Shown piece after piece: positions 1 to 64,000 of a stretch of 64,000 nt of DNA. Below the pieces are notes generated by a model. It was not told the origin of the DNA and did not search any database. It saw nothing but the letters and a program-made list of their open reading frames with translations. Origin of the DNA: Cladocopium goreaui (lineage: Eukaryota; Sar; Dinophyceae; Suessiales; Symbiodiniaceae); contig CAMXCT020003791.1 of assembly GCA_947184155.2 (NCBI GenBank), forward strand, positions 485,162 through 549,161, written 5' to 3'. The position numbers were made by a program, and so were the translations under genes. Within the stretch, counting starts at the first letter, position 1; each line of letters starts with the position of its first letter.

Positions 1-31
1 CCCGGCTCTCCCCGGGTCTCCCCGGGTCTCG
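1..31. repeat. 10-bp tandem repeat at window edge
   Basis: Three consecutive copies of a 10-bp unit (CCCGGGTCTC with one variant) end at about base 31. The array is cut by the window edge, so its real length is unknown. Confidence 0.7.
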
Positions 32-326
32 CTTTCGGCAGATCCTGGCGTGTCCCAGCAGCCGATGGGTCAGCGGGTCATCAAGGCCTGCAGAGGTGAA
101 CATGTCATGATTGTCATGGGGAACAATGTAGAGAAGTGTAGAGATATGATGAGAATTGATGAGATTCATGTTTTTCGCCTGGCCATGGCTACCACCAAGA
201 TTTGGATGTCGTTTCAATCCTTTATTGAAAACATGTCGTCATGTTGTCCTGAAAATGGTGAACGAATGTTAAGGATTAGATCATCTTAAATCAGACTGTT
301 TCTGATGTGTTCTGAGTTTGTTGCAG

Positions 327-419
327 GCTTTGCCTCTTGCCTTGAGTTCCTGCAGCAAGCAGATGCCCCAGCTGAGACCTTCCAAGAAGCCAGAATCCTT
401 TGGCTTCAGAACCAGTTTT
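327..419 (+). CDS. Internal exon, helical protein of unknown function
   Basis: An open stretch follows a good acceptor (TTGTTGCAG ending at 326). It reads GFASCLEFLQQADA, then PAETFQEARILWLQNQ, a helix-forming composition with no stop. The exon seems to end near 417-419, before sequence with intron character (T-rich, repeated TTTTCACCA). No family is recognised. It may belong to the same gene as the later exons up to 5862, but the joins cannot be shown. Confidence 0.4.
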
Positions 420-429
420 CCCATTTTTC

Positions 430-1220
430 ACCATGTTTTACAATCTTTCACCATTTTTCCCTAACATTCGAATCTATCCAAAGAATCATCCACCTGGATG
501 GGAGCAGGTCAGGAAGATCAGTTGCATGCTGAGGTTTTGCTACGTTGGTTTTCCTTTCATCTTTGGGTGGATGCTGGTCTTCGCTGGTTGGGAGTGCGCA
601 GCTGTCTGACCTGAAGAAAATCTGGAAGCATTTGGAACAGCCATGAACAGCCGTTCCACCTCCAATTGGTTCCTGCAAACTCCATCAAACTCCATCAAAC
701 TCCATCAAACTCCCAGGTATCGAGATAATGTTTGCCCTCGAAATTTGGTGCTTTGGTCGCATGAAGGGTGTATTTCATTTTGTTCGATAGCTGCATAGCT
801 TTGTCACAAAGATCCATGGCCATAACATGGCCATGACACGTCGCACCAGCTGAGGATGGTATTCTAATGTGGTGGGCAGCTGAGTGACTGTGGTTTTATT
901 TAGACAATCTGGTGCGCCGCTGAGCGGTTCCGAATCATGAACAGCTTCGTAAAGCTTTGGGAATGAACCTGCCTTTCACGGAAACAATGTCAGTCGGCAT
1001 TGAATCTCCTGCGCTTCAAGCGCTTCAACGACAAAAGTAATTGAAAGATATTGAAAGTAATTTTTCAAATGATCTCTGTCGCAGTGTTCCAATTTGTCCC
1101 ACTGCAAAGGTTCGGCTTTTTGGTCCTGGTCTTTAGCGGGCTCGCTTACGTCACAGATCCAAACGCGCATGCCTCAACTAAGAGAGTTGCCTGAGCCACT
1201 CTCCCTCATCCACCTATCAT
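430..1220. other. Non-coding stretch, short repeats only
   Basis: No convincing exon is visible. The stretch contains a 10-bp repeat (CTCCATCAAA, about 3.5 copies, 680-712) and AT-rich intron-like sequence. Open frames here have biased, low-complexity translations. Confidence 0.4.
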
Positions 1221-1221
1221 A

Positions 1222-1476
1222 TTGACTGCTTATCAGTTTATCATTGCTTATCCAAAAAGTTATCCAGTTTTCCTTGTGTATCAGATTGTATTAGCGTATT
1301 TGTTGTATTCGTTTAGTTTAAACATGTTTGAACGCGTCTTTGGATTTCCACAAACCTGCGCCGTAGCCGTAGAGGCTGTGGTTGGTCGCATTGCGATTTT
1401 GGTCATCCTAGTGGTGAGCTGCCTCGTTTTGGGAGATGCAGTTGGGATGCGACATGTTGGGCGATTCAACTGCTAG
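1222..1476 (+). CDS. Possible membrane-segment exon
   Basis: The frame stays open for 84 codons to a TAG at 1474-1476. Its second half (about 1356-1476) encodes AVAVEAVVGRIAILVILVVS followed by CLVLGDAVGMRH, a good transmembrane helix. The first half is Tyr/Leu/Phe-rich and AT-rich, more like intron. If real, only the second half is likely exon. No homology is recognised. Confidence 0.25.
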   Translation: MTAYQFIIAYPKSYPVFLVYQIVLAYLLYSFSLNMFERVFGFPQTCAVAVEAVVGRIAILVILVVSCLVLGDAVGMRHVGRFNC

Positions 1477-1730
1477 GTCTGAACATGTCTGAACTGTCCT
1501 GGTTACAAAATGCCATGCCAAAAGTATCTGAATCTTTGGTGAAACATCAGTGTTTGTCAAAGAAGTGTTTTTGTGTTTTCAGGTTTGTAATTCCCAGCAC
1601 TTTAGGTGTTTTGACCACAACGGTATGCCATAGTGTTGAAAGTGCAAGTGAATTGAAAACAAGATCAACAAGAGTGAGCGAGTCTGACAAGTCCGACCCC
1701 GGGAAGTTTTCGTCGGAGACCATGATATCC

Positions 1731-1770
1731 ATGATGGCCATGATAGCCATGATAGCCATGATAGCCATGC
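1731..1770. repeat. 9-bp tandem repeat (ATAGCCATG)
   Basis: Four to five copies of a 9-bp unit, CCATGATAG in phase. The reverse complement of the same unit forms the array at 49588-49660. Confidence 0.7.
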
Positions 1771-2184
1771 AAGAAGTTTTCATGGTCGGAGAGTGCCGGA
1801 GAGGTCCTGGACGTCGTGGGAGTTCTGTGGACCTCCGATCCCGCGGTGGAGCGGCCCTTCGGCCCAGTGAGCTGTTCACCAACTGTTCACCAACTGTTCA
1901 CCTTGGACCGGGGTGAAGGCAGAGGTCAAAGGAGTGCGAGAACGGGAGCAGGGTAGGTCAAACGGTGAAATTCACCTATTTCTTCACCTTGGATAGGCAG
2001 GGAAGGTAGAAAGATGAAATGGTGAAGAAAATGGCGTGTTGATTTCGGTGAAGAAATACTTTCTATGAAACTTTCAGAAATTTGAAGTATGGAAGTTCAG
2101 AGGTTCAGAGCACACAGGGCGCATAAGGATTGCAAAGCAAGACCCGATTTAGTAGTTTCTACAATTTTTTACATGTTTCTACAG

Positions 2185-2318
2185 GATTAGCCCAGCAATG
2201 TGAAGCAAAAACAGAAGGGAAACTTGCAGAAAAGGTCTCAAAAAACACTTTGTTGAGAGCACTGGAACAACATGAGCTGAACACACAAAGGCAGGAGAGA
2301 TTGAGTTTCGACTGTGCA
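2185..2318 (+). CDS. Charged helical exon, probable coiled coil
   Basis: After an acceptor (TTTCTACAG ending at 2184) the frame reads LAQQCEAKTEGKLAEKVSKN then TLLRALEQHELNTQRQERLS. It is rich in Glu, Lys, Gln and Leu in a heptad-like pattern, typical of coiled-coil exons. The likely 3' end is near 2318. The composition differs sharply from the AT-rich flanks. The family is not recognised. Confidence 0.5.
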
Positions 2319-2329
2319 GTTTTGCTGGA

Positions 2330-3310
2330 TGGCCTTTGCTGCTTTGGATACAAAGATTCATAGGATTCATAGGACAGGACCCGTTTTTCTACTGAGGAAC
2401 AAAGGAGCTTGCGGTCTATCCTTGGTGTGGTTTAGCTACTTCGCAAGGGCCTCAGCAGGGCCTCAGACGCTTAGGTACTGCTTGAGCCTTGGAGCTTTTG
2501 GAGCTTTCCTGAACTCTTAGAGTTTATAAACTGTTTATTCAGTTTATTTTCAGTTTATTCATGTTTCTCCTGGAATTGCTCCAACCACAAGGCTCGCAAG
2601 GCTCCGAGTAGATCCACCTTCCAGATCCACCAGGGTGTTTTCATGGGCATTCTGCACCTCCCAAAGTCATCCAAAGTCCAGGTGTGGATAGCGGTGCCTA
2701 TTTGCAGCTTAGGCCATGCCAGGGACTTGTGTGACAAGTTCAATCTAACAGTCACTTACGATGTGTTACCATCCTTTACCATTACATATATATATATATC
2801 AACTGTATCAACAGCTAAGTATGTTTGTATCAGCATGTTACGTGTTGGAATGATCATAGTGAAAACTCAAAATCAGATCCTGCTGGATATTTCATTTATC
2901 CATATTTATCCCTGACAGGATATCTGGGCTTTCTCTTAGCAACGCATGTGCAGAGCCCAGAGAATCGCGCGTAACTCTGTCTCACGGCCATCCGGCCATG
3001 CCACATGGCATTGGTATTGACCACAGGTGCGAAAGCTGCAGAGAAAGGACAGGGGATGGGAGAAAAATGGACAACACACGTGGAGATATGTGGAGATGAT
3101 GCACACATAATGCACAAATACAAAAAGACAGGATAAGACAGGTCTACTAGGGCAAGCAACCAGGCTAGAAAGGATCACTGTTTTCCACGGTGCAAAGGGA
3201 GGTCTTAGGGATATCATTCTGGAGCCAGCAACTGATTGGAAAGTGATTTCCGTTGGGAAATTGACAGCAGGACGACCACCTACAGAATGAGGTTATCGTT
3301 TTCTGATTAG
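2330..3310. other. Mostly non-coding, one weak exon candidate
   Basis: The only hint of coding is at 2610-2710, where two frames are open over about 35 codons; neither is preferred. There is a short TA run at 2786-2800. I see no RNA gene or other element. Confidence 0.3.
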
Positions 3311-3317
3311 CAATACT

Positions 3318-3557
3318 TTGAACATCTTTGAACGGCCAGTGAACCAGCTCTTGTCTTTTGTACTGCATCCTACATTGGCTTTGCTGGAAAAGATTGGAAA
3401 AGATGTGAAGCAACGGAGCTTATTTCCTGACCTCGAGGCAGTGCAAGACATGGTTCGATCGGTTTTCACCAAGACCAGCATCGAACTTATCTCCACACCA
3501 TTTACTTTCCCGAATAGCTCGAAGAATGGCTCGAAGTTCCATGCTGGTTTTCTGTAG
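3318..3557 (+). CDS. Weak exon candidate
   Basis: A 79-codon frame reads NQLLSFVLHPTLALLEKIGK then DVKQRSLFPDLEAVQDMVRS over about 3339-3460. It has a natural amphipathic composition. The end of the frame looks non-coding. No splice sites were confirmed and no family is recognised. Confidence 0.27.
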   Translation: MNIFERPVNQLLSFVLHPTLALLEKIGKDVKQRSLFPDLEAVQDMVRSVFTKTSIELISTPFTFPNSSKNGSKFHAGFL

Positions 3558-4023
3558 GGATTGGATGTGCATAGGATAATGAAGCAGTGAAGCAGTTTGG
3601 GAAAAAGTTGACGCAAACTGAGTGCAGCTTGGCGTTTGGTGCGTTTGGCGAGTTGAGCAGCTTGGCGATTTTCAAAGGCCAAGAAGTGGTCGGAACATCC
3701 GTTGGCAACAAGATGCAACAAGATGCAACAAGAATGGAAGTGCCAAAGAATGGAGTCCTCACGCATCTCACATCATCTTACATCATCTTAGTAACTTAGT
3801 AAGTCTTAGTAAGTCTTAGGCTTTTTGGCTCTCAGCACCGGTCGCAAAAAAAGCCCCCAAAAGACTCATCCTCAGGGATTCAACTGATTCAACGAAAAAA
3901 TATGTCACACCAGACTTGGGGGATGGACCGTATGATCCGTATGTCAATGTATAACCATTGTATAGCTCTCGCAAGTTGAAGCACGAGCTCTAAAAAGTGT
4001 AGCTGACACGACCTCTGTGCTTC

Positions 4024-4290
4024 GTGCAAGGTTCAAGAAAATGGCTCGCCGTCAGGGCGCCCAGATGCCGACAAGTTGCAGTCATCACAGATGTCGAGGG
4101 GTCTCAGATCGTCTGTCAGACTCGCAGACATGTGCAGACATGTGCAGACATGTGCAGACGGTGCCGTGCAGACTCAGACTGTGTCGAATTCTGTCGCTCA
4201 GGTGGCACCCTCCTGTCCCTGTTGGTGGCCGCTCTGGGCTTCGCATTCGCAGATCTCTCAATCTGTTCAACCAGCCCTCAGCGCAGCATA
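4024..4290 (+). CDS. Cys-rich exon with a membrane segment
   Basis: The frame contains a cysteine-rich part (VCQTRRHVQTCADMCRRCRA then DSDCVEFCRSG), directly followed by a hydrophobic stretch TLLSLLVAALGFAFADLS. This looks like a luminal or extracellular Cys motif next to a transmembrane helix or internal signal anchor. The repeated TGTGCAGACA unit (4130-4158) inside it is a 10-bp tandem repeat, so part of the Cys pattern comes from repeat expansion. The true exon ends are not clear, and the frame stays open past 4290 into less convincing sequence. Confidence 0.35.
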
Positions 4291-4571
4291 CAAATAGTAT
4301 TACGAAGTCGTATGAAGTCATTTTTCCAAAACATCAAAACCAAAGGATGTTCATTTGTTGGACTTGAAAGTGATTGCAGTGTCATTCGTGCTTCAGATCA
4401 TTTAGCTGAGGTTTCGCAAGCCTTTGTATCGCCTTCGAGAGGCTGGTTGAGCTGCAGATTTGCAAATGGACACATGCAAGCCTCAGAGAGAGAGAGAGAG
4501 ATAGAGCGCGGGAGCCAACGCATAAGCCCTTGAGTGCCCTTTGTACTGAAACAAAAGCTGCAAAATTATTA

Positions 4572-4800
4572 CAGGGAAATCAACATGGATAGAAAGCCAG
4601 GGCCAAAGGCAGATAAAGACAGGAAAGACCGAGATAGAGAAACCAAGAAACCGAGAAACCCCAAACGGCATGAAACGTTCAGTGCAACGGGCAGTGCAAC
4701 AGCTGAACCCCACCGTATGCAACCGGTCAGTGCAACGCTGCAACGCTACCAGGAGCTGCTCCAGAGGTGGATGTTGGCTGCTCAACCCATCGAGGAGTTT
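4572..4800 (+). CDS. Highly charged exon
   Basis: The frame reads NYYREINMDRKPGPKADKDR, then a Lys/Arg/Asp-rich tract, and ends with LQRYQELLQRWMLAAQPIEE. The basic, low-complexity first half followed by an amphipathic helix is consistent with a disordered linker joined to a helical segment. An (AG)n microsatellite lies just upstream (4485-4500). The family is not recognised. Confidence 0.35.
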
Positions 4801-4945
4801 TCTGTGAGAGTTGTTCAAATAGTCAACATATGTATACATATGTCAACATCATTGAAAATCGTCAGTTCTTGGTGTTCCACTTGTCTCGGTATGTCTCAGT
4901 TCTATTAGTTCTATTAGGTTTCTCAAGCTGTTGAAAGGTACGGAG

Positions 4946-5038
4946 GTATCATCTGCCAAGGCCCGTGTTTTGGGAGCGACCTTCGCGGGATTGGCCCCTT
5001 TGGCAGTGGGGGTGCCCAACAGCGACGATAAAAAAAGG
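4946..5038 (+). CDS. Short exon with hydrophobic core
   Basis: After an AG acceptor at 4944-4945 the frame encodes SSAKARVLGATFAGLAPLAV then GVPNSDDKKR, a clean Ala/Gly/Leu-rich segment followed by a basic end. Codon choice is GC-rich compared with the flanks. It could be a short membrane or transit-type segment of the gene ending at 5862. Confidence 0.4.
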
Positions 5039-5351
5039 TTGAAATGGACCTGAACAACACCATGACGGTACTGCCAGGATCTACCAAGATGGTGAAATAC
5101 CATGGTGAAATTATGTGAAATGATGTGAAATTGAGGTACTGCATGGTACTGCCAAGTTGTTTGGTGCATGTCTTGTTTTTCGACAACACAGTTCAACACA
5201 GTCACAACATTCCTTCCGAAAGGCTGAAGGGGTCAGCATCCCAGCTAAGGTGGAGCAACCTGTTGCAACCTCAGCTGGATTTTTTGGAACCTAAAAACCC
5301 AAGACTTGGTGCTAGAATGCTAGAAGTTGCTAGAAGTTGCTACACAAATGT

Positions 5352-5459
5352 GTCGGTACATTTGTTTGCCGAGATGCAGAGAGTTCTGGCTCTGCACTGC
5401 CTGAATTTCTTGAGGCAAACGCCTATGACAGCGTCGTGGCCATGCTGCAGAGCTGGTTG
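5352..5459 (+). CDS. Internal exon before a GTAGGC donor
   Basis: The 36-codon frame reads GTFVCRDAESSGSALPEFLE then ANAYDSVVAMLQSWL and stops exactly at a GT donor (GTAGGC at 5460). It has the mixed composition of a globular domain. A different frame is longer here but has a less natural composition, so this frame is preferred. No family is recognised. Confidence 0.45.
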
Positions 5460-5782
5460 GTAGGCAAACCCCAGCAGCGGTGCTGAGATTTTGTTGGGTT
5501 CTTTCAACATTGCTTCATAGTCCATAGTCATTATCTTCACTGATTCACCAAATAACAGAATAGATTGCCAAGATATTGCCAATATCAGATTCTCGTGTCA
5601 ATTTGAACATACTGTATCATACTTGATCTTTTGCTTGAGTTGTTTAATCAAGTTTAATCTTTACATGTTCTACATATTTCTAAATGTATTTCTTCATGTA
5701 ATTTCTAGATTCTAGATATGTCCTACATATTTCTAGTGTGTTTTACACTCAGATCTCGGTCTCAGATCGTAGATCTCGGTAG

Positions 5783-5862
5783 GCGGGATCGCCTTGGTCC
5801 TGATCTACGGAGCCGCCTTCGTGGCAGCCCTCGCCAATCCTTTGACCAAGAGGCAACGATGA
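5783..5862 (+). CDS. Terminal exon with C-terminal membrane helix
   Basis: After an acceptor (CTCGGTAG, ending at 5782) the frame encodes GIALVLIYGAAFVAALANPL followed by TKRQR and a TGA at 5860-5862. A hydrophobic helix with a short basic tail is the layout of a tail-anchored or C-terminally anchored membrane protein. This marks the probable 3' end of the first gene in the window. Downstream to 6020 the DNA is very AT-rich and non-coding. Confidence 0.5.
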
Positions 5863-6375
5863 AACAAAACATCGAAAGTGTATCGCGAACTGCCCATAAA
5901 GTCATATAAATTTATAATAGTTCTATATAGTTCTCATAATTCACCTATATATTATGTATAAGATTGTATAACTGTATAATACATATCATATAATTATATA
6001 TATAATTACTGTGTCATCCTGTGTCACGTGTACTCAGAAGAGTTCCAGCTTGAGTTTGAGCCAACTGTGAAAAAAATGAAGAGAGGAAAACATTGCCGGA
6101 ATTGCCGTTTCATGACAGGCGTCAGGAAGTCAAGGCCGAGGCACGGGACCGCAGAACGACCGCAGATCGACAACAGCGTCACCTGCTTTGTGCGTTTTCG
6201 CCACGGTTTGGTGCAGAGGTGGATGCCATCAAGAAGGCCTAAGAAGACCAGAAGAGGCAGGGTTTTTCCGCCCAGATCTGTGGTGATCTCCGTGTTTTGG
6301 CATTTGTTTTTTCTGCGTCGTCTTTTTGTGGTGTCGATGGTATGGCATTCATATGGCATTCACATGGCCATGATG

Positions 6376-6465
6376 TGTGTTCGATTAGGCCGCTGGACTT
6401 TTTCCATGCGCCTTGGCAACGCATCATTGAGCCAGGTTTGGAGCGCATTACCGCACCCTTGAAAG
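6376..6465 (+). CDS. Weak exon candidate
   Basis: The frame CSIRPLDFFHAPWQRIIEPG followed by LERITAPLKV stops at a GTGAAA donor-like site. Composition is natural, but length and lack of context keep this tentative. The stretch 6480-6900 that follows shows no other gene. Confidence 0.3.
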
Positions 6466-6920
6466 TGAAATCCCTTCAACAATCTTCAACCATCTTCAAC
6501 CCTTCAATTCTTCTTCAATTCTGCTCCTTTTTTTTTCCAAAGTCAGGTGTTGCTTCTCTTGGACTTTGCTGAGGTCAGAAGATGACTCAGACACACCCGC
6601 GGCAAAAATGGGCAGTTTGCGTTTGAACAACCGTGCTACAACCTTACGTATAGACCGTATAGGCGACTTATAAACGACTTATAGGACCCCAAGGTTCATC
6701 AATAATAAACCGATGCAACCCTGCAGTGGCCATGCAGCAATGCGAAGAGTGATTCCAATCCTCTACGTACAAAGAAGGTGTAGTCCTGTCCAGGACAATC
6801 TCACACAGCATATGCTTCTGCAGTTCTGTGCAGTTCTGCAGATGTCCTTTTCCAATGGAGGGCTATTTATGTTTGGTATATTTTTTGCGGCAGGTTTTGG
6901 AATTATTTTTGGGTTCCTGG

Positions 6921-7212
6921 TTCTATGCTTTCCTGCTTTCCTGCTTTTCTGTTTTTCTGCTTTTTGCTTTTCCTGCTTCTCTGCTTTTCTGCTTTTGTGC
7001 TTTACCTGCTTCTTTTCTTTTCTGCTTCTATGCTTTCCCTGCTTCTCTGCTTTTCTGCTTGTGTGCTTCTGTGCCTTTCTACTTCTACTATTCTACTTTT
7101 TCTTTTCTTCAGTCATGTGTTTTTGCTGCTCTACTTCCTGCTCCTTTGCTTCTCTGCTTCCTGTCTTTACTGCCTCTCGTGTTTTTTTCTTTGCTTTTGC
7201 TTTATTCTCTCC
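6921..7212. repeat. Pyrimidine-rich low-complexity tract
   Basis: About 290 bases consist almost only of T and C with periodic G, in imperfect copies of CTGCTTTTCTGCTT. Three frames stay open and translate as Phe/Leu/Cys-rich peptides. This is a property of the base composition, not evidence of a gene. Confidence 0.75.
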
Positions 7213-7230
7213 TGTTTGTAAACACCCTAG

Positions 7231-7468
7231 GTAAAACCCAAAGAAACCCTAAAGAAATCCTGACAAGAAACCCTAAATGAACCCTAAAGAAACCCTAAAC
7301 GAAACTCTAAAGAAACCCTAAACCTAAAGAAACCATAAATGAAACCCTAAATGAAACCCCAAAGAAACCCTAAACGAAACTCTAAAGAAACCTTAAAGAA
7401 ACCCTAAATGAAACCCTACATGAAACCCTAAATGAAACTCTAAAGAAACTCTCAAGAAACCCACATGA
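7231..7468. repeat. Interstitial telomere-like repeat (AAACCCT)n
   Basis: About 20 imperfect copies of an 11-12 bp unit GAAACCCTAAAN contain roughly nine perfect CCCTAAA heptamers. TTTAGGG is the telomere repeat reported for dinoflagellates (and plants). The spacing is longer than the 7 bp of a true telomere, so this is a degenerate or telomere-derived internal array. Confidence 0.7.
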
Positions 7469-7477
7469 ACGTTTGAA

Positions 7478-7665
7478 GTACCAAAATGTTGCAAATACCA
7501 TGCAAATGAGAGGTTGAAGTGCCAAAACGTGGCAAACACCATGCAAAATGGAAGGCGAAGATGGCCAAATGTAGCAAATACCATGCAAAATGCAAAGTGA
7601 CCATGCCAAAATGTAGCAAATACCATGCAAAATGACAGATTCTAGTTCCAAACTGTTGCAAATAC
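7478..7665. repeat. Tandem repeat of about 42 bp
   Basis: Four to five imperfect copies of a unit built around CCAAAATGTAGCAAATACCA and TGCAAAATG follow each other directly after the telomere-like array. Minus-strand open frames here are products of the repeat. Confidence 0.75.
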
Positions 7666-8129
7666 AAGGCAGATGGTACCGTGAAAGAATCCCAACAAAA
7701 ATTCCAAAACCTGAGCAAAAAAAAACTATTCTGCACCCTTTTCCAATTGCCGGAACATGTGATTTTGCCGGGGCCCAAGTTCCTCATGTTACTTGTGATT
7801 GGCGGCTCAAGCTGCTGAGGCTTATTGAGTCTTGAGGTGACAACACGACAACACACGCGTTTGTATCTGCGATTGTGAAACTTCTCTCAAACTGCAAGGA
7901 TTTGTTCAGACCATTGAAGTCATGGAACTTGTCACTGCTTGAGAAGTGAATTTCACAAATCCAATGGACAATTTAGATGCCAAGATCGTAATACCAAAGT
8001 GCATCAAAGTGCACCAATTCATGTCATTTCAGCGGTTAAATCACTTAAAGTCCAATAGATCAGCAGAGACGATGCTGGCCTCTCCTGTGGCCCCCACTTT
8101 GACGGTGCCATTTCGCACCAAGCCCTGGA

Positions 8130-8370
8130 ATGGAAGTCAACCCTGTCAACGGTGTCCACCACGTGACCCCCGTGACCCTCGTGCTTTCGCCACAAAGACA
8201 CCGTTGGTCGCGCCGGTGCCGCTGGTGTCGCTGGTGCCGCTGGTGCTTGGCGCTGGAAGCCTTCGGATCCTTCGGCAGTCGTACTCAGCTCGTCGTCGAA
8301 CCGTCAAGGCTACGTCGCATGGTGTGGATCCCATCGCTGATCCTGCACACCATCGTGTTTGGGAAGGTTG
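8130..8370 (+). CDS. Uncertain exon candidate
   Basis: Two overlapping frames are open. One reads EAFGSFGSRTQLVVEPSRLR followed by RMVWIPSLILHTIVF, a natural-looking segment ending with a hydrophobic stretch. The upstream part contains a short GGTGCCGCT/GGTGTCGCT repeat. Splice sites are not resolved. Confidence 0.27.
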
Positions 8371-8640
8371 GGAAGATTGGAGAATCGGATAGAATCGGAA
8401 GCAAAGTGGCGCCCTTTGAAGTGACATGAAGTAACATGAAGTAACCAATCAAACACATTAGTTGAATGAGTTTGGAATCGCAGCACAACATGGAAATCAA
8501 GCACGAATGCAACAAACACTGTGCCGTGTCGACACAGTGTCTTCCTGGCAGGTTGGGAGTGGCAAGATTGGGGCATCAGATACGTGCGACGACGGCATTT
8601 GGAACCAGTCCCTGTGGGTTTTGCTCAAGACCCGGTGGCC

Positions 8641-9257
8641 ATGAAACGTATCGATTTGACACGCAAATTGGAGCAAATGATTCATGAAACGTATCAAAGT
8701 GATGCTCAAAGTGATGCTCGAAGTGATGCTCAAAGTGATGCTCCAAGTGATGCTCAAAGTGATGCTCAAAGTGATGCAAAGACATCAGAAGAGTTTGCTG
8801 CGAAGAAGGTGATGGAACGCCTGGAAAGGTTGGAAAGGTTGGCATGTGTTCTGGCGCAGCTGGCAGGTGAGAGGTGGGCTTCGAACGTAGCCTGGATGCA
8901 AGGGGCAGAGCAGAGAAGCTTCGAAAATCTTCGAAACTTTCAGCAGAATTCAGCAGACAGCAGAAGTTCAGAGACATTCTTTACTCTTTACAGACTTTCC
9001 TTGGCAGCTGAGGTGGAAGAAGTGTTGCAAAGAAAAGTCAACTCGGTGGCCATTGTCTTAGAAAGGCCTTGCAACCCGAACAGATCAGATCTGAGATGTT
9101 GTTTGCGTTGCAGACAAGTAGCTTGCACTACAGTCACTACAGAGTGCAGGTGTTTCAGATGCCATAGCTGGAGCTGTCAATTGCGTAGCGGCCATGGTTT
9201 TTGTGCGGACGTTGCACCGGGCAGGCCTTGCAACCTTCGAAATGCTTGGACGGTTCT
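8641..9257 (+). CDS. Multi-exon gene, small membrane-type protein
   Basis: Three exon-like segments lie in order. (1) About 8786-8866: TSEEFAAKKVMERLERLERL ending in ACVLAQLA, stopping at a GTGAGA donor. (2) About 9000-9072: LAAEVEEVLQRKVNSVAIVL then ERPC. (3) 9150-9257 after a TGCAG acceptor: VSDAIAGAVNCVAAMVFVRT then LHRAGLATFEMLG. The third has a probable membrane helix, and its frame differs from the longest open frame here, which is a shadow. A 12-bp repeat coding Ser-Asp-Ala-Gln precedes the first segment. No family is recognised; whether all three belong to one gene is inferred from order and strand. Confidence 0.4.
8697..8778. repeat. 12-bp minisatellite (AGTGATGCTCAA)
   Basis: About seven copies of AGTGATGCTCAA with point variants. 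It is in frame on the + strand as Ser-Asp-Ala-Gln. It may be an expanded repeat inside an exon or lie in the intron before 8786. Confidence 0.8.
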
Positions 9258-9592
9258 CAGGACGAGTTTGCCATGTCTCCAACTCATGGGGTACATGGGG
9301 TACTCACGGTTGAAGGAACCCCTTTGACATGAGAATCATGAGATGCAGCTGGTTGCCTTATGTTGCCTTGTTTCATGATTGAAAATGCATCAATTTTCAA
9401 GCAAAGATGAGCTTTGTTCTTTTCATGAACACGAGCTTCCAAACACAGACACACTGAGTGATAAAATTTGAAGCAATTTTAAGTAATTATGTTTCAAGCG
9501 AATCCTCAAGGAGCTGAACATTGTCCGAAGCCTTTCATGTGTCAAGGTCTATATGAGAACATCTGTTTAGCTCGGGCAAAACTTGGTGCGCC

Positions 9593-11755
9593 ATGATGTT
9601 CCCTCTTGTGGGTCTTGTGGGTCTTGTGCTCGTGGCAATTTCTGCTGGTGAATCCTGCGAATCCGGGTCCTGTGAGCCAGTGAGCCTGCTACAGTCCGAA
9701 AGGTCTCAGAAAATTATCGTGAAAGGTCCTTCTGGGAGTGGTGGCACAGCGTCTCAGAAACTTGCTCCCACTTGTGCGCAAGGCTTCAATGAAGCATTTG
9801 CAAAATGCCTCGGAGGAAAGAATCCTTATCTCATGGTTTTGGTGACAAATGAAGATGATACCAAAGCCTATTGCGCCTACACAGGTGGTTGGGCTCAGTC
9901 GCCCGAGAATTACCCGGATCACAGTGCTTGCTTCGTAAGTCCAGGTGAAAAAGGGCCTTTGTTTTTTGACACTTCGGTTTCGCCCAAAACCTTGTCGAAT
10001 TGGGACAAGCAGACCATCGTGTCAGGAGATTTAAAGCAGGACTACACCAGTCTATCGTGTACTGGCTCAGGGGATTCGCCATGCAAATCGACTGTCACAA
10101 GCAAATATGCTCGGCAACTCACAAAGGAAGCCCGGCGAAAAAGCCCAGCTCGTTTGGTGATGCGATGTTTAGTTTATTATGCAAACTTACTTTGCTGTCA
10201 TTGCTCATGACTTGACATTTTAGTCAGATTGTTGCAATTTTTGTCAGCAGGCAATGCCTGGCATGAAACTGTGTCCTGAACGGTCCTGTCAACTTCCTTG
10301 CAGCAGCTTTGAAAAATGGCTGCCTTTCACACAGATGTCTTCCATTGAGACATTTTCTCGTCGCTTGTGACGCTAATTATCTTGTATGCCCCACCACCCC
10401 CCCAACACTTAAACCCCTGACCCCCCCACCCCCAAACCCTAAAAGGTAGGACCATCGACATTGTCAGGTTAGCCAGATGATAAGAGCAGTGACTTATCTC
10501 TCGTCCACATACCTCCATGAGATAAGAAGGCGTTGTGTCGCAAGTGATCTGCAAATGTGTCGCAAGTGAATGGCGGACCCATTCATGATCTTTGGTTGTC
10601 CCAAGTTTAGTCTCACTTCTTGTTGGGTTACGCATTCACCGTATTTTAAAGCTGGTTCCGGTAAAAACCTCGAGTTAGTAAGACATTCAAAACAGATGCA
10701 TGACGTTCTCAACATCAACGAGCAGTTCTGGTCGCCTTGAAGCATGCCATAGTTCTCCTCGAAGTTTGATGATAACATATGATAACCATGCCAAGATGTG
10801 CGACGCTGCGATATTCTGAGGATGCCAAGTTGTGGCAAGACGTTCCTGCCGATGGTGAATTCACTTTCAGCTGGAACCCTTCGGATGGCTACATCGGAGT
10901 GACCACAAAAACACCCCAGAAGAGTCTTGGCCAAACATGTTTTGTTATATAAGTTATACGTATCTAAATTATCTAAATACGTAATTATGTATAATAATAT
11001 AATAATATATAATATGTTATGAATATATACACGTATATGTGTGTGTGTGTGTTCCATACCCAGCAGCGATTTGCCCAAGCTAGAACCAATTGGTCCACTT
11101 AAAATCACTTAAAATCAAAAGGCATTCGTCTTTTTCCGCGACTCCATCTCTTCAAAAGTTCTCAGTGTTGCAATGATTTCATTGGAGACATCAATCCGGG
11201 TCTGGGGCATCCGGGATATCCTGTTTGCTTTGAGTCGATCAGCACTCAGAAACAGTGCCAGTCAGGCAAACCATGATTCCCCTCTTCAATCCATCGGAAT
11301 CAATCTACTTGGAACTCGTAAAAAACCTTGCATTCCCAAGTGACTCTCTGTTCTTGAGGATTTACTCCATGTACGTGAAAAACAATTTGGGCCCCAGCAG
11401 CAGCAACGGTTTGTCCGCGGACGTGCCATGCTCCAAAGACACCTCAGTGGAGTCGCAGGCAAAAAGTTTCCCCGTGAAAGGTCTGAACGGTGGCTGTCAG
11501 AAGAACTTGGGAAACGAAAAACGACGAAAACCATCAAAAACCCATGAAACGCTTGGGGGCATATAAAGAAATGTTCCATTCAACATCATTCAACCAATCT
11601 ACCTCGAAGTTCTTTTTTTCATTTTTTGTCTAGATCATTGTTCCAATTGTTCTTTCATTTTTCTCTCGACAGATCTTTGCCAGGACAATGATGACTACTG
11701 GATGGCGTTTGGCAGCGGTGACATCACCATTTGTTTCCCCGGTGTCGAGTGTTAG
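9593..11755 (+). CDS. Secreted Cys-containing protein, unknown family
   Basis: The ATG at 9593 starts a typical signal peptide (MMFPLVGLVGLVLVAISAGE) followed by ESCESGSCEPVSLLQSE; the SLLQ tract after a signal peptide is common in dinoflagellate secreted proteins. The first exon (9593 to about 10100) goes on with CAQGFNEAFAKCLGGKNPYL and SACFVSPGEKGPLFF. Later exons: 10821 to about 10925 (DAKLWQDVPADGEFTFSWNP then SDGYIGVTTKT), 11166 to about 11270 (CCNDFIGDINPGLGHPGYPV then CFESISTQKQCQ), and a terminal exon 11673-11755 (LCQDNDDYWMAFGSGDITIC then FPGVEC, TAG at 11753). Regular cysteines suggest disulfides in the secretory pathway. A possible further exon lies at 11390-11500. I recognise no family. 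The frame after about 10100 in the first exon may be intron. Confidence 0.55.
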
Positions 11756-12045
11756 TCCGAAGCGACCAGCACCACCAGCATGGCAGAGCCAAAAGGGCTC
11801 AGCGACTTCGTCATTTAACATATTTAACGGAATTGAACGCTTTAAGTCGCTGAGAAGGATCTGAGAAGGATCTGAGGCTGAGGACTTCAACCCTCACCAG
11901 TCGAATTAGTATTAAGACCCAGAGAACGCCAGTTGAGAGAAGAAATTCCGTCGTTCTGATAGATGATTTAGATGGTGATTTGAGAGTCTTTTCTGAGTCA
12001 CAGAAAATCTGCAGATATCTGGATATGTTTCCACAGTCACTGCAG

Positions 12046-12144
12046 TCACTGTTTTTTTCCTCGTCGGTGGAAAGGACTGTGGATGCCTTTGGCCTTGTGC
12101 AGGTGGAGCTAGGCACCGCAGCTGCAGCGCAATCGCCATTGTAA
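12046..12144 (+). CDS. Possible terminal exon
   Basis: The frame SSSVERTVDAFGLVQVELGT followed by AAAAQSPL ends with TAA at 12142-12144. The minus-strand frame across the same bases is longer but less natural. Another weak open segment with natural composition follows at 12310-12480 (DGDDARFSEIAGVTWLHAAT). Neither has confirmed splice sites. Confidence 0.27.
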   Translation, partial: SLFFSSSVERTVDAFGLVQVELGTAAAAQSPL

Positions 12145-12823
12145 AATGAGTTTCCCATAGCTTCCCAAAACAGTAAATGAAAATGATATGAAAATGATAT
12201 GAAAATTCTATTATATAATATAAGAAAAGACTATAAAAAAACCTTGATGTTTTGTTCAGATTTCTGGGCGCTGCACGGTGGGTATGTACTATTGTTTTGA
12301 ACGTTTTTGAACCAACCTATGGTCCCTTTGCACATCTTTGCAGTAAAAAAATCACCTCACTTCTGTCAGTTGATGGAGATGATGCACGTTTCAGTGAGAT
12401 CGCGGGCGTGACCTGGCTGCATGCTGCAACGATTGTTTCAATTTGTGTCCCTGGAAACCGATGGTGGAAAAATTCATCAATTGATCCTCGAAGATCCTCG
12501 AAGATCCGTGAGGCATTGCAATTGCAGCCGTGGCTACTGCTTCGTCGCTGGAAAGATGTGCCAAGTTGCTTCGAGGCAGTTTATCACCGGCAGCATTTGA
12601 TAATTGTTTATATCATGTTCCTTTCATTTTCTGTTTTGTTGTTTTCATGTGAAACAACAAATGAGTAAAACAACAAATGATAGCGAATTGCATGTTGAAC
12701 AAATCTCGAGTTCAATTTTGAAACAGGATGGTTCACGATAGAAGTTCATCACTGTTCATCTTCATAGCGGTTTTTTCCCGAGAGCGTCTGAGCGCAGGGT
12801 TCTTCCAATAGTGGGGGTCTGTA

Positions 12824-13520
12824 AAACATCTTCTCATCTTCACATCTCATCTTCACATCTCATCTTCACATCCTCTCATCTTCACATCTCATCTTCACAT
12901 CCTCTCATCTTCACATCTTTTCATCTTTACATCCTCTCATCTTCACATCCTCTCATCTTCACACATTTCATCTCTCATCTTCACATCCTCTCATCTTCAC
13001 ATCTTTTCATCTTTACATCCTCTCATCTTCACATCCTCTCATCTTCACATCTGCTCATCTTCACATCCTCTCATCTTCACATCCTCTCATCTTCACATCT
13101 GCTCATCTTCACACCTTCCCATCTTCACATCTGCTCATCTTCACACCTTCCCATCTTCACATCTTCCCATCTTCACATCTTCTCATCTTCACATCTGCTC
13201 ATCTTCACATCTGCTCATCTTCACATCTGCTCATCTTCACATCTTCATCTTCACATCTGCTCATCTTCACACCTTCCCATCTTCACATCTTCTCATCTTC
13301 ACATCTGCTCATCTTCACATCTGCTCATCTTCACATCTGCTCATCTTCACATCTGCTCATCTTCACATCTCTGCTCATCTTCACATCTGCTCATCTTCAC
13401 ATCTGCTCATCTTCACATCTGCTCATCTTCACATCTGCTCATCTTCACATCTGCTCATCTTCACATCTGCATCTTCACATCTGCTCATCTTCACATCTTC
13501 TTATCTTCACACCTGCTCAC
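12824..13520. repeat. 16-bp satellite (CATCTTCACATCTGCT)
   Basis: About 45 copies of a 14-17 bp unit, consensus CATCTTCACATCTGCT. The first third has variants with CTCTCAT and TTTTCAT; the last two thirds are more uniform, so expansion was more recent there. The long + strand open frame (His/Ser/Leu repeat) is a repeat artefact because the unit lacks stops in that frame. Confidence 0.9.
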
Positions 13521-13592
13521 CTTCTCTCTCACGCCTTCTTTTTATCTTTCTCTCTTAAGGCCGAGGGTGGTGCCGGCGGCGAGTCACGAAAC

Positions 13593-14247
13593 GTCAACCC
13601 TTTCGCACGAAATGAGGGTCGATCGGCAAAAACTGAGGTAAAATTGCGATTTGACTTGTCCCGGAGCAACCCTTTCGCACGAAATGAGGGTCGATCGGCA
13701 AAAACTGAGTAAAATTGCGATTTGACTTGTGCCTGGAGCAACCCTTTCGCACGAAATGAGGGTCGATCGGCAAAAACTGAGGTAAAATTGCGATTTGACT
13801 TGTGCCGGAGCAACCCTTTCGCACGAAATGAGGGTCGATCGGCAAAAACTGAGGTAAAATTGCGATTTGACTTGGCCCGGAGCAACCCTTTCGCACGAAA
13901 TGAGGGTCGATCGGCAAAAACTGAGGAAAAATTGCGATTGACTTGCCGGAGCAACCCTTTCGCACGAAATGCGGGTCGATCGGCAAAACTGAGGTAAAAT
14001 TGCGATTTTACTGTGCCGGAGCAACCCTTTCGCACGAAATGAGGGTCGATCGGCAAAAACTGAGGTAAAATTGCGATTTTACTTGCCCCGGAGCAACCCT
14101 TTCGCACGAAATGAGGGTCGATCGGCAAAAACTGAGGTAAAATTGCGATTTTACTTGTGCCGGAGCAACCCTTTCGCACGAAATGAGGGTCGATCGGTAG
14201 AAACTGAGGTAAAATTGCGATTTTTCCTGTGCCGGAGCAACCCTTTC
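13593..14247. repeat. 72-bp satellite, about nine units
   Basis: Nine near-identical units of about 70-73 bp start with CAACCCTTTCGCACGAAATG. Several differ by single-base indels (for example 13709 and 13987), which breaks any reading frame between units and argues against coding. The last unit merges into the next satellite in the middle of CCCTTTCG. Confidence 0.9.
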
Positions 14248-14854
14248 GTCTGTGTGTAAAAGCGTCTGTGTGTAAAAGCGTCTGTGTGTAAAAGTTTCTG
14301 TGTGTAAAAGCGTCTCTGTGTGTAAAAGTCTCTGTGTGTAAAAGCGTCTGTGTGTAAAAGCGTCTGTGTGTCAAAGCGTCTGTGTGTAAAAGTGTTTGTG
14401 TGTAAAAGTGTTTGTGTAAAAGCGTTTGTGTGTAAAAGCCTCTGTGTGTAAATGTGTTTGTGTGTCAAAGCGTCTGTGTGTAAAAAGCGTCTGTGTGTAA
14501 AAAGCGTCTGTGTGTAAAAGCGTCTGTGTGTAAAAAAATGTTTGTGTGTCAAAGCGTCTGTGTGTAAAAAGCGTCTGTGTGTAAAAGCGTCTGTGTGTAA
14601 AAGCGTCTGTGTGTAAAAAGTGTCTGTGTGTAAAGGCGTCTGTGTGTAAAAGGGTCTGTGTGTAAAAGCGTCTGTGTGTAAAAGCGTCTGTGTGTAAAAG
14701 CGTTTGTGTGTAAAAGCGTCTGTGTGTAAAAGTGTTTGTATGTAAAAGCTTCTGTGTGTAAAAGCTTCTGTATGTAAAAGCTCTGTGTGTAAAAGCTTCT
14801 GTGGGTAAAAGCTTTGTGTGTAAAAGCGTCAGTGTAAAAGCGTCTGTGTGTAAA
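14248..14854. repeat. 16-bp satellite (CGTCTGTGTGTAAAAG), first array
   Basis: About 38 copies of CGTCTGTGTGTAAAAG with variants (GTTTGTG, CTTCTGT). The final units have a recognisable order of variants (TCTGTGGG, CTTTGTGTG, a truncated TCAGTG unit) that recurs at the end of the array at 16641-17100. Confidence 0.9.
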
Positions 14855-14993
14855 AGTGTTTGCGATGCAAACTATTGTCTTGCACTTCTCACTATTTTGT
14901 CTTGATACTCCTCTTCTCGACTGCCTATAACACAGCTTTCATATATCGTTTCTAATATTGCGTCTCCATACTAACAAGAGAAGACCCTGCTCC
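14855..14993. repeat. 139-bp flank, copy 1
   Basis: This unique-looking segment directly follows the 16-bp array and is nearly identical to 17101-17239. The two copies differ by only a few substitutions (for example CTGCCTATAA against CTGCTTATAA). They diverge abruptly after CCCTGCTCC. Confidence 0.85.
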
Positions 14994-15465
14994 CCCCTGA
15001 ACTGTCCGAGCAAACATGACTGTAAGCATTTCCAGAGCTTCTTTTGGTGGCTGTGGTGCTTGTCTTTGGAGATTTTGGAGGCCTGCTGCATGTTGTCATC
15101 AGTGTGTGGCAGTCATTCGATGTTTTGCATGACATTACACACTTGGTCACGTATTGTGATGAGGTGCACATCGTCGAGTCGTCATCTTGCATCTTTACAA
15201 TATTTAGATTAACAGCCTTAGGCCTTAGCTTCAGACTTTGCTAATAAGTATATAATTATGGCCTGCTCCTATAAGACTTTGAGGGGATAGGATGGTTCCC
15301 CCACCCTGGCGGGGGGCCAGGTCGATTCTTTGTCTTCTCAACACCCTTGTGAGCAGCTTAGTTATTTGATGTTTAACTTTGATTCTTGTATTGCAACCAG
15401 AACTGTCTGAGCAATACAAAGTACAAATGCATGGTACGAACTTCACCCCTCCGTCGAAATGCTGA

Positions 15466-15534
15466 GGTGGCCAGCAATGTCCGCCGCCTGCCAGAACCAC
15501 CCTGGTTGGGGGGCCCCAAAGCACACCGCCCTCA
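15466..15534. repeat. Dispersed repeat fragment, copy 1
   Basis: The string TGGTTGGGGGGCCCCAAAGC with flanks (CCGCCTGCCAG before, CCCTCATGA after) also occurs at 16437-16535. In that second copy about 40 bp are inserted between the left part and CCACC. In one + frame both copies encode PPWLGGPKAH. Confidence 0.7.
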
Positions 15535-16436
15535 TGAGACAGGATACGAATTTGGCAGATCGAGGCAGTGGTAGCACGTGTTCATATTATATAGCATGGT
15601 AGTTGGATTTTACCCTTCTATTTTCTGCCCTTCCACTCAAACCTCTTTGCATAATGCGACCTATGTCTTTTCAAGGAATGTCCTATGTCCTCTGATGGTG
15701 TCAGCTATGTGACCGTGATTACAGGCGCGCGGATGAATGGAGCAGAGGACTTGAAAGGTCGTTGATTAAATGAAAGGCATAGTTTTACGTTCGTCGAGAC
15801 TAGGATCCCAACCGGCAGTAGTCGGGGTATCTTCAACACCACTTGTGATGCAATGTGGAAGATCTTGCTGCGTTCACAGAGATGCTGGACCTAAGGTCGT
15901 GTCCGTGGAGGTGCCCAGATAAAGATCAACCGAGGTAGCCACTGATGTCAATTGAATTTGAAAATGAAGTGCATCAGCATGAGTCAACCAGAACTGTCTG
16001 AGACTTTCTGATGCACGCATCTTTGCTTGAGACATTCAGTTTCACCATAGTGCATCCTGTCTCACCACAGTGCATCGGCATGCGTCAAGCAGAACGGGCT
16101 GAGACTCCATCGAAGATGAATAAAGCTGCCGATTCCTTTTGCGCAGATAGTTGTTGGTCTGTGCAGCTAGGTTTGCATGGAGTCAGGGCCCCGGGATGGG
16201 ATGGATTACATGGATAGGCAGGCTGCTACCACAAAGAGACAAATCGATATATTTTATATTGAGATAGGAATAGCAATATGAATTAGAGATGGATGTATGA
16301 GTGTTAATATATAGAGATGGATGTATGAGTGTTAAGATAAGAGTTTCAATTCCAGTCACAGTCAGGAGTCAGGACCCTAAACCCCAAAAGAACCAACTTA
16401 TATCATATTGTCATACTGTGTGTGTCCCAGCCCAGA

Positions 16437-16535
16437 AACGTTCGCCACCTGCCAGGTCCGCCCGTTTATACTTTTTTTTCAGGAGATGGCAAACCACCTT
16501 GGTTGGGGGGCCCCAAAGCACATAGCCCTCATGAC
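16437..16535. repeat. Dispersed repeat fragment, copy 2
   Basis: Second copy of the fragment at 15466-15534. It carries an internal extra stretch ending in a T-run and CAG (TTTTTTTTCAG, about 16471-16481), which resembles an intron 3' end. It could be a fragment of a dispersed gene or element. Confidence 0.6.
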
Positions 16536-16640
16536 ATGTTTATAGATGCTGGTTTCGAGTCACATGGAAATAGGACTTCGCCGCACCACCCCGTCGGATT
16601 GCTCAGGTGGCCACGACAACGATGACTTCGCTGTGAGTAC

Positions 16641-17100
16641 CGTCTGTGTGTAAAAGCGTCTGTGTGTAAAAGTGTTTCTGCGTAAAAGTCTTTGTATGTA
16701 AAACCGTCTGTGTGTAAAAGTGTTTGTGTGTAGAAGCTTCTGTGTGTAAAAGCGTCTGCGTGTAAAAGCGCCTGTGTGTAAAAGTGTTTGTGTGTAACAG
16801 TGTTTCTGTGTAAAAGTGCCTGTGTGTAAAAGCGTCTATGTGTAAAAGCTTCTGTGTGCACAAGCGTTTGTCTGTAAAAGCAGCTCCTGTGTGTAAAAGG
16901 GTCTGTGTGTAAAAGTGTCTGTGTGTAAACGTGTCTGTGTGTAAAAGTGTCTGTGTAGAAGCGTCTGTGTGTAAAAGCTTCTGTATGTAAAAGCTTCTGT
17001 ATGTAAAAGCTTCTGTCTGTAAAAGCTTCTGTGTGTAAAAGCTTCTGTGGGTAAAAGCTTTGTGTGTAAAAGCGTCTGTGTAAAAGCGTCTGTGTGTAAA
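16641..17100. repeat. 16-bp satellite (CGTCTGTGTGTAAAAG), second array
   Basis: About 28 copies of the same 16-bp unit as at 14248-14854. The last 100 bp repeat the variant order of the first array, so the two arrays share a common origin by segmental duplication. Confidence 0.9.
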
Positions 17101-17239
17101 AGTGTTTGCGATGCAAACTATTGTCTTGCACTTCTCACTATTTTGTCTTGATACTCCTCTTCTCGACTGCTTATAACACAGCTTTCATATACCGTTTCTA
17201 AAATTGCATCTCCATACTAACAAGAGAAGACCCTGCTCC
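17101..17239. repeat. 139-bp flank, copy 2
   Basis: Near-identical to 14855-14993 and in the same position relative to the array. It ends where a probable coding exon region begins. Confidence 0.85.
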
Positions 17240-17283
17240 TCTACGCTCTCGGGCCATCCGTCGTCTAGTTCTATTTCTTTCCC

Positions 17284-17442
17284 ATGTTGCTTCGTCTTGC
17301 CGTCTTGCCGGAGGCATTGCGCCGTGAAGGGCGGCAGATCTGGGCCTTGGACCTGTCCAAGAAACCCTTGGACGAAGTGCTGAGCGCCTGGAGGAGCTAC
17401 AAGCGTCAAGCCATTACAGATATTACAGTTCCATCGTTGTAA
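17284..17442 (+). CDS. Small ORF or first exon, 52 codons
   Basis: ATG at 17284 opens MLLRLAVLPEALRREGRQIW then ALDLSKKPLDEVLSAWRSYK and RQA, before a weaker tail ending in TAA at 17440-17442. Leu/Arg-rich amphipathic composition and high GC distinguish it from the flanks. It is probably the first exon of a gene continuing downstream, with a donor near 17415. The minus-strand frame across it is a shadow. No family is recognised. Confidence 0.45.
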   Translation: MLLRLAVLPEALRREGRQIWALDLSKKPLDEVLSAWRSYKRQAITDITVPSL

Positions 17443-17622
17443 GAATGGACGAGCCCTGTGTTGCTTTCACAAAAACGTTTCACGATTTGGAGGACTCGAA
17501 ATGCTGAGCCTCCAAAACTGGCGTTCGTCTTGGGCAGCGAGCCCTTTGACTGAAAAGGACCCGAAGAACCCCACCATGTCCCAACACGCAACCCATCATC
17601 GCGGGAGATTGGTTTTGTGTGA

Positions 17623-18380
17623 ACATGTGTGCACTGTCCCAGCAGATTGTGTTTCAGGACGTTCAATTTGAATGCCAGGATGTGTACTGAAATGTTTGCA
17701 TGCATTGGGAGCAACCAGCATTTATTGGCATGCAGTGGAGGTCCACTTTTGAAACACTCCACGCATTTTCTCCGGAAGTCTCATAATTGTTCAGTTTCAT
17801 CCAGCTTTTCCACAATTGATTTCTTATGACATCTCAACTACATTAATTTGTTTTTCTACATGCAGCACTATGTATGCTTTCTTTGCCGAGCACACCTGAG
17901 GCATATTGGCGTGTCTCCAGCTGCTCGTAGTTTGGCAGACGGTTCTTGCCTTCTGCCAATGAAAGGGCTGCGCCTTTCAAGCAGACGATGTGCAGACAAC
18001 ATTTTGAATGTCCATTTTGTGTCATTTGCATCGTTTGCTTTAATAAAGGATGCTTACGAGAAAGTAGATTTGGATAGAATTGGTTGTTGCAACATTTGAG
18101 ACTTCATTTCAATGTTGATCTCCTTTCTTCACATCGAACCACAACTGGAACCTCAACTGGAACCTCAACTGGGCCTCTTCACCTCGTTAAGCACAGTCCA
18201 CCTCCAGAGATCTCCAGAGACCTCGGAGCGCAGTGCAATTTCCAGGTGCATTTCGTTCAACGTCAGCGTGGCCTGTGCCATTCTGCTGGCCACCTTGGAC
18301 GCGGAAGGCTTCCTGCAGCTCTCGTTGGACTCCAGGGAGGTGGGGCCGGTGCGAGCGAACTCTGAAGAACTCAACGAATG
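17623..18380 (+). CDS. Exon series, unknown helical protein
   Basis: Three candidate exons: about 17626-17676 (CALSQQIVFQDVQFECQ), about 17890-18005 (RAHLRHIGVSPAARSLADGS then CLLPMKGLRLSSRR), and about 18190-18378 (CISFNVSVACAILLATLDAE then GFLQLSLDSREVGPVRANSE). The last ends in a TGA at 18379-18381. All are on + and spaced by intron-like DNA. A 12-bp repeat (CTGGAACCTCAA, about 18143-18178) precedes the third. They may continue the frame that starts at 17284. Confidence 0.35.
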
Positions 18381-18568
18381 AAAAATTGTCAAAATTGAAG
18401 AACTGCACGGTCAAAATTGTCAAAATTGCCAGGCACAGCTGCTGCGTCTCCGTTGGCTTCTGCAGGCATGCTGAAGTCTGCTGAAGTCTGCTGAAGGGGT
18501 GGAGAGGAGAGGAGAAGAATGCTCTGCTTATCTCTGCCTGAGCTAAGATAAACATCACTGATCACTAA

Positions 18569-21500
18569 GGCGTGTCCTCCAGAGGCAGCGGAAGAAGCCT
18601 TGAAGGTGGAGCTTCAGGGTGAAAAAGAACATTTGTGGGACATGCGTTCATGGTCCTTCATGCAGAAATTCTTTGCTTAACGTGGCTTGTGGCAATTGCT
18701 CATTGTTTGCAGTTTCACACTTTGATTTTGCACTGCATGCTCTGCTGTAGCCATTTCTGAATTCAGATTCGATTGTTTGGCTGTAGCTGATTGCATTTGT
18801 GACTTCAAGACATTTCATGATTTTTTCGCCAAAACTGTGCATATGTTTTTTGGGGCTTCCTGACAGAGTATTCAGCTTGATCAAGTTCTCCGACACGTGC
18901 TTTGCTTCAGCAAAATGTGTTACAAAAAGACATTTGAGCCACAAAGGTAAGAATTCGTGTTCAGCATGATGCTACATATGACGCCACAGAAGCAGCCGCA
19001 AACAATGTTTCATCCTCAATGCTTGGCGCCGTCATTTCCATTCATTTCATTTCCTGCATTTGACCCAGTTTGCAGAGCTTCGAAGGTACACTTGGGACCA
19101 GCACTACATCAACGAAGTGAGAGCACTGTCAAGCTCCAGAGGCAAGGCGTATTTGCAGCACCTACGAAGCACTTGCCGATCGCAATCTCCTCACAGGTCG
19201 CGAAATGCCGCGCAGGCAAAATCTGGGAGAATGGAAGTGATGTCAATTTTTGCACATCATTGACATCGTCACCCAGCCTGTTTCTGCAAGTGGAACGGAT
19301 TGAAACAGTCGGACACTGGGATGGAGAGAGCAAGGAGAGAGCAGGAAAGATCTGAATGTGCAATTGCTCAGACAATAGGATAGAGCGAGCTTCAATGCCG
19401 GTCCGTTTGAATCCCAGCACAAGCAGTGCAAATTTCACAACAGTTTTGGACGCCGAGAAAACAAAAACTGCGGTGAAATATGGTGAAATCAATGTGAAAT
19501 CTGTCTTCCAGATCTTTTTAGTAATAATCTGGAATCAAGGCCCATGCCCTCGCACGGAGCTGTTGACACTTCGACAGGAAGTACGAAGGTGCTGCTCCAA
19601 TTTGTATTTTGAACATTTTTTGGACCATGGCATACTGATGGCATACTGATGGCATACTGATGGCATAGTGTCGCATGGTTGGCAATTTTTGGCTCCGATG
19701 AAATTCAGAAACTCAGGATGCGTCGAGAAGCTGAGCAAGTGGCGAAGCTCAAAGTGCAAGTGGAGACGTTGAAGGCGTGGCTGAGAGCCGGTGAGAGCCG
19801 GTGAGAGCCAGTGAGAGCCAGTGAGAGCCAGTAAATCAGAAGGGAAGTTTCAAAAATGTTCAAAAGGTGTAGTGAAGGATTCATGGAAAAACATGGAAAA
19901 ACATGCAGGGGATGTCATCGAATGCTTGGCAAGGCTAATCTCCGACATGTTCTGGACAAGAATCGGCAGATGTCGGAGCGCCAATATTGTCCTGTGTAGT
20001 CCTGCGTGCAAGTAACTGCAAGTACTTTTACATTTTATCGATTTGCGTTGGTCTTTGTTCCCAGCAGCAAACTTCCAGGACTTGATTGAGGAACAACGGC
20101 GAAACGTAGAGGCAGAGCTGTACGAGTATCCACCATGGTGGGAGTTTTTGCGAATCATTTTGACAAGATTTGTCGAAGATTCAAACGCAGTGGAGGATTT
20201 TGTGAATTTGGTGGTGTATTTGTAGCATTTTGTAGCTGACTGTAGCACGAGGCTGTTGATCATCGGGAGGAGGTGGGTCAGGGTCAGGGTCAGGGTGCTC
20301 CTGCCGTCCTGCCGCCTTTCTACTGTTCAGCTGAACCTGCTGAACGGTTTGGCCATGAGGTGTCAAACCTCTGGGCGTTTTCCATCGTTTTCCATTTTCC
20401 TCGTGCCATTGGCTTTCTGCCAAGTCTTATCCCAAGTCGAAGACTGTCGAAGTCCGTTGCAGCTCTCTTGAGACAGGCAGCACAAGCTCGTCGCTCCCAG
20501 CTGGACTGTGCCAGGACCCGGGACAGGGAGATTTAGACGTAATGACCACGTCAATGACCAAAATTTCAAGGTAAATGCTAAACATTCAAAAAGAACTACG
20601 GGGTTGGGCCGGTCATTGAGATGTCATTGAGCTACTCGAAGCCAAATCAAATGTCTTTGGAAGGCAGCTGTTTCGTGCTATGCTTGACGGCCCTGGTCAA
20701 GAGAACGCACCGCCGTTTGCTGAGTAAAACACTGAAGACGTCACAGCCGTAGGTCCAAAGCTTCAGTTTGTTTCTGCAGCGGTTGCTTTGAGGCCAAACA
20801 GCGCACTTTGCACAGCCGGTCAGAAGCCTAGAAGAAATGTGAAAATCCATGTAAAAAAACATCCAATTTAAGCCATGCCATGTCATCATCATCATCATCC
20901 TTTGATCCTTCTAAATCTGGATTCAGCCAGCCCACAGCAAGGTTAAGCCAATGATTCTGCCAATGTGAAACCGCTCAAAGAGAGCGTCAAAACCAAAAAA
21001 AACCGTGGCTCGGAGGATCCTGACAATTCCTGACACCTAAAAACTTCAAACCGAAGCCGAACAGAGATGAACTCAGAGATGAACAGAGTTTGAAAAGTTT
21101 GGAAAGTTTGAAAAAAATCTCTGAAATTCTCGGAGTCACAGCTGCGGCACAGAGTTGTACAGTTTGAGGCCGTGAATGCCGGCGCTGCAAAAAGATGCAA
21201 CAGATGGATCTTACTGATCTTACCATATCTTACCTTGTTTTCATGTAAAAGGCTGGCTCAGATGGTTTCACAAACTGCGTAGTTTCTTTCTGATTCCAAC
21301 TTCGATATCTGAGGCACCCTGAGGCATCCTGAGGCTGTGCTTGGCCATTTTGCAGAGGCTCAGAACGCATTCCTTCAAAGTGAGGAATCTTCTTTTGCCA
21401 ATAGTGGCACCCACGGCACACAGTCATTTAAAAGCAGCATGTAGATGCATGTAGTGACGACTGAATGGTTCCTTTCTACGTTCTATAGATATGTATGGAA

Positions 21501-21810
21501 CAGTAGGATTCAAGCCCAAATCCCCACCCCCTTTCAGTTTGGGGCAAAGTCCGTATTGATATCATCAGATATCACTTGCACCCTGTTTGGTTCCAAATTT
21601 GTTGGGAAGGAACAGAAGCCGCCAGTGGCAACACAAAGAAATCCGGAGCCCATTAAGGGCCTGCACGGGTCCCCATTTTCCTCATTTCGAAGTTGAAGTG
21701 TTTTCCCCTACCCGGCCCTTCTTCGCCGAACTATCCACATTGCTTCGCTGCCACTGAATCGTGCCAAAGCCATGTCGCTCTTCAGTGGAGATAATGAGCT
21801 GCTCAGATGA
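18569..21810 (+). CDS. Multi-exon coiled-coil protein
   Basis: Ordered exon candidates share strongly helical, charged composition: about 18576-18680 (PPEAAEEALKVELQGEKEHL then WDMRSWSFMQ), 19070-19240 (LRRYTWDQHYINEVRALSSS), 19697-19790 (DEIQKLRMRREAEQVAKLKV then QVETLKAWLRA, GTGAGA donor), about 19910-19985 (MLGKANLRHVLDKNRQMSER), 20065-20150 (FQDLIEEQRRNVEAELYEYP), 20455-20530 (SVAALLRQAAQARRSQLDCA), 20780-20825 (CFEAKQRTLHSRSEA), 21140-21200 (SQLRHRVVQFEAVNAGAAKR), 21357-21440 (EAQNAFLQSEESSFANSGTH), 21538 to about 21655 (FGAKSVLISSDITCTLFGSK), and about 21719-21810 (RTIHIASLPLNRAKAMSLFS, TGA at 21808). Heptad-like Leu/Glu/Arg patterns indicate a long coiled coil, perhaps cytoskeletal or a scaffold. 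Joining them into one gene is inference; frames at joins are unresolved. Confidence 0.45.
19781..19830. repeat. 10-bp repeat made of splice-donor sequence
   Basis: Five units of GTGAGAGCC(G/A), the first partly inside the exon (CTGAGAGCCG). Each of the next four begins with GTGAGA, a perfect 5' splice-site core, and a further GTAAAT follows at 19831. Four to five equivalent donors thus sit in tandem at the end of a coiled-coil exon. Confidence 0.75.
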
Positions 21811-22519
21811 ATTTGTTGGTTCAGCCAGAGAGTACAGAAAGTAGACAGCATCCAGAAGATTCAGAGGGGTTGTAGCTGTTTAGGTGGTGATTCATTCGCG
21901 ATGTAGAGGTTGGTACATAGTATAATGATGGGAAAAACAGGATGAAATGCAGCTAGATGCAGCTAGAATGAACGAGTTTTTGTATTCATAACCAGAGTTT
22001 GGGATAGAGTCTTGCTAGAACCAAGGATTGGAAACATTCTGCAGCAGGCAGCAACATGCTCAGACAGGAACCAGAGACATTCTCACGTCTCACATGTCAA
22101 ATCGAAGTGAAGCATGTTGAAGCTATCTTGAGCTTCACGGGCTTCGCGTTTCGTGATGCTTCAGGGTTCAAGATTTTTATCATCTTGTACTGTGGGGATC
22201 AATGGGTATGGTGACTGCTTAGGTCAAGCTCAAATCTCATCAGATGAACGAGAAGCGGAAGACCTACGAGTGCCTTGGTTATTTCACGGAAGCGCACGAT
22301 GAACAAAATTTGGACGCATTGGTAAAGCAATTGATACGTTTGAATACAAACTTTTCACGCTCACAGGACCTGGCCATTCTTCGTTCAGCACACCCTCTTC
22401 CACGGCGAAAAGGATGATTTCAAGGTTCACCAGTGCTTTCACAAGTATTTGTTTGCATTTAAGCCATACTATAATCATCTATTACCCTTTAAAGCACGAA
22501 GACAACACGGAATTCAGAG

Positions 22520-24145
22520 GGACACCATGGGACACCTGCCCGCCTGTCAAAGTCAGGTTTGGCGGCAGCTGCCCTTCGACGAGAAGCGCGTGCACTGCGA
22601 AAGGCGCAGCCGGGGCCACCAGGGGCCACCAGGGGTCACCAGGGGTCACCAGGGGTCATTGCAGCTGTCCCACGTCACGGCACGTCACAGCGCATCACAG
22701 CACAGGTTGAAGGAGGAGGGCAACGTGCTGTTCAAGTTGCCCGACAGCAGTGAAAGACATCGAGAGACCGCGTGATCTTGCATTTTGATGCATTTTCGAC
22801 ACATGTGGTTTCACCGGGTTTTTTTTTGCATGGTCTTTTTGCATACATGTAAAGAGTAAAGCAAATGGTGATGTCTGTGTTCTCAAAAGACATTGTCATT
22901 TGATGTCATTTGGTTGGGCCTTCTACGTCAGACATTCATGGTTTGCATGTCCATCAACATGGCAAGACGAAAGTGGCTTCTCAGGCAGGGCTCGTGGATG
23001 GATGCCATCGAAAAATATGAGGAGGCCAGATATTTTGTTTCTGTCTCTGTTGTGTTTACACTGGTCGTGACGCATTGACAAGATCGGCTGGAAACAGAAA
23101 AGATGGTGAGAAAACCCAAAGGCTGCAACTTTGGTACGCTACTGCTACAGTCCGGTCCCACAGTATGGAGAATGGCAATTGTTCACTTTGAATCACTTTG
23201 AGCTCAATTCCAACTTAAGTGTCCTTGGCAACCCGTTTTTGATCCAAACAAAGGGGTCTCCAGGATACTTGTGCAAATATCTTTTGGAGTCCAACGACTG
23301 ACCTATTTGCTTTCCACTGATTCTTAATCTGAGATATTCATAGATATTCATAGATATTCTCTATCCTATTCTAATATCTATTCTATCCTTCTCCAAACCG
23401 TGGCTTTGCAATACTTCGGGACACATTTTTCAGAGCTGACCTTTGATACCAAGGTACTGACCCTGGCTGGCGGAAGAATCAACGAGGGATTGATGACGAC
23501 GTTCTGGTTCTAGGCCATCAACGTCCGTCGCAGATTGCAATCTGGTGGTACAATTTGTGCGACTTGCACTTCTTCAGCATGATGGATTGTTTTGATATGT
23601 TTTAATGCTTTTTTTGGCTCTTTATCGGTTGATGCCAGTTGATGATGTGGGCTGCACGGAAGAGGATGCCAAATGGCAACGGAAGCATCGTGCTTTGTGG
23701 CACTCTCAGCAGGGAAAATGCAGACAGGACTTTTGCAAGTGAGTCCTTTCAACAGAATGTATGTTTCTTTACTTTTGTTTACTTGCGTCTAGTTGTTGAC
23801 TGGTTCGTTCGTGTGTTTTGTCTGTACGCAATCGCACTCGGTTTCTCGTAAGGTGTGCTTTGAATTTGGCGGCATGCAAGCAGAAGTTGGACAAGTTTGA
23901 TGAGGTTCAGCAGTACGTTGGTAGAAACACTGCACTGCATTGTTCGGTTTCCGAGTTTGCAGAAATGAAATATGTTTGCAGTAGAAGATGTAAGAAGTCA
24001 CATGAGACTCACATGAAGTCACCAATGGGCCCAGTGACGGTTCGAGTGGCTCCCATTCGGCTCCCCGATTTCGCCAGGCCATCAAAGCCTGCGATGCAGC
24101 TCTCGAGTCCGGAGCTAAAAAAACTGCTGGAGATTTTTTCGAATG
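22520..24145 (+). CDS. TPR protein, AIP/FKBP co-chaperone-like C-terminal half
   Basis: Exon candidates: about 22545-22610 (QVWRQLPFDEKRVHCERR), 22706 to about 22760 (RLKEEGNVLFKLPDSSE), about 22975-23033 (GSWMDAIEKYEEARYF), 23852 to about 23911 (RCALNLAACKQKLDKFDEVQ), and 24078 to about 24130 (AIKACDAALESGA). KEEGNVLFK, then D-A-I-x-K-Y-E-E-A, then N-L-A-A-C-K-x-K-L and A-I-x-A-C-D-A-A-L follow the order of the TPR helices that come after the PPIase domain in immunophilin co-chaperones. The last two exons join into one full 34-residue TPR. I see no PPIase core upstream. The role is inferred as binding the C-terminus of Hsp90/Hsp70-type chaperones. A 10-bp GGGGTCACCA repeat (22612-22660) lies in or next to the first intron. 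Confidence 0.55.
22612..22660. repeat. 10-bp repeat (GGGGTCACCA)
   Basis: About five copies of GGGG(C/T)CACCA. It keeps the frame open, so a long ORF runs across it, but the repeat probably lies in an intron of the TPR gene. Confidence 0.75.
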
Positions 24146-24275
24146 ACGCAGATATCTCAGGAGCAAAGAAATTCATGACTTGATATGACTTGATATTATT
24201 ACGTACAATAAATGTACAATATTTTAAGGGCTGCCGCCCCTGCCGCCGACCCCGGAAGCAACTACTATCTTGCAG

Positions 24276-24572
24276 AGAAAGCCGGTCTATGAATATATAT
24301 GTCCTCATTGTGAGACACAGGTCCGTAGTACTGTCACTGATGGACAAGTTGATGCGAAACAACAGCATTGTGGTGTCCGCTTCCGTGTTCGCGGTGGCAC
24401 AGTGATTCAGAGCTTTTTCACACATCAGTGTCCATCATGTTTAACAGAAGTGCAAAGCACGAAACGCTTTGGCCGCATACGGGTAGCGCACAAAAAAACC
24501 AAACGGGAAAAGATGTGGAACAAAATGTTGGCAAGTAGTATGCTCCGGTACCAAAGACACGACTTGATCTAA
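24276..24572 (+). CDS. Double zinc-ribbon terminal exon
   Basis: After an acceptor (ATCTTGCAG ending at 24275) the frame runs 98 codons to TAA at 24570. It contains ICPHCETQVRSTVTDGQVDA, QQHCGVRFRVRGG and THQCPSCLTEVQSTKRFGRI, that is two CPxC knuckles with a central HCG, and a basic tail (HKKTKREKMWNKML). I associate C-x2-C modules spaced like this with a dispersed module in dinoflagellate proteins; that is memory, not a search. It probably binds zinc. It could be the last exon of the TPR gene, but nothing links them except order, so a separate gene or a dispersed copy is equally possible. Confidence 0.5.
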   Translation, partial: RKPVYEYICPHCETQVRSTVTDGQVDAKQQHCGVRFRVRGGTVIQSFFTHQCPSCLTEVQSTKRFGRIRVAHKKTKREKMWNKMLASSMLRYQRHDLI

Positions 24573-24629
24573 GAAAATTGCAGCCTAACCCTGAAGCTTA
24601 TGGACTGTCGAGAGCACAGCAGAGGTGGC

Positions 24630-24635
24630 ACATGG

Positions 24636-24676
<41 letters not shown>

Positions 24677-25327
24677 GCTGTTGCTGTTGTTGTTGTTGTT
24701 GTTGCTGCTGCTGCTGCTGGTGTCTAGCTGCGACGCCTAAAAGCGAACCACTCCCAGCGGCAAATGCCCATGGCAGTGAAGGATGGAAAGGTTCCGAAAT
24801 TGCACCGCAAAAATGTCTAACGTAACTTCTGAAACCCATAGAAAATGATGATTTTAGCTACTTTTTCTCCGAGCTGAGACGCTCCTCTGCTGCTGATGCT
24901 GCTGCTGGCTGGTGGTAGCTAGCTGCTGCGCGCTCAAGCGAAACACTCCCAGCGGGCAAATCCCAATGGCAGTGAAGGACGGAAAAGCTTCGAATGGACA
25001 CCGCAAAAATGCCCTAAGTTTAACTTCTAGAAACCCCTAGGAAAATGATGATTGTAGTACTGTTTTCTTCCTTGCTGCTGAAGAAGATCCTACTGCCTGC
25101 TTGATGCTAGTGCTGCTGCTGCAGCGTGCGTGATGTTGTCTAGCTGCGAACGCCTAAAAGTGAACTACTCCCAGCGGCAAATCCCCATGGCAGTGAAGGA
25201 CGGAAAAGCTTCGAAATTGCACCGCAAAAATGCCTAACGTAACTTCTGAAACCCATAGAAAAGGATGATTTTAGCTACTTTGTTCTCCTGCTGCTGAAGA
25301 CGCTCCTACTGCTGCTGCTGCTAGTGC

Positions 25328-25359
<32 letters not shown>

Positions 25360-28300
25360 GTTGCTAGCTGCGACGCCTAAAAGCGAACCACTCCCAGCGG
25401 CAAATCCCCATGGCAGTGAAGGACGGAAAAGCTTCGAAATTGCACCGCAAAAATGCCTAACGTAACTTTGGAACCCATAGAAAATGATGATTTTAGCTAC
25501 TTTTTTCTCCTGCTCCTGGAGACGCTCCTGTTGCTGCTGCTGGTGTCTAGCTGCGACGCCTAAAAGCGAACCACTCCCAGCGGCAAATCCCCATGGCAGT
25601 GAAGGACGGAAAGGGTCCGAAATTGCACCGCAAAAATGCCTAACGCAACTTCTGAGACCCATAGAAACTGATGTGATGATTTTAGCTACTTTTTTCTCCT
25701 GCTGCTGAAGCTGCTGCTGGTGGCTAGCTGCGACGCCTAAAAGTGAACTACTCCCAGCGGCAAATCCCCATGGCAGTGAGGGACGGAAAAGCTTCGAAAT
25801 TGCACCGCAAAAATGCCTAACGTAACTTCTGAAACCCATAGAAAAGATGATTTTAGCTACTTTTTTCTCCTGCTGCTGAAGACGCTCCTGCTGCTGAAGA
25901 CGCTCCTGCTGCTGCTGCTGCTGCTGCTGCTGGTGGCTAGCTGCGACGCCTAAAAGCGAACCACTCCCAGCGGCAAATCCCCATGGCAGTGAAGGACGGA
26001 AAAGCTTCGAAATTGCACCGCAAAAATGCCTAACGTAACTTCTGAAACCCATAGAAAATGATGATTTTAGCTACTTTTTTCTCCTGCTGCTGAAGACACT
26101 CCTGCTGCTGCTGCTGCTGCTGGTGGCTAGCTGCGACGCCTAAAAGCGAACCACTCCCAGCGGCAAATCCCCATGGCAGTGAAGGACGGATCCCTACTGC
26201 TGCTGCTGCTGCAGCTGCTGCTGCTGGTGTCTAGCTGCGACGCCTAAAAGCGAACCACTCCCAGCGGCAAATCCCCATGGCAGTGAAGGACGGAAAGGTT
26301 CCGAAATTGCACCGCAAAAATGTCTAACGTAACTTCTGAAACCCATAGAAAATGATGATTTTAGCTACTTTTTCTCCTGCTGCTGAAGACGCTCCTACTG
26401 CTGCTGCTGCTGCTGCTGCTGCTGGTGGCTAGCTGCGACGCCTAAAAGCGAACCACTCCCAGCGGCAAATCCCCATGGCAGTGAAGGACGGAAAAGCTTC
26501 GAAATTGCACCGTAAAAATGCCTAATGTAACTTCTGAAACCCATAGAAAATGATGATTTTAGCTACTTTTTTCTCCTGCTGCTAAAGACGCTCCTACTGC
26601 TGCTGCTGCTGCTGCTGCTGGTGGCTAGCTGCAACGCCTAAAAGCGAACCACTCCCAGCGGCAAATCCCCATGGCAGTAAAGGACGGAAAAGTTTCGAAA
26701 TTGCACCGCAAAAATGCCTAACGTAACTTCTGAAACCCATAGAAAATGATGATTTTAGCTACTTTTTTCTCCTGCTGCTGAAGACGCTCCTACTGCTGCT
26801 GCTGCTGCTGGTGCTAGCTGCGACGCCTAAAAGCGAACCACTCCCAGCGGCAAATCCCCATGGCAGTGAAGGACGGAAAAGCTTCGAAAGTGCACTGCAA
26901 AAATGCCTAACGTAACTTCTGGAAACCCATAGAAAATGATGATTTTAGCTACTTTTTTCTCCTGCTCCTGGAGACGCTACTGCTGCTGCTGCTGGTGTCT
27001 AGCTGCGACGCCTAAAAGCGAACCACTCCCAGCGGCAAATCCCCATGGCAGTGAAGGATGGAAAGGTTCCGAAATTGCACCGCAAAAATGTCTAACGTAA
27101 CTTCTGAAACCCATAGAAAATGATGATTTTAGCTACTTTTCTCCTGCTGCTGAAGACCTCCTGCTGCTGCTGCTGCTGGTGGCTAGCTGCGACGCCTAAA
27201 AGCGAACCACTCCCAGCGGCAAATCCCCATGGCAGTGAAGGACGGAAAAGCTTCGAAATGGCACCGCAAAAATGCCTAACGTAACTTCTGAAACCCATAG
27301 AACATGATGATTTTAGCTACTTTTTTCTCCTGCTGCTGAAGACGCTCCTACTGCTGCTGCTGCTAGTGTTGCTGCTGCTGCTGCTGGTGGCTAGCTGCAA
27401 CGCCTAAAAGCGAACCACGCCCAGCGGCAAATCCCCATGCAAAAAATGCCTAACGTAACTTCTGAAACCCATAGAACATGATGATTTTAGCTACTTTTTT
27501 CTCCTGCTGCTGAAGACACTCCTGCTGCTGCTGCTGCTGCTGGTGGCTAGCTGCGACGCCTAAAAGCGAACCACTCCCAGCGGCAAATCCCCATGACAGT
27601 GAAGGACGGAAAAGCTTCGAAATTGCACCGCAAAAATGCCTAACGTAACTTCTGGAACCCATAGAAAATGATGATTTTAGCTACTTTTTTCTCCTGCTCC
27701 TGGAGACGCTCCTGTTGCTGCTGCTGGTGTCTAGCTGCGACGCCTAAAAGCGAACCACTCCCAGCGGCAAATCCCCACGGCAGTGAAGGACGGAAAGGTT
27801 CCGAAATTGCACCGCAAAAATGCCTAACGTAACTTCTGAAACCCATAGAAACTGATGTGATGATTTTAGCTACTTTTCTCTCCTGCTGCTGAAGCTGCTG
27901 CTGGTGGCTAGCTGCGACGCCTAAAAGTGAACTACTCCCAGCGGCAAATCCCCATGGCAGTGAAGGACGGAAAAGCTTCTAAATTGCACCGCAAAAATGC
28001 CTAACGTAACTTCTGAAACCCATAGAAAAGATGATTTTAGCTACTTTTTTCTCCTGCTGCTGAAGACGCTCCTGCTGCTGAAGACGCTCCTGCTGCTGCT
28101 GCTGCTGCTGCTGCTGGTGGCTAGCTGCGACGCCTAAAAGCGAACCACTCCCAGCGGCAAATCCCCATGGCAGTGAAGGACGGAAAAGTTTCGAAATTGC
28201 ACCGCAAAAATGCCTAACGTAACTTCTGAAACCCATAGAAAATGATGATTTTAGCTCCTTTTTTCTCCTGCTGCTGAAGACACTCCTGCTGCTGCTGCTG

Positions 28301-29366
28301 CTGCTGCTGGTGGCTAGCTGCGACGCCTAAAAGCGAACCACTCCAAGCGGCAAATCCCCATGGCAGTGAAGGACGGATCCCTACTGCTGCTGCTGCTGCT
28401 GCAGCTGCTGCTGCTGGTGTCTAGCTGCGACGCCTAAAAGCGAACCACTGCCAGCGGCAAATCCCCATGGCAGTGAAGGACGGAAAGGTTCCGAAATTGC
28501 ACCGCAAAAATGTCTAACGTAACTTCTGAAACCCATAGAAAATTAGAAAATGATGATTTTAGCTACTTTTTCTCCTGCTGCTGAAGACGCTCCTACTGCT
28601 GCTGCTGCTGCTGCTGCTGGTGGCTAGCTGCGACGCCTAAAAGCGAACCACTCCCAGCGACAAATCCCCATGGCAGTGAAGGATGGAAAAGCTCCGAAAT
28701 TGCAGCACCGCAAAAATGTCTAACGTAACTTCTGAAACCTATAGAAAATGATGATTTTAGCTACTTTTTTCTCCTGCTGCTGAAGACGCTCCTACTGCTC
28801 GCTGCTGCTGCTGCTGCTGGTGCTAGCTGCAACGCCTAAAGCAACCACTCCCAGCGGCAAATCCCCATGGCCAAAGGACGGAAAAGTTTCGAAATTGCAC
28901 CGCAAACATGCCTAACGTAACTTCTGAAACCCATAGAAAATGATGATTTTAGCTACTTTTTTCTCCTGCTGCTGAAGACGCTCCTGCTGCTGCTGCTGCT
29001 GCTGGTGGCTAGCTGCGACGCCTAAAAGCGAACCACTCCCAGCGGCAAATCCCCATGGCAGTGAAGGACGGAAAAGCTTCGAAAGTGCACTGCAAAAATG
29101 CCTAACGTAACTTCTGGAATCCATAGAAAATGATGATTTTAGCTACTTTTTTCTCCTGCTCCTGGAGACGCTACTGCTGCTGCTGCTGGTGTCTAGCTGC
29201 GACGCCTAAAAGCGAACCACTCCCAGCGGCAAATCCGCATGGCAGTGAAGGACGGAAAGGTTCCGAAATTGCACCGCAAAAAGGTCTAACGTAACTTCTG
29301 AAACCCATAGAAAATGATGATTTTAGCTACTTTTTCTCCTGCTGCTGAAGACGCTCCTACTGCTAC

Positions 29367-29398
<32 letters not shown>

Positions 29399-29686
29399 GT
29401 GGCTAGCTGCGACGCCTAAAAGCGAACCACTCCCAGCGGCAAATCCCCATGGCAGTGAAGGACGGATCCCTACTGCTGCTGCTGCTGCTGCTGCAGGTGC
29501 TGCTGCTGGTGTCTAGCTGCGACGCCTAAAAGCGAACCACTCCCAGCGGCAAATCCGCATGGCAGTGAAGGACGGAAAGGTTCCGAAATTGCACCGCAAA
29601 AAGGTCTAACGTAACTTCTGAAACCCATAGAAAATGATGATTTTAGCTACTTTTTCTCCTGCTGCTGAAGACGCTCCTACTGCTGC

Positions 29687-29724
<38 letters not shown>

Positions 29725-30640
29725 GTGGCTAGCTGCGACGCCTAAAAGCGAACCACTCCCAGCGGCAAATCCCCATGGCAGTGAAGGACGGATCCCTACT
29801 GCTGCTGCTGCTGCTGCAGGTGCTGCTGCTGGTGTCTAGCTGCGACGCCTAAAAGCGAACCACTGCCAGCGGCAAATCCCCATGGCAGTGAAGGACGGAA
29901 AGGTTCCGAAATTGCACCGCAAAAAGGTCTAACGTAACTTCTGAAACCAATAGAAAATGATGATTTTAGCTACTTTTTCTCCTGCTGCTGAAGACGCTCC
30001 TACTGCTGCTGCTGCTGTTGCTGCTGCTGCTGGTGGCTAGCTGCGACGCCTAAAAGCGAACTACTCCCAGCGGCAAATCCCCATGGCAGTGAAGGACGGA
30101 AAAGCTTCGAAATGGCACCGCAAAAATGCCTAATGTAACTTCTGAAACCCATAGAAAATGATGATTTTAGCTCCTTTTTTCTCCTGCTGCTGAAGACGCT
30201 CCTACTGCTGCTGCTGCTGCTGCTGCTGGTGGCTAGCTGCAACGCCTAAAAGCGAACCACTCCCAGCGGCAAATCCCCATGGCAGTGAAGGACGGAAAAG
30301 TTTCGAAATTGCACCGCAAAAATGCCTAACGTAACTTCTGAAACCCATAGAAAATGATGATTTTAGCTACTTTTTTCTCCTGCTGCTGAAGACGCTCCTA
30401 CTGCTGCTGCTGCTGCTACTGAGGCTGCTGCTGCTGCTGCTGGTGGCTAGCTGCGACACCTAAAAGTGAACCTCTCCCAGCGACAAATCCCCATGGCAGT
30501 GAAAGACGGAAAAGCTTCGAAATGGCACCGCAAAAATGCCTAATGTAACTTCTGAAACTCATAGAAAATGATGATTTTAGCTACTTTTTTCTCCTGCTGC
30601 TGAAGACGCTCCTACTGCTGCTGCTGCTACCTTTTCCTCC
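24630..30640. repeat. CTG/CAG satellite, main family, about 32 units
   Basis: Tandem units of about 105-230 bp (mean near 185 bp). Each has a conserved core (CTAGCTGCGACGCCTAAAAG, then CCCAGCGGCAAAT, CATGGCAGTGAAGGACGGA, TGATGATTTTAGCTACTTTT, CTCCTGCTGCTGAAGACGCT) and a variable (CTG)n run of 4-20 copies. Length changes fall mostly in the CTG run. Truncated units that jump from GTGAAGGACGGA to TCCCTACTG occur at about 26186, 28373, 29465 and 29785. On the minus strand the core reads MGFRSYVRHFCGAISKLFRP then SLPWGFAAGSGSLLGVAA and a Gln run, usually broken by indels between units. The array begins with a (GTT)n run at 24636. Confidence 0.92.
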
Positions 30641-30645
30641 TGCTG

Positions 30646-30680
<35 letters not shown>

Positions 30681-31760
30681 GCTCCTTCTGTTCAAATGGC
30701 AGCTCCCGGATGGGAAAACATCATGGCAGTGAAGGACGGAAAGGCAGCAAAATTGCGCCCAAAAAGTGCTTAATGTAACTTCTGAAACCAATCGAAAAGA
30801 ATGATTTTAGCAATTTTTTCCTCCTGCTGCTGCTGCTTCTGCCCCTGCTGCTCCTTCTGTTCAAATGGCAGCTCCCGGATGGGAAAACACCATGGCAGTG
30901 AAGGACGGAAAGGCATCAGAATTGCGCCCAAAAAAGTGCCTAATGTAACTTCTGAAACCCAAAGAAAAGGCCTCCTGCTGCTGCTGCTCCTGCTCCTGCT
31001 GCTCCCTCTGTTCCAATGCTAGCTCCCGGATGGGAAAACCTGCTGCTCCTTCTGTTCAAATGGCAGCTCCCGGATGGGAAAGCACCATGGCAGTGAAGGA
31101 CGGAAAGGCAGCAAATTTGCGCCCAAAAAGTGCCTAATGTAACTTCTGAAACCCATAGAAAAGGATGATTTTAGCTGCCTTTTCCTCCTGCTGCTGCTCC
31201 CGCTGTCTTCTGTTCAAATGGCAGCTCCCGGATGGGAAAACACCATGGCAGGGAAGGACGGAAAGGCAGCAAAATTGCGCCCAAAAAGTGCCTAATGTAA
31301 CTTCTGAAACCAATCGAAAAGAATGATTTTAGCAATTTTTTCCTCCTCCTGCTGCTGCTGCTTCTGCTCCTGCTGCTCCTTCTGTTCAAATGGCAGCTCC
31401 CGGATGGGAAAACACCATGGCAGTGAAGGACGGAAAGTCAGCAAAATTGCGACCAAAAAAGTGCCTAATGTAACTTCTGAAACCAATAGAAAAGGATGAT
31501 TTTAGCTACCTTTTCCCTCCTCCTGCTGCTGCTGCTCCTGCTCCTGCTGCTCCCTCTGTTCTAATGCTAGCTCCCGGATGGGAAAACACCATGGCAGCGA
31601 GGGGCGGTAAGGCATCAAAATTGCGCCCAAAAAATGCCTAATGTAACTTCTGAAACCCAAAGAAAAGGATGATTTTAGCTACCTTTTCCCTCCTCCTGCT
31701 GCTGCTGGCGCTGGTGTTGGTGGTGGTGGTGGTGCTGCTGCTGCTATTGCTGAAAGAAGA
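30641..31760. repeat. CTG satellite, diverged subfamily
   Basis: Six to seven units share the TGATTTTAGC, TAACTTCTGAAACC and CATGGCAGTGAAGGACGGAA parts with the main family. The middle is replaced by GGCAGCTCCCGGATGGGAAA, and the CTG run is mixed with CTC. The boundary with the main family is sharp near 30630. On the minus strand the unit reads SLPWCFPIRELPFEQKEQQE. Confidence 0.88.
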
Positions 31761-31809
31761 GTACCAAAAGCACCTCCCGGTGTGGCAAAGCTACCAAATC
31801 CACACTGTT

Positions 31810-31950
31810 CACAGGAAAAGTCCAAACACAGGGGCACTGCGGCCGTCAATTTCGAATGGCAAATGGGACAATGTCTTATCACAGGAAAAGTCCAAACACA
31901 GGGGCATTGCGGCCGTCAATTTCGAATGGCTGGCAAATGTGACAATGTCT
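31810..31950. repeat. 70-bp tandem duplication
   Basis: ACAGGAAAAGTCCAAACACA begins each of two copies (31811 and 31881). They differ by one transition, a 4-bp CTGG insertion and a few other changes. It lies between the end of the CTG satellite and the ankyrin gene. Confidence 0.85.
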
Positions 31951-31960
31951 TATTCCCTGG

Positions 31961-31996
31961 CGCGCTCCCCCTTGCGTCTGCCGGGGTCGGCGGATA
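31961..31996. repeat. 36-bp GC-rich motif, copy 1
   Basis: CGCGCTCCCCCTTGCGTC followed by TGCCGGGGTCGGCGGATA. It matches 35616-35651 with one mismatch. Both copies follow a TCTTNTTCCC-like string. Confidence 0.85.
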
Positions 31997-32273
31997 CGTG
32001 CCAATAGGATCCAGTAGGACTCACATTTGGGACACGTTTGGGTGCTGGTGAATGTACCATTCATGAGGCTACGGGTTAGTTTTTTTTATTGAACCCTTTT
32101 CAAATTCAGTACTGAAACTGTTTCCGTTTATGAAAGTGGGAAACTTGATGGGCCCGCTCCAGCCTTTACAGCAGTTTTTGATACACCAGGTTCGGGCCTG
32201 TTGAGACCTGTTGAGGCATGTTGAGGTTATGAGGCCTTTGATATGCAGGTTGTGTGACATTCCGCAGTGTAAG

Positions 32274-35141
32274 GCACCACTGCACTGCTAATGGCTGCAG
32301 AAACTGGTCAAGTTGAGACCGCAGATGTTCTGATAAAGTACAAAGCAGACGTGAACCGTGAAAACAACTTGGAATGCAGAGCGGCGCCGTTGCACATTGC
32401 TACTTTCATGGGTAACTCGGGCTGAATGTCAACATGTTGAAAGAGTGGACTTTAGCCCGGTCTTCTTTTCGGATTCTTGCAAACGTTGCTTCCTGATATG
32501 ATTGATATGCAGGCCCCAGGGGTTTCAGCGCAACATTTCCGTTTTTCAGTTGTGTTGGTTTGATTATGTTTGATGTGTTTGGTGGTCCAAATGTCATCAA
32601 ATATCCATCATGCTGGTGCCATGTCACATTCCTCATGCTAGCACCCCTCCACCATTCCACGCCATTCCATGTCTCGGAATGGACGCTCTTTTTTTGAGGG
32701 AGCGATTGCATGGTGCGGACGCTGGCGGCTGCAAGGGCGCAAGTGGACAAGACGACCACTCGAGGGCATACGGCCTTGCATTATGCCGCTTGGGGAGGTG
32801 CATCGGGGGATCTTTGAGGCTTGTATCAGATGTATCAGGCAAACAGATGGTGAATCAACTGTGGCTGATCCACGGCGATCTTTCTTTCTCTCTTCCTTTA
32901 TTTTTTTCTTTTCGCTTTCTTCCTCCCTTTCACTTGTATTGTCCATGAAGTTTCCAAGTTGGTGTCAGCTATCAGTGTCAATCAGGCGCTTGTGAATCGC
33001 CTTACGCAACTTCCGCTCACATGCGTCTTGATGAATGAAACATTTGTTATGCAAGGGCAAGGTGTCTGACTACGCCAACATCTCTTTTATTCTCTTTGCC
33101 TATAAGCCTATATCATACAAACTGTTTTTATGCACGCATACAGTTTGCATCACAACGTATCATCGTATCCCTGCAGTAACCTGCAGTGCCAAGGGCATAA
33201 GCTTGAAGAATGGCTAATGAGTTGCAGGTGGCCATATGTGGCCACCTATCCCAATGACACTTTATTGACATTTTGAGAAGTCATTTGGGATGGGATATAT
33301 ATCTAACGAATGATTCTAGGAGTCTCCTAGGAACATCTAGGAACATCTAGGAACATCTAGGAACATCTAGGAACATTAGGAACATCCAGGGACCCTCCGG
33401 AAGTGTGTTGCAAGCCAGTCTCGGTTTCACATACCCCAGGTTTCAGCCAAATCTCATCGTCGCAGGTCATGTGGATGTGGCCAGAGCCCTGCTAGAGGCT
33501 GGAGCCGATAAGCACCTGTCGGTTGGCAATCCACGGCGTGGCATCAATGCAATCTTCATGGCAGTCATCCAGGAAACTGGGGATGGTGCTGTGAACACGT
33601 GCGAACTGATACAGTGTCTGAAGTGAAAGAATGGACTAGTGGAAGGCTATAGCAGCATATAGCAGCTACAGATGAAGACTATTGAAGACTTATGTATTCA
33701 ACAAATCTCTTTCATTTCTTCCAGTTATCAACAGGCTGTGCCCATTACCATCTTCAGATTTTGTCATATTCAACAGATTTTAACAGATTTTAATTAAGTG
33801 GTTCAAAGTGTTGGTGAATTGCGTGCGTCAATTCATCCAATTTTGACCTGCGAAGGACCAGGAGGATGTGCTGCAGCTGCTCTTCCAAGGCGACCAACGC
33901 GGTGCGAACTTCTGCAATTTGCTGCTGCACGTGGCGGCCAGGAATGGCCAGGTGACTCTCAGAAACGACATGACACATGGACAACATGTGGACCGTATCC
34001 CGGTGTTGGGAAAATGATGCCAGTGGAATCGGCTAAATAGGGGTAAAAAATGGGGTAGCCTATTTTCAACAAACCCACCTGTGATGTTCTGATGAAATGC
34101 TGCTAGGGTGATCACTTGATGGCTTCCCCCAAACCGGTGAGACCTCACAGAACATCTCTACAGAATGAGTTTTCACAACGTTTTCACTATGCAGAGGATT
34201 GCGGAGGCACAGGTGTTCACCCTCAGGTGCAGACCATCAAAACTTTGTGCGAGTCGCGGTGTGATGTGAACATGACAGCGACCACGGAGGACATCGCAGG
34301 CGGGCTCAATGGACAGCTTGGAATGCTTTGACGTTTGTAGTTCTACTGGGTCAATTTCTGTGGTAGTTGAGAGAATGTTGAGAGGTCTGGTGGATGCTGC
34401 CAAAGAAGCGCAATGCCAGCATCCCTGCTGCTAGGCTCCATTTAGCCGTCTCAGCGCTATCATGCAGGGTATGATAGAGAGATGATTGACATGAAATGTC
34501 TTACAGTCTTACAACCTGTTACCAGATGATGCCAATTACATCCAATTACTATAGTCATGATGTATGTTTTTCGGTCAGCAGCTTCCCAAAAGACCTTTTT
34601 TGGGAGTAGACCGCAGTCGTCAAAGGCTTTGCAAATTTTGCAACGGCAATTGCAGCCCAACCATGTCCCAACCCCGCCATTTATCATGTGGTTTCCACAT
34701 GTTTCCACTTCGTGACAACTTCGGAATGTCCGAAAAACTTAACCAATCCACTGGCGACAGCATGCGACAGCCATCAAGGCAACACGCCAAGCACTCTCAT
34801 TGCTTTGGAGGAAAACTTTGACCAACAGGAATCTCGGCCAATTGTTTGCTGGGCATTTGCTGGGCAATGGGCATATCCACTGGGGATTTGCATCCGCACC
34901 AGATCTGTGGAGAGTTGTGACTTCAACATACTTCAACAATTGTACTTCAATGTACTTCGCACCCACGCGGACCACTACCATCCAGCTGTTCGTCGCGACC
35001 GAGGTTGAGGAAGAACCCGAAGAAGAAGCTGAGGGAGACTTTGAGGAAGATTTGATTCATGCTCCTGACGATTGCGAGGCGTGTTACGGAGGTGGTGTTG
35101 CTTGGTGGATGAACATCTCGACACGATATACACACGATTGA
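32274..35141 (+). CDS. Ankyrin-repeat protein, multi-exon
   Basis: Exons with matching phases: 32274-32411 (GTTALLMAAETGQVETADVL then IKYKADVN and AAPLHIATFMG), 32699-32797 (MVRTLAAARAQVDKTTTRGH then TALHYAAWG), 33466 to about 33610 (HVDVARALLEAGADKHLSVG), 33856-33951 (DQEDVLQLLFQGDQRGANFC then NLLLHVAARNGQ), 34227 to about 34290 (VQTIKTLCESRCDVNMTATT), about 34395-34465 (ASIPAARLHLAVSALSC). The joins rebuild canonical repeats: the TALHYAAWG exon continues as GHVDVARALLEAGAD, and AARNGQ continues as VQTIKTLCESRCDVN. A possible last exon (about 34830-35141, TGA 35139) is acidic (EVEEEPEEEAEGDFEEDLIH). Ankyrin repeats bind proteins; the partner is unknown. The 5' end is not found and probably lies upstream of 32274. 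The donor after the GVQ-type exon may be GC (GCAG|GCGGGC). Confidence 0.75.
33325..33390. repeat. 10-bp repeat (GAACATCTAG)
   Basis: About six copies of GAACATCTAG with end variants, inside the intron between the second and third ankyrin exons. Confidence 0.85.
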
Positions 35142-35368
35142 TTCTCCTCATTTGTTGGATGTCAACGAGGTGGCCAGGTTTTCGATGGTTTTCGATGGCT
35201 TTCGGCTGAAGCTTTTTTGAACCTGTTTTGTGATTCGTATCATGGTGGCTTTGGTGCGGTGAAAACAGTTTGCAGAGGTTTGCTGTTGGAAATCTGGCAC
35301 AGCTCAGGTTACTACTGCCCCCTGGTTAGATGTTGATACGCTGCAAGTTGGCTCCACGCCTCTCTTCA

Positions 35369-35468
35369 NNNNNNNNNNNNNNNNNNNNNNNNNNNNNNNN
35401 NNNNNNNNNNNNNNNNNNNNNNNNNNNNNNNNNNNNNNNNNNNNNNNNNNNNNNNNNNNNNNNNNNNN
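35369..35468. other. Assembly gap, 100 N
   Basis: Exactly 100 N, the usual length for a gap of unknown size. It abuts a (GTC)n/(GTA)n run, so the assembly probably broke in a simple repeat. Open frames crossing it are meaningless. Confidence 0.99.
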
Positions 35469-35598
35469 AGTCGTCGTCGTCGTCGTCGGCGTCGTCGTCG
35501 TCGTAGTAATAGTAGCAGGAGTAGTAGCAGTAGTAGCAGTAGTAGTAGTAGTAGTAGTAGCAGTAGCAGTAACAGTAGCAGTAGTAGTAGTAGTGCAG
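35469..35598. repeat. Triplet microsatellite (GTC)n then (AGT)n
   Basis: About 15 GTC copies are followed by about 28 imperfect AGT/AGC triplets directly after the gap. The array is probably longer in the genome. Confidence 0.9.
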
Positions 35599-35615
35599 TA
35601 CATCTTCTTCCCTTA

Positions 35616-35651
35616 CGCGCTCCCCCTTGCGTCGGCCGGGGTCGGCGGATA
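35616..35651. repeat. 36-bp GC-rich motif, copy 2
   Basis: One mismatch from 31961-31996, followed directly by a (TA)n run (35649-35664). With the first copy it brackets the ankyrin gene in the same orientation. Confidence 0.85.
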
Positions 35652-36189
35652 TATATATATATATAAATACATAGATAGAATTATATTGGTGCAAAATATC
35701 GCAACGAATGTCCAGGCATCTTGGACCTGAAGAAATCACAGTTTGAGACCTCAGCTTTCAAACCTGTGGTCTCGCTTAATCTTGGGATTTGTTGGCTCTA
35801 ATTCAAAGAGTAAAACCGATTCAGAATGACACAAGCAACCAAGACGACATGAATTGATGAATCGGAAAGTATCAATTTGTCTCCAATGCGGGACATTGGA
35901 GATCATCCGTCCAATTCTGTCTGTCGCCTGGGCCGGCTCTTAGTTTTTTAGTGCTTTGCAAGGCAAGATGAAGAACAAGACAGGGTTCTGAGGCTCTCAG
36001 ATAAGATAATCAAACTCTATTAAACTCATATTTCAAGATTTTCAAGGCGAACTAGACTGATGCTAGAGTTTTTTGGCAGCTTCACGAAGCCATGACAGAA
36101 AGGGCCCAAAATGATCTGGACGGCGGAACATGGCCTAACAGAAGTAACATGACATTTTCATGGCATCCATCCGTAGTTACTTCTTCCCT

Positions 36190-39100
36190 CTTCTGTTTTG
36201 AGTGCAATCCCATCCGTGGAGCCACGCGCCCGAGACATGGAGGCAATGATTGTCTCATCAGTTTACAGTTTGATTTTCTGGATCTTTTTGCCCCGTTTGA
36301 CGTATCCTATATACTATATTTATAATCACATATATATATATTATATCATACATATATATATATATTATATCATACATATATATATATATATTAGATATGT
36401 ATATGTTACATATCCTTCTGTATATTTGCACGTTTTTTGCCTGATGTCCTTTTGTAGATCCTTTTGTGTCCGATTTGTATTCTGCATTGCATTTTGATAG
36501 TGACTGTCCAGTCCTCACCATGGCCGTTGCTGTCCTTCGCAGGTCAACTTGGATGGAGTGATAAAACAGGCTCGAAACACACAGCACAAGGCGAGCCATG
36601 TCAGCCATGTAAGCCATGAGTCACTGCTGCAGGTCTGCCGAACCTTGAAGCAGTGGTCCTTAGAGGCGCCATGACTTGACACACCGCAAGTCCGCAAGAC
36701 ACTTTGGAACTCGTTGCATGTTGTTCCAACATGTTCCAACTATTGTGGAACTGGCAGGGGCCGCCTCAGAATCCTCGCAAGGCTGCAGGTGACCTAGCAA
36801 CACTTTTGGAGGCATCAAATCGGCTGTGCACTTGTGCAATAAGGATGACTCTCAGATACTTTCCGATACTTCGAATATCTTTTTGTCAGATCTTTCTAAT
36901 TCTTTCCATGTGCCGAGTTTCGATCTGACATGATTCGACACCGACTTGGCAGGACGCCCGACGGTCCTCTGAGGACCTGTCCCTAAGATCTTTCCTGTTG
37001 AGAGTCCTGTTGAGAGATTCGAGCTGTGATCTGCAACAATTCCTGCAACATCTGCAACTTCTGTCACTTGATGTGTCTTTGTGAAGTCAGTCTTTACAGT
37101 ATTTTCCAAGATATTTTTTACTCATTACAATATATTACAATTCATTTTTCAGCTCATCATGATTCATCAAAATATGCAAGTCGCCGAGGAGCAGCCTACA
37201 AACTCCGAACTGGACCCAAGGTCTGATGAGGCGCGGCAAGATTCGTTGGGCTTTTGATGAACGATCTTTAGATGCTTCGCACCGAGTTCTGAAGGCGAAT
37301 CGCGGCGAATCCGTAGTAACTTGGTATCCTTGATATTTCCTTCCCTTGGAAGTTGGGTTTGGGTATCCTAAGTTTGCCATGAACCTGGCAGATATCCAGA
37401 GGCCCAAAGGGTTTTGTTTGACCTCACGTTGACCTAAATTTTGCAGCCAGCAGGTGCGAAAAGAATTGGAACGCAAGCTTCAGCAGGAAGAAAAGGAAAA
37501 GGAGCAGCTGGAGGCACAGGGACAACGGACACAGGACATGGTAGGACAACACGTTGCTAGGGCAGCTGTATTGGTTTTGCATATCTTTGAACATTTCCTT
37601 TCAATTCCTTTCATAGTCTTTCATCATCTTTGACTGTCTGTGCGCTTTTTTGATCTCAGTTCTTGTCAGAGCAGGCCAAACTCAAAGAGCTTCAACAAGC
37701 CATGACGGAACGGGTGCGCCGTTGCAGATGCTTCTTTTGCAATGGCGAAGACAGATCGATTTAAATAGACTAATGTCCACGTCGCATTAGTGACCCTCCC
37801 AAACTTCAAACAAAGAAGGGGTCGTAATAAAGTTGAGACCGAACAAATTGCAAAATTGAAGACGCTTTCACAATTGTTTCCTTTGTATTGCTGAACAAAT
37901 TGCCCAATTGAAAACGGATATATACATGTTGAGAAAGCCTTTGCACTTTGGTATTGCCAGACAAATTGCCTAATTAGAAACAAATACAAATCATATTGAA
38001 CAAGTTTCCTTGTGAATTTGAAATGGAATCTAAATTGGTTTGAAGTTGAATTAGAATTGACGTTTCTTTTGTTCTTTAAGAAGGTCCCAACAAATGGAAC
38101 ACTTTATTTCGGTGTCCGCTGCTTTATTTAGGAGCTGCGATAGCAAAAGTCATTTACTCTAAAGAGGATTTAGTAAACTACATGGTAAGCAGCGGATAGA
38201 ACGCCGCCTGTTTTTCCAACCGTTGCAAGTTCACTTTCCCTGTGTTTTCTCAGGGTTTTCTGCTTTCGTCCATTTTTTGGACCCTCTCAAATCCTGCGAC
38301 AACTACTTCGTTTTATCAATGTTGTATCTGTAAGTGTGTATTTCTTTGTTCCACAAGCTTTGCAGGACGTGAGTTAAATTTTGATACACTCCAACCTCGC
38401 GAAGGGAAGCGTTCAAAGACTACCATTAAAATCCTCATGAATCCCATGACTTTAACTCACAAACAATGGAATTGTGGTAAAAGCATGTAAATAAATCTGG
38501 GGCATAGTCAGGCAACAGCATCACATCCAGAGCGTGTTTCAAAATACTTAGAAAAGTACAGAACATAACATCATGAGCGTGTTACAAGTTCCTTGAAGAA
38601 GTGCAGAGCGTAACATCAAGAGCGCGTGAGAAGTTCCTGTTTCAATGTTTATTTGCTCAATATGCTCCATTCACTCAACAGATCAGCTGATGCATTAGTT
38701 TGATTTGTTTGATGCAGGCGCATTCGCTGGCCTGTGCCAGCCGCGTGCGTGCTGTTGACTGTGGGGCGGAAAGGCTTCGGCAGGAACTGCGTCGGGGGCA
38801 AGTCAGGTTAGAGGGTGAGACCAGGTAACGTTGAGTTGAGGCAAACAAATCAAAAGATGATAAAACATGGTTAAGCGATGCAAAAGAACGAAAATTGTAG
38901 TTGACCATCGTTGATTTTTTTTGTTGCTCCAAGAACATCGGCCACCAGACCGGCCATGTCTTTGAATTCAGTTCCGGCAGGAACAGGAAGACCGAGGACG
39001 AATCCAGCAAGAGGCCAATCTTCAGTTCTTTACTGCCGCGTTTTATGCTGTATACTGTATCTGTTGATTGTATTCAGAAATGTGAAAGAGCTTTGGGCAC

Positions 39101-42100
39101 CAAAATATGGAAGAATATAGTATTGAATCTAGGTATACCATGGTATACTGGCACATGCACAGAGACTTGAAGATGGCCTGTAAAGGCGCGGCAGTTGCAG
39201 CAGCAGCCCGTGCCCCAAAATCCTGTGACGAAAGCGGAAACCAACCCCACTCAGCTTCAAACTAACGCTTCCAATGACTTTGTCACCAAAACGTTGTCGA
39301 CGTGTTGTCCACCTTTCACTTCTTTTGCACTTCCTGCACTTCCTGCACTTCCTGTTGCTCTTCTGAGGCTTGACCAAGCCAAACGAGAACTTGCAGAGTC
39401 ACAAAAGGCCAGCCTTACCGAATCACTGGTTGAGTCTGGAAAGAACAGTTCATTCCTTTGATTAACAGATTTAACAGCATCTTGAGTCACCGCTTCTTTG
39501 AATATCTTTGAACTATTTTCCAGACATTGCGGTCCTGCAGATTCCGCATTTCAGGTACAGTCAGAGCAGAAGCAACAGGCCTCGCAGCTCAATGAACAGC
39601 TACGCGAGCGTCAACGGGAGGAGAGTGTAACGCTGTGGGGGCTCCATTTTTAGGGTGTTTTGTGATGTTTTTGTTTTTTTCTTGTTTATAGCGTTCTTGA
39701 TTTTTTTTCTATTTTTTTTTTTAATTTTATTTTTTTTGTTGCCTTGTTATTCGTTTTGTATTTCATTTGGTTCTGTAAGGTTTATATAGAATAGCATGGT
39801 AGGGGTGGAGATAGGGCTGATATCCTTAGTTCTACATTTTTTCTCCTGCAAAAACAGAATATTAAGTAGACCCATCTCAAGTAGCAAGTTCAATATTTGT
39901 ATGTAATCTTCATATGAATATATAATATCATATATCTATTATATAACAATATACATACACAGTTGTGTTACAATATCCAACATGATTAAAGAGACAACCT
40001 ATAATATGCTAAAACAGGTGCCCGTTTTAAAATCACCACATACATTTGCTCATGCAATTGTTGTTTCCATTGCTTAGATCTGGTGGTTTCTACAAGCAAA
40101 AATCAAATAAAGTACAGCCTTGCAACATCATGAGAGACGCAGGTAGTTGTAGTTGCACAGGTTGTATCAGAGGTTAAGACCTTACAGAACTACATACTCA
40201 TGTTTCATCCCAAGATTCTCCAGTGTGAACCAACATGGTTGGCATGAATCACAAGAGCCACCAAAAAAAGAATAACAAAAATGTGAGCGCAGATCTCAAT
40301 GCTCTACCAAGTCTTGTAATCAAGTGCAAACTACATCACAAACTAATAGTGATCATGGAAAGGCATGGAACCAAGCAATTTTCTCACCTATGTACAGTCC
40401 AAACCTATGTTTTCCAACCTTTTAGTGCAAATGGAATATGTAAGATCACTTATACCCAATCATAGAATATGCCAAAATTAATCTTGCCTGCACATAGCAG
40501 TGATCACGTTCAACCCATCACCTGCACAGCTCCAGAAACTTAGAGTCTGATGCAAGAACCCTGGCAATCAGTTTTGTATACATTTGTATACATTTGTGCT
40601 CTGGTCAGTGTCAACCCTGAACTTGCAAGTGCCATCTATATGTTCCTCCCACAAACCAACATTGCAAGCAAAAAGGGAGCCTAGCAATAATGTCACATAC
40701 AAGCTTCACAAGCAGAGAGTATACATATACATTTCACATCATCATGTTTTGAAAATTTGCATATGTCCCTCATTGGCAATACCTTTTTAGAGCAGTGACT
40801 TGTATCGTTTTATTTTTATGCTATGCTACCAGCCAAAATGGAACGACTATGGAAAGAGAATGCTGAAAGCAAAATCTGTGAGGGAAGGTGCTGATCAAAC
40901 AGTTTGATCAACCTAAATGAAGGTGGCCTGTGGCCACCGCAATCAAAACAGAAAATATCTCGAAGGATATGCCTACATCATACAGCCATCGCAAGGAGCG
41001 AACCTACCATACAAAACTACGAGCGTGGTAAAACGGGACCCTGGTAGTGTTCCTTTCTGTCAATATAAGGGGGTGGGTTATGAATATGATGTCAACATTA
41101 AGTTTCAAATGTTTCAATGTTGATTTGCTCAATATGCTCAATATACGCAACAGATCAATTGATGGTTTGATTTGTTTGATGCAGGCGCATTCGCTGGCCT
41201 GTGCCAGCCGCGTGCGTGCTGTTGACTGTGGGGCGGAAAGGCTTCGGCAGGAACGGCGCGGAAATTGTAGTTGACCACCGTTGAGAAGATTTGATTGCTG
41301 CTCCAATAGCATGGGCCACCAGACCGGCCATGTCTTTGAATTCAGTTCTGGCAGGAACAGGAAGACCGAGCACGAATCCAGCAAGAGGCCAATCTTCAGT
41401 TCTTTACTGCCGCGTTTTATGCTGTATACTGTATCTGTTGATTGTATTCAGAAATCTGAAAGAGCTTTGGGCACCAAAATATGGAAGAATATAGTATTGA
41501 ATCTAGGTATACCATGGTATACTGGCACATGCACAGAGACTTGAAGATGGCCTGTAAAGGCGCGGCAGTTGCAGCAGCAGCCCGTGCCCCAAAATCCTGT
41601 GACGAAAGCGGGAAACCAACCCCACTCAGCTTCAAACTAACGCTTCCAATGGCTTTGTCACTAAAACGTTGTCGACGTGTTGTCCACCTTTCACTTCTTT
41701 TGCACTTCCTGCACTTCCTGCACTTCCTGTTGCTCTTCTGAGGCTTGACCAAGCCAAACGAGAACTTGCAGAGTCACAAAAGGCCAGCCTTACCGAATCA
41801 CTGGTTGAGTCTGGAAAGAACAGTTCATTCCTTTGATTAACAGATTTAACAGCATCTTGAGTCACCGCTTCTTTGAATATCTTTGAACTATTTTCCAGAC
41901 ATTGCGGTCCTGCAGATTCCGCATTTCAGGTACAGTCAGAGCAGAAGCAACAGGCCTCGCAGCTCAATGAACAGCTACGCGAGCGTCAACGGGAGCTGAT
42001 CAAAGAGCAAGAACTTCGCTCGAAAGCAGAGGAGACGACGGAAAGTCAAGCAGAAGAAACAAGCGCAAACTTGACTTTCAAGTCGTAAGTGCTTGGCGAA

Positions 42101-45100
42101 ACCAAAAAAACACCGGAGAAACAAAGATGATTGCAGTCAAAAGACCTGTGAACTTGTATGAAAGCAGTGTGACAAGCTTTGGCTCTGTGGCTATGGTTGT
42201 GGCATGGTTGTGGCATGGTTGTGGCTGTGGTTGTCGCTGCCAGAGTTGATTGTTACTGTTGCCGTTGCCGCTGCTGCTGCCGCTGCTGTTGCTGTCGCTG
42301 CTGTTCCAGTCGTTGCATGTTCAAAACATGTTGGGATTTGTTGTGCCAGTTTTTATTGTATCATGTTGTATCATCTTACTGCAGCGATTCCCTTTGAGAA
42401 TCCTGGTGTAAAGATTGGCTGGATTCCATTGGAATTCCACTGGCAGTGAGGCACGACTGGTGTTTCTGGACTCTTTTTGTTTGTTTTCTAGGGACATGCA
42501 TCTGCCAGTCGAGGCAAAGCCATTTTTGGAAGAATTACTTCCGTGCAAATTTGCTGTAACTAACTTGTTGATTACTTTTGTATGCTTTTGTGCCTAACTT
42601 GTTATTCTTTTCGGCCGCAAGGAGAAAGTGCGTGAATATCGCCTAGCTGATCGTCGAGCGAATGCAGCAGCGACAGAGATAGGGCGGACCATCAGTCCCC
42701 GCGTTTGGACAAAGCCTACGCGTGTGGCAGTTGCAAATGCAGGTAACGCTGCGAACACGGGCAACGCAGCACCCACAACTGCACCGAACCCTAAAGTGGC
42801 TGATGCACGGCAAACTACACCTGCGAAGCAGCGGCCCGTGCCTGCTCGGATGGTCGAAAATCAGCAGACCAGTCTGCAGACATCTCCAGGAAAGATGCTG
42901 AAAGACAAGAATCTCTTGGAGATCCTTCCAGTGAGGGCACCCTTCCTTGACCGCACCAACAATGAGCCAGAGAAGGATTCACAGCAGCCATCTGCTGATG
43001 TGAGTCACATGAGCCCCACGAAAATCATCACTCCCAGAGACGGGCTGCTTACTCCAGATCGGTGGGCAATCAACCGAAGCCCGTTGGCAGATCGCATGGA
43101 GGTGCCCTCCTCATTTATTATGCACAGCAAAGAGGACTTGCAAACATTCTTCATTTTCTTTATTTGTTCTTTCTGATTAAAAGGTTTATGCTTTGCATGT
43201 GCTTGAACTTCTAGGATCTGACATGGATGCGTGTACCGTGTACGCAAAGGTCCGGCTGGGCAACGCAGACATAAAAATGCGCAGTCCTTCACGGACCTTT
43301 CTGTACAACGGGACTCAGGTGCTTCTCTTTCATGCTTCTGGCAAGCATGCTTTGAGCAAAGCTCAAAGTACAGGTAGTGAAGGTAAAGCGTTGGCCAGAC
43401 TTTTTGCATGAAGTTTGTTGCTTCCATTGGACTTAGTGCCTTGTTGAAGTGGGTACTCTTATATAGTTTGTTTTGTCCCTAAATCGAGTTTCAGTGCGCT
43501 GCAATTGACACCTCCTTGCCGGAAGACCCAGAAAGCATATTGACAGGTCAGGACCGTGCTGAAAAGGGTGCCCACAGATTTCAAGGTTCGCTTGCAAAGG
43601 AAGCAGGACACGCGGGATCAAAATAGTCGGTTGGAAGGACTAAGATCTTTTGCTAGATGGATGATGTTAGATCATGTTAGATCATGTTAGATCATGTTAG
43701 ATCATGTTAGATCATGTTAGATCATGTTAAATGACGTTAGATGATAGTTCATAGATGTTCATAGCATTTCTCATCTGTGGTTGTTGTGAAATATCCTGAA
43801 TCCTACCGTATTTGCTGCAAGGAGTTTGGCTCCACATTCGCAACGGGTGGGAAGCACGTCACCTTCGCTGAAGAGGCAACGGAACAACAAAGCCGAACAA
43901 ACTGTGCCAGACATTGCCGGATGCGCGAATGCCTTTTGCCAGGAGAAGACTGCATGTTCACCCCCAAGGTGTGGTGATAGATCGATGATGATCGATGAAT
44001 CTTTGTTTCACTGACAATTCACTTGATTCTGAACCCAGTACACCTTAACAGCGGTTCTGATCTTATTAATGTTTGCTACCATGTGCGACCCATAGCTCAA
44101 CCAATGCTGGCTTTTGGTAGGTGGTACTTGGATATGCTGGAGTACGAGCAAGCATGCAAGCTGGCAGAGGCAAGAGCTTGACAGATCAAAAGAGAATCGG
44201 TGAAAAATCAGCCACGGCGTAGGCATGTCTTCCAGTGCATAGCCCCACATGTTTAAACAGAGGTCATTCTGTGTCTTTGATTGCAGGAGCCCAAAGCTCG
44301 TGGACGTTCTTTGACGCCTCCAATGCGACGCCGCCCAGAGGCTTCGTGTGTGACATGAAACCTTTCAGCATTTGATGGGGATAAGGTGGGAATAGGTGGG
44401 ATATGTCACCTGTGGCGCTCTGTTTGCACAGGCTGCGCGCGAGGCACGAGAGACACCCCGAGAGGCGGGAAGATTTGGTGTGGCCTGGACCCGAATTTTG
44501 AGTGGTGAGATATGTGAGATCTATGAGTCGTTGATGAATCAATTTCCAGATGAGTTTCCAACAATTTCCACTTGATTTTTAACCAACACTGCTTTGATTT
44601 TGGTACTGATCCAATGCACCCACTGCTGATTCAAGCTGATGTGCAGGAAACAGGTTCTTTACCTCGCTGGCGGTAGCAGGAACAGGCACGGTGTTCACTG
44701 TGCACTCCACTGAAAGCACACAGTTGTGGCATGGCTATGCCGAATATCAATATTTGTGTATACTATATTTATATTGTATATAATTATACAATATCACAGA
44801 TATTATAATCTCTCAACATATTTCTCAATGTCTCGCATTCCAGTCGGGTTTCACTGACAAAGCCGTTTGTCTCATTGAATATGCCCAGTGCACGTCCACT
44901 CCTTTGCCTTGTTTGCCATCCTGCAAGGCTGTGCTGAGCTTCAATGCTAAATGAGTGCAAGGATTGCTTTAATCATCATCAAAATTGATGACCCAATTGG
45001 AAAAATCCATAAAAGTCCAAATTCAGTGATGCGCTGCCTCTAGACTCTCTAGACTTCGTGGCAAGCCACTTTGTGGCCAGTCCTTGACAAGGAAGCTTTT

Positions 45101-45182
45101 CTTCACACCTGAAGGACAGGTTTGCCACTCACGGAGATATGGCAACGCGCCCACACTGGTGTCTGATGAATTTGCAGCGTAA
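36190..45182 (+). CDS. Large multi-exon coiled-coil protein
   Basis: Exon candidates in order: about 36192-36250 (LSAIPSVEPRARDMEAM), 36542-36618 (VNLDGVIKQARNTQHKASHV), 36735-36790 (TIVELAGAASESSQGC), about 37165-37245 (MQVAEEQPTNSELDPRSDEA), 37453-37540 (QVRKELERKLQQEEKEKEQL then EAQGQRTQDM), 37661-37712 (FLSEQAKLKELQQAMTER), the duplicated block at 38640-39628 and 41112-41991, 41930-42086 (QSEQKQQASQLNEQLRERQR then ELIKEQELRSKAEETTESQA), 42622 to about 43134, 43184-43318, 43495-43546 and further short exons to a terminal one at about 45051-45182 (LRGKPLCGQSLTRKLFFTPE then GQVCHSRRYGNAPTLVSDEF, TAA at 45180). Glu/Gln/Lys/Arg-rich heptads dominate 37.4-42.1 kb: a long coiled-coil rod followed by a disordered Pro/Thr-rich linker. 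It is probably a cytoskeletal or scaffold protein. Treating it all as one gene is inference. Confidence 0.5.
36305..36400. repeat. AT microsatellite with 30-bp period
   Basis: (TA)n runs separated by TTATATCATACA form two to three larger units, in an intron of the coiled-coil gene. Confidence 0.85.
38640..39628. repeat. Exon-block duplication, copy 1
   Basis: This segment is nearly identical to 41112-41991. It carries coiled-coil exons: about 38718-38822 (AHSLACASRVRAVDCGAERL then RQELRRGQVRLEG), about 38970-39025 (FRQEQEDRGRIQQEANLQ), about 39190-39276 (RQLQQQPVPQNPVTKAETNP), about 39370-39428 (LDQAKRELAESQKASLTESL) and about 39556-39628 (QSEQKQQASQLNEQLRERQR). The similarity stops inside the last exon at CGTCAACGGGAG, where this copy turns into unrelated T-rich DNA, so its last exon is truncated. 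Confidence 0.9.
39629..41111. other. Spacer between duplicated exon blocks
   Basis: Non-coding and AT-rich, with long T-runs at 39690-39760, a TA-rich stretch at 39900-39960 and no convincing exon. Neither terminal repeats nor a clear target-site duplication is visible at its ends, so it is not shown to be a mobile element. Confidence 0.55.
41112..41991. repeat. Exon-block duplication, copy 2
   Basis: Compared with copy 1 it lacks about 95-100 bp after GGCTTCGGCAGGAAC (41241-41255), which removes the end of the first exon and its GTAACG donor. Its last exon is intact and continues as ELIKEQELRSKAEETTESQA to about 42086. The rest differs by scattered substitutions. Confidence 0.9.
42622..43318 (+). 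CDS. Linker exon and possible C2-like exon
   Basis: Two adjoining exons of the coiled-coil gene. The first starts at 42622 after GCCGCAAG and reads EKVREYRLADRRANAAATEI, then a Pro/Thr/Gln-rich linker with SPRVWTKPTR, TPAKQRPVPAR, SPTKIITPRDGLLTPDRW and SPLADRME; repeated S/T-P sites suggest proline-directed phosphorylation. The second (43184-43318, phase 0, GTGCTT donor) reads VYALHVLELLGSDMDACTVY then AKVRLGNADIKMRSPSR, resembling the first strands of a C2-type beta sandwich; this is a weak fold guess. The intron between them is either 83 bp with a GT donor (43101-43183) or 49 bp with a GA donor (43135-43183); both keep phase 0. Confidence 0.55.
43663..43740. repeat. 10-bp repeat (ATCATGTTAG)
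   Basis: About seven copies of ATCATGTTAG in an intron. Confidence 0.85.
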
Positions 45183-45643
45183 TTCAGAGCGTCAAAAGAA
45201 TTCAGCTTCCAAGCCAGATCAAGCTATTTCAATCTATTTCACATATCATTCACAGGCCAAGGCAGCATGCATGCACTGCATAGACGCTACGTAGACTTTC
45301 TCGCTTTTCTTCCATTCAGAGTTCATTTTCCCAACTTTGCACCATACGCTTCCTGTGCCCTGTGATCTCCAAGGTCGATGTGGCTGGAGAGCGTCAAAAA
45401 GGACCTTCTGTCGCCTTACCTATACAGAGGTCAAGTGGTGCAAAAATGCTCGGATCTTAGCTTCAAGAGCAGTGAATCAATACAATTTTGCAATGCAAAA
45501 GCAATGCAAAAGAAATGCACACCTGCCAAAGGGCACCTCAATGCACTGTATGCGATGCCGCCCGGAGTTTGTCTTGTTTCTAAGCTGTTGGCGTTCTGTA
45601 TATATCTTTGAAAGCTGCGTAGAGATTGCCTGATTCCTGCTGC

Positions 45644-48600
45644 ATGGAACGAAGCCAGGCAACTTACAATGACGTAAAGCGTCTCCAGCATGCGATGGGA
45701 AAAGTGAGGTCCAAGGTGGTCATTCAGAAGGACTTCCAGAACATTCCAGAACATAGATGGGAATGGCGGAGGTGGGATGCCAAGTCTTCAGAGTCGGTAA
45801 GCACGTTGATTGAATCCTTTGCACCAAAGTGAAGGATTGATCCTCTTTGAGTTCTGCAAATTCTGCAAGTATTTCGCCACAAAATCATGTGTGGAGCTCA
45901 GATGTGCCCAAGAATCCAAGCTGACTCCGCCGAACCTGGTATGCAAGAACCTATTGGTACGACTGCTGTGTTGCGATTGCTTCCTGTTGAGGTCTGGAAT
46001 GCCTTTTAGAAGCGACATTTTGACTCCTACCATTCTGACTTCTGAAAGAAGTCTTGAATTCATGCAGTTTTGGCAAAGTCTTGCCTTTGGCAGTCTTCTA
46101 AATTGTTTTCAGAACCTGACCTATGGATTTGATGGAGAAGCAGACCAAACAATCTGTAAAAACTACTCGAAAACAATATAATATGACTGGTTGAATTGCT
46201 TCTCCAGGCTGGGGTTTCAGCGTGACTGAATTCACACTCGCAGAATTACTGCAGCGTCCAACCTACCGTGCCTTCAAAGATGGTACCTTTTGTGGGCCTG
46301 CTTTAGGAGCGCGCTTGAAGAGACCCGCGGTGAGGCATTTTGGAAGAACCTTCAGAAATCAGCGATCAAAGATCAGCAGCGTGCTGCAGAGTCGAAGCAT
46401 TTGAAGAGTTTTTACATATTTTTACGGTATGTTTGCAGTATCTTTGCAGTATCTTTGCAGTATCTTGAGTGTCAGGACTTGGACAATCCCAATCTGGATG
46501 TCAATGGAGATGATGAGACACAGGCTAGGGGTCTCTCTCAGAAAGACTTTGTTTGAGCGAGATATTTGCCAGGTGATTTTGGATTTTACAGAAGATGAGG
46601 ACAACAAATCTCTCAAGAAACTGCTGCTTTGCGGTCTGTTCCTTCAGTTCTTACCTGATAGGCACGAGGACTTTTGTGATCTTGTGAGTGTCTCATCCGT
46701 AGGACCTAAAACTCATGGCGGTCGCAAGAGACATTGTGAACAAGGCGCTGCACCAAAATCAATTCAGCGTGTCCAGCCCATTGGTGGAGATGTAGATTCA
46801 TAGTGCCACCAGTCTCCATAAAAGGAATGAATGATCCAAGAGGAACAGAGTCGTTTCCATTCGTTTCTTCCAATGCCTTGAAACAAGTGCACCACATTGT
46901 TCTCAATTCATTTCGAAGCAATCCAAAGCACAAGTCTCCCTGAAGGTGCAGAAGATGCGAAAGGACAGACGACTTCCAGATTGCTCTCAAGAAAGCGAGT
47001 TACGCTATCATTCTGTCAATTTCTGTCACTCCCATCATTGACGTCATGGAGCTTCTGGTGCCGAGATAAAATGAGGAAGAGTCGTTTGATGTCGTTTGCT
47101 TTGCCATGCTGGACAGGACACGAAATTGATGCAGGATGATCCTGTTGACATGTGGGCAGAGGTACAAAACCCTGCGGGTTGTTAGATGGTGGCAGACAGG
47201 TGTTGAGTGACACGGATTGGAAAACAGGTGTTGAATTGGTTGAATATGAGAGATTCACGTTTGGAAACTGTGGATAGGTCAGACCTGGCAAGAAGAGCAA
47301 AGGCCTTGTCCGAAAGTCCATGACAGCCAAGCGGGATTACATCATCAAACTCCTCAGAAGGTGCACAGTCACACTGAGTCACAGCGGCATTTGCACAGCT
47401 TGAGACAATTCTTCAGCTTTTCCGGTTTTTCGATTTCAAGATATTGTCTGCGCACAGTGCACACAGCAGTATTCTTGCTGCTTTCAGGGGGCTTTGGGAT
47501 TCTAGCACGCGTCAAGGACACGAGGCCGGCATTTGTGATATCAGTGATCAGCCAGTTGTTCCCATCCCACGTCTCTAGATTCCAGTTCCTTCTAGGAACC
47601 GGCCAACGTAACGCAAGAACAATGAGAATGATGACAAATGATGAGTGGCGAGTGGCGAGTGATGAGTAACGAGTGACGCAAGATGAGTGATGAGTGATGA
47701 GTGATGAGTGATGAGTGATGATTGACGATTGATGATGATTGATGATGATTGATGATGATGATGATGATGATGATGGGCGACATGGATTGTAAATAAAGGC
47801 ACGATATTGTTTCCTCTTTCTTTCGCAGATGTCAAAGGTCATAGTTGCATCTGGAGTCTAGATAGAAGATATTGAGGTGCTCGTCAACGAAGAGAGCTTT
47901 GTGATCCAAGACGACGATGAATTGGTGGTGTCGATCACCGCAACAGTCCCAAGCGGTTGACCTTTCCTTCAGAAGTGACATCACTAAGCATGCTGGAGTA
48001 ACGCGGACCGATTACTTTTTTTAGTGACATCTGAAGGCTTCATTCCGGCAAGGTAACCGAGTTCATCCGACTTCCCACCAATTCCCTTGCGAGGTCCGTG
48101 GTCCTTTCTTCAATCCTTCGGCAATGAAGGCAGGTCTTTTGGAGAATTTTTGGAGACTTCATCAACTTCATCCTTTCTGGAATCGTTTGATCCGACATGT
48201 CGGGTAACTATTGAGTAATGACTTAATGACTTGATATGTTCTTCTATTGCAAGGAAGAAGAAGATCCCAAAATGAATCAAAATGATCACTTTCGATTTTG
48301 GGGTTTACGACGTTGATATGACGTTGATGTAGTTTAGCTGACTTGGAGAGTCTATTGAGATAGGAATATTGAGACAATGAGACTGTGAATAAACATTGAG
48401 CGGCAGTGGTATCCTTGGACGTCCAACTGGGCTGTGGAGTTGGCTTTTCTTTGTGGTTTTGTGATGTTTTGTGTGGCTTTTTGTGTGGTTTGCCTTCAGG
48501 AGCTTACGAAAAATGATCCCGCTGCTGAAGCTGCTTGCCGAGGGTTGGGTTCCTGGAGCGCGAACGCCAACGGCGGACCCCATTTGAATCCTGCGCACGT

Positions 48601-49440
48601 CATTTGCTCTGAACGATATACTCGACATGTGCTTTTACATGCTTTAACGTCAACATGAAAACATTGAAAACGTGAAAAATTGGGAGAGTATTCGGAGAGT
48701 ATGGAGAATCTGAGGCTTCTGTTTGAACCTCCTGGCAGCTTGCACCCAAGCTGAGGTATTTGCAGACCTTCGACCTGGAGGGTCTAAGCCAGTTCTGCAA
48801 AAAGAACACAGCAAAGGCCAGGCAGACGTGGGCCATGAGGAAACCACAGAGGAAACCACAGAGGAAAGCACAGAGGAAACCACAGAAAACAGTTATAGCC
48901 AGACAGAAAAAACCTTGACGACACATGGCCATGTACTGAATAAATGCAGAGATAGCTGCAAGATGCTGCAAAGACATGATCAGGAACCATGCAGCTATAT
49001 CAATATCCATTGGTTTGGCTGCAAGTCAACGCGGCTACTTGTACCTGAAAAGAACGAAGTTGAATTCTCCAACGCATTGCAGGTGACTTTCGATGGCAAG
49101 ACCTTTGAGATGAAACATGATAAACATTTCGTCATCGGTAGCTCACTCAGACCCGGGGATCAATTCCTTGGCGCCTTATCCCCGGTATCCATCAGTATCT
49201 CCCTATTTGTTTCGGCGTATTTCTTTCGGCGTGGGTATTTCCGTAGGGATCGACTTGAATTGCGTGGAAGCCGTTTCAGGTTGCCTCAATTGTTCATTGT
49301 GTAATTCTTCATCGCCGTTCATCATGGCTTGCACCGCTTTCACCGCTATCAGGTCCTTCCGAAGCGAGCTGGTTGAAGTGAGGGTCGGAGGCAGATGGAT
49401 TCTAAATGAAGCATGGCCTTCAAAGAGACTCACTGGTTGT
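45644..49440 (+). CDS. Multi-exon gene, helical protein of unknown family
   Basis: Several exons join in phase 0: 45644-45796 (ATG at 45644; MERSQATYNDVKRLQHAMGK, later NIPEHRWEWRRWDAKSSES; GTAAGC donor), 45852-45938 (FCKFCKYFATKSCVELRCAQ then ESKLTPPNL; GTATGC donor), 46573-46683 (VILDFTEDEDNKSLKKLLLC then GLFLQFLPDRHEDFCDL; GTGAGT donor), 46703-46783 (DLKLMAVARDIVNKALHQNQ then FSVSSPL; GTGGAG donor). Further candidates: 47110-47160 (GQDTKLMQDDPVDMWAE), 47285-47360 (KSKGLVRKSMTAKRDYIIKL), about 47878-47958 (EVLVNEESFVIQDDDELVVS), 48499-48600, 48739-49130 (with an ETTEE repeat, then LLVPEKNEVEFSNALQVTFD) and 49345-49437 (FRSELVEVRVGGRWILNEAW). The protein looks largely helical. No domain is recognised; it may be more than one gene. 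Confidence 0.5.
47636..47775. repeat. GATGAGT / GATGATT simple repeat
   Basis: TGATGAGTGATGAG units change into (TGATGAT)n and (GAT)n. The Ser/His-rich minus-strand frames over it are artefacts. Confidence 0.85.
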
Positions 49441-49587
49441 GTTGACCTGAGAGAAGAGAACATGAGACAACTTTTTTTTATACTTTTTTCCAAAGCCTTG
49501 CTGCCATTTGCTGCCTATCTAGATACTCTACTGAGACTCTACTGCTTCATTGAACAACAACAGACATGCCGGCTGGGCCTTCTCAAG

Positions 49588-49660
49588 CGAATGGCTATCA
49601 TGGCTATCATGGCTATCATGGCTATATATGGCTATCATGGCTATCGTGGCTATGACGTGA
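49588..49660. repeat. 9-bp repeat (ATGGCTATC)
   Basis: About seven copies of ATGGCTATC. It is the reverse complement of the unit at 1731-1770. Confidence 0.8.
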
Positions 49661-49829
49661 TGACTCCTGTCATCACGCAACACGTCGACTCGTCGACACG
49701 TTCGACGGCTCCGTGGAGCAGAGGTCAAGGCCTCTGGCTGTGTACAGCCGATTGTGGACAGACTGCCCATGAACGGGCGGTTTCGAGCCTAAAAATGAGT
49801 ACAACATGAATCAAAGTTACTAGTGAAGT

Positions 49830-50060
49830 ATCCCCTCAACTACTAGAGGGTCTAAGATGGTTTGCCTAGGGCTCCCAAGATGGAAGGTCTAAGATGGTCT
49901 GAAAATCATTGTAGACCTTTTGCCTCCTACCATGTTAGACCCTTACTATCATGAGGGAAATCCATTCTAGACCTTTTGGCTTTTGCATAGGGAACTTCAT
50001 CTTAAACCCTTTGCATCCTTGGAACCTTAATAAAGGTTGCCAAACGCATACCAAGCAACC
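49830..50060. repeat. Fragments of a GGTCTAAGATGG family
   Basis: GGTCTAAGATGG occurs twice, with inverted relatives such as TGTAGACC and TCTAGACC. The motif GGGTCTA(A/C)A(G/A)TGAAGTT at 52095 and 52268 is related. This looks like a degraded dispersed repeat on both sides of the hairpin cluster. Confidence 0.45.
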
Positions 50061-50298
50061 ACAACCAACATCAATCAACCACAACCAGTGGAGACATAAG
50101 GCGCAATCTTGTTGTCACAAGATGATGGTAAAATGGCGATGTTATTTTTTATGTAATGGATTGCAATGGTTCATAATGGTGCATAATTACACACATAAAC
50201 GAATAACATATTTGATGAATGCTTGCGAATCGCATAATAACATATTGGGAAATGATTCCAAATCAAGTACTCATTGGTATCAACACATATCATTGATA

Positions 50299-51620
50299 TC
50301 TTTGTTGATGGTGATGGTTTCTCTTCTGTGTAGTTGGGAATGATCCATCTTGATGGGTCTGAAATGATGTTCCCATAGCATTTGTGGTGAATATTTCTGG
50401 TTTCAGGATGTGGTAAACCATTTCAGACCCATGAAGATGAGGAAAAGATAATTTATCTGGCATATCTTCTGACATTCTATCTGGCATATCTTCTGGTTTT
50501 CTATCTGGCATATCTTCTGACATTCTATCTGGCATATCTTCTGACATTCTTTCTGATATGTTGATGGTGATGGTTTCTCTTCTGTATAGTTGGGAATGGT
50601 CCATCTTGATGGGTCTGAAATGATGTTCCCATAGCATTTGTGGTGAATATTTCTGGTTTCAGGATGTGGTAAACCATTTCAGACCCATGAAGATGAGGAA
50701 AAGATAAGAAAAACATATTGGGTCACATCACATAATTACACATCCAACCCCAAAATACCTGGAAGGTTGGAATGATTCCAAATCAAATACCCATTGGTAT
50801 TAACACATATCATTGATATCTTTGTTGATGGTGGTGGTTTCTCTTCTGTATAGTTGGGAATGGTCCATCTTGATGGGTCTGAAATGATGTTCCCATAGCA
50901 TTTGTGGTGAATATTTCTGGTTTCAGGATGTGGTAAACCTTTTCAGACCCATGAAGATGAGGAAAAGATAAGAAAAACATATTGGGTCACATCACATAAT
51001 TACACATCCAACCCCAAAATACCTGGAAGGTTGGAATGATTCCAAATCAAATACCCATTGGTATTAACACATATCATTGATATCTTTGTTGATGGTGATG
51101 GTTTCTCTTCTGTGTAGTTGGGAATGGTCCATCTTGATGGGTCTGAAATGATGTTCCCATAGCATTTGTGGTGAATGTTTCTGGTTTCAGAATGTGGTAA
51201 ACCATTTCAGACCCATGAAGATGAAAATATAATTTATCTGGCATATCTTCTGACATTCTATCTGGTATTCTATCTGCCAAATCTTCTAGCATTCTATCTG
51301 ACATTCTATCTGGCATATCTTCTGACATTCTATCTGGCATATCTTCTGGTATTCTATCTGGCATATCTTCTGACATTCTATCTGGCATATCTTCTGACAT
51401 TCTTTCTGATATGTTGATGGTGATGGTTTCTCTTCTGTATAGTTGGGAATGGTCCATCTTGATGGGTCTGAAATGATGTTCCCATAGCATTTGTGGTGAA
51501 TATTTCTGGTTTCAGGATGTGGTAAACCATTTCAGACCCATGAAGATGAGGAAAAGATAAGAAAAACATATTGGGTCACATCACATAATTACACATCCAA
51601 CCCCAAAATACCTCGAAGGT
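50299..51620. repeat. Five-copy repeat with internal inverted repeat and minisatellite
   Basis: A unit of about 145 bp (GTTGATGGTGATGGTTTCTC at its start) occurs at about 50302, 50559, 50824, 51088 and 51414. Each unit holds a 21-bp inverted repeat: CATCTTGATGGGTCTGAAAT on the left and CATTTCAGACCCATGAAGAT on the right, one mismatch, loop about 57 bp. After the first and fourth units a 24-bp minisatellite (TCTGGCATATCTTCTGACAT) is expanded. After the second, third and fifth there is instead a linker with ACATATTGGGTCACATCACA. The open frames are products of the repeat. Confidence 0.9.
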
Positions 51621-51667
51621 GGAAATAATTCTATCTGGCGGAAAAAATGCAAGGCGAGCATTTTGCA

Positions 51668-51799
51668 ATGGAAGCTGTCAGGATGCGTCGTGTTAATCAG
51701 AGCTTTTTCAAACTGCCCTCGGTGGAATGGTCGAATGGCAAGATTTGGATATTTGGGATTGGTTTATTCAAAGTTGTGGGTAGACACAGTTCAGGATAA
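51668..51799 (+). CDS. Short ORF or exon, 43 codons
   Basis: ATG at 51668 (just after TTTTGCA) opens MEAVRMRRVNQSFFKLPSVE then WSNGKIWIFGIGLFKVVGRH and ends TAA at 51797. The composition is natural and unlike the surrounding repeats. It could be a first exon, an internal exon of the preceding gene, or a small protein. No family is recognised. Confidence 0.35.
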   Translation: MEAVRMRRVNQSFFKLPSVEWSNGKIWIFGIGLFKVVGRHSSG

Positions 51800-52079
51800 C
51801 TCTGGGGTAAGTTGGTTTTACTCGAGTCGAGAAAAATCAGGTTTTTTAAACTTACCCCCTATGTTAGGAAATCTTAAGGCACCAGCGTGTGACAAATATT
51901 TATTCATGTTTATTGTATAACCCAAAAATTGTTAATTTGAATTCCATCTGCATGTAAAACAAATAGACTAATACTAAATCAATATAGTCTCGAAATAACC
52001 ACAATATAACCCTTAAATAAGAGAATATAGGAGATATGCTCCTGAGGGAAGGTACTTCAAGCTTTGATGTTAAGCTTAC

Positions 52080-52300
52080 TGCCGGAGATGCCGGGCCCAG
52101 GGGTCTAAAGTGAAGTTACCTCTCTGAGCCTTCCAGTATCATAGCTGTGTTATGTGCAAGTTCCCGGACCCCTAGGTAAGGTCTAGCATGGTTCCGTTAT
52201 GTTTCTGGAATCACCTAGGTATTTATCATTCCAGACCCCACTTTAGACCCTAGATCCAGGGTCTACAATGAAGTTTCCTAGGGTCTGGGGATAGTAGTTG
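52080..52300. repeat. Degenerate direct and inverted repeats
   Basis: GGGTCTAAAGTGAAGTTACC (52095) and GGGTCTACAATGAAGTTTCC (52268) are direct copies. CCCACTTTAGACCCT (52235) is inverted relative to them. The layout resembles the remains of a small non-autonomous element, but no target duplication is seen. Confidence 0.5.
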
Positions 52301-52382
52301 AGAGGATAGTGAAGTTATATAAGTTATTGAATCATGTTTGTCATAGTTGTGTGGCCATCCTGACCGGTTTATTGCCTTGCAG

Positions 52383-52436
52383 AATCAGCAAGCCAAGGGA
52401 CTTGTCCAGATTTGCAGTGTGGGGTTCCAGATTTAG
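52383..52436 (+). CDS. Possible short terminal exon
   Basis: After a TTGCAG acceptor the frame NQQAKGLVQICSVGFQI ends at TAG 52434-52436. It may be the last exon of the gene upstream. The following 52437-52763 shows no other gene, only intergenic DNA before the next start codon. Confidence 0.3.
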   Translation, partial: NQQAKGLVQICSVGFQI

Positions 52437-52763
52437 GTGGAGGGATTCTGCAGCCTTTGCTCAGAAGCGGAGCAAGTGCATGGCAGTATAATAGTATAAT
52501 CAAATAAAGTGCATAAATGGACAATGTCAATGTCATGCAAGCATTTTTTGCCTGAGGTTGTTAACAAGAGTCAAGAGGAATTAACAACATTTGGAAGTAT
52601 GCAGATCGCAGACCACACGAACAGAAAATGCGGCACTTCCGGCAAATCGAATGCCAAATACAAGTTTCATGATGTTTGAAGGTGTTTCATCGAGTTTTAG
52701 CATGCTTCTCTTTTTTTGCATGTCTTTGACGTTGACTGCGAAGAATTTTCCCAACCATGCCCC

Positions 52764-55700
52764 ATGCCATGGCTGGGGCTGGCACTTTCTATGGCATTCG
52801 CGGTAGTGGCAGATCCGAAGCTGGCTGTGAACAGATGGAGTGGTTGTGCTGAGGACTCGGGGGGACTGGGGGGCCGCAGGAGAAGACTGAGAAGAGTGTT
52901 GTTTTTTTTCTGTATTGCTGGGACATGCTGGGGCACGAGTCAGTATTCAGTGCACACAAGACCACTGGAGGCACTGGATGATAGCATGTACTGAGAACAA
53001 CCGAGAGTACATGATGAGTTCGGAACGGCTTCTCCGCAGGTGATATCTGGCAGCCCTTTCCCCTTCTACTTTGAACCGTGTGCCACTGCTGAGTGGGAAG
53101 TGCTGCTCGACAGAGACGGAGTGCAACTAGCACAAGAAGCACAAGAAACGCAAGAAGCGCAAGAAGCACTGCAGAGTGCCGCAAGGGCCGCAAGTCCTCC
53201 CAGTCGCGCCAAATCTTCGGTGAATTTGTCGGAGATCACAGCCGATCTGAAGCTCCCCGAGGATACCAGCTTGGAGCAGTGGGAGCAGTGTTACAACCAT
53301 TTTTGCAGAGGTTTTGTAGCAAAGGTGCTTCGAAACGGTAATCTCAAAAGATGTTGAATCAACATATTCTTTTTGTGGCTTTAGTGCATTCAATCCTATA
53401 GATCTCTCAAGACACTGTGGACTATACCTTTTGAATCCTTTTGATGCAACCCCACATGATCTCGGATATTCTGAGAGGCTGAGAATCTTTTGGGCTGCAC
53501 AGAGCACAAATTGAACTTCGGTGGGAGCATTGTGCTACTCCAAAGAGGAGGTTGTTACTTTTCGTGGAAGGTCGGGTCGGGCGCAGCCAGGGGCGCAGCT
53601 GGGGCGCAGCCGGGTGCAGTCGTTGCAGTGCTGTGGTTAGTTGATGTTAGTTCATATTCTAAGTGGTGTCGAACAAGTGCGAGGACTTCAGGTGTCAAGT
53701 CACTTCAGGTGCGAAGTCTTTGAGGTTTACCAAATTTACCAAGGCGGTTTAGCTTCGCCAATTTCAGGTGCTACTTGCGGAAGCAGCAGGAGCTGGAGCC
53801 GTCCTCATCTTTGATACTGCACCGTTCCAGGTAACTGCCATCCTTGCAGTTCCAGGGCCATTTGAAAATCCCAGGAGTTGGGTGCGAGGCGTCACAAAAT
53901 CTGGAAAGAACGAAAACTTCGCAATGCTTTGAAGGTCCTGTTCTAGCGAATTCTACCCTAGCATCCCTAGCTTTCTTACCTTCGTTTGCAGCTGACTTTG
54001 GCAGGATTCCTGGCTATTTGATCTCGCGTTCTCAAGGTGAAGAACTGCTTAAAAGGTTGGATCCTTGCAATAGAATTCAGATATTCAGAACAAGCTTTCC
54101 CACGGCTCTGGAGTTTCTGCGTGTGATAATACTATATATGCGTGCCCAATGTCTTGCAATTGGAGTGCAAGCATTGACTCTTTTCCAATCCGTTTCAGAA
54201 AAACACAGGAGCTGCTTGGCTTTCAACTCAGGATGGTGGAGAAGAGATCCAAATCCTGTGCAGTTGGAGTGCTGTCGATGTGTGGTTTAATCTTCCAGAG
54301 CATTCTCTCGAATTAAACGACAGTATCATCTTGCACAACTATGGCGACGAAGACATGCCATGGGTTGTTGATATGATTGACAACAATGCCAGCTTCGAGA
54401 CTGACCCGTTCTACTCAGCGCGTGTGTTTGGACCCGACCACGCAACAACTTTCAACGGAACGGAGATGAAGAATATCACAGTTTTTAATTCGTCCGTCCA
54501 TGACTCAGCTTCCACTCAGCTTCCTGTGTTTATTCTAAGTTCTTTATCCATCCATCTTAGTGCACTTTGACAGGAGAATGGAGGTAGCCCTATGGAATAC
54601 ATCTGTCTTACATCCACAAAATAACACAAAAACCTCCAGTTTGGGAACAGACTTAAATCTGTTCAGCAGAAGCTGAGGCGCTGGACGATGACTTCCATCT
54701 CCTCAAGCTGCCATTTCGATTCCCCCATTATCTCCAATTTAAAGACAAAGTCTTTGTGTCTGCAAATGGAGTCTTGGCTGTTGAATGATGTTGAATATTG
54801 TTGAATGCTGTTGAGATCAAGAAGGGGCCCCAACACATTCAGCTTGTATGAGTGGTGGACCGCTGTGAGGATTGTGTGAGTCAAGGCCGTTTTTCGACTT
54901 CGCAAAAGCTTCTTTCAGAAAAGGCTGAAAGATCAGTACGTCAGTACATTGCATTCATTTATCAAATTTGTCACCAAATATCTGTCAGAAACATTGTTTG
55001 AACATTTGATCAGCTTGATGGATGTTTTTCTGAGGCGTTTTGGTGTTTGATCCTGTCTTCTCCAACATCGTTGGTTCAATCGCCGACTCTGTTGCTCCTA
55101 CAGCCCTCATTGCACCGCTGTGGGCCGATTTGTTTGGTGGCGCTATTACTGGACAAGGCGCTGCACATGTCACAAGTCACTCCAAATCGCGGAAGCGAAC
55201 AGATTAGAAGATGCATCAAGACACATCAAGACGCATGGTTGTGGCATTTTTTGGAGCAATGGTAACAAGATCATTTTGAAATATTTTGAAGCTGCGCGCG
55301 TTAATGTGATGTGCCGCTTTGGTCAGAAGAGACAAGTCAATAGAGTCAATAGAGTCCCTCAGTTCCTTATGGTTCCTCAGAGTTTGTTCCTGTTGAGGTG
55401 ACTCGCGACGCTTGGTTCTACGCTTTGAAGGCTTCTGGTTGAAACCAACAGGTCTTTTGACAGAGCCTTCAGGTCCCTTCACCTTTGACGTGTGGTTGTT
55501 TGATGATGGTGAGATCCATATCCATTGGGAAGCTCGACAAACCAAAGTACTGTGCAGTTCCTTTTTGGGTGGAGCCTCTAAAGTCCAAAACGACCGAAGC
55601 AAATGGAATGGATATGTCTGGGAAGCAAGTCTTGCCTTTTGTCTCCTGTTCTGGCATGCATCAATTTCGACAGTTGGACCGAGAGTGAACACATTCTTAC

Positions 55701-57909
55701 TAGTACTTGTGAAATCTGAATACGTATGATTTACTTTAAGTCTTCTAAGTCTTCTAAGTCTTGGATTGTTTCCAATATTGTTTCCAATATTGTTTCCAAT
55801 TTGTTTCCTTGGTATTTTTGGTTTCCGCGGCAAGTTTCAGACTAAGGAAACTTTCCCTCACAGTGGCTGGCTGGAACTGGTGGAGATTGGCCTGGAACCT
55901 GGCAGTGGAGCTAAAGCACTGCCGCTCAAAGAGTGGGGACTCCAAGTCGATACTCAAAACACTCCAAACGAGACTCAAAGCACTCCAAATCTGACAGATT
56001 TCACAGACCCTTTCAGATCCAGATCTCTCAGCGCAGTTCTGGTGCCATGGGTGAAACTTTCGAGAAGTACCGATGCATTGCCTCCAAATCAATTCCTCAC
56101 GTTGAACATGACGCTGCCAAAGACTCCCTCTGAAACCACTGCCTGGCTCTTTTTCTATGCACGAAAAAGTCTGGGCACTTGGCATCCACGACGAAACGTG
56201 CGACTCCTCCAACGCACCTTTCGGCACGTGTGGGTTCTCAGTGGCTGGGACGGTGGCTTGCACAGTGGGAGCTGTGCCGCCAATGGCTTGGTCCGACGCA
56301 GGACTCGTCGATGTGTTGGAAGTGACGGAGCGGAGTACGATGAGAGCTACTGCATTGGCAGCTGCGAAGACATCACATTGGAGCAGAATTTTGATTATCC
56401 AGTCAGGCACGTGTGGAAAGATGGCTACAATAATCGATGTGAGGACTACCGAGCTTTGTCTTTTTGCAACGAGACTGGCTATGGACCCAAATGGCAAAGT
56501 TGGTGGGGAAGATTCGAAGACTGGGTTTCAGGTGGCCCTGGTGCCGGTGAAGCCTGTGCCATGGCGATTTCACAATGATTTTACACGAGATTCGGATTCT
56601 TTTGCATTTTACCTTATTCTTACTTTGCCAAACATAAAACAATGCAAACAATATGCAAACAACATGCAAAAGACTGTCAACCTCTAATTGTTGCAAACCT
56701 TGCCTAGGTTGTCTTTGTGGTGGAGGCCGTGTATCTGAACCTTCTGGAGCCTCTGGAGCCTCTGGAGCTCCAGTTTTGTCTGAGAAGTGTCCCAGTGTGA
56801 AGTGCCCCGTCAACTCAGTGGGCGTCGATGTGCTGAGTGGATGCAGTTGCCAAGCTGGTTTTGAAGGAGAGGTGATACCTTCCGACCAATCTCCATATTT
56901 CCGAGGACAATGTTCTCCAGTCGCCTGCCCACTTCATTCATTTGGAGAACACGTAGCTGACGGCTGTGTTTGTGACGCGGGCTACATAGGTAGCATCATC
57001 CCGTCCAAGGCAGAACCTTTCTTCATAGGCAGCTGTAGGGAAGCGTCGACAAGTGCAAGCAGCTCCGTCACGGCCACAAGGACTGGAACAAGAACCTCCA
57101 CTGCCTCCACTTCAACTACCTCTTTGCATTCGTTGCATGAGTTCACTACAGGCATTCCATACACTTCAGCGAGACATGAAACTGTGAGCTCAACTACCTC
57201 CTCAATATCTACCAGCACAGAAAGCACAGCAAGAACTATGTACATGGGAACGTTTCCAGAGAGACGAAGTGTCCAAGTCTCAGCAACTGCTACCACGACG
57301 AGCGAAAGTCCACTCAGCACAATTGACTTTTGGACATCGACTTCGTTCGCGTCGTTCGCGTCGTTCACCTTCACATCGAGTTCCTCAAGTTCAACTGATT
57401 CCATGGCAAATAGTCCCACCTCGGAAAGCCAGACCAGCACCGAAGCCAATCTGCCATTTCCAGCACTCGACAACTCAACGCAGACGAAGTCAAGCACTGG
57501 GACAACAACTACAAGAACTATCACGGTTGGAAACAGATCGACTTCGTCCACCCCTACAACCATTACCGCGCTGAGTCCAGAAGATTCAGAGTACCGACAG
57601 ACACATCCGCAAAGCTCTTCAACATCTACAGCTCAATCAGCCCAATCTACCCAGAGTCAGACAAGCACCCTGACGTTTCCTACTGCAGGATTTTCCAGTG
57701 CTTTCACAACATCAACCAGCTCGACATCCACGACATTTCAAACATTTACGACATCAAAGGTGGAAACGATGGAGCTTGTGAACGAAGCAGGTGCTAATGT
57801 AGAGCTTTCTGGAGCCTATGAACCACCCAAAGCAGCCTTTGCCTCCACAAGCCGCAAGGTGCCTGGGGATTTCATGTGGGGTAGTCTCAATAGCCTTGAT
57901 AGATCTTAA
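52764..57909 (+). CDS. PA / nidogen-like / TSP1-like / mucin-like surface protein, copy 1
   Basis: ATG at 52764 starts a signal peptide (MPWLGLALSMAFAVVADPKL). Exons placed with the copy at 61071: 52764-52853; 53040 to about 53320 (PCATAEWEVLLDRDGVQLAQ); about 53476-53570 (SIVLLQRGGCYFSWK); 53768-53874 (LLAEAAGAGAVLIFDTAPFQ); 54005-54059 (IPGYLISRSQGEELLKRL); 54232-54495 (EIQILCSWSAVDVWFNLPEH, YGDEDMPWVVDMIDNNASFE); 54678-54768; 55035-55136; 55398-55546; 55841-56555; 56708 to about 57858 or 57909. Residues about 100-200 are a PA domain (RGGC-F-SWK, GA-A-LIFDT, IPGYLIS). A nidogen-like beta domain follows (FPHYLQFKDKVFVSANG, VFDPVFSN, ALIAPLWADL), then a TSP1-like segment, Cys-rich repeats and a Ser/Thr-rich region. 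It is predicted to be secreted or on the cell surface; binding partner unknown. I recognise the domains, not a named family. Confidence 0.75.
52854..53039 (+). other. GA-AG intron 1 of copy 1
   Basis: The exon ends RWSGCAE (GCTGAG); the intron begins GACTCGG and ends TCCGCAG; the next exon begins GTGATATCTGG. In the paralogue at 61071 the same place is uninterrupted (RWSGCGE followed directly by VTSDDAP). No GT donor near 52854 restores this frame. Confidence 0.7.
53571..53767 (+). other. GT-AG intron inside the PA domain, copy 1
   Basis: It splits FSWK from VLLAEAAGA with donor GTCGGG and acceptor TTTCAG. In the second copy the coding sequence is continuous (FSWKVVLAEEAGA). The intron holds a GGGCGCAGC(C/T)G repeat. 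Confidence 0.75.
54769..55034 (+). other. GA-AG intron in the nidogen-like domain, copy 1
   Basis: The exon ends VFVSAN plus one base (AATG); the intron begins GAGTCTTGG and ends TTTCTGAG; the next exon GCGTTTTGGTG completes NGVLVFDPV. The second copy is continuous (SCNGALIFDPV). Confidence 0.68.
55841..56555 (+). CDS. Exon with TSP1-like and Trp/Cys-rich segments, copy 1
   Basis: Follows the exon 55398-55546 in phase 0 (donor GTACTG, acceptor TTTCAG). It encodes GWLELVEIGLEPGSGAKALP, a WHPRRNVRL strand, then SGWDGGLHSGSCAANGLVRR followed by RTRRCVGSDGAEYDESYC, which fits a degenerate thrombospondin type 1 repeat (Trp, then Cys, then R-R-R-T-R-R-C). Next comes VWKDGYNNRCEDYRALSFCN then GPKWQSWWGRFEDWVS, a Trp/Cys-rich unit ending in GEACCLCGGG across the next intron. 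The same order is found uninterrupted at 63300-63905. It ends at a GTGCCA donor after AGCCT. Confidence 0.8.
56556..56707 (+). other. Intron whose 3' part is copied downstream
   Basis: GT-AG intron between EAC and CLCGGG. Its sequence from TTTTACACGAGATTCGGATT onward is related to 57991-58091. Confidence 0.7.
56708..57909 (+). CDS. Cys-rich repeats and mucin-like Ser/Thr region, copy 1
   Basis: The exon begins by completing ACCLCGGG, then a Gly/Ala/Ser linker, then two similar Cys repeats: CPSVKCPVNSVGVDVLSGCS with CQAGFEGEV, and CSPVACPLHSFGEHVADGCV with CDAGYIGSI; the C-x-C-x2-G-[FY]-x-G ends are EGF-like. From about residue 130 of the exon to its end it is more than half Ser/Thr (for example SSITSTS-type strings and TTTTRTITVG), a likely O-glycosylated stalk. 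The frame stops at TAG 57907-57909, but AAG|GTGCCT at 57859 could be a donor leading to the hydrophobic segment near 58250. Confidence 0.75.
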
Positions 57910-57990
57910 TAGCCTTGGGCCTTGATACCTGTCATATCTGATATGGAGATCAACGAACCGCAAGAAACATGTTCCTAAGAGCACAACAAT

Positions 57991-58362
57991 GCTTTTACAC
58001 GAGATTCGGATTCAGCCTTATTCTGTTCCTTTGGAGTCAAAGATAAAACCATGCAAAAAACTGTCATCCTCCAATTGTTGCTTGCCAAGGTTGCAGCAAT
58101 GGTGACTCAAGGCATTTGGATGGGGTTGGGGGAAGTATATGGAAGTATGGGAAAGTGCATCCCAGAATTGGTAGACAGGAACGGTCAAAAAGCGGCCTTT
58201 GTGTTTTCAATCTCGAAAGCTCTCAGAACGATTGATCCAGGCTCAGATGGAGGGCCTTCGACATCAGCGCTGATTTTGCTTCTGCTCATTTCGACGCCTT
58301 GCTTCGCCCGAGCCAAAGACCAAACCGAAGATCCCTGCAATCTGCAGAGTAAGACATCCTAA
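57991..58362 (+). CDS. Possible C-terminal exon with membrane segment
   Basis: 57991-58091 resembles the intron at 56556-56707 and ends CTTGCCAAG, so it may act as an intron 3' end. The following frame reads GKCIPELVDRNGQKAAFVFS, later DGGPSTSALILLLLISTPCF and ARAKDQTEDPCNLQ, with a donor (GTAAGA) at about 58349 or a stop at 58360-58362. The hydrophobic stretch could anchor the mucin-like protein in the membrane. An ATG at 58051 would give a separate 103-residue ORF; I prefer the exon reading. Confidence 0.4.
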   Translation, partial: AFTRDSDSALFCSFGVKDKTMQKTVILQLLLAKVAAMVTQGIWMGLGEVYGSMGKCIPELVDRNGQKAAFVFSISKALRTIDPGSDGGPSTSALILLLLISTPCFARAKDQTEDPCNLQSKTS

Positions 58363-58469
58363 ACTGTCCTAAACCTTCTGAAACTATCTGAAGCCTATAT
58401 CATCCTATATCTAGTCAGTTTCAATGTGCTATTGACAAGCTCACATTCTCTGAAGCATTCTGAATCCGG

Positions 58470-58960
58470 CTCCTCTGAAGTCCTTTGAGGCGTGCCTTTG
58501 TGGTGCAGGTCGACACTTGCTTGCAAGAAAGGCGGGCTTCTCATCGCCAAGCTGTCTTGCCGACACATGTATAGAATTTTCATGGAAAACACATCTGAGA
58601 TATGAAGATAATTGAAGATATGTGAACTGAATGCCCTCGTAAGCTTTTTTATTTACCTGACATATGTTGGCATGGCCATGTTTTGCTTGTGCCGAGAACA
58701 ACGATGTAGGCCAAATCGGCGGCTGTGCACCCGGAGCCCCCGGAGCCTTCCGAGCCAAACCCAGCGTCAGAACCCTCGGAACCGTCAGAACCGCACGTGC
58801 GAATCGTGCGAATCGTGCGTCCTGATTGGGATGCACCGGATGCACCGGATGCACCTGGCCGACATTGTGCTCCTGTAACTGTGCGTGCGGCAGTGCATGC
58901 AGAGAAGAAGCGCTCTGATCATGTAGAAATATCAGACATGTGAAGTTCCGATCTTTCACC
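58470..58960 (+). pseudogene. Possible relic of a third copy
   Basis: 58479-58500 encodes EACLCGAGR, close to the EACCLCGGGR junction of the first copy, without the upstream TSP1-like part. At 58720-58920 a frame holds PEPPEPSEPNPASEPSEPSE and later GRHCAPVT, resembling the linker and QCSPVAC of the Cys repeats. No continuous protein can be built, so this may be a decayed fragment or chance. Confidence 0.27.
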
Positions 58961-59008
58961 TTGAACAATCCTCGCGGAAGGGAATCGTGGCAGCTTGAAA
59001 TGACAGCT

Positions 59009-60593
59009 ATGGCTCAAGAAGGGCTTAAGCGGCTTAAGCCGAGTGAAACAGCAAACATCACACCTCATTTTCTTAGCATCAAAGCCGTGCAGTTTTGAGC
59101 CATCGCCCAATTGATTGATTTTGCTGGCAAAACCCAGCTCTTGGCAAATGTTCATTTAAAAGCCACCCCCAGTTTGGATGGCGTGGGAATCTCAGCCTGT
59201 CAAAGACGCAGGTCCGCCAATGTTCCTTGCCTTGTTTGCTCCTCCCCTTGCCTCAAAAGACTAACAATTTCAGAAGCAAACAAACTTGTGTCAGTTGTGT
59301 ATAGCCTAGCTCACAAACTTTGAACATGTTTCGATCGCTGTCCAGTGAAAAGTCGAGCATTTTGGTACTGGCAAAGCACATGCCAGAATGACTCGTAAGA
59401 GAATGAAGCAGAAGGGAAAGAGAGCAACATGCGTGGTTTGTTAGACATCCTTGAATCATCTTGAATCAATTCAGTCATGCAAGACCAATTTGGGAGAAAA
59501 TGCAAAGCCAGAACCCTCAGTGTTGAAAATGAGGACACTCGCCTGTACACAACCTCCACTCCCACCCCAGCTAACAACTCTGCAGTTTTTAAATCATGGT
59601 GTTTGTTGAAAACCACGTGAAATGACTTCATCTTTGAGTTTCAGTTTTTATGTTTTTTAATGTCAGCTTTTTACAATTTTTTACAGGTAGTTCTAACAGG
59701 TAGTTCTGGAATGTTTCGCAGAGATTGCCTTGCGGTGGGGTTTCCTGGCTGCAGCAGGCCATGAGATCCGAGAGATCCGAGATCCAAGGGCCGGACACAG
59801 ACACAGATCAAGCATCAGGATCATCAGGATCAGGACTCGCCAAGAGAAAGCAGACCTTCGCGAGATTTCATGGCAGTATCAGATATAGTCAGGTATAGTC
59901 AGATATACCAGGCCTAGTAGAGCAATGCTGGAGCAAATTGACCCAGAATTCAGCTGGGACATCCTGGGAACCTTGAACATCCTGGAAACATAATATAGAC
60001 ATTGGCTCAAGTTTTCGAAAGACTATGCGGGCTTCCAGTTAAGAAGTCCAAAGTAAGGCAGTATCACGTAAATGCCCAGTTGTTCGAACCTGAAGCCTTT
60101 TCAAGGCCTAGTAGAAGTGTCATGAGGCGAAACTGAAACAAGGCATACAAGGCCATGGCTCAAACATCTGTATCCATCGACCCACGGAGTTGGTCATCCA
60201 TCCGGGTTGGGGGTTTGATAAGTTTGAGATATTTTGAACCACACTCATCTGACCCTCAGCAGTTTTGCCTTTGCACAAATTAGTAGAGATGAACAGATGA
60301 ATGGTGCTGCTCTGTTTGTTATTTGAAGTCCTTGCGTTGCATCAAAATCATTTGCAGTTGTAGCTGACTACTTGCTCCAGCTGTAGCAACATGGCTGCTA
60401 TGGAGCCTTACCAGCCGCACCATGTGCGGCCTCCGTTGCGAGCAAAGGCTGACAGATGTGGCAGTCCTTCCAGACGAGGCGCTGACCCACTTCAGCCATG
60501 GATTTCCCCAGCAACAAAGAGCCTACAACGGATTCACTGAATCAGAGAAAGTTATCCGACGTATCCATACGTATCCGACATTGTATAAATGAA
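59009..60593 (+). CDS. Multi-exon gene between the PA copies, unknown
   Basis: Exon candidates: 59009-59092 (ATG at 59009; MAQEGLKRLKPSETANITPH then FLSIKAVQ), about 59123-59323 (GKTQLLANVHLKATPSLDGV then GISACQRRRSANVPCLVCSS and LVSVVYSLAHKL, TGA 59321), 59722 to about 59800 (EIALRWGFLAAAGHEIREIR after TTTCGCAG), about 59921-59990 (RAMLEQIDPEFSWDILGTLN), and about 60391-60593 (CGLRCEQRLTDVAVLPDEAL then THFSHGFPQQQRAYNGFTES, TGA). All are on +, with natural composition and intron-like spacers. No domain is recognised; one gene or two cannot be decided. Confidence 0.4.
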
Positions 60594-61070
60594 TTCAACA
60601 TGAACCCTTCTGACCCTGTTGTGCAGCCAAGCTGTGTCAGGACTTTGGAGACCTGCCTTGGCCACTGCTACAGTCTTCTGGTCTAGGTGCATATGGACGG
60701 AGCTTGCTGCCGAATGCTGCCGATCGGCGATGTACTTTTCAAAAGTTCTGACGATGTTTGAAACATTTTGAAACTCGAGACACCTGTGCAATTGATAAAC
60801 TGAAGGTACCAACTTGGCTGAATGAAACGTCTTGAGTCTTGATGCAAATATTCGTGACATTACCGGATGCTTTCAAGTCTTTGACTCTTGAGAAGTTGAT
60901 TTTATGAAACGTTTGAACCAAACGTGCTTTCAACATCTTTCAAATTAGCGTCAACGGGAACTTCACTGGCAAATCACCAATGACTAGTGTGCTCAGCGAC
61001 TCTGTCTGATAGCTATCACAACTGGACATGGTAGCTATATGTAGCAATCAACACTTGTACAGCAGATGAC

Positions 61071-64000
61071 ATGCCATGGTTGCACTGGTTGCACTTGCAG
61101 CTCTTGCTGGTGGCGGTGCTGGCGGATCCTGAGCTGCTGACAGATAAATGGAGCGGATGTGGTGAGGTGACGTCAGATGACGCGCCTCTCTTTTTCTCCC
61201 CGTGTGCCACGTCGGAGTGGGAAGTGCTTCTCACCGACACGATGGCCACGCAGAAAAAGCAGAGGTGGGACCTGAGGGTTTCCGTCCAGTTCGATCAGTT
61301 CGGTTTCCCTGGAAGTTTTTTGCAAGCCGAACTGGAAGTCGTTGTCATATGACACATATGACACCCAAAATGATGCAACAAGATGCAACAAGGCATCATG
61401 TCGCAGCCAGGAACACAACAGCACTGCTTCGGCTTCCACAAAGTGACAATCTGCAAGGATGTAGTCCACATCCCAGCTCACACTTTGAGAATAGGATCGC
61501 GCTTATCGAGCGAGGACAGGGATTGATTTGGATGTTTGGATGAAATGACTGCTTTGACTTGGTTTACACTTGTTTGCCATATTGGCAGGCGTAGTGAATC
61601 ATTCAATTGAAACGCATTGACGGAACACGCAGTTGGTGTCTTCCAAAAGCAGCAAACTTACCATTTGATGATGGGATGATGAGAGGTGTAGACCAGTGTG
61701 CTCAGTCTGCTCCAATGTCATTGTGTCATTACGCGTGTTTCCAAAACGTTGGAGGAAGCTGCTATTTTTCGTGGAAGGTAGTGCTGGCTGAAGAGGCTGG
61801 CGCTCTGGCTGTCATCATTTTCGACACTGTGGATCCTCAGTCCACGGCGGTCCTTGCCATTGCCGGGCCATTTCAGAATCCAAGGACCCCTTCGGGCCCC
61901 GTCAGACTGTCAGACTTCAGGTTTTGTCTTTCCATGTTTTTCCCCAAGTTGGATGCTACAGACTTGTATCATCTTGTATCATTTTGTATCTTGAACTGTC
62001 CTGACTTGTTGATTGTTGATACATGTTGACAGATCCCGATGTCGAGCCACCTGAAGGATTGCGGCCTACTTAATTTCGAAGGCAAAAGGTCAAGACCTAG
62101 CGGCACGTCTCGTTCCGTGGCAGCATGCGTAGAAGCGGCCTCAACCTTGTGTCCGCAAACACAATAAAGATCGTTAAAGATCACAGATCCATAAATGGTG
62201 CACATATATATATATATATACACGTATATATATATAAAATATTAATAAATTATAATAAATTATAATATAATATTCAAATCCATAATGACGCAAGGCATTC
62301 AAGGTCAGGGCCTTCTCTGTCTGGCTGCCTAGGAACTCGGAGGCGACATTGAGGTCGTGTGCAGTTGGAACCCAGTGGAGGTCTGGTATGGCTTGCCAAA
62401 TACGTCAAGCGAATTCAATGACACTCTGACCCTGGAAAATTATGGTGATGAGGACTCTGCGTTGCAAAATGCTAGCGTGAACAGAGTTGGTTCCATGATT
62501 TCCACTTGATTCTTTTTCTTGCTGTTGAAACCGTCACTAACATGTTGTGACACCTGCGAACTGTGAGACTCACCCTTTTGTGATGCTCACAGTGCTCGGA
62601 GTGCGCAGGACATGCGCTGGGTCTTGGACGTCATCGATCACAACCGGACTTTCGAAAGAGATCCGTTCTACACGGCCCAAGTGCTGTCAGCCTTCGATGC
62701 CGAGTCCTTCTACTCCTTTGAAGTATTGGACCTCACTTCCTTTAACGGTTCGGTAGCTTGCCACAAAATGATGTCTTTTTTAAAACGGTTGAGAAATGTT
62801 GAGAATCAAATAAGGGATGTGTGGGACATTGCGTATTTAAATTGAGTGCTGTTTCGATGTGTCATGCAGCATTGCACGTCATGCTTCCAAGGTTCAGCTA
62901 GATGATGATGCTGAACTCCTACGATTGCCTTTTGTGTTCCCTCACTACCTGCATTTCTACGAGGAAAGCTATGTCTCTTGCAACGGTGCCCTGATTTTTG
63001 ACCCTGTCTTAGACGAATTCACAAGACAGGCAGCAGTACTTGGTTCTGGCAAAGGACCGCATGCGGTGCTTGCCGCGATGTGGGGAGACTTGCTATGCCC
63101 TGTGGGCTCCAAGATTTCTGCACGAAAAGCAGAAGACGTGATAGCAGTCCGTTTTGAGGGACTTCGTCAAAAAAGTGATGTGAACCTGGCAAATTTGACC
63201 TTTGAAGTTCGCTTGCACAGTGATGGTCGGGTCCTGCTTTTGCTGGAAGATTTTCCAGCGAATGCCAGCGCACTCTCTCAGATCCAGGTGGGTTTGCAAC
63301 CTGCCACAGGTGCTCGTGCCTTGAGTGTGGACAATTTGCCATGGTCAACTGGACCACCTTTGGCCGTTTCCTTCACGCCTTGGCTGATGTTGGAAAATCT
63401 GACGAAGTATTCGGTGCCTCCAAATGAATCGGTGACGTTGGGTCTGGTTTTTGAACGTCAAGATGACCTCTATGGTTGGCTTTTCTTCTACGCAGAGAGA
63501 AGTATTGGCAGCTGGCACCCGAGAAGAAGCGTTCGCTTCACTCAACGTGTGTTTCGTTACTTTTGGATTCTTGGTGCATGGGATGGCGGTATGCATAGTG
63601 GCGTGTGCAAAACGGGCTTTGTGCGACGGAGGAATCGCACATGTGCTGGTAGTGACGGTGACGTCTATGATGACAGCTTTTGCATTGGCAGTTGCATGGA
63701 TCAAGATCCAGTTGTTTACTGGGACTATCCCGAAAGAAGAGTCTGGAAGGATGGCTACAACAACGAGTGTGAGGATTATCGTGTCTTGGACCTTTGCCGA
63801 GAAGATGGTTATGGATCGAAATGGCAGTCCTGGTGGGGAACCTTCAGCGACTGGGTGACCGCTGGCTTAGATGCCAGTGCTGCCTGCTGTCTCTGCGGCG
63901 GTGGCACAACAACTCCTGCCTTACCTCAGGTCGAGGAAAACTGCCCTAGTGTCACCTGCCCAGCGAACTCTGACGGCTTCAACGTTTTGGAAGGCGCAGT
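61071..64000 (+). CDS. PA / nidogen-like / TSP1-like surface protein, copy 2 (partial)
   Basis: ATG at 61071 gives a signal peptide (MPWLHWLHLQLLLVAVLADP), then ELLTDKWSGCGEVTSDDAPL and CATSEWEVLL, all matching copy 1. Exons: 61071 to about 61340; 61407-61514 (LPQSDNLQGCSPHPSSHFEN then RIALIERG); 61755 to about 61872 (SCYFSWKVVLAEEAGALAVI then IFDT); 62032 to about 62085 (IPMSSHLKDCGLLN, the end of the PA domain); 62333-62452 (IEVVCSWNPVEVWYGLPNTS); 62609-62752 (DMRWVLDVIDHNRTFERDPF); 62892 to beyond the window. The PA signature (GC, RG-x-C-x-F-x-x-K, A-x-x-AGA-x-A, IP) is clear. Four introns of copy 1 are absent from the last exon. The gene is cut at 64000 before any mucin-like part. Confidence 0.75.
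61515..61754 (+). other. GA-AG intron in the PA domain, copy 2
   Basis: The exon ends ALIERG minus two bases (CGAG); the intron starts GACAGGGATTG and ends CGTTGGAG; the next exon GAAGCTGC gives ERG-SCYFSWK, matching QRGGCYFSWK of copy 1, which is uninterrupted here. No GT donor gives this reading. Confidence 0.7.
62200..62280. repeat. AT-rich microsatellite
   Basis: (TA)n with CACG interruptions, then AATAAATTATAATA units, in an intron of copy 2. Confidence 0.85.
62453..62608 (+). other. GA-AG intron, copy 2
   Basis: The exon ends YGDE (GATGAG); the intron starts GACTCTGCG and ends GTGCGCAG; the next exon starts GACATGCGC. The result YGDE-DMRWVLD matches the continuous YGDEDMPWVVD of copy 1. 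GAC occurs on both sides of the intron, so the exact cut could shift by three bases. Confidence 0.7.
62892..64000 (+). CDS. Long uninterrupted exon, nidogen-like to Cys-rich part, copy 2
   Basis: After CCAAG the frame stays open for all 1109 bases to the window edge, the longest open frame in this part. It reads VQLDDDAELLRLPFVFPHYL, SYVSCNGALIFDPVLDEF, AVLAAMWGDL (nidogen-like), LANLTFEVRLHSDGRVLLLL, a strand-rich linker, SWHPRRSVRFTQRVFRYFWI, AWDGGMHSGVCKTGFVRRRN then RTCAGSDGDVYDDSFC (TSP1-like), VWKDGYNNECEDYRVLDLCR, KWQSWWGTFSDWV, AACCLCGGG and CPSVTCPANSDGFNVLEGA. Each block has its partner in copy 1 exons 54678-56708. The frame has no stop inside the window. Confidence 0.82.

Follow-up and report, generated by a model that had tools for sequence, protein, structure and literature searches.

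The window, that is, the whole stretch of 64,000 nucleotides of Cladocopium goreaui DNA that was analysed, is the end of contig C3791 and contains two paralogous genes, A and B, with their introns (Table 1). The PA domains of both genes exceed the Pfam cut-off. From position 53478 on, the nine spliced exons of gene A form a single open frame, the sole stop of which is at its end. This frame was built with the donor at 55158; the later use of the donor at 55176 adds 18 bases and leaves the frame unchanged. Gene B is open over 457 residues across two introns, runs off the end of the contig, and continues on contig C490. The C-terminus of gene A (window 57040-57870) is a long Ser/Thr-rich tail, preceded by cysteine-rich stretches; these features suggest a secreted or surface protein.

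Table 1. Genes A and B and their introns in the window. A slash marks the splice junction; ranks are those given by the splice-site model among the frame-open pairs.
Feature	Position	Strand	Junction or remark
Gene A	52764-57911	+	PA-domain protein, PF02225, E 1.8e-10
GA-AG intron 1 of A, absent in B	52854-53039	+	GAG/GACTCG..CCGCAG/GTG
GT-AG intron of A, absent in B	53571-53767	+	rank 1/61; open frame
GA-AG intron of A	53875-54004	+	moderate support; rank 2/21
GA-AG intron of A	54060-54231	+	moderate to good support; rank 1/30
GT-AG intron of A	54496-54677	+	position and phase match B 62753; rank 4/14
GA-AG intron of A, absent in B	54769-55034	+	ATG/GAGTCT..TCTGAG/GCG
GT-AG intron of A, absent in B	55176-55397	+	rank 1/6; donor uncertain
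GA-AG intron of A, absent in B	55529-55846	+	not in the original prediction; rank 1/79
GT-AG intron of A, absent in B	56556-56707	+	protein score 304
Gene B	61071-64000	+	paralogue of A; PA domain, E 6.1e-11
GA-AG intron of B, absent in A	61515-61754	+	GAG/GACAGG..TTGGAG/GAA
GA-AG intron of B, absent in A	62453-62608	+	GAG/GACTCT..GCGCAG/GAC
GT-AG intron of B	62753-62891	+	position common to A 54496; rank 1/23

Contig C490 carries a second copy of the locus. Its positions 200330-213845 are 99.5% identical to positions 50476-64000 of the window over 13.5 kb, and for positions 52700-64000 the identity is 99.8%, the differences being 4 mismatches and 17 gap positions. The donor and acceptor contexts are identical in this copy at all 12 modelled introns. 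This copy probably reflects a double assembly of one locus, or else a very recent duplication; therefore, it is no independent witness for the introns. A search of the genome (1.166 Gb in 6202 contigs) with the last exon of B as the query gave no A/B paralogues beyond A, B, and the C490 copies. Repeats are observed elsewhere in the window. A large imperfect repeat array, with spacings of about 160-800 bases (mostly about 200) and CTG/CTC-rich stretches, occupies positions 24664-31726. The repeats at 50191-51599 are nested, with 12-base TCTGGCATATCT-like units within copies about 260 bases apart, and those at 7223-7474 form an array of AAACCCTAAAGA-like units of about 11-12 bases, which we take to be reminiscent of a degenerate telomere repeat.

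At 52854, 54769, 61515, and 62453, the protein is continuous in one paralogue and interrupted in the other. The original prediction took these interruptions as introns starting with GA and ending with AG; its coordinates and letters are both correct for the four breaks, and AG/GAC is indeed found at the donor in three of them. The protein of the paralogue without the interruption served as the reference for aligning the interrupted one, and every possible intron was scored with no preference for any splice dinucleotide. In this donor-unconstrained alignment, several junctions are tied for the best score: 11 at 54769, 6 at 61515, and 6 at 62453. At these three sites, GA-AG stands out as the one tied junction that ends in AG. 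At 54769, the best GT-AG and GC-AG junctions were each 41 score units lower, and AA-AG was 15 units lower. The deficits of GT-AG and GC-AG were 19 units each at 61515, where GG-AG was only 2 units lower, and 18 and 12 units, respectively, at 62453. At 52854, the best junction, which does not end in AG, scored 155, and the scores of GA-AG, GG-AG, and GC-AG (52848) were 147, 141, and 136, respectively. GA-AG was thus not chosen by the protein alignment alone at this site, and the comparison is indecisive here because the lengths of A and B differ by one residue at this point. The claim that the GA-AG break is the only one restoring the conserved residues is therefore too strong: since ties exist and 52854 is indecisive, it needs an AG acceptor to be assumed, plus further evidence at 52854. 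What stands of it is that GA-AG is the sole tied junction ending in AG at three of the four sites.

The donor classes of this genome were derived from two control genes. Prp8, a conserved spliceosome protein, was identified on contig C4179 through a match to the Pfam family PROCN and was aligned with unconstrained donors and a bonus for AG acceptors only. The guide was the human protein; its matches past about residue 1660 were noise-like and were not used. The donors of the 69 introns inferred were GC in 24, GT in 22, GA in 16, and CA, CT, and TA in one each, and four were ambiguous. The set of 62 introns used below excludes these four, one of which is a GA-AG intron with two options ending in AG, and the three with CA, CT, or TA. 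Of the 62 G[TCA]-AG introns, 60 have G after the acceptor, and a spliced stretch of 372 residues with 15 junctions gave a gap-free alignment to the solved human Prp8. In CDC48 (contig C658), 19 introns were inferred and 5 were dropped (3 from the end where the alignment is poor and 2 with two options ending in AG, one of which is GA); the 14 kept have GT in 7, GA in 4, and GC in 3. The GA share in these two genes, which are a small sample of the genome, is near one fifth (16/62 in Prp8 and 4/14 in CDC48).

On the donor side of the 62 Prp8 introns, position +1 is G and position +2 is T, C, or A. Further downstream, C or G is found at +5 in 57 introns, G at +8 in 46, and A or G at +9 in 53. The introns on C4179 and C658 show a donor pattern that extends beyond six bases and often reads GNNNCTTGG.

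A weight matrix for the donor and the acceptor was trained on 76 introns of Prp8 and CDC48 and applied to the window, where the frame-open G[TCA]..AG pairs (donor GT, GC, or GA) in the ranges scanned were ranked as candidates. The GA-AG pair ranks first at all four sites, whether or not the +2 position is ignored. At 52854, it is first of 65 candidates with 18.1 bits, the next having 9.8 bits, and its donor (8.6 bits) is in the top 0.15% of the G[TCA] sites of the window. Thus, where the protein comparison is indecisive, the independent splice-site model decides for GA-AG. At 54769, GA-AG is first of 2, and no frame-open GT or GC candidate is present in the ranges scanned. At 62453, it is first of 21, with a donor of 6.5 bits. 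At 61515, it is first of 39, the best GC and GT donors having ranks of 13 and 22, respectively; the runner-up is a GA donor at 61512, which is 0.3 bits lower. The donor motif of 61515 is weak (1.5 bits, matched by 20% of the G[TCA] sites of the window), and the predicted GA-AG junction is carried at this site by the protein evidence rather than by the donor motif.

Including these four, 12 introns were modelled in the window, with AG required and AG/G favoured; introns lying between 53300 and 53478 in A, and between 61260 and 61413 and between 61911 and 62332 in B, were left out of this set. All 12 have an AG/G acceptor, as the modelling required for AG and favoured for AG/G. GA donors were found in 7 of the 12, which is above the share in the control genes (16/62 and 4/14) and the published share; this surplus may be an effect of small numbers. 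Two weaker GA sites that had also been proposed, 53875 and 54060, fit the model with the ranks in Table 1. For the intron at 53875, the GC donor at 53857 ranked first and was rejected, as it would remove PFENPR, which is present in B as PFQNPR. For the intron at 54060, GT at 54056 was outside the ten best frame-open pairs, and the best GT, at 54037, had a rank of 8. The intron at 54496 is weak in the model, and its assignment therefore rests on the conservation of position and phase with the B intron at 62753. At 55176, GT replaced GC 55158 on the basis of the splice model; the protein alignment, which is weak here, slightly favours GC 55158.

For the intron at 55529, the protein scores were 81 for GA-AG, 75 for GC-AG, 69 for GT-AG, and 83 for CA-AG, and that of the best junction without AG was 86. 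At 56556, GT-AG is the sole junction ending in AG among the tied best by protein. The splice model chose GT 56541, 15 bases upstream, which would remove conserved residues and was rejected. As a result of the GT-AG introns at 53571, 55176, and 56556 and the GA-AG intron at 55529, the paralogue-specific introns are a mixture and not all of the GA type. They would have been gained or lost after the duplication that gave A and B.

The donor-free alignment (at 52854 only together with the splice-site model), the splice-site model, the open frame of gene A, and the donor classes of Prp8 agree with one another, and the reading of the gaps as GA-AG introns of the dinoflagellate type, as originally proposed, is upheld. 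The segments are very probably spliceosomal introns with GA donors, a donor class known in dinoflagellates. Junction positions rest on homology and the splice-site model, and donor classes on the control genes; from the sequence, we infer the actual removal of the segments from RNA. In this genome, genes would be broken by any gene finder that accepts only GT and GC donors.

An alternative is that splicing takes place at GT or GC donors close by, and that A and B differ there in a few residues. The GC donors at 52848 and 62459 cost 11 and 12 units, respectively, relative to GA-AG in the protein comparison, which is equivalent to one small indel. However, the donor at 52848 scores -6.6 bits, whereas the GA donor at 52854 scores 8.6 bits; the corresponding values at 62459 and 62453 are -6.8 and 6.5 bits. 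Both GC donors were rejected. The lack of a frame-open GT or GC candidate at 54769 in the ranges scanned and the low ranks of both kinds at 61515 also disagree with the use of such donors, which is very unlikely. Decay of one or both genes, by which the segments would be disrupting insertions that are not spliced, seems even less probable. This reading might find some room in gene B between the PA domain and the next exon (61911-62332), the segment left out of the modelled set. Against it, the nine exons of A stay open up to one stop at the end, B is open over 457 residues, both PA domains are above the Pfam cut-off, and the same signals are present in the control genes. The AG/G acceptors of 12 of the 12 introns point in the same direction, within the limit that AG was required and AG/G favoured in the modelling. 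The U12-type donor is [AG]TATCCTT, which the donors of the GA introns do not match.

The snRNA genes were found at C5084:1-20000, where U1, U2, U5, U4, U6, and SRP RNA genes are repeated in tandem, with 39 of 39 matches on the same strand. All six U1 copies read carry ACTTACCTG close to the 5' end, and four of them reach the Rfam gathering score; ACAGAGA is present in each of the seven U6 copies read. No GA-adapted snRNA was present among these six U1 and seven U6 copies, which belong to one cluster. Since the U1 and U6 copies read are canonical, recognition of the donor seems to depend mainly on (A)G/G, along with loose downstream preferences at +5 (C or G), +8 (G), and +9 (purine). Pairing with the canonical U1 5' end does not account for these extended preferences. 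Position +2 would be free among T, C, and A, though not G, and the ordinary spliceosome would tolerate this variation, as judged from the sequence. The segments would then be spliceosomal introns with GA donors and AG/G acceptors in a genome where GT, GC, and GA donors coexist.

The identity of the donor is associated with position +2 of the exon that follows (exon +2). In 88 introns tabulated from Prp8, CDC48, and the window, A is found at exon +2 in 22 of 27 GA-donor introns and in 12 of 61 others. The respective values are 13/16 and 10/46 in Prp8, 4/4 and 2/10 in CDC48, and 5/7 and 0/5 in the window genes. It should be mentioned that the association was noticed in Prp8 and tested there afterwards. 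CDC48, which was added later, and the window serve as the check; the check in the window is affected by the partial choice of its introns with a model that scores exon +1 to +3. G is found at exon +2 in 1 of the 88 introns, compared with 31 of 130 after AGG inside the approximate Prp8 coding sequence. The donor and the exon match at +2 in 49 of 88 introns, against 29.5 expected. No excess of this match is observed in the GT and GC introns alone (27, against 25.0 expected). At +3, there is no excess over all 88 introns (25, against 21.9; p 0.24); of the 47 introns with an upstream exon ending in letters other than AG, 17 match, with 11.4 expected (p 0.05). At +4, a weak excess is seen (30, against 22.2; p 0.04).

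From these values, we lean slightly toward the view that GA donors in this genome do not vary freely with GT and GC: they are found mostly where GA begins the next exon, and exon +2 avoids G, as does donor +2. On this view, either donor +2 would have been copied from the insertion site at the gain of the intron, or GA donors would require A at exon +2 for splicing. Rapid exchange of C and T at +2 could hide the match in the GT and GC introns. If the association is general, the donor mixture of dinoflagellates would be tied to intron insertion or to a splicing requirement. It was not found in the available parts of the literature searched; Roy et al. 2023, which is said to treat dinoflagellate donor motifs and introner elements, was outside that search.

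Copying from the insertion site leads to the idea that the GA introns arose from introner elements (mobile introns), with the donor supplied by the target-site duplication. This origin is doubtful at present, though several observations fit it. A at exon +2 accompanies GA donors, and G is nearly absent from this position, in the proportions given above. In Symbiodinium microadriaticum, the 4-bp duplications of introners are reported to supply the 5' splice site (PMC9860276), and an inverted repeat of 8 nt lies close to the two ends of the window intron at 55529. On the other hand, intron 54769 is single-copy: the genome search gave itself, the C490 copy, and one 38-base match. Inverted repeats of at least 8 nt near both ends are absent from four of the five GA introns examined (of 7). 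In addition, a duplication is poorly matched by the lack of excess at +2 in the GT and GC introns and at +3 overall and by the weak excess at +4. Among the 49 offsets at which complementary intron ends were sought in Prp8, the best z was 1.9, which is no excess compared with shuffled pairing. Because 54769 is single-copy, inverted repeats are few, and the duplication match is poor, an introner origin is not evidently recent. The GA introns may have an old origin of this type.

The spliceosomal introns of Symbiodiniaceae with GC and GA donors are reportedly described in Shoguchi et al. 2013. Published tables agree with the statement of the original prediction that such donors are known in dinoflagellates. 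Cladocopium goreaui has GT in 36.6%, GC in 43.6%, and GA in 19.8%, with AGG in 96.1% (PMC9412976). Table 2 of PMC10666404 gives GA shares of 23.8% for Prorocentrum cordatum and 0.1% for Amphidinium gibbosum; in four more columns, which are, from the context, Polarella and Symbiodiniaceae, the share is 17.4-19.8%. AGG is 79.7-97.1% in the five GA-using columns. Other papers review GC and GA donors with AG/G acceptors in Symbiodinium minutum (PMC4083563) and mention annotation pipelines altered to accept GA donors (PMC8045281, PMC7245778, PMC6123633).

The present introns can be compared with three known systems. Non-GT donors are common in the hyper-variable non-canonical introns of Amoebophrya A25 and A120 as well (PMC7789003). 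However, U1 was not found in these strains, GC/GA-AG introns make up less than 3%, and the majority of donors belong to other kinds, whereas here U1 is present and the donors are nearly all GT, GC, or GA. Dinoflagellate introners (PMC9860276, PMC7789003) share with the present introns the AG/G flanks and a donor that possibly derives from the insertion site. They differ in that 54769, the sole intron searched here, is not multi-copy, that inverted repeats near both ends are seen in one of five GA introns examined, and that a duplication is not clear past +2.

The closest likeness is to the GC/GA introns of Symbiodiniaceae, which have the same G[T/C/A] donors, the same AG acceptor followed nearly always by G, and the same tandem snRNA cluster. 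There is no essential difference between the two, although the junctions were obtained here from the comparison of paralogues and homologues, and not from RNA. A further point is the link between GA donors and A at exon +2, which was not seen in the available parts of the published accounts and may be new. The donor mixture, the AGG acceptor, and the snRNA cluster fit with Symbiodiniaceae in these general features. The introns of the window are most likely further cases of an established dinoflagellate intron class.
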